From Caldifarciminota bacterium (GTDB taxonomy: Bacteria; Hydrothermota; Hydrothermia; B15-G9), in assembly GCA_027037615.1 (NCBI GenBank), contig JALVZN010000074.1:1-32604 (forward strand): a DNA stretch of 32,604 nt, read 5' to 3'. Each line of letters begins with the position of its first letter. Position 1 is the stretch's first letter. The notes below the pieces were generated by a model. The model searched no databases. It worked only from the letters and a program-made list of their open reading frames with translations, and was not told where the DNA came from. Of this stretch, positions 1 to 32,604 are shown in pieces. The translations under genes and the position numbers were made by a program.

Positions 1-778
1 CCACAACTTTCAGGTCAGGCGCCATCTTTTTCAGCTGATACACAATTCCGAGATGGTAATCCGAATGGAAACCGCCGTTGACATGCAACATCTTGTAATC
101 GGGATGTTTTTTCATGAACCTGATTATCGATTCGGCCATCGTCGCATCCTTGAGGCACTGAGCATGATAGAACTGTTCGATAACCTTGTTTCCGCCGCTG
201 TCCGACATGTGTCGAAACTCCCTCATGGCCTCCGCAAACCTCTCGCGATACTCAGGCGAATCGTAGTAAATCTTTGAGGCAATCCATTGTTTTTCCGTGT
301 CCGAGAGGGTGAAAAGGAATGCAGTATCGTTTTTGGCCACACCGTTTGCGATGTAACGCGGCACATTGGTGCCGATCACAGGCAATCCATGCTCACGGGC
401 GAACTCCACCATCGGGCGGTAATCCGTTTCATAGTTGGGCCATGGCCTTGAGCCTTTGAGAAATTCGGCCTCGCTAATGTCGCCCTTGAGATAAGCGTCG
501 AGCAAGGGCTGCACATCGCGCTCGAACATCTCCATTCCGAGCGCCACCTTGTGGTATTTTTCATAAAGTGCCTTCAAAAGCGCAAGTTCGGCATCGTGCG
601 ACACTTTCGCATCATGGTGCTCGCCGAAGAAGATTACATCGTAATCGGCCACCGCATCAGCCACCTGCTCAGCTGTCATGAGCTGCCCGGTGTTCACATC
701 TATGAACACGGCCTTATCCGTAACATGCTCTCCCATCGTTATCAAAGCCATGATTATCGCTCCTGTCAACATCTTCAT
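1..778 (-). CDS. ChaN-like / DUF399 protein (haem-binding uptake, Tiki superfamily), 3' end outside window
   Basis: The reading frame is open on the minus strand from ATG at 778 to the window edge (259 codons) and so lacks its C-terminus. Upstream is an AGGAG ribosome site; a second ATG two codons in (772) is also possible. The N-terminus is a short hydrophobic signal-like segment (residues 3-15). Next comes the family hallmark VIFFGEHHD near residues 46-54, followed by GMEMFERD, GTNVPR and a late HVNGGFHSDYHLGI segment. These acidic and His residues match the ChaN/EreA/Tiki metal-binding core. ChaN proteins are envelope proteins linked to iron or haem handling; the exact substrate here is unknown. 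The 204-bp gap upstream (779-982) holds only a TATACT-like -10 at 849-854 without a convincing -35. The family call is firm, the role is not. Confidence 0.85.
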   Translation of the reverse strand, partial: MKMLTGAIIMALITMGEHVTDKAVFIDVNTGQLMTAEQVADAVADYDVIFFGEHHDAKVSHDAELALLKALYEKYHKVALGMEMFERDVQPLLDAYLKGDISEAEFLKGSRPWPNYETDYRPMVEFAREHGLPVIGTNVPRYIANGVAKNDTAFLFTLSDTEKQWIASKIYYDSPEYRERFAEAMREFRHMSDSGGNKVIEQFYHAQCLKDATMAESIIRFMKKHPDYKMLHVNGGFHSDYHLGIVYQLKKMAPDLKVV

Positions 779-982
779 CTCCTCTCCTGTTCTGTAATCG
801 AATTATGAAGAAAACAGGCCGTTTTTTTCAATTTTAGGAGCTACAATAAGTATAGTGAAAATGTGAAAAAGGAGAAGCAATCGGGAAAAATTAAGCAAAG
901 AACAATCTCCACTTGAACCTAATTTCAAAGCTATCGTTAACCGTTGCCTTCCATGAGGCGGCACAGGTGGCGCTCGTGGAGT

Positions 983-1699
983 TCATGGCATGGCCACGAT
1001 ACAAATCGTCACCGCCAGCGAGGCAGTTATTACAACCCAATCGTATAATCCGAAGCGCTCAAACCTGACCTTTCTCCTGTTGTCGGATCTAAATCCGCGC
1101 GCCTCAAGCACGGCGGCGATGTCTCTGGCACGCTTAAGCGTGTTAAAAACTAACGGGATGGTCAAATTCAGGTAGAAAGATGCCCTCTCTTTCAGCTTCA
1201 TGTCGTTGGGCTCAATGCCTCTCAGTCTCAACGAGTTCAACATGTCGCGGATTTCGTTCCTGATGATCGGAATGAACCTGAAACCGATGATCGTCATGAG
1301 CAAAATCACATTCGGCACGCCGAAAAATCCCATCGCCCTTATGAATTCCCGTTCCCCAAGCGCTATCAGCAGATAACCGGTTACTATGATGATCGTAACC
1401 CTCATGACCGTGCTGGTTGCGTTCATGAGGCTCGTTTTGAACAGGATGGGATGCCCGAATAGGGTCAAAATCGGTGCCCCGCGCGGCGCAAATATGTTCT
1501 GGAGTATCGCCATCGTCAGGAAAAGGTAAAAGAGCTCCTTCAACCTCCTTATGCCGCTCAGCGGGTTAACTCCGACAATTCGGACGGCAGCAGCCGAAGC
1601 AAGCAGCACAAACGACAGTTTTATCGGGTCGTTCAGAATTATCGCAGCGGTCGAAAAGATCGCAGTGATAAGGACTTTTGTCCTTGAATCAAATTTCAT
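983..1699 (-). CDS. ecfT: ECF transporter transmembrane component EcfT
   Basis: This 238-residue polytopic membrane protein is the energy-coupling subunit that links the ATPases of an ECF importer to its substrate-binding S component. The two cytoplasmic coupling motifs of EcfT are visible as LRLRG (residues 157-161) and LEARG (198-202), each carrying the characteristic Arg-Gly. Hydrophobic segments lie at about 10-45, 55-70, 98-115 and 128-147, and near the C-terminus. The length is normal for EcfT. The ATG overlaps the stop of the upstream ATPase gene by 4 bp (ATGA), so translation is coupled. It is the last gene of the four-gene ECF operon. Confidence 0.92.
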   Translation of the reverse strand: MKFDSRTKVLITAIFSTAAIILNDPIKLSFVLLASAAAVRIVGVNPLSGIRRLKELFYLFLTMAILQNIFAPRGAPILTLFGHPILFKTSLMNATSTVMRVTIIIVTGYLLIALGEREFIRAMGFFGVPNVILLMTIIGFRFIPIIRNEIRDMLNSLRLRGIEPNDMKLKERASFYLNLTIPLVFNTLKRARDIAAVLEARGFRSDNRRKVRFERFGLYDWVVITASLAVTICIVAMP

Positions 1700-3021
1700 A
1701 GCCTGATTTCCCGCGTCTCGCCGTTAAATTCCAGACGGCTTTTCATGGGCGAGGTTATGAGTGCGCCGTGAATCTCCCTCAGCGTTGAGCTCAAAATCGA
1801 CGCAAGGTTAGCCAGCTGAACAGGATCGAGGTTAGCCTCAGGTTCATCCATGACGAGATACATCGGCTCTGCTGCGAACACCGACGCCATTGCAACGCGC
1901 TTCATCTCGCCTCCGCTCAGGTTGAGCGGAAACCTGTCTCGGTAGCGCGAAAGCTGAAACATATCAAGGACATCGGAAAGCTTTGAAGTCGAAAATGTGC
2001 CCCTTGCCTTCATCGATATCGCTATCTCCTCCTCCACAGTACGCCCAACAATCTGGTATTCAGGCACCTGAAAGAGGTATCCGATGTGTTTCCCGATCTC
2101 GGACAGCCTCATTTCGGAGATGTCCCTGCCCATCAACAAGATCTCACCTGAAGATGGCCTATCCAGCCCGACCAGAAAACGCGTCAATGTGGTTTTGCCC
2201 GAACCGGTCGGCCCCAGCAAAAGCGTTATCCCGCCATCAATTTCCATTGAATTTATCTCAATCGTCCTATCGCCTGCGCTGTGATGCAGCCCTTTGACCT
2301 GAAAAACAGGGGTTTCGTGGCGGCCTGACGGGGTCTCGACCAAAATCCGTTCCGCATCAGGCAATCCGCGATGCAGTTCCCCGTCCACAAGCGTGTATGC
2401 GGTGTCAGCTATCTCAGGTGGTGACGGCCAGCTGCCGAAGATCAGAATCGATGCCCCTCGCTCCTTCTCCGTCCCGACAAGCTCCCACAAAACCTTTTCG
2501 GCCTTCGGGTCGAGGAATGCGTCGGGCTCATCCAGTATCAAAAGCTCAGGATGGGCGGCAATGGCGACACAGAGCGACAAGAGCTGTTTCTGCCCCTGAG
2601 ACAAGCGTTCAGGGGAGTCATCGGCGCGAGACAGGAGTCCGACATGTTCCAGAAGTTCATCCGTTCGCACCCTTGCGTCGCCTTCATCGAAGCCCGCATT
2701 TTCGAGGACAAACGCCAGCTCATCCCTCAATGTCGAGAAAAAGACCTGAGTTTCGGGATGCTGCATGAGAAGTCCGACCGTGGAAACGCGCTCCGATGGT
2801 CCCATTTCGAGGAGGTTGCGCCCGCCGACCATCACCCTGCCGCTCAGTGTCCCGCCGTGCAGCTTCTCGACGATGCCAGCTGCTGCCAGAGCAAGCGTGG
2901 ATTTGCCTGAGCCGTTCAAACCGTAAACGAAAACCGCCTGTCCATCATCGACTTTCAGGTTGACCGACTTCAGGACATGCGTGCCGTCAGGGAAGGTGTA
3001 ATTAAGGGCTTTTATCTCCAT
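1696..3021 (-). CDS. Fused double ATPase of an ECF transporter (EcfA-EcfA')
   Basis: Two complete ABC ATPase domains sit in one 441-residue chain. Domain 1 has Walker A at 34-41 (GLNGSGKS), Q-loop Gln87, signature LSQGQ at 140-144 and Walker B with catalytic Glu at 161-165 (LILDE). Domain 2 has Walker A at 270-277 (GPTGSGKT), Q-loop Gln318, signature LSGGE at 368-372 and Walker B near 389-393 (LVMDE). ECF ATPases are usually two separate proteins; the fusion fixes a 1:1 pair. The odd point is the H-loop: where a His is expected, domain 1 reads IFGSWP (194-199) and domain 2 reads LITSP (421-425), so both switch histidines appear missing. The gene overlaps the upstream gene by 20 bp and ecfT by 4 bp. 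Confidence 0.92.
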   Translation of the reverse strand: MEIKALNYTFPDGTHVLKSVNLKVDDGQAVFVYGLNGSGKSTLALAAAGIVEKLHGGTLSGRVMVGGRNLLEMGPSERVSTVGLLMQHPETQVFFSTLRDELAFVLENAGFDEGDARVRTDELLEHVGLLSRADDSPERLSQGQKQLLSLCVAIAAHPELLILDEPDAFLDPKAEKVLWELVGTEKERGASILIFGSWPSPPEIADTAYTLVDGELHRGLPDAERILVETPSGRHETPVFQVKGLHHSAGDRTIEINSMEIDGGITLLLGPTGSGKTTLTRFLVGLDRPSSGEILLMGRDISEMRLSEIGKHIGYLFQVPEYQIVGRTVEEEIAISMKARGTFSTSKLSDVLDMFQLSRYRDRFPLNLSGGEMKRVAMASVFAAEPMYLVMDEPEANLDPVQLANLASILSSTLREIHGALITSPMKSRLEFNGETREIRL

Positions 3022-3892
3022 TCTCGTGTGGAATTAAAATCAGCTCCCTCGATTTCACCCCGTCGCCCTCAAAATAGGATTTTCCGGCTTCTGAGACGAT
3101 GTGAAGCGATTTCAGTTCGTCAAAGTCGAATGTCCGATCGCCGCCCCTGAACCTGTATCGCTCAGGCGCATCGTAATCGATTACTTTCAAAAGGGTTGCG
3201 ACTGACACGGTGTCACCAAAGACCAGTTTCGGCGAGTAGTTGAGCGCATAAGCTGCCGATGTGTCGATTATCAGCCACAACGGGTCGCTTATGTTCAGGA
3301 GGCCTCTCAGCTTGTGCGGCTTGAAGTCAACGAATTCGCCCACCGTGCCGCTGTCATGGACGAACTCGTAGGATTTGAAGAAGGCTGCGGGAAACGCCAG
3401 TTTCATGCTGTCACATGCGATCAACATCACGATCTGCGAGTCAGGGAGCTGTTTGAGAACATCAAGCCATTCCTGCTCGTTCGATGCGTAAACTTTTATC
3501 GGCAACTTCGAGAACGGCCACGACACGGGTTTGATCCACCTGAGCTTTTTGACAGCGAACATCCTGTATCTTGCAGCGGTGTCCAGTGGCACAACGAAGA
3601 CGGATCCGTATTTTTTGACATCCAACGGCTTACCGTCGATGGAATCTGCGAACAGCAGCCCATTCCGCTCAATCAGCTCAAGCGGAGCTATGATGTGATA
3701 CCCATCTTCGGCCATCATTTCGATGGCGGATGGCGTGTCGATTAGCTCCTTCACCCTGACACCGGACAGGTGCATGTATTTGCCGAATTTCAGGGTTACC
3801 GTGTCATGCGGCAATGTATCAAGCGATACCGACACCGTGTCGCTTCCATTTATCACCCAAAATCCCATGATGATGGCAAAGAGCGCATTCAT
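3002..3892 (-). CDS. Secreted protein with molybdopterin-oxidoreductase-like fold, ECF operon partner
   Basis: This 296-residue protein has an N-terminal hydrophobic signal segment (residues 1-16) and good initiation (AGGAGG seven bases before the ATG). Residues ~30-125 have the pattern of the sulfite-oxidase / oxidored_molyb fold: a leucine-rich GVRVKELID helix, EDGYHIIAPLELIERNGLLF, then DGKPLDVKKYGSVFVVPLD and a final KKLRWI strand. The second half (about 130-285) may be a second, more diverged copy. No cofactor-binding Cys is obvious. Overlaps with its neighbours (4 bp to the S component, 20 bp to the ATPase) show it is a true operon member. It probably acts outside the membrane with the S component, perhaps as substrate capture; that role is inference and the fold call is tentative. 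Confidence 0.6.
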   Translation of the reverse strand: MNALFAIIMGFWVINGSDTVSVSLDTLPHDTVTLKFGKYMHLSGVRVKELIDTPSAIEMMAEDGYHIIAPLELIERNGLLFADSIDGKPLDVKKYGSVFVVPLDTAARYRMFAVKKLRWIKPVSWPFSKLPIKVYASNEQEWLDVLKQLPDSQIVMLIACDSMKLAFPAAFFKSYEFVHDSGTVGEFVDFKPHKLRGLLNISDPLWLIIDTSAAYALNYSPKLVFGDTVSVATLLKVIDYDAPERYRFRGGDRTFDFDELKSLHIVSEAGKSYFEGDGVKSRELILIPHENGDKSP

Positions 3893-4416
3893 GGTTGATA
3901 CCTCCTTATCTCTTTTCCGACGAAGATTGCCGCTGCGCCACCAACTGCCCCGGACAACATGCCCGTCAGGACAGCTATGCTCAGTGCGATGGTGGGGATC
4001 CTGAAAAGTATCAGGTTGATGATCATCACGCCAATGCCGTTGCCCAGTGCACCTGCAACAGCGCCAACCACATAGTTTGAGCCATCATCCCGTGCTATGA
4101 GGAATACGAAGTCGATTGCCATGCCGGGCAACAGGTAAGCGGGGAGGTTTGCGATACCGTGTGCGCCAAACCCTATCAGATATGCGATAAATGCCTGAAC
4201 GAAGCTCAGAAGCGTGGCGGAACCGACCTTTTGCGTCAACGAAACGGCGAGCACTGGCCAGAACATGTAAACGACGCCCGCGATCGTGCCTGAAGGCACC
4301 CTCAATGTCGATGTTATCAGCTTTATCAAAGGCTGCACAAAGGGTTTAGCGGCAATCCCGAGAGCGGCAACCAGCGAAATGATCACAAGGTCAAGCGTGG
4401 TAAACTTCCTTTTCAC
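3889..4416 (-). CDS. ECF transporter S (substrate-specificity) component, substrate unknown
   Basis: This is a small, very hydrophobic protein of ~175 residues with about six predicted membrane segments, at the head of an operon that also encodes EcfT and the paired ATPases. It starts with a Lys/Arg-rich N-terminus and LDLVIISLVAALGIA, typical of S components, and has conserved-looking loops GFGAHGIANLPAYLLPG and NYVVGAVAGALGNGIG. It is loosely reminiscent of the YkoE/ThiW class but the substrate cannot be read from sequence. GTG at 4416 is preferred because the AGGAG site lies eight bases upstream; GTG at 4422 would leave only two bases. Its end overlaps the next gene by 4 bp. Confidence 0.8.
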   Translation of the reverse strand: MKRKFTTLDLVIISLVAALGIAAKPFVQPLIKLITSTLRVPSGTIAGVVYMFWPVLAVSLTQKVGSATLLSFVQAFIAYLIGFGAHGIANLPAYLLPGMAIDFVFLIARDDGSNYVVGAVAGALGNGIGVMIINLILFRIPTIALSIAVLTGMLSGAVGGAAAIFVGKEIRRYQP

Positions 4417-4443
4417 ATCCACATCTCCTGTTTAAGCGGACAA

Positions 4444-4449
4444 ATTATA
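4444..4449 (-). promoter_or_regulatory. Possible -10 box of the ECF operon
   Basis: A perfect TATAAT reads on the minus strand about 22 bases before the S-component start. No good -35 hexamer is found 16-18 bases upstream (CTCAGC at best), so this is a weak promoter call. No TPP or other riboswitch signature was recognised in the 104-base upstream gap. Confidence 0.3.
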
Positions 4450-4520
4450 ACGCCCAACGCACTTAAGCTGAGGGGATGGAGGGCAGGGCTAAACATCAAA
4501 GTTCAAACGGCCGGGTTCGC

Positions 4521-5171
4521 TCAAAGTATCTTTATTTTGTTGAAACTGCCGCTCAGGATAACCTCGGTCTGGCCATATCGCCTCTTTTCGGCGATGGTGT
4601 GGATGTTGAAAAAGCCTCTTTTCACGAGGTTGATCTTAGACGGCAACACAAGGGTTATGCTCGCCCCGTCAGCTGCGAAATACAGCGTTTCGGGTATGGG
4701 TTTTCGAGCCTCAAGGAACACCGATGTGCCGTTCAGGTCGAAGAATGCGCCGCGCGTCATGCCCTCGGCGTTGGCGATGTTGATGTTGCCTCCAAGTGCA
4801 TAAATCTGAAGCGGTTTTGACGCAGAGGGTGCAAAAACCACCTCGCACCTTGAAAACTTGAGGTCAAGTCTGAGGTCGAGAGCCATGAGCTTTTTGAAAT
4901 CGAGCGTCAGGTGCGAGAGAGCGGCCTGCAGGTTGAACCTGACGGACGAGCCGACTGGCAGGATGAGCGTCATCGGCGTCTTTTTAAGCACGGCCATCGG
5001 GTTGACGAAATCCTCGATACGGACATCCACGGTGTCATCGTGAGCCGAGACATCCGCCGGAATGCCGTTAGTTTTAAGCTGCGGGCCTGTGACGACCCGC
5101 AGCTCCACTCCGGTAAGCGAACCGCTTACCCTGACAAATAGGAGGTTTAAGGATAGGATCAAAATGGGCAT
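4521..5171 (-). CDS. Secreted beta-rich protein of unknown function, last gene of the gntR operon
   Basis: This 216-residue protein begins MPILILSLNLLFVRVSG, a plausible signal peptide. The ATG at 5171 lies 7 bases after the stop of the upstream gene, with AGGAT before it. The open frame continues upstream to 5420, but that part lies inside the preceding gene and has no domain sense. The mature part alternates short beta strands with glycines (LILPVGSSVRFNL, LQIYALGGNINIANAEG, ITLVLPSKINLVKRG). It resembles in style the right-handed beta structures of DUF4097, LiaF or toast-rack proteins, but no family is assigned. Being last in an operon with a DUF4097/barrel protein, it is probably periplasmic or surface-exposed. 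Confidence 0.7.
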   Translation of the reverse strand: MPILILSLNLLFVRVSGSLTGVELRVVTGPQLKTNGIPADVSAHDDTVDVRIEDFVNPMAVLKKTPMTLILPVGSSVRFNLQAALSHLTLDFKKLMALDLRLDLKFSRCEVVFAPSASKPLQIYALGGNINIANAEGMTRGAFFDLNGTSVFLEARKPIPETLYFAADGASITLVLPSKINLVKRGFFNIHTIAEKRRYGQTEVILSGSFNKIKIL

Positions 5172-5178
5172 GGTTATC

Positions 5179-6879
5179 CTATATCCTGTGTGTAAGCCTG
5201 AACACGAGCCTGAACGGTGCCTCTTTCTCGATCGAGCGCGCCACAAGCAGCGACACCGGGCCAGTTCCAACTCCCAATCCCATGTCGATGTAGGTGTCGG
5301 CAAATTCCCGCCCGGTCTTAGCAGCGTCAGCAAACACGATGCCGTCGATGCCGCTGAATTTGGCTCGATATTCCACCTGCAACAGGCCGAACATGTCTGT
5401 TTCAATTGAGTTGAGCGCATAGCCCGGAAGCGTGCCCATGCCGCCGAGACGGAATCCGAACGGGAAGTCCTCGGTCGAGGAGTATCCCATCGTAAGCCTT
5501 GCCCTCAGCTCGTTCCGATCGTTGCCCGTTTTTCCTTTGAGCTGTGCCAGAATGTTCATAAGATCACTTCCGTATGGCGAATCGATTGCCTTTTTGAGTT
5601 TTGCGTCTAACTTCAAGGGGCCGACCGCAGCTGACAGATGTCCCCTGATCCACCTGTATTCGCCTTCTTTATCCACAGCTGGATTAGCCCTGAACGGCGT
5701 GTGCGGATAGAAAAGCGACCAGTTTGTGCGCTTGCTCAAGGACGACATCTGTTCGATCTCGTAACCCACAAAAAGTTCCATTTTCGGGTAAATATTGACG
5801 CCAGCGCCGCCGAGAAACGACTTTGAGAGGTAGTAATCGAAGGCATCGTAGTTGAACAGGAACGCCTGCGCCGAGTTCTCAAGGTCGCTGAGTTTCCAGA
5901 TGTCAGGCGTGGCCACCATCGAGTGGACTTTGCCACCTATGAAAAACGGTGAGAACAGGGATTTTTGAAGTCCAAGCCACAGGTCCCATCTTTTCAGTGA
6001 GAACGCATATCTCGCGCCGAGCGAAAGCATGTCTCTCGTTTTGAAGCCCATGTATTCATGCGTGTTGTCCAGATTTGCGCTTATGCCCAGGATAAAGCCC
6101 TGAACCCTGTTGTAGCCCGATATGCCCGGAGAAGGCGCCCACAGCTCGAGGAAATTCGATGTCTTTTCGGCCTCTTCCTCCTCTTCGCCCTCGGATTCCG
6201 ACGGTTCGTAGCCTTCTCCGCCGCCCTCCACGACAAGCTGTGCGAATTTCTCTGCAACCGAACTGTCGATATAGACATCTCCGCCAGCGACTTGCACAGT
6301 GTAGTTTCCGAGCACCGAGCACATCTCATCTGCGTCCGAGATCTCCACATCGCCCGATAGGGTCTTGATGTAGAACTCCGCAGGCACACAGATGTCCATC
6401 GAGACATCTCCATCATAGACGGTTATCGTGTCGGAAACGCCGTCCCACACGGCCGAATCCTTTATCGCATACCCGTAAATCTCAACATCGCCATTGAGTG
6501 CATTCACATTCAGCCTCGACGGCGGCATGTTGTAGATCGTGACATCACCGCTCAAGGATTTTATGTCGATGTAATCGGGATAATCTGTCTGAGTGGTGTC
6601 GAATTGAACGGTTATGTCCCCGGAAATCGCCTTCAACTTCAGATTTATCCCGCCCGGAACATCTATCGTTATCCCGTAAGAACGGCCTGAGACATCCAGA
6701 ACGCCATCATCAAGATCAACGCTCAGATGGCCTTCGGAGTTTACCACGACCTGATCCGATGCGGTTATCCGCACATCGATGTCACCCGACAGAGCGGTGA
6801 CATTCACGACATCCACGCTGTCAATGCCGACAGCGGTCGAAAAAGATATGGTCAAAGCAACTGCTATTAACTGCATCAT
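5179..6879 (-). CDS. DUF4097 (adhesin-like beta-helix) fused to an Omp85/BamA-type outer-membrane barrel
   Basis: The 566-residue chain starts with a signal segment (MMQLIAVALTISFSTAVG). Residues ~20-215 are DUF4097 repeats with recurring SGD motifs (ALSGDIDV, AISGDITV, SLSGDVTI, TLSGDVEI, AGGDVYI), typical of a beta-helix. A short acidic linker rich in Glu (about 220-242) follows. Residues ~245-566 alternate amphipathic strands. They include RLGGMGTLPGYALNS, which lines up with the conserved (R)GY/F region of surface-antigen barrels, then EYRAKF and a final strand LVFRLTHRI ending in a hydrophobic residue. The fusion suggests a barrel displaying or anchoring the helix at the outer membrane. 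It is 2 bases downstream of the ABC permease gene. Confidence 0.75.
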   Translation of the reverse strand: MMQLIAVALTISFSTAVGIDSVDVVNVTALSGDIDVRITASDQVVVNSEGHLSVDLDDGVLDVSGRSYGITIDVPGGINLKLKAISGDITVQFDTTQTDYPDYIDIKSLSGDVTIYNMPPSRLNVNALNGDVEIYGYAIKDSAVWDGVSDTITVYDGDVSMDICVPAEFYIKTLSGDVEISDADEMCSVLGNYTVQVAGGDVYIDSSVAEKFAQLVVEGGGEGYEPSESEGEEEEEAEKTSNFLELWAPSPGISGYNRVQGFILGISANLDNTHEYMGFKTRDMLSLGARYAFSLKRWDLWLGLQKSLFSPFFIGGKVHSMVATPDIWKLSDLENSAQAFLFNYDAFDYYLSKSFLGGAGVNIYPKMELFVGYEIEQMSSLSKRTNWSLFYPHTPFRANPAVDKEGEYRWIRGHLSAAVGPLKLDAKLKKAIDSPYGSDLMNILAQLKGKTGNDRNELRARLTMGYSSTEDFPFGFRLGGMGTLPGYALNSIETDMFGLLQVEYRAKFSGIDGIVFADAAKTGREFADTYIDMGLGVGTGPVSLLVARSIEKEAPFRLVFRLTHRI

Positions 6880-6881
6880 GG

Positions 6882-7616
6882 CTATACCTCCATTTTGTTT
6901 TCGATGATGGCCCCGGCTGCCGCGGCGTAGATGACCGAGACCACTACAAACAGGATTAAAATGCCCAGGGAGACAGGCTGCTCGTTGTTTCCAAGCGTTT
7001 CACTACTCAGGAAAAGCACGCTGACTGACGGCAACTTATTGATCAGGGGCTGCAACACCTCAAAAAGCTTGTTTGTAATCCATGAGATGACGATGAAAGA
7101 AAGAAATCCGATGATTTTTCCGTATCGCCTTGCACTCATCCCGATCGCCTGAAGCATGAGCCCCATGGTGGCAAAGAGCCACACGAACGCCGTCAGGTAG
7201 ATGAACGACCATCCATTTGGCCTCATGGAGATGTTGCTGTCCATGTTCAAATTGATTGCAAACCCAACGATGAAGAAAAACACATAAACCAGAGCTTCAA
7301 TTGCAAGCACCAGCGCTTTGGATGTGATTATCTCAAATCCGCTGACCGGCAAAGCCTTGAGGTATTCGAGCGTCCGATTATCCCTCTCACTTTTCAAAAC
7401 CGAGATGCCCCGCACAAACATCAGGATGATTATCGGAAATATCACAGAGGCAGACAAAAGCATTAAGGGATCCCTCATCTCGGGTATCGCAAGTGAAGAC
7501 AACTTCAGCCAGATGTAGAGGTTAATGAGCACAATCCCGATGGAAACAAATATCAGCCACCCTCTTGCGGCCTTTAAGTCCTTTTGAAACAGGTTTGCGA
7601 TGTTTTTAAGCTTCAT
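6882..7616 (-). CDS. ABC-2-type transporter permease
   Basis: This 244-residue membrane protein has about six hydrophobic segments (near 20-40, 48-70, 105-125, 140-160, 170-190 and 220-238). Between segments 2 and 3 is the ABC-2 coupling-helix region KSERDNRTLEYLKALPVSGFEIITSKAL, here cited by its core NRTLEYLKALPVS, which is diagnostic of the family. It follows the ATPase gene by 9 bases and forms an exporter or sensor-type ABC complex with it. YtrA-type regulators in Firmicutes commonly control such ABC-2 pairs linked to envelope stress or lipid-targeting antibiotics; the substrate here is unknown. Confidence 0.88.
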   Translation of the reverse strand: MKLKNIANLFQKDLKAARGWLIFVSIGIVLINLYIWLKLSSLAIPEMRDPLMLLSASVIFPIIILMFVRGISVLKSERDNRTLEYLKALPVSGFEIITSKALVLAIEALVYVFFFIVGFAINLNMDSNISMRPNGWSFIYLTAFVWLFATMGLMLQAIGMSARRYGKIIGFLSFIVISWITNKLFEVLQPLINKLPSVSVLFLSSETLGNNEQPVSLGILILFVVVSVIYAAAAGAIIENKMEV

Positions 7617-7625
7617 GATCCCCTC

Positions 7626-8324
7626 CTACCCGTAAATCTGGATAAAAATGTTGTTTATGGATGCCCCGTATCTGTCTCTGAGGGTTTCGGCAGCCTCATC
7701 GATGATCTTCTCGCCGTTTTTCAGAAAGATCGCCCTGTCGAAAAGGCTTTCAGCCTCCATGACGAGATGCGTTGACAGCAGAATCGTCGAATTCTCAGGC
7801 CTGTATTCCCGAATCAGGATATCGAGAATTTTGCTCCTCGATGCCGCATCTATGCCTGAGAGCGGCTCATCGAGCAGGTAAAGTGAAACCTCCCTCGAGA
7901 AGGTCAGCGCCACCTTAAGCCGGCCGCGCATGCCCCGCGATAGGTTCGCCACCTTGAGCTTCCAATCTATGTCGAAAAACTCCAGAAGCGCCTGAGTTTT
8001 ATCCATGCTCCAGTTGTCGTAGAACTTCGATGTCCATTCGATCAGCTCCTTAACCGTCATCCAGCGATAAAGGTAATCGTTTTCCGACATGTAAGCTAAC
8101 AGCTTGCGGACACCGTGTCCGGGCTTCATTCCGAACACCGTCACCCTGCCGCTGGAAGGTCTCACGAGGCCCGCAATCACCTTAAGCAGCGTCGATTTGC
8201 CGCTGCCGTTCGGGCCAAGAATGCCGACGATCTCCCCCTCTCCAACCTCCATGCTGAGGTTCTCAAGGGCAACTGTCCGCCCATACCTCTTGGTCAGCCC
8301 ATCAATCTCAATTAATCCCTTCAT
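7626..8324 (-). CDS. ABC transporter ATP-binding protein
   Basis: A complete 232-residue ABC ATPase. Walker A is GPNGSGKS (near 38-45), the signature is the atypical LSRGMRGRL (near 128-136), Walker B is SLYLLDEP, the D-loop is SGIDAASR, and the H-loop is STHL with its histidine present. The degenerate LSRGM signature is common in ABC-2 exporters of the CcmA/YtrB type. The ATG at 8324 overlaps the end of gntR by 17 bases, with GGAGGAG located inside gntR, so the two are translationally coupled. Partner of the downstream permease. Confidence 0.92.
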   Translation of the reverse strand: MKGLIEIDGLTKRYGRTVALENLSMEVGEGEIVGILGPNGSGKSTLLKVIAGLVRPSSGRVTVFGMKPGHGVRKLLAYMSENDYLYRWMTVKELIEWTSKFYDNWSMDKTQALLEFFDIDWKLKVANLSRGMRGRLKVALTFSREVSLYLLDEPLSGIDAASRSKILDILIREYRPENSTILLSTHLVMEAESLFDRAIFLKNGEKIIDEAAETLRDRYGASINNIFIQIYG

Positions 8325-8691
8325 CTTTCAGCTCCTCCAGAATTTTTATGACATCGTCTATCGACATGCCTGTCTCACTGGCCTCCTTCAGGAAATGCTC
8401 AACAAGCTCCCTCCTGAACGCCTTTTTGAGCGCATCGATGGCCTCGACATCTTCGGTTACAAATTTGCCCTGCCCCCTGAGCGTGAAAGTAACACCTTCA
8501 CGCTCAAGCTCCTGATACGCCCTTTGCACAGTGTTGGGATTAACCCTCAACATGACAGCCATCTCCCTGACCGACGGCAGCCTATCCCCGGGCTTCAATT
8601 CGCCCCTGACAATCGCCTTTTTGATCATCTCCATGATCTGCAGGTAAATCGGCCTGTTTTCATCAAATCTGTCATTCAGTATTAGTGTCAT
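8308..8691 (-). CDS. GntR-family transcriptional regulator, YtrA subfamily
   Basis: A 127-residue protein with an N-terminal winged helix: RPIYLQIMEMIKKAI, then GELKPGDRLPSVREMA, then RVNPNTVQRAYQELEREG and a wing RGQGKFVTED. It has only a short C-terminal helical tail, the layout of YtrA-type regulators. A GTG at 8730 is in frame but lies at the -35 of the promoter, so the ATG at 8691 is chosen; it falls at the expected transcription start, implying a leaderless message. It heads the five-gene operon down to 4521 and very likely represses it through the operator at 8683-8708. What signal releases it is unknown. Confidence 0.92.
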   Translation of the reverse strand: MTLILNDRFDENRPIYLQIMEMIKKAIVRGELKPGDRLPSVREMAVMLRVNPNTVQRAYQELEREGVTFTLRGQGKFVTEDVEAIDALKKAFRRELVEHFLKEASETGMSIDDVIKILEELKDEGIN

Positions 8692-8708
8692 AGCCAAATA
8701 ATACACTA
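8683..8708. promoter_or_regulatory. YtrA-like operator overlapping -10 and start codon
   Basis: Two perfect 6-bp arms, TAGTGT and ACACTA, are separated by 14 bases and cover the -10 box, start point and first codons of gntR. Bacillus subtilis YtrA is known (from memory) to bind AGTGTA-N13-TACACT, nearly the same half-sites and spacing. Binding here would block RNA polymerase, so autorepression is expected. Confidence 0.75.
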
Positions 8709-8726
8709 GAACTGGATGGGTGTCAA
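8698..8726 (-). promoter_or_regulatory. Sigma-70 promoter of the gntR-ABC-DUF4097 operon
   Basis: The -35 is a perfect TTGACA (8726-8721), then a 17-base spacer, then TATTAT (8703-8698). The expected start point is about 8691, the A of the gntR ATG. There is no ribosome-binding site before that ATG, in agreement with a leaderless transcript. Confidence 0.88.
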
Positions 8727-8758
8727 GCACAGGGGAAGGCCGATTTTGTTATGAGATG

Positions 8759-8781
8759 TAACTCTTTGATGTCCAGAGTTA
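8759..8781. other. Inverted repeat downstream of the DUF2079 gene
   Basis: Perfect 7-bp arms (TAACTCT / AGAGTTA) enclose a 9-base loop in the 81-base gap between the DUF2079 stop and the gntR promoter. It could be a transcription-stopping hairpin for the upstream gene, but no U-run follows, so the role is open. Confidence 0.35.
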
Positions 8782-8807
8782 TAAGACGGGCAGCATTGGG
8801 GCAGAGA

Positions 8808-10349
8808 TTAGCGGGAAATTTCGACCGAAGCCGTGTCCTGAGCCCGTTTTCTGCGCAAGATCAGGACGCCGAACGAATCGCTGACGGTTGTCCATTCATC
8901 TGAATTGATGAGCCGCCTCAAGAAAACCTGCCCTTCCTCCGTTGACATCGGCGTGTAGTCGTGCCATGTCGTGTCGATGATGATCAGTTGTGCGTCTCTC
9001 AAAGTCGGTATCTGATAGGTGTTACGGCGCAGCGCCAGATGCGGTGTGATGTGGTTTCCGGCAGCTACGGGCATATCGGACGGGATTGAGCCGAGCGTTC
9101 TGTCGAGGTAAGCCCTTTTTTGCTTGTTTGCTGCCAGTGGTGTAATGTAAGCCCCGTAAGGGAAGGTAAGTGAAGAATAAAATATACCAAGGAAGAGCCA
9201 TAAAAGTGGATCCTTCAGTTTTTTCAGTGCCTGTATGGAAATGTAAATTGAGATGGGCAGGATCACCGCCACATATTGGCCGTAGAGACTATAGTGCAAC
9301 CGCCTGCTATTCAATATGTGTTCCAAAAATGGAAATGCTATCATAACAAGCTTTTCTGGGACAAGGAGCGGCAGGAAGCCAAGAGAAAACAAGAACCTCA
9401 CAGTAACTCCAAGTTTCGCGAAGGATAGAAACGGCCCTTTGCCGTAGTTGGTGTTTATCTGAGTCATAAGCTTTCCGTACTGCGAGATAATGAGCACCGC
9501 TGTAAGGAAATAGGCGGCACCAATAACCGTAAGGAACAAGCCCATCCCCCTGTTCTTCCTGTCGAAAAGCACATAGTAAGCGCCTATTGAAGCGACTCCG
9601 ATGGCAACATCCTCTTTCGTCGTCATGGCCAGTAACAGAAGCAGAACCGCCCACACTTTTTGCTTTCTGTCGATCAACAGGAGGGCGAGCAGGAACAGCG
9701 GCGTGGCGATCGTCTCAGGGTGGAAATCAAAACCCGACATCCTGTGGAAGTAAAAGTTCACGCTCCAGAGCCACAAAAGCAACCATGAAGTGCGATCATC
9801 GATGCGATTGCGTTTGAGAAGGATGGCAATGATTACAGGTGTTGCGCCGAGCGCAACAGTCTGGGTGACCAACAGGACTTTCGGGCTGAGCCACAGGTGA
9901 TACAGATACGAAAGCGGGTATGCCATAGGCCAGAAATGCCCCGAAAAACCGTGCGTCCAGTTGAGACTGTCCCACACTTCGTGATATGCAAAAATGTTAT
10001 ACAGGATATTCGCCATTATCCCCAGGTCAAAACCTGTATTTATGAAGCTATCAAATTGATAAAATTTCAAAACGACAATTATGGATGTTAAAATTAAGGA
10101 AAAGAGAAAAACTCGTTTCAGACTGAATATGAGTGAGCGGCTGAAAAACCATATGGCGGAGGAAAAGGTCGTTACTAGAAAAGAGAAGTTTACGGTTCCC
10201 ACGCTTACACGGATTCCCAACACCTTGAAACTCCCACCATTTGTCGCTATGTGGGCCACTACGGACAAAGCAAAACTCGCGACGGAAATCGTTCCCAAAA
10301 TCAGTGCAAGCCTATCATGCCATTGATAACTGTGTGTTTTCCCTTTCAC
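8808..10349 (-). CDS. DUF2079 multi-spanning membrane protein (GT-C-like)
   Basis: This 513-residue protein has some ten or more hydrophobic segments. The DUF2079 hallmarks are present in order: FDLGIMANILYN (near 105-116), an HFWPMAYPLSYLYHL segment in the first large loop, FDFHPETIATPLF (near 207-219) and TTKEDVAIGV (near 242-251). It ends with a soluble C-terminal domain of about 90 residues (LAANKQKRAY onward). The acidic residues in the first extracytoplasmic loop are typical of GT-C-fold glycosyltransferases that use lipid-linked sugars; enzymatic activity is inferred from fold only. It starts with GTG; AAAGGA lies seven bases upstream. It stands alone, divergent from dcyD. Confidence 0.82.
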   Translation of the reverse strand: MKGKTHSYQWHDRLALILGTISVASFALSVVAHIATNGGSFKVLGIRVSVGTVNFSFLVTTFSSAIWFFSRSLIFSLKRVFLFSLILTSIIVVLKFYQFDSFINTGFDLGIMANILYNIFAYHEVWDSLNWTHGFSGHFWPMAYPLSYLYHLWLSPKVLLVTQTVALGATPVIIAILLKRNRIDDRTSWLLLWLWSVNFYFHRMSGFDFHPETIATPLFLLALLLIDRKQKVWAVLLLLLAMTTKEDVAIGVASIGAYYVLFDRKNRGMGLFLTVIGAAYFLTAVLIISQYGKLMTQINTNYGKGPFLSFAKLGVTVRFLFSLGFLPLLVPEKLVMIAFPFLEHILNSRRLHYSLYGQYVAVILPISIYISIQALKKLKDPLLWLFLGIFYSSLTFPYGAYITPLAANKQKRAYLDRTLGSIPSDMPVAAGNHITPHLALRRNTYQIPTLRDAQLIIIDTTWHDYTPMSTEEGQVFLRRLINSDEWTTVSDSFGVLILRRKRAQDTASVEISR

Positions 10350-10399
10350 GATTCAATCCTTTGCTTTATGTGTGTTATGGGGCAGAAAGCTGGTCAGGT

Positions 10400-10427
10400 A
10401 TTTTAAAGTCAATCGTCGATGTTACAA
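10400..10427 (-). promoter_or_regulatory. Possible promoter of the DUF2079 gene
   Basis: TTGTAA (10427-10422), 16 bases, TAAAAT (10405-10400) reads on the minus strand about 50-70 bases before the GTG start. The match is moderate. No convincing promoter for the divergent dcyD was seen in the same 184-base gap. Confidence 0.35.
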
Positions 10428-10533
10428 GTTTGGTGCCTTTCCGCCATACGATAGTTCCAATCGCCGTCCACAGGCCACACATAACGCTTTCTCTCAGCAT
10501 TAAAATAGACCCTGAACACCACAGGAGGCAGCT

Positions 10534-11511
10534 ATGAAAGAGCTAAAGTTCATCGAGGCGCTTCTGCCTCAGCCCACACCAATCCATAGGCTCGATGCCC
10601 TCGCATCGTATCTTGGGGCAAATGTTGAGCTTACGATAAAGCGGGATGATCTGACAGTCCTGCCATTCGGCGGCAACAAGACGAGAAAACTCGCTTACCT
10701 GCTGCACGATGCAGTTTCTCAGGGGGCTGAGATAGTGATGACAACCGGAGCGGTTCAATCCAACCATTGCAGGCAGACGGCGGCCGCCGCGCGCATGCTT
10801 GGCCTTAAACCGATACTCGTTCTCGGTGGTGAACGCCCGAAACGACCTTCGGGCAACTACTTCGTGGATCTCCTGATGGACGCTGAAATCCACTGGACGA
10901 CCATGGAGGCGAGGCTTGAGACACTCAACCGGCTGTATGAAGAGCTTAAATCCGCCGGCAGGAAACCGTACTTCATAACCTACGGAGGCTCAAATGCCCT
11001 CGGTGCCGCTGCCTACGCATTCGCCATGAAAGAACTCATTGAGACTCAGAACTTCCATCCTGATGTTATCGTATTCGCATCGTCGAGCGGCGGGACACAG
11101 GCGGGACTTGTCGCAGGAGCGCGGCTTTTTGGCTACAAGGGCAGGATCATAGGCATAAGCGTTGACGAGCCCGAGGAAAAGTTGAAAGAAAAGGTTGCGA
11201 GTCTGGCCACGCAGGTCACAGAGCTGTTGGACATCCGCACGGAAATAACCACGGATGAGATCGAGGTGATAGACACTTACGCAAAACCGGGCTACGGCGT
11301 GATGAGGGAGAAGGAGAAAAACGCCATCCTGACATGCGCACGAGTGCAGGGATGCATCGTCGATCCTGTTTACACAGGTCGAGCCATGGCTGCACTGATG
11401 GACATGCTCAAATCGGGCTACTTCAAGGATGGAACGAAGGTGTTGTTCTGGCACACAGGAGGCTCGCCTGCGATATTCGCCGACAGATACAGCTCTGCGA
11501 TTTTGAGCTGA
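10534..11511 (+). CDS. dcyD: D-cysteine desulfhydrase (PLP-dependent, ACC-deaminase family)
   Basis: This fold-type II PLP enzyme of 325 residues would convert D-cysteine to pyruvate, H2S and ammonia in the cytoplasm. The PLP lysine is Lys49 in GGNKTRKL, the substrate loop QSNH is at 75-78, and the phosphate-binding loop SSGGTQAG is near 190. Two positions separate this enzyme from ACC deaminase: deaminases have Glu in DPVYEG and Leu in HLGG, while desulfhydrases have Thr in both. Here they read DPVYTG (Thr281) and HTGG (Thr308), so desulfhydrase is favoured. AGGAGG lies six bases before the ATG. It is a single gene, convergent with the tRNA 10 bases downstream. Confidence 0.9.
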   Translation: MKELKFIEALLPQPTPIHRLDALASYLGANVELTIKRDDLTVLPFGGNKTRKLAYLLHDAVSQGAEIVMTTGAVQSNHCRQTAAAARMLGLKPILVLGGERPKRPSGNYFVDLLMDAEIHWTTMEARLETLNRLYEELKSAGRKPYFITYGGSNALGAAAYAFAMKELIETQNFHPDVIVFASSSGGTQAGLVAGARLFGYKGRIIGISVDEPEEKLKEKVASLATQVTELLDIRTEITTDEIEVIDTYAKPGYGVMREKEKNAILTCARVQGCIVDPVYTGRAMAALMDMLKSGYFKDGTKVLFWHTGGSPAIFADRYSSAILS

Positions 11512-11521
11512 ATAAAAAAGA

Positions 11522-11594
11522 TGCGCCGCGGGGGAGTCGAACCCTCAACCCTCGGATTAAGAATCCGATGCTCTGCCAGTTGAGCTAGCGGCGC
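11522..11594 (-). tRNA. tRNA-Lys (anticodon CTT)
   Basis: A full 73-base cloverleaf: acceptor stem GCGCCGC/GCGGCGC, D arm GCTC..GAGC, anticodon stem TCGGA/TCCGA with loop TTCTTAA (anticodon CTT), 5-base variable loop and T loop TTCGACT. The T stem GAGGG/CCCCC has one A-C mismatch at its second pair. CCA is not encoded; the discriminator A is followed by TC and a run of six T, which may end transcription. Confidence 0.95.
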
Positions 11595-11612
11595 ATCTAA
11601 TGTTGGGTCAAT

Positions 11613-11641
11613 ATTGTAATTGCAGCCATCTGGACGGTCAA
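11613..11641 (-). promoter_or_regulatory. Promoter of tRNA-Lys
   Basis: TTGACC (11641-11636), 17-base spacer, TACAAT (11618-11613), placing the start about 12 bases before the tRNA 5' end. The remaining 229 bases to 11870 hold nothing recognisable; short open frames there are unsupported. Confidence 0.75.
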
Positions 11642-11870
11642 GCTCAATTTGGCTATTTGTGCGACACCTCGAACTGACGAGCTGCCGATCTCTCGCCCAT
11701 CACCTCACGGATATCCCCTTTCAAATCGTCGGTCAACGGTTATTGCCCTCAAATCGCAGTGTAGCAAAGACATGCGTCCACATCCTGCCGATCCATCGTC
11801 CCCAACCAATCAGTTTAAGGATAGGGACACGAAACGCATGCCGTTGTCTCCAAACTGTAAGCAGCTCAGA

Positions 11871-12476
11871 TCACAATCTCAGGCCAAGCCCGAGAAGCAC
11901 CTGCGGGTCAATTTCGTTGAAAGGCGCCTCATTCCTGAGCAGTATGTTCTCTGCTCCTCCCATTAAGTGCAGATTTTCGCTGATGGACATTAAGCTGAAC
12001 TTGATGAAGAAGGCAAGAGCAACGCTGGTTAAACCGGCGGTCGTCTCAGCTTCATACGGTCCTATAAAGCGGTAACGAGGTGAAAAACGGAACACATCAA
12101 AACCCATGAGGAGATCATCCGTGCCCATGCCAATACGCAAAATTTTCGTAATCCTATAATCGGTGTAAGGCAGGAAATTCTGGGGCTCAGCAAAGTAGTA
12201 AATCCCTCGAATGAAGTCCAGCCTCAAGCCGACACCGTATCTGTGGGGAATTGAATACCAATCGGACTGCGTCAGAGGAAAGGTCGCATATTCGATATCT
12301 CCGATCACCTCAAAAGACCTGCTGCCAATCGCCACGCTAAACTCTGCGGGATACGAGTTTATGGGTTCACGGTTGAAAAGATCCCTCACTGAGACCTTCA
12401 CAACCCCTTCCACATTAAAAATGCCATGTAAATCGCTCACAAGGGCTAAAAGCAACACGAAAATGACACGCCTCAT
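11871..12476 (-). CDS. Secreted outer-membrane-type beta protein of unknown function
   Basis: This 201-residue protein has a clear signal peptide (MRRVIFVLLLALVSDLHG) and a mature region of alternating amphipathic strands rich in Tyr, Phe and Gly. It ends VLLGLGLRL, a C-terminal strand pattern seen in small outer-membrane barrels. No family is recognised. GGAGGTG lies before the ATG and a sigma-70 promoter is upstream, so it is transcribed on its own and not with the giant gene behind it. Confidence 0.75.
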   Translation of the reverse strand: MRRVIFVLLLALVSDLHGIFNVEGVVKVSVRDLFNREPINSYPAEFSVAIGSRSFEVIGDIEYATFPLTQSDWYSIPHRYGVGLRLDFIRGIYYFAEPQNFLPYTDYRITKILRIGMGTDDLLMGFDVFRFSPRYRFIGPYEAETTAGLTSVALAFFIKFSLMSISENLHLMGGAENILLRNEAPFNEIDPQVLLGLGLRL

Positions 12477-12509
12477 AATGCACCTCCTTTCCTCACAGTT
12501 TCAGCTGAA

Positions 12510-12538
12510 ATGTTAAATTTCGGCCTAAAGTCTGTCAA
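12510..12538 (-). promoter_or_regulatory. Sigma-70 promoter of the 201-residue outer-membrane-type gene
   Basis: Perfect TTGACA (12538-12533), 17 bases, TAACAT (12515-12510); predicted start near 12503 gives a leader of about 27 bases containing GGAGGTG. Confidence 0.75.
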
Positions 12539-12617
12539 TGCAATGAGAATTGAGACGATTTAACTGGCAGGTGTTGCAGAAGGGGCAGGGCGCGGCCGGC
12601 CCCACCCTCATTTGGTT

Positions 12618-15600
12618 TCACCGTGAGATAATAACCTTGGTGTTCGCCTTTCCGAACGGCGTCGATACCATGATGAAATACACGCCGCTCCGAAGTTCAG
12701 CTCTCAGGTTCACATCGTGATAGCCAGCCTCTAAGTTCCTCGTTGTCTGCCAGATGCGCCTTCCGGCGATGTCATAGATTGCGAATTTCGCATCACATGT
12801 TGACGGAATGGCCAGCTTCAGACCGATGACGCTGCCCCTGACAGGGTTCTGCGCCACTCCAAGCAGCTCAAACTCGGACGGAATTTGACCTCGCGCCTCC
12901 TCGATCAGCGTTGCAGTGAAGCCCACTGTGTCGCTCGTTGTAACATTCGCAGGTTCAGCGTTGTCCGCAGCCCTCACGAAATAGCTCACAGTGTAGTTTG
13001 CGGAGTCGCCAAGCGCAGGGATTTCGCCGCTCCACACTCCACCGCTCAGGCTCATAGCAACCGAATCGAACGGCGAACCATCAACCGACCAGAACAGCCA
13101 TGCCGAACCGACACCGCTCAGGTTATCCGAAATCCACGCATCAACATCGAACGGCCCGAAGAACCAACTCGTGTCGCTCAAAACGGTCATGGAATCAACC
13201 GACGGCGGCGTTATATCCACACCGAACGAATCGATCGGCGACCATTCGGATGCGTTCCCGGCCTCGTCGAACGCCATGACATGCCACTCGTATCGCCCTT
13301 CGCTCAGCTCGACCGCCATCGCATTCGTGTCAACCGTGTCAATGAGCACCGTTGAGCCACCTGAAAGTATCTCAACGACATAGTAAACCGGTGTCGGTTT
13401 GGCCCCTAACTCGAACTCCCTCCCGACAGAGAGGACACCTGCTCCGCTTCCATGCGAGATGCCCGGCTTCCTGCCGAGAGCCGAGACGGCCATCCTGCCG
13501 TAGAATTTGCCTTTGTTGTTCAGGGTTACCGAGCTCCACTGAAGCTGGAGAGCCGTGTCGCTCAGCCAGATTCCGCCTACGGGCGCGACCAACGCCGGCA
13601 CAGAAGGCGCATGCGCGTCAACAACAAACATGCCTGCCTCACTGAAATCACCTTCAAGTCCGTCGGATGTAACCGCTTTCACTCTCCACCAATAAACCGT
13701 GTCTGCAAGCGGTTGTTCGAGCGTGTAACTCGTATCGCTTATGTTGCTGATTTCGATTAGGTTCGAGGTGAATGCAGAATCCAAAGCTATCTGGAGCACG
13801 AATGTGCCGTCGAATCCGCTATCGATCGACCACACGAATGTCGGCATGGAGTCGGTTACAAACACGGAGTTAATCGGTGAAATCAGCTCAGGCGCAGGCG
13901 GCCTCAATCCGAAGCTGACGGGAACCTCCACCATCGGATTTGCACTGTCGTTGCTCTCAATCTCAAGCGTCGCAAGGTGATAGCCGAAGCTCAGACCCGC
14001 AGAACTCATCGCAATCTCCACCATCGTCGAGTCATTTTCGGGGACGGTGTCGCAGGCAATCGAGATATAGAGCCATCCGGTATCGGGTTTCGCACCGTCC
14101 AGAAGAGCATCAAGATGCGACTTCTCACTGTAATCCACAGCGATGTTGAAGATCAGGTCAGCGCTTCCGGTGTTCTGCACGATGAGCGTCTCGGAAACGG
14201 TAACAGCGGAATCCACAACAACATCAAACTGTTCAGGCAAAGCGACAATCTCAGGCGTGTTCACGAAAACGCGGGTCATCGCCGAATTGTTCGACTCGTC
14301 GGACTCAGGGATGGAGTCGTTCGGGTCGGCATAGACCATAAGTCTCGCTGTGCCAGTGAAATCGTCGGGTATAATCCAGTCAAACTGCGCCTCAGCGCTA
14401 TCGCCGGCCTCAACAACGGGCAGGACAACGCCGTCGATGAGGCTCGTGTCGCCATCCACGAGATACAGGCGGACAAAGGCGGCCAGAGCATTGGCCAGAC
14501 CGTTGTTTCTGACCCATGCGGTTATTGTGATCGTGTCGCCGCTATGCGGATGGTCGTCGGAAACCTCAATTTCATCAGGACTTATCGTAAGATCAGGGCG
14601 ACCATGCACGAAAATTGAAGCGGAAAGCCTGTTGTTGAACTCGTTGCGTTCCATGACCGAATCGTCGATGTCAACGACTACAAAGACCTCATGCTGACCC
14701 GGCGTCGGACTCCACGGGATGGAGACGGTATCTTCGGAAAATGCTGACATCGAATCCAGCACAACGCTGTCAATCAGCTCGCCGCCGAGCATCGGATCGC
14801 CGTCGTAGAAAGCCATTGTGAATGCTCCAGCGGAAACACCACCATCGTTCGCCACAACTGCAATAAGTCCCACCGTATCGAAGCCAGTGGTGTCAAAATC
14901 GATCTCGTTCACCATGAGGTCAGGCAGAACTTTAAGCCTTGCAAATGCCATGTTGTTGCTCTCATCCGGTTCAAGCTGCTCATCGTCAGGGTCGATAACC
15001 ACGAAAATCCGATGTTCGCCGTAGGTGGCCGCAAGTCTGGTCTCAGCTTCGAGATAACCGTCAGGCGCTATGCTACCAAGCCTCACAGTATCCAGCAGAA
15101 CCGATGCGGAATCGTTAGGGTTACCCTCATAAAACGCCACAAGCACCGAATCGGACGCAACAGGCCCGATATTGTGCACCGCAACCGTAACGATAACCGT
15201 ATCGCCCACAAGCGGATTTGGATTGTCAAACGAGATGTCGGCAGAATCCACAGCCAGATCCGCGACCGCATAGCAGTCGATGGATGCGATGTTGTTCGAC
15301 TCGCTCAGCTCATTCTCGACATCCTCAGGGTCAACAACGACATAAATTCGGTTGATCCCTTCCTGAACGACCCACTGAACCGTCAGCGTTTCAGCGCTGT
15401 CAGGGCCGAGCGCTATCCTGAACTCAGGCTCGATCAACATGCCACCGGAGTCGGGATGCCCGTAAGTAAACCGCACGGTTACCGTGTCCGAAGCCACATC
15501 ACCGCCGTTCCACACCACCGCGCCGACCGTTACGGTATCGCCGGGCGATGCAAATCTCTCCGAAACTGTCATGCTCGAACTGGAGACAACGAGGTCAGGC

Positions 15601-18600
15601 AGGATCGGATGTGCACCCATGTTCAAATCGCCCAGCGACATGTCGGATTTGATACCCTTGCCAGCGAAGAACAACCCGTCGGCGAAATACATGCCGTCCT
15701 CAGCCATGCTCGGCTGTGAGCCGCTCCAGTTCCATTTCGACCAGATGTAAAGCGCATTGTTGTTGGCATCGATGGCCATCGTCGCAAGCCAATCCGTGAG
15801 CGAATCGTCGGTCAACGCTCTCGGCTGTATCCATCCGCTTCCACTGCGCAGGTCTTTCATCGTGTAGAACAGATCGCCGTCGTAGCCCTGATAGCCGCGC
15901 CAGAACACCATCACAATGCCCTGATTCGTAACCTGCACGATCGGTTGATATGCGAACTGCGGCGTCTCGTAAATCAGCTCAGGCGTGCTCCAATCGCCTG
16001 TCGTGTCCATCATCGAGAAGTAAAGCCTGTCGATGGTGCTGTCCTTCGCCGTCCACACCACAATCGCGCGACCGAGCGAATCGAAGACCACCGATGCGTT
16101 CTGCTCGGCCTCCTGTGCGGTCGAGGTCAGCATCTCAGCCGAACTCCACGAATGGCCGTCCCAGATGGCATATTTGAGGTCGGTGTCGAATGTCGTTGTA
16201 AAATCGCCGTCGCCATCGTAGAGCCACACCGCAATCGCAGTCCCATCAGGCGAATATGCGACTTTGACCATGCAATCGGCACCGTTATCGACATCGGTGC
16301 CCGGAATCGGCGCTGGCTCACTCCAATGAGTGCCGTCCCAGTAGGTGTAATAGACCGCCCAGCTCCGCCTATCCGAAATGGAATCGCTCAAAATCTTGTT
16401 CCATGCGACGAGCACCTGTCCCTGAGGGCCGACCGCGACGGATGCAAGCCCATCGGGCAGGCTGTCGCTGATGAGCGGCTGGACATCGCTCCACTCGCCC
16501 GTCGTGTGATTCCAAACCGAATAGTAGATGTCCTGAGTTCTGAAGATTGCATTGAGGTCTTTGACATAGCCCGGTGCGGTGTTGGCGCTCCACACAGCTA
16601 TCGCATCGCCGTTTGGCATGAACGCAACCACAGGGTCAAGTTCAAACCTGTCGTTTGAACCGCTCTCGATGGGCTGCGCAGTGCCCCACGATGTGCCATC
16701 CCACACGGCGTAATAGACATCCGGATCCGCACGGCCCGGCGTCGGGTCGTTGTCGTGTATCCAGACGACCATGGCATGTCCGCTGTCGTCGGTCGCCATG
16801 TATGGGTTTGGCAGGATGTCGGGCAGGTTGAGTGAATCAAGCCGTGCAAGGAGAATTGGCATCCTCTCAGCAAGTATCCGTTCGCCCTCGGTTCCGAAAG
16901 CCCACGGCCCAAGCGTATCCTGATAAAGCGTTCCTGAAATCCAGCCCCATCCGAGCGAACCTACGAGTTCAAACGGGACCACAAATGCGCCTGATAGGTG
17001 GAAACCCGGCGGCGGATAGAGCAATCTGGACTCAATGTCGGCGGTAGGATGTGCGACCATGGCGACACTTGCCACTCCGAATGCAACCTCGACTTTCGCC
17101 GATAGGTCAACGAGTATCTCCACTGCAGGGTCGATGAAGAGGCTATCGAATGTGAAGGATGAGTTTATGAACGCACCAACATCGTCTATCCTTGGCCTGA
17201 CTTCACCGCCAAAATCGACTCCTACTGTTACAGGGATACCGTGAACCAGAACATTCAGATCCTGATGGACTTCTGGCAGGACGAACGGGTCGAACTCGAA
17301 CGGCTGGTTCATGTGGAACTCTATCTGATCAAACTCAAGCGACCACGGGTCAAGATAGCCTGTAACAACGACATAGTGCTCTCTGCCAAGCTCTTCGAGT
17401 ATCTCATAGATGTTGCCGCTGAATATCTCGTTGCCCAAAATCACGATATCGCCGCCGAAATCCGGGTTGAACGGGATCGGGTCGCCGCCTCGCTCAAGCG
17501 GAACGCTGGCATTCAGTAACGCACCGGCCGCAATCCTCGTCTCAAGTCTGCCCAAAAGAAGGACATCGGACGGAATGAAATAATCGCCGTTTAAATCTAT
17601 AGGGAAATACTGCTCGCCGGTCCTGTAAACGCCTGCATCGTAATCGAAATAGAAATCACAGCCGAAATCCTGCATGTAAACCTGAAGCCAGTGCGGCATC
17701 GGAGCCGTGTTCACGGTGTAAGTAACGGGTTCGGAGGGCGTTCCGCTGAGGTCATAGGCAACGACTTTGAGCGGCACGACATGCGGAAGCTGCCCAACAT
17801 CGTATTCCACGCTCCAGCCGTCCGACGGGTCGTCATCGACAAGTGTATCGTCCTCAAAGATGAACATCACTCTCGCAACATCGTTCGCACTGTCAGGGTC
17901 CGTTACCTGAGCGGTAAATCGGTTGATAAGCTCGACGCCTGAGATGTAGCGGCCGAAGATGTCCTCGTCCGGATCGCCATCGTATTCTGCGACGACAGCC
18001 TGAACTATCGGTCCGCGCTCACGGAATGTCTCCGAGATGATGTTGTTCTCCTCGTTCGTCTCAGGGATGATGTTGTCAGGGTCAACCGAGACATAGAGCG
18101 TGTAAGACGGAAACTGAGGCGTCCAGAATGTCGAGACCGTCGTCGATTGGCCGGGATCGAGTTCATCGATGACGCTGTCGGCGATGGTGAGGAGCTCGCC
18201 TGTGCCTGCCGTGAGGTCCTCCACCATGAACCTGACGGGTATATTCCGCGCCGTATCGCCATGATTGGCGACAGTCGCCGTAATCAGAAGCCCATCGTTC
18301 TGATGCTCGACAACGAGGTCAGTGGGCGTGAGGTCGGAGGAGTATCTCACCTGACGATACAGCATCTGGATCTCCTCATCCGTCAGCGGACGGTTGTAAA
18401 CCCTGATCTCGTCAAGAAGACCGTTGAAAAGTTCGTCAATACTCCAACTGCTTAGAGCTATGTAGTTATTTGTACGCGTGATCGGGCGAGGAATGTTCGT
18501 GATGTCACTGGGCTCCCCATCAACATTGAAGGTGGGCATTCTCTCGCCGTTTATAAAGATGTCAACATGAAGGAACCCATCGTCCCCCGGCGTTCCCCTT

Positions 18601-20303
18601 GCCACTACATGCATAAGCTGGTTTCTCACTATGCCATTGAAAACTTCTACTTTCTGTGTGTGTGAATTTAGAGGGCTTCCCGGACGGTAAACCTCAAAAC
18701 ACAGGTTATTTGTTTCCTTATGCTGAGCAAACAGTATGTTATCATTTGCAGCTCCGTTGCCCAGCTCGATGATTCTTCCCCAATATCTTGGTTCCTCGAA
18801 AATCACCCATGCGCTTACGGTTATGCCATGGCTGAAATCTTCAGGGAATTCATTCAATTCTATGTAGTCGTGTTCTCCGTCGAAATGGAAGGCGTTTCCG
18901 ACAGCACCGGGAACACAGGTCGGATTGCCATGAACAATCCCATCGTGTCCATTACCCGAATTATCCGCAGCCGTGCAGTCGTCAAAAGACCAGTAAGCCA
19001 CAAGTCCGGTCTGAAGAGGCTCGATTATGGTAACATTCCATAGTGAAAATGTGGAATCCCCCCTTGAATCAAAAGCAATCAATTTGACCACTTTAGTCCC
19101 GGTTCCGTGGAAATAAATCTCCAGAGTTATAGTGTCCTCGTCCCCGTGTAATTGCTGTGTCTGAATAAGTGAATCGTCGAGGAACCATTTTGCATAGCTT
19201 AATCCATTACTGCTCAACAAAATTGCAGAAAATCGTTGCTGCTGATTTTCTAACACTGTCAATTCATGAGATTTAGGTTCCAGAACGGCAATATAAGGTT
19301 CCGAATAACACACAACCACTTCTGGATCGGGACGTGAGTATTTCCTGACAATTATGTCATCAAAAAGCCAATCGCCATTATAAGGATTCGCCCAATTGTC
19401 CTTTTTTACCCCCAATATCACAAAGTTAAATGAATCATTTTGTGGAAAATCTAAGCTAACGCTTCTAATGGTATCATTACGACTTATTAACTCGATGGAA
19501 TCACCCCATGAGGAAATTTTAAATGACTGCCATTCACTAATGTTTAAATTATGGTAAAGGACGGTTTCACCGTTTAACTGCGTTCCTTTGAATAAACCCA
19601 CAGCGTTATTCACTCCGTTTGAGCATCCGTATCTTGCTCCAAATTTAGCCGGGGTGTAAGGCTCCCACCATCTAACCCAACTTTCAGTTGATTTAGAGAT
19701 AATTACGCCGCCATCTGTCCCCCCTTTATATCTAATTTTGTAGATAAGCTGAAGCGGTTTTCCCGTGGATTCTCTGAATGAAGCGATCGCTTTGGTCACT
19801 CTTAAGTTGTCATAGCTTAATACTTCCAGCGCAAAACTTTGTCTGGTGGAGTCGTAAACAACATATCCACTTCCGTTTCCAGAAGATTCTATTCTCCATT
19901 TTGCAGTGTCCAATTGGCCAGATTCAAAATCTTCAAAGAACTCAAAGACGACATAACCGTTCGATTCGCTCTGCAAGTTTGGATCGCCATAGGTCAAATT
20001 TAGAATCTTTATTCCATTCGCTGGAATGTGTGGAACTTTCACCCAGATTAAGCTCGTGTCTCCCGGAACCCACCTTTCGATCCAATAGGGCAAAGTATCC
20101 CCGTTCTCCGGATCGATTATCCTTACGTCTCTTCCATCGCTTGTAGCCTGTGAATAATCGAAACTATCGGGAAGTATAGTTATCAACACCTGATAATCTA
20201 ATAAATCGTCGGTGTTGGAGAGATTATTTATGACAACCATGTTGCTACCAGCCCATAAGTTCGAGATACCCACAAATATCAGGACTTTTATTAAATTTTT
20301 CAT
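12618..20303 (-). CDS. Giant secreted multidomain protein (DUF2341, LamG, CARDB repeats, propeller, sorting tail)
   Basis: This 2561-residue exported protein carries a signal peptide (1-18). Domains in order: DUF2341 at ~30-110 (DGRDVRIIDPENGD, IWVKVPHIP); a LamG-type lectin-like domain at ~432-650 (GLVAYWSFDDCTA); a CARDB domain at ~653-760; and a unique region at ~865-1160. A propeller-like stretch with repeated VVW and WDGTSW motifs spans ~1164-1560. Four CARDB repeats lie at ~1568-2010, each ending in an ESNN-type motif. Then come a Hydin/ASPM-like Ig domain at ~2020-2110, fibronectin-like domains at ~2125-2475, and a Por/type-IX-like sorting tail at ~2480-2561 (AIYDIAGRRIWQT, LRSGVYFIMVST). 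It lies 15 bases behind the zinc-ribbon gene and shares its sigma-54 promoter. It is probably a surface adhesin or binding protein; the ligand is unknown. By eye, residues 1 to ~625 are clearly more AT-rich than the rest. Confidence 0.93.
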   Translation of the reverse strand: MKNLIKVLIFVGISNLWAGSNMVVINNLSNTDDLLDYQVLITILPDSFDYSQATSDGRDVRIIDPENGDTLPYWIERWVPGDTSLIWVKVPHIPANGIKILNLTYGDPNLQSESNGYVVFEFFEDFESGQLDTAKWRIESSGNGSGYVVYDSTRQSFALEVLSYDNLRVTKAIASFRESTGKPLQLIYKIRYKGGTDGGVIISKSTESWVRWWEPYTPAKFGARYGCSNGVNNAVGLFKGTQLNGETVLYHNLNISEWQSFKISSWGDSIELISRNDTIRSVSLDFPQNDSFNFVILGVKKDNWANPYNGDWLFDDIIVRKYSRPDPEVVVCYSEPYIAVLEPKSHELTVLENQQQRFSAILLSSNGLSYAKWFLDDSLIQTQQLHGDEDTITLEIYFHGTGTKVVKLIAFDSRGDSTFSLWNVTIIEPLQTGLVAYWSFDDCTAADNSGNGHDGIVHGNPTCVPGAVGNAFHFDGEHDYIELNEFPEDFSHGITVSAWVIFEEPRYWGRIIELGNGAANDNILFAQHKETNNLCFEVYRPGSPLNSHTQKVEVFNGIVRNQLMHVVARGTPGDDGFLHVDIFINGERMPTFNVDGEPSDITNIPRPITRTNNYIALSSWSIDELFNGLLDEIRVYNRPLTDEEIQMLYRQVRYSSDLTPTDLVVEHQNDGLLITATVANHGDTARNIPVRFMVEDLTAGTGELLTIADSVIDELDPGQSTTVSTFWTPQFPSYTLYVSVDPDNIIPETNEENNIISETFRERGPIVQAVVAEYDGDPDEDIFGRYISGVELINRFTAQVTDPDSANDVARVMFIFEDDTLVDDDPSDGWSVEYDVGQLPHVVPLKVVAYDLSGTPSEPVTYTVNTAPMPHWLQVYMQDFGCDFYFDYDAGVYRTGEQYFPIDLNGDYFIPSDVLLLGRLETRIAAGALLNASVPLERGGDPIPFNPDFGGDIVILGNEIFSGNIYEILEELGREHYVVVTGYLDPWSLEFDQIEFHMNQPFEFDPFVLPEVHQDLNVLVHGIPVTVGVDFGGEVRPRIDDVGAFINSSFTFDSLFIDPAVEILVDLSAKVEVAFGVASVAMVAHPTADIESRLLYPPPGFHLSGAFVVPFELVGSLGWGWISGTLYQDTLGPWAFGTEGERILAERMPILLARLDSLNLPDILPNPYMATDDSGHAMVVWIHDNDPTPGRADPDVYYAVWDGTSWGTAQPIESGSNDRFELDPVVAFMPNGDAIAVWSANTAPGYVKDLNAIFRTQDIYYSVWNHTTGEWSDVQPLISDSLPDGLASVAVGPQGQVLVAWNKILSDSISDRRSWAVYYTYWDGTHWSEPAPIPGTDVDNGADCMVKVAYSPDGTAIAVWLYDGDGDFTTTFDTDLKYAIWDGHSWSSAEMLTSTAQEAEQNASVVFDSLGRAIVVWTAKDSTIDRLYFSMMDTTGDWSTPELIYETPQFAYQPIVQVTNQGIVMVFWRGYQGYDGDLFYTMKDLRSGSGWIQPRALTDDSLTDWLATMAIDANNNALYIWSKWNWSGSQPSMAEDGMYFADGLFFAGKGIKSDMSLGDLNMGAHPILPDLVVSSSSMTVSERFASPGDTVTVGAVVWNGGDVASDTVTVRFTYGHPDSGGMLIEPEFRIALGPDSAETLTVQWVVQEGINRIYVVVDPEDVENELSESNNIASIDCYAVADLAVDSADISFDNPNPLVGDTVIVTVAVHNIGPVASDSVLVAFYEGNPNDSASVLLDTVRLGSIAPDGYLEAETRLAATYGEHRIFVVIDPDDEQLEPDESNNMAFARLKVLPDLMVNEIDFDTTGFDTVGLIAVVANDGGVSAGAFTMAFYDGDPMLGGELIDSVVLDSMSAFSEDTVSIPWSPTPGQHEVFVVVDIDDSVMERNEFNNRLSASIFVHGRPDLTISPDEIEVSDDHPHSGDTITITAWVRNNGLANALAAFVRLYLVDGDTSLIDGVVLPVVEAGDSAEAQFDWIIPDDFTGTARLMVYADPNDSIPESDESNNSAMTRVFVNTPEIVALPEQFDVVVDSAVTVSETLIVQNTGSADLIFNIAVDYSEKSHLDALLDGAKPDTGWLYISIACDTVPENDSTMVEIAMSSAGLSFGYHLATLEIESNDSANPMVEVPVSFGLRPPAPELISPINSVFVTDSMPTFVWSIDSGFDGTFVLQIALDSAFTSNLIEISNISDTSYTLEQPLADTVYWWRVKAVTSDGLEGDFSEAGMFVVDAHAPSVPALVAPVGGIWLSDTALQLQWSSVTLNNKGKFYGRMAVSALGRKPGISHGSGAGVLSVGREFELGAKPTPVYYVVEILSGGSTVLIDTVDTNAMAVELSEGRYEWHVMAFDEAGNASEWSPIDSFGVDITPPSVDSMTVLSDTSWFFGPFDVDAWISDNLSGVGSAWLFWSVDGSPFDSVAMSLSGGVWSGEIPALGDSANYTVSYFVRAADNAEPANVTTSDTVGFTATLIEEARGQIPSEFELLGVAQNPVRGSVIGLKLAIPSTCDAKFAIYDIAGRRIWQTTRNLEAGYHDVNLRAELRSGVYFIMVSTPFGKANTKVIISR

Positions 20304-20318
20304 AAAATCATCACCTCC

Positions 20319-20786
20319 TCATTGATTTCCAAAGAGAAGATACCCAACGAGCGCAATTATTAACAGAACTCCAACAGCAGTGAGGATTTCTGTAAAATGG
20401 TATATGAAAATCCCCAACGCAATTATCCCCAGAACTACTTGAACAACAGCTGACCCTGATTCAGCAGCCATGCCAATAAGCAGAGCTATGAAAAAAGAAG
20501 CCGCTAAACCTTTCCAGAATTGGTCCCATGTGGATGTTGAAGTCGAATCTTTCGGATGTGATTCGTCGGAACTGCTGGAAGGAAGTTCTATGTCGTAATC
20601 AGGTTCGGGATAATAACTGCTCGGAGTGTAACTTTCACTGCCCGAATATGTTTCGGGTTCGGGATCATCAACCTGCACATAAATGTAACCTTTGCCGTGA
20701 CACTTAGGACACGGCCTCGGCCCTATGGAAGTCATAATATACCTCAACCCACCACATGTCGGACATTTCACCTTTTCATAAGCCAT
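20319..20786 (-). CDS. Zinc-ribbon (DnaJ-type CxxCxG) membrane protein
   Basis: A 155-residue protein. The N-terminus carries CPTCGG and CPKCHGKG (residues 9-34), the paired CxxCxG pattern of the DnaJ zinc centre. A Ser/Pro/Asp/Glu-rich linker (about 40-85) follows, then two or three membrane helices (~92-155: AASFFIALLIGMA, VVLGIIALGIFIYHF, VGVLLIIALVGYLLFG). ATG at 20786 is chosen because GGAGGTGA precedes it; an earlier in-frame ATG at 20804 overlaps that site. It is the first gene behind a sigma-54 promoter and lies directly before the giant secreted protein, so it may help fold, sense or export it (inference). Confidence 0.82.
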   Translation of the reverse strand: MAYEKVKCPTCGGLRYIMTSIGPRPCPKCHGKGYIYVQVDDPEPETYSGSESYTPSSYYPEPDYDIELPSSSSDESHPKDSTSTSTWDQFWKGLAASFFIALLIGMAAESGSAVVQVVLGIIALGIFIYHFTEILTAVGVLLIIALVGYLLFGNQ

Positions 20787-20885
20787 GATGTCACCTCCAT
20801 ACATTTTGTGTTTTTTCGATACTGAGCATCAACCGCTTGCGTTTCTTAAACTTATGTTCTCAAAACCTTCCGTAATAAAACCAGA

Positions 20886-20901
20886 GGCAACAATCGTGCC
20901 A
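20886..20901 (-). promoter_or_regulatory. Sigma-54 promoter P1 (zinc-ribbon and giant protein genes)
   Basis: TGGCACGATTGTTGCC on the minus strand matches the -24/-12 consensus (TGGCA, six bases, TTGC) exactly. Predicted start near 20875, giving a leader of about 89 bases with GGAGGTGA before the zinc-ribbon gene. Confidence 0.88.
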
Positions 20902-20943
20902 TAAGGGAATGGCGCAATTTCGGGGGTTTTAGAAGCCCCTCGA

Positions 20944-20958
20944 GTCTCATTTTGATAC
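20944..20958. promoter_or_regulatory. Putative activator site A1
   Basis: GTCTCA-TTT-TGATAC, one mismatch from the perfect palindrome GTCTCA-N3-TGAGAC, 42 bases upstream of sigma-54 promoter P1. Confidence 0.65.
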
Positions 20959-21011
20959 CTCAATGTCGGCGGTGTCCGTCGATGATGCTGTGATACAAAG
21001 CTTTACCCTAT

Positions 21012-21046
21012 GTCTCATTTTGATACTAAAAGTCTCACTTTGAGAC
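21012..21046. promoter_or_regulatory. Putative activator sites A2 and A3 (tandem)
   Basis: GTCTCA-TTT-TGATAC at 21012-21026 and the perfect palindrome GTCTCA-CTT-TGAGAC at 21032-21046, exactly 20 bases apart (about two helical turns), so both face the same side of the DNA. Confidence 0.7.
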
Positions 21047-21133
21047 CAAGAAGGGGGTTTCATAACCGTAAAACCATCGATAAAACCCAGCTTATTGACA
21101 GATGCGATGGATACCTCCATTTTAGAGACCAAA

Positions 21134-21180
21134 TTCACCAAAATTGATACTAATTCGGTGAGTTTATTCACCAAAATTGA
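21134..21180. repeat. Pair of 14-bp direct repeats before the AAA ATPase gene
   Basis: TTCACCAAAATTGA occurs at 21134-21147 and 21167-21180, 33 bases apart. The second copy also forms a small inverted repeat GGTGA/TCACC (21157-21161 and 21168-21172). It lies directly before the ribosome site of the ATPase gene and could be an operator. Confidence 0.5.
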
Positions 21181-21202
21181 CATCTTTCAGGGAGGACTTG
21201 AG

Positions 21203-22357
21203 ATGATCGTCGAAAGGACAATTTTGAAACGCATTGAGCAATACCTATTTAAGGGCAAAATAATCGCCATCTACGGGGCAAGGCAGGTCGGAAAGACAAC
21301 CCTTGTGAAAGAACTTATCAAAAAATTCCCCGACAACTCCATTTACCTGAATTGTGATGAACCGGATGTCAGGGTGCTCCTGAGCAACAAAACATCCACT
21401 GAATTGAGGCACATTGTTGGAGATAAAAGACTTGTGGTCATAGACGAGGCTCAAAGGGTGAGGGACATCGGGATCACCTTAAAATTGATGGTGGACAATT
21501 TCCCCGAAAAGCAGATAGTCGTAACAGGATCATCATCTTTCGAGCTAACGGGGAAAATAGCTGAACCTCTGACGGGAAGAAAAATCGATTTCATCCTTTT
21601 CCCTTTCTCTCTTGAGGAAATTTCTCAAATCTATTCCCTTTTAGAGATCAAACGGCTTCTCCCGTCGTTTCTGGTTTATGGGATGTATCCCGAAGTTGTT
21701 CTGAAACCTGAGCTTGCCCGTGAAATTTTGAGATCGATCGCTTACAGCTATGCCTTCAAAGACATCTTCCAGCTCTATCAGCTCAGGAATCCGGAGGTTT
21801 TAGAGAAACTCCTTCAGGCACTTGCGCTTCAGCTCGGCGCCGAAGTCTCCTACAACGAGCTTTCAAGTCTGGTAGGAGTTGATAAGAACACTGTTGCAAA
21901 TTACATCCGCATCCTCGAACGGGCGTTTATCACCTTCAAACTCCCTCCGTTCAGTCGGAACCTCCGAAACGAATTGAAAAAGCTGAGAAAAGTTTTCTTT
22001 TTCGATGTCGGCGTGAGGAATGCATATATAAACAACTTCAATCCGATAGACCTCAGGGACGATGTCGGTAAGCTGTGGGAGAACTTCGTGATACTGGAGC
22101 GAATGAAACTGCTGTTAAATCACGGCATTCATGCCAGTTTCTACTTCTGGAGGAGAAACCGGAAGGAGATCGACCTGATTGAGGAGAGAGAAGGCAAGCT
22201 CTACGCATACGAAATCAAATGGAGAAAAAGGAAAGCAAGGCTCCCCGTAGCCTTTCAGGAGGCCTATCCCAACTCACAGTTCTCCGTGATCACACGGGAA
22301 AACTTCCTTGAGTTTTTGCTGCCCGATGGGTTTAACAAAATCACAGAAAGCACCTGA
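21203..22357 (+). CDS. AAA_14 / DUF4143 family ATPase
   Basis: A 384-residue cytoplasmic ATPase. Walker A GARQVGKT lies near residues 23-30 and Walker B LVVIDEAQR near 77-85; VTGSSSFEL (near 106-114) is the sensor-1 region. The C-terminal half is DUF4143, with a helix-turn-helix-like VGVDKNTVANYIRILERAF and a nuclease-like core (WENFVILERM, FYFWRRNRKEIDLI, YAYEIKW). Such genes are widespread, often horizontally moved, and their function is poorly known. The start at 21203 follows GGAGG; the open frame extends to 21095 but into the regulatory repeats. It is a single gene, convergent with the next, and has no sigma-54 promoter of its own. Confidence 0.9.
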   Translation: MIVERTILKRIEQYLFKGKIIAIYGARQVGKTTLVKELIKKFPDNSIYLNCDEPDVRVLLSNKTSTELRHIVGDKRLVVIDEAQRVRDIGITLKLMVDNFPEKQIVVTGSSSFELTGKIAEPLTGRKIDFILFPFSLEEISQIYSLLEIKRLLPSFLVYGMYPEVVLKPELAREILRSIAYSYAFKDIFQLYQLRNPEVLEKLLQALALQLGAEVSYNELSSLVGVDKNTVANYIRILERAFITFKLPPFSRNLRNELKKLRKVFFFDVGVRNAYINNFNPIDLRDDVGKLWENFVILERMKLLLNHGIHASFYFWRRNRKEIDLIEEREGKLYAYEIKWRKRKARLPVAFQEAYPNSQFSVITRENFLEFLLPDGFNKITEST

Positions 22358-22413
22358 TAAGACGGTGTAGTTAGGGACGCAGGAATGACTGTTCAGGTCG
22401 TCCTCTGGCATTT

Positions 22414-22452
22414 GGTGGGTTTAGGGCGAGCGAGGGATATTGCTCCCCCACC
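22414..22452. other. Weak inverted repeat in the convergent gap
   Basis: GGTGGG (22414-22419) and CCCACC (22447-22452) could pair across a 27-base loop between the convergent ATPase and propeller genes. No T-run follows on either strand, so a terminator role is only possible. Confidence 0.2.
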
Positions 22453-22474
22453 CGCCGAGATGACTTAAACATCA

Positions 22475-24508
22475 CTAAAATTTAACGAATTTACCGGATA
22501 TCTTTCGCTTAGAAGTCGTTATGAGGTAGAGGTATTTGCCTGACGGGAGGACGGATATGTCCGCATCGTATTTGAGCACACCGTCACGATTTATGGAAAT
22601 CTCTTTGACCAACCGCCCAGCGACATCGTATATCGCCAGTTTCTCGACCCTTTCGTTCGGCAGGTTAAACCTGATCCTCAGCTTTTTGCCCGTGTAGTAA
22701 ACGAGGAGATTTTTGGAGAAAGGCTTCGTTTTTTGCTCAGTCTCCTTAATCCCCGGAGTCGGAAGCACATAACCAACATATGGTACTTCGTATATTCCCG
22801 GTGTGTTGGTTATAAAAGTCATGTTGCCAGATGTATCCATAGCTACTAAATTCTTATCTCCGTGCCATAGTTCATGACCTACAAAAATAACATCGTTTAA
22901 GCCAGGAACAACGGCTATTGTTGTAATTCCCTCAGTATCAGCAAGGGCTGTTATTTGATGCACATTATTGCCTTCTAAATCCATCCAATACGCATCCATC
23001 GGCGAATAGTAGCTGTAATGGTTACGAGCGAAATATATCCTCTGGGTGTCGCCGGATATTACAGGTGTCCAATCAATTACATTGTTGTTTGTTAATTGCT
23101 GGATGGTTGAGACATCCACGGTTCCATCGCGGTAGATCGCTTTGTAGATCTCATAGGTGGGTGACCAACATCCGTCTTGGGTATTGAACAACACGACCGA
23201 ATCATTCACAAAAGTCATCGCTTTAGTGTAAGTCGCTTCACCATCTCCATAAGCAGCTGGGTCAAGGACAAGATGGTTATCGGAACCGTCCATTTTTACG
23301 GCATAAAACTTCCTGATACAGCTATGCCATGGCTCAATATAGATTATATTTCCATCCGGATGCCAATATTCTGCCTGCCTTACCCCTCCATTATATGAAT
23401 TTGGCGTTGGAACCTCGAATTCTATTCCAAGATTCATGTCCAGAATCCACAGATGTCGATTTTCCTCAGGTGAAGACTTAGGCGCTTTTGAATAAGCAAA
23501 ATACCTTCCATCTGGAGATAACACACCAGCAAATTCATCCATATTGGGATCTGTCAAGAAGGGGATCAATGTATCATTGTCAACATCATAAACATACACA
23601 TCCACTGACTGATTGTTTTCGACATCCGCATAAAGAATAAATACTCCCCTTCTCGGCAGCTCGATCGGTTGGATCCTTGCTTCGCCGTTCAGGAAGTTGC
23701 GCAGGACGGTATAAGCCACCGGGCCGAGGTATCCCTCATTTTCCGACATCAATGCCACATCCGCCCACGGAAACGGGAGAACATATCCGTTGCCAACGAG
23801 ATACAGATAGATTTCAGCAGTGTAGATATTCCTCTCACCGTCACAAACGCCGGGATAGTTCACACATTGATCGCCCTGCCCCTGATAAGGCCATCCGTAA
23901 GTTGTTTTTAGCTCAACATATCTGACAGTATCGTAAGGCGCAACAACAGGCTCGAAGTTCACTCTCTGGGTAACGACAGGATGGTTGACCACGGTTATCA
24001 GACTTGGCCCGGGCTCCTTACGGTGCTGATAGCTGCTGTCGGGCTGCCATTCAGCGATGTGCCTGAAGATGGGATGCGGGTCAAGGGTGCTAACCAGATA
24101 CTTCGCCTCATAAGATGAAGGGGTGTAAGACCCAACAGTCGCATCCAAAAGCCCCATGTATTCGCCCACAAACAATCCATAATAGGAGATCATCAAATTG
24201 CCGCCCTGCTCCAGAAAATCCTGTAACGCATTGAGAACTGTCGAGTTGTTGAACTGTATAGGCTCTCTGTCCGTGTGAATCCATATCACATCGATATTAT
24301 CGAGGCTGTAACCCGAAATTATGTCGTTGACATCAAGCACGATAGCGGTATCTGTCGGCGGGTCATTGAGGATATGGCTTATGAAGAAGTAGGCAGCGTT
24401 TTCCTCCTCAGTCATGTTTGTTTTGTCAGGCACAAGCAAGGCGCCCTGATAGGCGCTTAACTGCGCTACCGCCATTATTATGAGACTCACAATTGCCAAC
24501 CTTCTCAT
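22475..24508 (-). CDS. Secreted protein: GATase-like domain, TolB-like propeller, sorting tail
   Basis: A 677-residue exported protein with signal peptide MRRLAIVSLIIMAVAQLSA. Residues ~22-285 resemble a class I glutamine amidotransferase-like/ThuA-type flavodoxin fold (GALLVPDKT, DVIWIHTD, LQDFLEQGGNLMISYYG) without an evident catalytic Cys. Residues ~290-590 are TolB/WD40-like blades (GVLSPDGRYFAYSK, AEYWHPDGNIIYIE). The tail (~600-677) is a Por/type-IX-like sorting domain (LAIYDVAGRLVKEI, LPSGKYLYLITTS). GGAGGGTG lies before the ATG; sigma-54 promoter P2 gives a 121-base leader. The propeller part is visibly more AT-rich than the two ends. Probably a surface or secreted protein; substrate unknown. 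Confidence 0.88.
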   Translation of the reverse strand: MRRLAIVSLIIMAVAQLSAYQGALLVPDKTNMTEEENAAYFFISHILNDPPTDTAIVLDVNDIISGYSLDNIDVIWIHTDREPIQFNNSTVLNALQDFLEQGGNLMISYYGLFVGEYMGLLDATVGSYTPSSYEAKYLVSTLDPHPIFRHIAEWQPDSSYQHRKEPGPSLITVVNHPVVTQRVNFEPVVAPYDTVRYVELKTTYGWPYQGQGDQCVNYPGVCDGERNIYTAEIYLYLVGNGYVLPFPWADVALMSENEGYLGPVAYTVLRNFLNGEARIQPIELPRRGVFILYADVENNQSVDVYVYDVDNDTLIPFLTDPNMDEFAGVLSPDGRYFAYSKAPKSSPEENRHLWILDMNLGIEFEVPTPNSYNGGVRQAEYWHPDGNIIYIEPWHSCIRKFYAVKMDGSDNHLVLDPAAYGDGEATYTKAMTFVNDSVVLFNTQDGCWSPTYEIYKAIYRDGTVDVSTIQQLTNNNVIDWTPVISGDTQRIYFARNHYSYYSPMDAYWMDLEGNNVHQITALADTEGITTIAVVPGLNDVIFVGHELWHGDKNLVAMDTSGNMTFITNTPGIYEVPYVGYVLPTPGIKETEQKTKPFSKNLLVYYTGKKLRIRFNLPNERVEKLAIYDVAGRLVKEISINRDGVLKYDADISVLPSGKYLYLITTSKRKISGKFVKF

Positions 24509-24639
24509 GACACCCTCCTATGTTTTTGATAAGCCTCTGTTTTCGAGTCATCAAAATTCGACCAGAGCCTCCAAACTCATCTTTAAACATGCACGGTTCT
24601 TAAACTTATGTTCTTAAAACTCACCGTAATAAAACCAAA

Positions 24640-24655
24640 GGCAATAATCGTGCCA
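24640..24655 (-). promoter_or_regulatory. Sigma-54 promoter P2 (677-residue propeller gene)
   Basis: TGGCACGATTATTGCC on the minus strand, one base different from P1 and a full -24/-12 match. Predicted start near 24629. Confidence 0.88.
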
Positions 24656-24696
24656 GATAAAAACGACGGTATTTCGGGGTATTTTTGGGGCGATTC

Positions 24697-24711
24697 GTCT
24701 CATTTTGAGAC
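24697..24711. promoter_or_regulatory. Putative activator site B1
   Basis: Perfect palindrome GTCTCA-TTT-TGAGAC, 41 bases upstream of P2. Confidence 0.7.
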
Positions 24712-24765
24712 CGAAGTGTTAGGTTACTATGAGATATTTATCTGACGCACAATCACTTAAGCCGT

Positions 24766-24800
24766 ATCTCATTTTGAGACCGAAAGTCTCACTTTGAGAC
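24766..24800. promoter_or_regulatory. Putative activator sites B2 and B3 (tandem)
   Basis: ATCTCA-TTT-TGAGAC at 24766-24780 and GTCTCA-CTT-TGAGAC at 24786-24800, 20 bases apart. B3 ends 41 bases before P3, the same gap as B1 to P2, so the block serves both divergent promoters. Confidence 0.7.
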
Positions 24801-24841
24801 CGAAATCGGAAGCAAAGTCGTTGAACCTCAGGATAACATAG

Positions 24842-24857
24842 TGGCATAAAAGTTGCC
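24842..24857 (+). promoter_or_regulatory. Sigma-54 promoter P3 (lipoprotein-kinase-activator operon)
   Basis: TGGCATAAAAGTTGCC keeps TGGCA, six bases, TTGC. The predicted start near 24868 is only about three bases before the ATG at 24871, and there is no ribosome-binding site, so the message is leaderless or nearly so. Confidence 0.82.
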
Positions 24858-24870
24858 CTAAAATTTAAAT

Positions 24871-26313
24871 ATGAAGGTGAAAAATTTAATCCTTTTGATA
24901 GCGATAAGCCTTTTCGTAGGGTGCAAAAACAGGCAAGGGAAGGAGGGAGCTGTTCGGATATCGCCCTCCATCGAGGAGCGCGTGTTGCTGAACGATGTTT
25001 TTGTCTCAGAAGCGACAATAGTCCAGGATCTGGATGGAAACCTGTATCTCCTCCTCAAAAAGATCAACTCCATCGAGTGCTACCGGATAGTAACCGAAAG
25101 GGACAGCATCAATCTCAAATTCCTGTGGAAACACGAGGGGCTTTCCGTAATCCCGCTTATCAACTATCAATCGCCCGATGCGAGAACCAATTACATCGTG
25201 GCTCTGCCATCCGCAAATCCTGTAAAAAGGATGAGGGATGGGGACACCACATTTAAAGTCAGAGTCTATTCCCTCAAACTGGAGACAGGCGAAATCGTTG
25301 ACAGTGCATTTTACATTTCAACAAGCGGAGCTATGCCCATAAAAGACTTGTGGTTACAAAGAAATTGGCTGCTCATCCCTGACAGGAATGTACACATAGA
25401 CATCCGGCTGCCATCTAAATATGTGATATTTCAGATCGATAAAAACGGGAGATTTAAAAAGCGGCTCGATGTGCCATTCGGAGGACAAATTGTTTCCGTT
25501 GCAATTGTAGGCGACAAATACGCGCTTGTAAGCACTGCACTTCTTGGGAACCTCGTTCGGACAAAAATCTCAGGTGTGTCCGATTGGTTTACAGGCGTAT
25601 TTTTGATTTCTCTGGACGATGGGAAAATCCTTGACCATTTAGTGGTGCATTCCGGAACTTACGGTGATTCTCGCATATACCCCACATCTTCGGATTCCGA
25701 ATGGGTGATCTACGACAGGTGTTATTTCTGCGAGCGATGCGGTGCCACAATTTATAAGGTCAGAATTGCCCCTCTCAGAATTGTTAACTCCATCTCTTTC
25801 GACGAAGGTGTGTCCGTTGGACGGCCTTTCAGGTTCAAAGGCAAACTCTTATATCCCTCGTTCCTGATAAATTCAAAGAAACTTCTCTTGCTGGACGAAA
25901 ACCTGAAGATATTCAGGGAGATCCCCCGCCCTAAATACGAATATGACTCCGTGTATGTTATGCATTACACATCGCTTAAGAGCAGGAGAGGCACGGATGT
26001 TTCTGTCAACGCCGTTCAAATAACTGGCAATGAATATCCGGCCATTGTTGTGGAATTTGACAAGAAAGGGCAAATTGTGAGAGATCCATCACATGCTGGA
26101 GGCCGGGATGTTGAGGGAAAACTCCAGAATGTGCCCGAAGTGTTTGTTTATCTTCCACCCTACGATAGGCTAAACGGGCGGGCTGTTCTGGACAAAAAGG
26201 GAGCATTCCCGGCTAATGTTCCCGGAATCAAAGACAGGCTGGTTGTCTTCTCTCCCATGCAATATAACAAGCTGGTGCTGCGTGAGTTAAAGATTTTCGA
26301 TAAAAGCAGATGA
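24871..26313 (+). CDS. Lipoprotein with propeller-like repeats, first gene of the sensor operon
   Basis: A 480-residue lipoprotein: the signal peptide ends in a lipobox LFVGC with Cys18 as the lipidated residue. The mature protein is rich in beta strands with recurring aromatic/Asp motifs (VQDLDGNLYLLLKK, VFLISLDDGKILDHL, LLLLDENLKIFREI) that look like propeller blades. A Cys cluster YFCERCG lies near residue 290 and could bind metal or form disulfides. It is 16 bases upstream of the histidine kinase, whose extracytoplasmic part is also propeller-like, so it may present the signal to the kinase (inference). No named family is recognised. Confidence 0.85.
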   Translation: MKVKNLILLIAISLFVGCKNRQGKEGAVRISPSIEERVLLNDVFVSEATIVQDLDGNLYLLLKKINSIECYRIVTERDSINLKFLWKHEGLSVIPLINYQSPDARTNYIVALPSANPVKRMRDGDTTFKVRVYSLKLETGEIVDSAFYISTSGAMPIKDLWLQRNWLLIPDRNVHIDIRLPSKYVIFQIDKNGRFKKRLDVPFGGQIVSVAIVGDKYALVSTALLGNLVRTKISGVSDWFTGVFLISLDDGKILDHLVVHSGTYGDSRIYPTSSDSEWVIYDRCYFCERCGATIYKVRIAPLRIVNSISFDEGVSVGRPFRFKGKLLYPSFLINSKKLLLLDENLKIFREIPRPKYEYDSVYVMHYTSLKSRRGTDVSVNAVQITGNEYPAIVVEFDKKGQIVRDPSHAGGRDVEGKLQNVPEVFVYLPPYDRLNGRAVLDKKGAFPANVPGIKDRLVVFSPMQYNKLVLRELKIFDKSR

Positions 26314-26329
26314 ACTAAGGGAGGGCAAA

Positions 26330-28693
26330 ATGGTGTGGATTTTGACATTGACCCTGTTATCGTGGACGCCCTTCGGCGTCAAGATGTTCAATTTGAGTGA
26401 CCCGCCAATCGGCGTATTCAGGACCGAAAATCACATGTATGTCGTCTCGCACAACGGCACAGTTTACAAAATATCTTTCAAACCAGACATAACTGATTTT
26501 GCGGAAATTTCGGACTCTTTCAAACTGCCGCTCACGAAAATCGTTCCCGGACGGAGGGGTAAAAGCGGCAATTTTAAGGTCCACAACATCGTTTACTGGC
26601 GCAAACGGCTCGTGGTTCTGACCGATTACGGCGTCTATGTCTCGGACACAGGTGAGGATTTCCGAAAATGGAAACCGATAACCATGGGCCGCGCGGTGGA
26701 GATAGCGGGGGATTCGGAAAACCTGTTCATTTTGTTTCCTCAAAAAGTGGTCAGGGTCATCGAGCGAAACGGGGAACACTCGATCGAGAATGTCGCGAAA
26801 GTCAACCTAACGGAACCCTGTTTCTCAAGCTTCATCGATGGCACTCTGTTTTTTGAATCATCTGACACGCTGTGCATTGTGAGCGGGGATTCCCTGAAAA
26901 GGTTTGCTTTACCGGAACCGAAGGGGAATGTAGTTAAGTATAATGTGCTCGTAGAATTCATTGTGAGAAAGCATTATCCCGACATCTTCGGAAATGGCAA
27001 GTTTGTTGCAAGGGATAGCTCGTCGGGTTACACGGTGGCTTATATCGGAAGTTATGAGGAGAAGGGGCGTGAAAATCCCAGAGCTTTCAGCCATTATCTG
27101 GTTCTGGATAGCAGCTTCAACGCAGTCGATACCTTTTCCATTCCCGACTTTGAGCATACGGATGTCATTTTCAATGAAGGGTATTTCTGGATAATGGGCA
27201 TAAAATCCATCTTTGGAGGGGCACTTTACGGACTTCGAGGAAATCCACCTGTCCTAAAAGACTCGTTTTCTACAAAACTCATGTCATTAACAGGTATTCC
27301 TTCAGATAAAGGAATCAATTTTGCTACCTATGTGCCAAGTTTTGTGGCCATTTTCCAAAACGAAGCACCTGAACATTTGTATTCATCGTTCATTGAGTTT
27401 CCTGAGATATTCTGGTTCAGCAAGAAACTGCCGTTTCTACACGATGGGCCATCGGATTTTGTCATGTTCAGCAGCTCGTTCAACCCCACTCTCACTTTTG
27501 ACGAGCGCAACAACGGTATTGTCCTCCTCGTGCCACGAATCGATGAGGCGCTCGGTTACGCCGCATCGCTTGTCAGCTGGGCGAAAAGGCATCAGCACAT
27601 CTGGAGCGCGGGGAAGGCGCTCGATAGCCTCGATGCCGCTATGGAAATCTACCGCGTCCTGAAACCCGATACGCTCGCACACCTTTTCAAGCTCAGAGAG
27701 AGCCTTTACCGACAGGTCAAACTCATAAAGTTCGTCAAAACCAACTGGCTCAAGAGCCTGCTTGCGGTCATCTGGGTGCTGACAGTCCTGATGTTCCTGA
27801 GGGCAAAACGGACTTTCCGCAAATTCAGGTATCAATACGCGCCGCTGCCATCTGAGGAGACGATCAAAGGCGTTATGAGGATCCCGATCTTTCACAAGTT
27901 CCCATCGCTCTGGCAGCCGATTGTTGAAAATCATGGCTTTGACTGCGATGTCCTGAAGGATGAAAACCTTTACAAAAACCTCCAGGAGTCGCTCCGCATG
28001 CTTGTGGCAATGGAAAAGGATTTCCGCAATGTGCATCCGCGCTGGGAATCGCTTTTCAAACGGACAAAATGGAATTTGCTCCTGCTCTCAAACATCTTCA
28101 GCCTGCATCGGCTCTGCAGATTGGGCGGCATCTTCAAAAATCTACTGAAGCGTTCGACTGTCAGCCTTCTCAGGCACATCGCAAATGTGAGGAATGAACT
28201 CAAGAGCATGCTTGAGAAGGAGAGAGCCGACATCATTCAGGGCGCTCTGCTCCCGGTTGTGGAGGACATAAGAAAAAACTATGCGGCTCAAGGTGTTATC
28301 GTGAATACGGAGATCACTCAGCAGGCATCTTACGCTTTCTATCCGTCGGAACTCGCGAAATTTCAGTGTTGCTTCAAGGCCATCCTCGAAAACGCCATAG
28401 AATCCTATACCGATGGCAATACGATAAAGAAGATAGACATCAAAGTCAGAGCACTGCCGGATGTGCTGGAAATATCGATCAGAGATTACGGAAAAGGACT
28501 GCCTCCGCAGATGATCTCAAAGATATTTGAACCGGGATTCTCCTACGGCAAACAGGGCAAAGAGCGTGGTTACGGATTGGCCGGATGCGATGAACTCTTC
28601 AGGAAACACGGCGAAATCGAGGTGAAATCGGAGCCCAACAAAGGCACATCGTTTAACATAAAGATCTATTTTCTGCCGAAAAGGAGGCGATAA
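26330..28693 (+). CDS. Membrane histidine kinase with extracytoplasmic propeller-like sensor
   Basis: A 787-residue chain. The N-terminal hydrophobic segment (1-16) leads into a large extracytoplasmic beta-rich region (~20-440; motifs such as NHMYVVSHNGTVYKI and KRLVVLTDYGVYVSD). A short helical stalk (~445-470) and one membrane helix (~474-492, LLAVIWVLTVLMFL) follow. The cytoplasmic HATPase_c domain is complete: N box LENAIESY with Asn688, G1 DYGKGLP (Asp719), F box FEPGFS and G2 GYGLAG. The phospho-acceptor region is not a standard HisKA: the best candidate is His616 in LLRHIANVRNEL. GGAGGG precedes the ATG. Its partner is the activator gene 3 bases downstream. Confidence 0.9.
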   Translation: MVWILTLTLLSWTPFGVKMFNLSDPPIGVFRTENHMYVVSHNGTVYKISFKPDITDFAEISDSFKLPLTKIVPGRRGKSGNFKVHNIVYWRKRLVVLTDYGVYVSDTGEDFRKWKPITMGRAVEIAGDSENLFILFPQKVVRVIERNGEHSIENVAKVNLTEPCFSSFIDGTLFFESSDTLCIVSGDSLKRFALPEPKGNVVKYNVLVEFIVRKHYPDIFGNGKFVARDSSSGYTVAYIGSYEEKGRENPRAFSHYLVLDSSFNAVDTFSIPDFEHTDVIFNEGYFWIMGIKSIFGGALYGLRGNPPVLKDSFSTKLMSLTGIPSDKGINFATYVPSFVAIFQNEAPEHLYSSFIEFPEIFWFSKKLPFLHDGPSDFVMFSSSFNPTLTFDERNNGIVLLVPRIDEALGYAASLVSWAKRHQHIWSAGKALDSLDAAMEIYRVLKPDTLAHLFKLRESLYRQVKLIKFVKTNWLKSLLAVIWVLTVLMFLRAKRTFRKFRYQYAPLPSEETIKGVMRIPIFHKFPSLWQPIVENHGFDCDVLKDENLYKNLQESLRMLVAMEKDFRNVHPRWESLFKRTKWNLLLLSNIFSLHRLCRLGGIFKNLLKRSTVSLLRHIANVRNELKSMLEKERADIIQGALLPVVEDIRKNYAAQGVIVNTEITQQASYAFYPSELAKFQCCFKAILENAIESYTDGNTIKKIDIKVRALPDVLEISIRDYGKGLPPQMISKIFEPGFSYGKQGKERGYGLAGCDELFRKHGEIEVKSEPNKGTSFNIKIYFLPKRRR

Positions 28694-28696
28694 GAC

Positions 28697-30061
28697 ATGT
28701 TCCTCGTGCTCGACGACGAGAATTATGTTGAAAAGGTGTTGAAGAGCGCTTTTCCGAACAGGGAGATCGTGCACACCCGCACATCCAGACAGTTTATAGA
28801 AAAGTTGAAGAGTTTTAAGGACATACGGGCTGCCGTTGTCGATCAATACATCGAACACGGGAGCTATCCGGAATCCGAATTCCTGTCGGATTCGCCGGAA
28901 TATGAAGGCTTCTCCGTCGCCGTAGAGGCCAGAAAATTGCGACCCGATGTCCCTGTTTTCCTTTTGACCAGATTTGCCGAAAGCTCAATCTTCATGAGAG
29001 CATATCAATACGGGATAATCCCGATAGAATTCGTTGACGAAAAGTTGACCGCCAGAATTCTGAGGGAAAGGATATTGAGGACCGACCCTGAGATAACGAG
29101 GGAGCTTGTCAAAGAATATCGAAAATTGGGCTGGGTGGCCGAATCGCCTAAATCCAGAGAGCTGATCTGGGAGATAGAGCACAATTACAAGGATTCCGAT
29201 GAACCGCTTCTGATCACAGGCGAGATCGGGGTCGGCAAGACCCTGCTGGCGAAGATCATCCATAAGCGCTCAAAGAGGGCCAACAGCCCGGTAATGACTT
29301 TTGTGATAAGCGCATACCCCAGAGAAAACCTGTATTACATGCTGTTTGGTGCCGCTCCGCGCGCTTTCACAGGCGTGAAAGGTGGCCCGGGATTGGTCGA
29401 AACGGTGGGAGAAGGCACGCTCATCCTTGACGAGATCGGCGACCTGCCCATCGAAGTCCAGCTCCACTTGCACACTCTCCTTGAGGAGAGAAGGTTCAGG
29501 AGGATGCAGGAGTCCAAAGATAGGATCTTCAAAGGCAGGATTATCGTCCTGACGCACAAAAACTTGAAAAATCTGGTCAAACAAAATCTTTTCAGGGAAG
29601 ACCTGCTGAGCCGAATAAGCGGCCTGCACATCCACATCCCGCCTTTAAGAGAACGGAGAGAGGACATAAGGCCGCTTCTGGAGTTCTATTGCGACGACAT
29701 GGAGTTCACCGACAGGGCTATGGAGCTGCTTGTGAACGAGTATCCATATCCTGCAAATGTGAGGAGCCTCAAGAAGATCTGCCAGTTTTTGAGGCACGAG
29801 AACAAAAACCGATTGGTCACGCTGGACATAGTGATCAAGGCAATCACCCACTATGAACAGGATGAACCCACGCATGAAAATGGCTTAAGCTTTGAGAGGA
29901 TACTGGATTGGATGCTGGAGAACGGTATAACACTGAAAGCATTGAGAGACAGCATCGTGAAGGCAGGCTACGAGAAATTGGGTAAAACATGGAACGAAGA
30001 ATGGGAGAAACTGGGCCTCACCAAAGCCACATTTTACAGGATGCTGAAATCGGATAAATGA
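28697..30061 (+). CDS. Sigma-54-dependent response regulator (NtrC type, AAA+ activator)
   Basis: A 454-residue activator. Residues 1-120 form a diverged receiver with acidic pair Asp6-Asp7, phospho-acceptor candidate Asp49 (VVDQY), Thr91 and possible Lys116. The AAA+ domain spans ~145-385: Walker A GEIGVGKT (175-182), sigma-54-contact loop RAFTGV (222-227) in place of GAFTGA, Walker B LILDE (242-246), and arginine-finger region LFREDLLSRI followed by PPLRERREDIRPLL. The C-terminus (~400-454) is a Fis-like helix-turn-helix ending LGLTKATFYRMLKS. AAGGAGG inside the end of the kinase gene initiates it, so the two are coupled. It is the natural candidate to bind the GTCTCA-N3-TGAGAC palindromes and drive P1-P3. 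Confidence 0.93.
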   Translation: MFLVLDDENYVEKVLKSAFPNREIVHTRTSRQFIEKLKSFKDIRAAVVDQYIEHGSYPESEFLSDSPEYEGFSVAVEARKLRPDVPVFLLTRFAESSIFMRAYQYGIIPIEFVDEKLTARILRERILRTDPEITRELVKEYRKLGWVAESPKSRELIWEIEHNYKDSDEPLLITGEIGVGKTLLAKIIHKRSKRANSPVMTFVISAYPRENLYYMLFGAAPRAFTGVKGGPGLVETVGEGTLILDEIGDLPIEVQLHLHTLLEERRFRRMQESKDRIFKGRIIVLTHKNLKNLVKQNLFREDLLSRISGLHIHIPPLRERREDIRPLLEFYCDDMEFTDRAMELLVNEYPYPANVRSLKKICQFLRHENKNRLVTLDIVIKAITHYEQDEPTHENGLSFERILDWMLENGITLKALRDSIVKAGYEKLGKTWNEEWEKLGLTKATFYRMLKSDK

Positions 30062-30080
30062 GAAATGGGCTTCCTCACGC

Positions 30081-30101
30081 CCCAACTCGGCCGGAATTGG
30101 G
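30081..30101. other. Imperfect inverted repeat upstream of sigma-54 promoter P4
   Basis: CCCAACTCGG and its partner ending ATTGGG form an imperfect stem (CCCAA/TTGGG, one mismatch, then TC/GA) 82 bases before P4. It is either a hairpin after the activator gene or a binding site; no U-run follows on the plus strand. No GTCTCA-type palindrome occurs here. Confidence 0.3.
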
Positions 30102-30183
30102 TGTCGTGGCGAAAAAAAAACAACACCGGATAGCCCTGACCTCATTGCGATCCTGCCATCAAAATCGCTTCTCTACGGGCAAT

Positions 30184-30199
30184 GGGCACGAAAATTGCC
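30184..30199 (+). promoter_or_regulatory. Sigma-54 promoter P4 (kelch and TPR genes)
   Basis: GGGCACGAAAATTGCC has the invariant GG and GC at correct spacing. Predicted start near 30210 leaves about six bases before the kelch ATG at 30216. The bases after the -12 (TTAAAAT) closely match those after P3 (CTAAAAT). Confidence 0.82.
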
Positions 30200-30215
30200 T
30201 TAAAATACCCATGCA

Positions 30216-31397
30216 ATGAAAAACGGAAAGATAGCGATAAGCGTGGCCCTGCTGATATGGGTGGCGGGGCTTTACGGCGAATGGAGCGAGATAAGTCACC
30301 TCAGAGTAAAGCGTTACGGGGCGGCGGCTGTAGTTGATGGCGACAGCGTGCTCGTCATCGGCGGCTTCACAACCGAGCGCCATCGAAACTATCCCACCGC
30401 GAGCGTCGAGGCGCTCAACGACATCGGTGGAGAATGGCATGACGGCGTTGAGCTCCCTGAACCGCTTGCGTTTTCGGGCGTGGCCGTATGGGGTGGAAAA
30501 ATTTTCGTATTCGGAGGGTTCAACAGCAACCGCGTGCCGACTGATGAAATCTACATGTTCGATCCCGACAGCGGATCGTGGCAGGATGTGGGGCCGATGC
30601 CAATGGGACTTGCGGCCTTTTCCGTCGTGAAAATCGACAGCTTCTTCTACCTGCTCGGCGGCGTCACGGTGGGGCGTGCATACAACCCGCTTGTGTTGAG
30701 GTTCTCTCCCACCGATTTCTCGTGGGATACGCTGGTGATCGAAAGCTGGGTGCCGCGCTCATACATGGGCGCCGCCGTCGTAAACGATACCGCTTACCTG
30801 ATGGGTGGCTTTTATTTCGGTCAAGTCAACTGGATTACGGTTTTCGACGGCCAATCGGTCGTCGGCACTTCCTCTATGCCGGAGGAAGTATCCGGCCTGG
30901 CTTCCACAAGCGACATTCTGGGCGAGATATTCGCAGTCGGCGGGTATTACGGACTTCAGGAAACCGACAGGGTGTGGAAACTCAACAGAAACGATTTGAC
31001 ATGGCAGGAGTTACCGCACATCCCGGAGCCGAGAGGGTTCTCATCAGCAGTGGTGTTCGACAACTCACTCGTAGTCATCGGCGGGCGGTGGAGGCGACAC
31101 GCCGTGGAGAATGTTTACGCGCTCTCGCTCAACTCGATCGAAGAAGAGCCGTCAACCGTTGAGCCCGAAAATGTTATCGTAAAAGCGCCCAACCCGCTGC
31201 GCCCATCCGACATGATAATCGTAAATGCACCATCCGATGGCTACCTCAAAATCTATTCGGCGTCAGGCAGGCTCGTGGCCAAACTCCAGATCCAGCAGGG
31301 CAACAACAGGATTCCGGTTGGCAGGCTCAACCTGCCTTCGGGCATCTACATCTACCGTTTTCGCAAAGTGAGCGGAAAATGGTTATTCTTGCATTGA
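30216..31397 (+). CDS. Secreted kelch-repeat propeller protein with sorting tail
   Basis: A 393-residue exported protein: signal peptide MKNGKIAISVALLIWVAGLYG, then about five or six kelch blades recognised by the repeated double-glycine motif (VLVIGGF, IFVFGGF, FYLLGGV, AYLMGGF, IFAVGGY, LVVIGGR) with Trp residues ~20 positions on. The C-terminal ~75 residues are a Por/type-IX-like tail (LKIYSASGRLVAKL, LPSGIYIYRFR). There is no ribosome-binding site, in line with a start point just upstream; a two-codon frame ATG CAA TGA at 30211 overlaps its start. It overlaps the next gene by 19 bases. Confidence 0.9.
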   Translation: MKNGKIAISVALLIWVAGLYGEWSEISHLRVKRYGAAAVVDGDSVLVIGGFTTERHRNYPTASVEALNDIGGEWHDGVELPEPLAFSGVAVWGGKIFVFGGFNSNRVPTDEIYMFDPDSGSWQDVGPMPMGLAAFSVVKIDSFFYLLGGVTVGRAYNPLVLRFSPTDFSWDTLVIESWVPRSYMGAAVVNDTAYLMGGFYFGQVNWITVFDGQSVVGTSSMPEEVSGLASTSDILGEIFAVGGYYGLQETDRVWKLNRNDLTWQELPHIPEPRGFSSAVVFDNSLVVIGGRWRRHAVENVYALSLNSIEEEPSTVEPENVIVKAPNPLRPSDMIIVNAPSDGYLKIYSASGRLVAKLQIQQGNNRIPVGRLNLPSGIYIYRFRKVSGKWLFLH

Positions 31398-32035
31398 TTT
31401 TGACTCTTCCATCCCCAATAGCCCACATGGATTCGCTGTTTTACGACGGGCGATACGCTGAACTCATTGCCTATGCAGACTCGGTTGCCGGATCCGATAC
31501 AGGCCTCGTAAAGCTTGAAGCACTGAAGTTTATGGCGTTTGCGTATGTCGCCCTCGACAGCTCGGACAGAGCGGTTGAGGCCTTCAAAAGGCTGCTCGCC
31601 GTCAATCCCTACTTCAACCTCGACCCGATCTACACATTTCCGGGCGCATACAGGACATTCCAGCGGGCACAATCGGAGCTGAAGATCGAAAATGTGCCGA
31701 GCATGGACTCCATCAAGACCCTGCTCCATGCCATAGATGACCACGAGAGGAAACGGAGGTTGAGGGTCTATTCCCTTGTGATGCCAGGACTTGCTCAGAT
31801 TAGGTATGGCCAGAGGGCGCGCGGCAGACGCATAATGGCCGGGTTCCTGCTATCCGTTGCGGCGTGGGGACTTACAAACTACGCATATCTCCGCTCAAAA
31901 GAGGCCTACATGGAGGCCAGAGAGCCATCATCCATACAAAAAACCTACCGAACCATGGACATCTGGTATAAACTCAGGCTCATCTCAGCCGTTTCCGCAA
32001 TCGGAATTTATGTTTACGCTCAAGTCTCCTTCTGA
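31379..32035 (+). CDS. TPR-like and DUF5683-like membrane protein
   Basis: A 218-residue protein. It has an N-terminal signal-like segment (MVILALILTLPSPIA) and a tetratricopeptide-like helical part (~18-100: LFYDGRYAELIAYADS, FMAFAYVALDSSDRAVEAFKRLLAVNPYF). Then a region of the DUF5683 type follows: VMPGLAQIRYGQRARGRRIM and two membrane helices (~150-175 and ~198-216). It overlaps the kelch gene end by 19 bases, so the two are one transcription unit under P4. The function is unknown; TPR/DUF5683 proteins sit in the envelope of FCB-type bacteria. Confidence 0.82.
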   Translation: MVILALILTLPSPIAHMDSLFYDGRYAELIAYADSVAGSDTGLVKLEALKFMAFAYVALDSSDRAVEAFKRLLAVNPYFNLDPIYTFPGAYRTFQRAQSELKIENVPSMDSIKTLLHAIDDHERKRRLRVYSLVMPGLAQIRYGQRARGRRIMAGFLLSVAAWGLTNYAYLRSKEAYMEAREPSSIQKTYRTMDIWYKLRLISAVSAIGIYVYAQVSF

Positions 32036-32037
32036 TC

Positions 32038-32066
32038 AAAATTTTCACACCTGCGAAAAATTTTCA
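32038..32066. repeat. Pair of AAAATTTTCA repeats upstream of P5
   Basis: AAAATTTTCA at 32038-32047 and 32057-32066, 19 bases apart, 79 bases before P5. The two-turn spacing resembles the tandem palindromes of the other promoters, so it could be a site for a different activator; it may also be chance in AT-rich DNA. Confidence 0.3.
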
Positions 32067-32145
32067 TAGTAATCCCGGCCGCCGACAAACGCTTTCAAAA
32101 TGCAACATATTGGGTAATAGGAACTTATCTCCATACGGAACTGTC

Positions 32146-32161
32146 TGGCACACATCTTGCC
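32146..32161 (+). promoter_or_regulatory. Sigma-54 promoter P5 (carboxypeptidase-regulatory-domain gene)
   Basis: TGGCACACATCTTGCC, full -24/-12 match. Predicted start near 32172, leader of about 29 bases containing AGGAGG. Confidence 0.85.
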
Positions 32162-32200
32162 TCTAATAATGGCGTAAAGAAAAAAAAGGAGGTCAGAGAG

Positions 32201-32604
32201 ATGATCAGGAAAATAGGAGTTCTGATAGCCCTCATGGTTGGAGCCACGATGGCTCAGACAGGCGGGATCTCCGGGCAGGTAACCGATGCTTTGAACGGCA
32301 ATGGGCTGCCCGGAGCCATCGTCAGGTTGTATCAGATCAGGGGACAACACCCAAGACCGGTGGCATGGACAACTACCCTGAACGACGGAAGTTACGAGAT
32401 CATGGGCGTTCCGGACGGTGCCTATTTCGTCAAAGCTCACAAATGGGGCTATCTCGACAGGTTCTATCAGAATGGAACAAGCTACGATGATGCTGACACG
32501 GTGTATGTCACTGATGGGCAGGTTGTTACCGACATCAACATAGCTTTGCCGCCGCGCGACAGCGGGTCAACGGGGAGAGCGGCTATAACGGGATATGTTT
32601 ACGA
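32201..32604 (+). CDS. Secreted protein with carboxypeptidase-regulatory-like repeats, 3' end outside window
   Basis: The frame is open from ATG at 32201 to the window edge (134 codons). The signal peptide is MIRKIGVLIALMVGATMA, cleaved before Gln19. Residues ~22-115 form one CarboxypepD_reg (beta-sandwich) domain: ISGQVTDALNGNGLPGAIVRLY, cited by its core GNGLPGAIVRL, then LNDGSYEIMGVPDGAYFVKA. A second repeat seems to start at the edge (AAITGYVY). AGGAGG lies upstream. Like the other sigma-54 genes here it encodes an exported protein; a sorting tail may lie beyond the window. Confidence 0.88.
   Translation, partial: MIRKIGVLIALMVGATMAQTGGISGQVTDALNGNGLPGAIVRLYQIRGQHPRPVAWTTTLNDGSYEIMGVPDGAYFVKAHKWGYLDRFYQNGTSYDDADTVYVTDGQVVTDINIALPPRDSGSTGRAAITGYVY

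Follow-up and report, generated by a model that had tools for sequence, protein, structure and literature searches.

A rare palindrome beside sigma-54 type promoters as the probable binding site of a clade-specific NtrC-type activator

The window analyzed here, which is the whole stretch of 32,604 nucleotides, contains six copies of the 15-bp palindrome GTCTCA-N3-TGAGAC, and these very probably serve as upstream activating sequences for the NtrC-type activator encoded at 28697-30061, which would bind them as dimers. A preliminary description of this DNA had proposed that the sites fit a dimeric activator of this type, most simply the product of 28697-30061, and the proposal gains support from the links of the sites to promoters, from their recurrence in the related genome G007 and from a clade-specific domain in the predicted protein. 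The main argument for pairing this activator with the palindrome is that a clade-specific DNA-binding domain matches a clade-specific site in two families. The pairing is also favored by the occurrence of the sites far above chance and at this locus only, and by the symmetric 41-nt gaps that separate them from promoters.

All six palindromes reported between positions 20944 and 24800 were recovered at their places, and re-reading the window sequence confirmed that three are perfect dyads and three deviate by one base. They are divided over two control regions and are given here as read on the plus strand. In the first region, site 1 (GTCTCATTTTGATAC, 20944..20958, one mismatch) is followed after 68 nt by a pair consisting of site 2 (GTCTCATTTTGATAC, 21012..21026) and site 3 (GTCTCACTTTGAGAC, 21032..21046, perfect), spaced 20 nt apart. 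The second region contains site 4 (GTCTCATTTTGAGAC, 24697..24711, perfect) and, 69 nt further on, a pair with the same 20-nt spacing formed by site 5 (ATCTCATTTTGAGAC, 24766..24780, one mismatch) and site 6 (GTCTCACTTTGAGAC, 24786..24800, perfect). The order described before, a single site, about 68 bases and a pair 20 bases apart, is thus borne out by the measured distances. The three central nucleotides are constrained rather than free, as all six sites read CA-[TC]TT-TGA.

Under a first-order Markov model allowing at most one mismatch, the number of matches to the palindrome expected by chance is 0.17 for the window and 0.0013 for the two control regions; the best further match in the window carries two mismatches. 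When the 2.06 Mb assembly was scanned with the same tolerance, only two isolated copies were detected besides the six, one of which (on contig C121) apparently lies in sequence common to the relatives G001 and G002, and no further promoter-linked copies were found in this assembly. For the refined word GTCTCANTTTGAKAC, again with at most one mismatch, the matches in the 2.06 Mb are the six and no more. The scans of this assembly and of G007 therefore show no dispersal of the kind expected for a genome-wide repeat unrelated to promoters, which the preliminary description had named as a finding that would speak against its proposal.

Screening for the pattern GG-N10-GC identified three sigma-54 type promoters near the sites, each carrying TGGCA-N6-TTGC; promoter scores of 21.5 or more occur by chance at 0.013 per kb. 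On the minus strand, TGGCACGATTGTTGCC (20886..20901) precedes the genes at 20319-20804 and 12618-20303, and TGGCACGATTATTGCC (24640..24655) precedes the gene at 22475-24508. On the plus strand, TGGCATAAAAGTTGCC (24842..24857) is located 13 nt ahead of the start codon (ATG) of the operon 24871-30061, and TGGCACACGACTTGCT occupies the equivalent position before the homologous first operon gene in the relative G002. The distance to the -24 element, put at about 41-42 bases in the preliminary description, is 42 nt (site 1) in the 20.9 kb region and 41 nt (site 4) in the 24.6 kb region, both measured to minus-strand promoters. Taking all three sites of a region together, the gaps to the promoter are 42, 110 and 130 nt in the first region, and in the second region 41, 110 and 130 nt leftward and 41, 61 and 130 nt rightward.

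The 24.5-24.9 kb region is divergent, with a plus-strand promoter at 24842 that was absent from the preliminary description. The layout of this region is symmetric, with the single site proximal to the promoter of a cargo gene and the pair proximal to the regulator's own promoter; site 6 is located 41 nt from the plus-strand -24 element. Because the promoter of the kinase-activator operon lies 41 nt from the pair, autoregulation is implied. The helical phasing claimed earlier holds for the members of a pair, which are in phase (20 nt, ~1.9 turns), but not for the single site relative to the pair, which is half a turn out (68-69 nt, ~6.5 turns), an offset that is explained if the single site serves the minus-strand promoter and the pair the plus-strand promoter.

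The two control regions also resemble each other at their minus-strand promoters, where 20840-20930 and 24594-24684 are 80% identical over 91 nt, from the promoter into the start of the 5' leader. This alignment would fit a recent duplication through which both regions merely share their sites without any function, but such an explanation is hardly credible: the sites are retained at 42 of 45 positions, whereas the 53-54 nt between the single site and the pair align no better than shuffled sequence, and the same word is present at a related operon in another family. The 91-nt block itself (TTTTATTACGG...GTTTTRAGAACATAAGTTTAAGAA) may be either a conserved leader or a duplication. In the first region, the position equivalent to the rightward promoter is ~21088, next to position 21094, where a DUF4143 ATPase unit has its left edge. 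In G002 and G003, conservation of the leader of this DUF4143/AAA_14 ATPase gene (21094-22357) starts at base 21094; in G005 it starts nearby. The gene occurs in different contexts in the relatives, and 21094-22357 has the appearance of a mobile unit that was inserted next to the first control region.

The operon 24871-30061 comprises, on the plus strand and in this order, a lipoprotein-like gene, a kinase gene and the activator gene. The first open reading frame (24871..26313) encodes a probable lipoprotein, which has a 66% identical homologue at the same place in G002 and no match in Pfam or NCBIfam. The second gene (26330..28693) encodes a membrane sensor kinase with HATPase_c at residues 682-779. 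The third (28697..30061) encodes the presumed binder of the sites, an NtrC-type sigma-54 activator according to PF00158, matches to NtrC-family PDB entries and an alignment of homologues. Its Sigma54_activat AAA+ domain is clearly present (PF00158, 131.9 bits with a cut-off of 20.2; E 2.4e-38). In the loop that contacts sigma-54, F224, T225 and G226 are invariant in all six homologues and the flanks vary; the loop of the window activator reads RAFTGV, not GAFTGA. The Response_reg match is weak in all six homologues (E 0.12 for the window protein, 1.1e-4 at best); the receiver residues D6, D7, D49 and T91 are invariant in the alignment, and the usual Lys before Pro109 is lacking in the 28697-30061 product and its homologues. 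Scores are below the cut-offs for both PrsR (TIGR02915; 154.1 vs 502.6 bits) and the NtrC nitrogen regulator (TIGR01818; 165.6 vs 558.6 bits).

To characterize the C-terminal domain, homologues with complete ends were compared with the three other clear NtrC-type activators of the genome, whose Fis domains are canonical. The window activator (GKTWNEE-WEKLGLTKATFYR) and five homologues share a C-terminal domain that is unlike those of the three other activators, and its motif LG[IL]xRATFYR aligns with canonical Fis-type members. Pfam HTH_8 was matched in one of the six homologues (2.9e-4), and the C-terminal domain of the window activator falls below HTH_8. As judged from these alignments, the predicted DNA-binding domain is a clade-specific Fis-like variant.

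We found the palindrome again in G007, a genome of the same order but another family (WOR-3), whose activator is 37% identical. GTMTCA-N3-TGAKAC is present in five copies in the 2.4 Mb of G007 and in none in the reversed control. Four of the five copies form two tandem pairs with a 21-nt spacing, both on the 16.6 kb contig that carries the related kinase/activator operon; the probability of finding four of five on this contig by chance is ~1e-8, calculated by proportion (16.6 kb of 2.4 Mb). The fifth copy, an exact palindrome on C20, lies within coding sequence and was treated as chance. One pair occupies the divergent region ahead of the operon; its two sites are 53 and 74 nt upstream of TGGAATAAAAATTGCG, a minus-strand promoter, and 53 nt corresponds to 42 nt plus one helical turn. 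The second pair (L078 6733-6768) is located just downstream of the activator gene and is followed by the end of an LVIVD gene whose T9SS tail is weak; it has convergent genes on both sides and is ~1.2 kb from the nearest sigma-54 promoter. In both G007 and G009, GTCCCATTTTGGGAC and GTCTCAAAATGGGAC are present upstream of TGGCAGAAAAATTGCC, 68 nt apart, a spacing also seen in the window. Beyond TGGCAGAAAAATTGCC the G007 contig ends; in G009 the next gene is convergent, and the G009 pair is situated between convergent genes. A cytochrome c gene of G009 (L109 3225-3294) has a one-mismatch copy, GTCTCATTTTAAGAC, upstream of its sigma-54 promoter TGGCAGAAAAATTGCA, and this promoter adjoins a different, canonical activator.

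Tandem palindromes are able to fold, and the first pair of G007 forms a near-perfect inverted repeat with 21 base pairs that folds at -29.5 kcal/mol (z -8.6). Together with the location of one G007 pair and of the 68-nt G009 pair between convergent genes, this would fit a role in RNA, as hairpins or terminators, or an origin as a mobile or extragenic repeat, in place of protein binding. We consider these readings very unlikely, since the gaps to the -24 elements are constant and the palindrome is not dispersed through the genome. Folding of the window pairs is modest (z -2.0 and -2.6), and transcripts from the window promoters would lack the sites, which lie upstream of them; for the window pairs, the hairpin reading was rejected after the folding test.

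It is improbable, although less so, that the palindromes are operators of another regulator, either a repressor or a different activator, that happen to be near sigma-54 promoters. Adjacency alone is no proof of identity, the genome encodes the three other clear NtrC-type activators, the window contains a GntR gene, and the GTCTCATTTTAAGAC copy in G009 lies 39 nt upstream of a promoter beside a different activator. Nevertheless, clustering of the sites at operons of a single activator clade is seen in two families, and it is this clade that has its own variant of the DNA-binding domain.

Other relatives were less informative. The G002 activator is 69% identical and its operon retains a perfect -24/-12 promoter; no palindrome was found near this promoter, which is abutted by the ATPase gene. 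G001, the closest relative, was rejected as a footprinting partner, as its contig ends inside the kinase gene and no control region is assembled; a DNA search of G001 with window positions 19800-26200 gave no match. A copy in G001, GTCTCAATTTGAAAC on C20, precedes an MscL-like gene, has no nearby sigma-54 promoter among those scanned and was set aside.

Two further sigma-54 type promoters of the window, at 30184-30199 before a kelch gene and at 32146-32161 before the gene at 32201, are conserved in G001 and have no palindrome; a weight-matrix scan detected no weak palindrome sites upstream of either. The palindrome therefore does not cover every sigma-54 promoter in the window, and these two may depend on another activator or on action from a distance. 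Among intergenic TGGCA-N6-TTGC sites elsewhere in the genome, a type IV pilin promoter (C51:29314; L013 near 1501) has its own 15-bp N3 dyad, TTTGCA-AGG-TGCAAA (TTTGCAAGGTGCAAA), which starts at a nearly equal position upstream of the -24 element (-58 vs -56). This dyad suggests one geometry with different half-sites for different activators. Counting against the assignment of the palindromes to the 28697-30061 activator are the G002 operon without a palindrome, the siteless 30184 and 32146 promoters, the two pairs between convergent genes in G007 and G009, the HTH_8 threshold that was not reached, the unassembled G001 region and the failure to find rpoN in the 95%-complete assembly of the window organism, a gene that was found in its congener G001.

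The presumed targets point to type IX secretion. With a cut-off of 23 bits for TIGR04183, the T9SS type A sorting domain, the minus-strand gene 22475..24508 encodes a secreted beta-propeller protein scoring 30.5 bits. The first gene behind the 20886 promoter (20319..20804, minus strand) was assigned to a zinc-ribbon membrane protein from its reading frame and profile searches, and is in an operon with 12618..20303 (minus strand), whose 2561-aa product carries the same sorting domain (33.1 bits). The kelch gene following the regulator operon also encodes a T9SS sorting tail (TIGR04183, 29.9 bits), and downstream of the G005 activator gene, the next long reading frame is that of sprA, a T9SS translocon gene. 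The targets of the activator are therefore likely to be type IX secretion cargo genes, as far as these profile matches indicate.

We propose that each 15-bp dyad would take one dimer of the Fis-like C-terminal domain. A signal received by the adjacent membrane kinase would pass by phosphorelay to the activator, which would then assemble on the sites, loop the DNA and spend ATP to open the sigma-54 RNA polymerase. Two divergent promoters would be fired in the 24.5-24.9 kb region: leftward that of the T9SS-cargo gene 22475-24508 from the single site, and rightward that of the activator's own operon from the pair, resulting in positive autoregulation. The 20.8-21.1 kb region would be a related copy driving 20319 and 12618. 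For an almost entirely uncultured phylum, this would provide a regulator-site pair whose specific word is accessible to a culture-free test by DAP-seq.

The type of switch is familiar; within NtrC-type enhancer control, the site and the activator branch appear to be new, as no match to them was found. Our literature search yielded no report of the GTCTCA-N3-TGAGAC palindrome, or of a GTCTCA motif with sigma-54 activators. Like NtrC-family enhancer-binding proteins of the NtrC, NifA and NorR type, the system combines an AAA+ sigma-54 domain with F-T-G loop residues, tandem dyad sites upstream of -24/-12 promoters and an activator gene adjoining a kinase gene; it differs in the half-site GTCTCA with its 3-nt center. 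The NorR site is GTCA-N3-TGAC, and the core TCA-N3-TGA is common to it and the window palindrome. Target operons of most activator groups in Clostridiales have several sites each, usually at 100-250 bp (PMC6615313), whereas the window sites are closer, at 41-42 nt from the -24 element. The motif yGTCA-N6-TGACr of the FlrA-like regulators and DVU2894 of Desulfovibrio vulgaris (PMC4641369) likewise serves a sigma-54 activator and repeats a GTCA half-site in inverted orientation, but its spacer is longer and the half-site differs.

The PrsK/PrsR system consists of a dedicated kinase and an NtrC-like activator for PEP-CTERM genes, with a conserved upstream motif and a -24/-12 promoter before the genes of C-terminally sorted proteins (PMC1569441). 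The window shares with it the kinase/activator pair and the motif plus -24/-12 promoter before genes with a C-terminal sorting signal; here, however, the signal is a T9SS tail (TIGR04183) and not PEP-CTERM, and the activator scores far short of the PrsR cut-off. If the T9SS link is true, dedicated sigma-54 control extends to a C-terminal sorting system other than PEP-CTERM. It is conceivable, and we advance it tentatively, that a WOR-3 branch controls T9SS cargo genes through a dedicated two-component system of the sigma-54 type, which has a Fis-like variant of its own and the site GTCTCA-N3-TGAGAC and is a T9SS counterpart of PrsK/PrsR.
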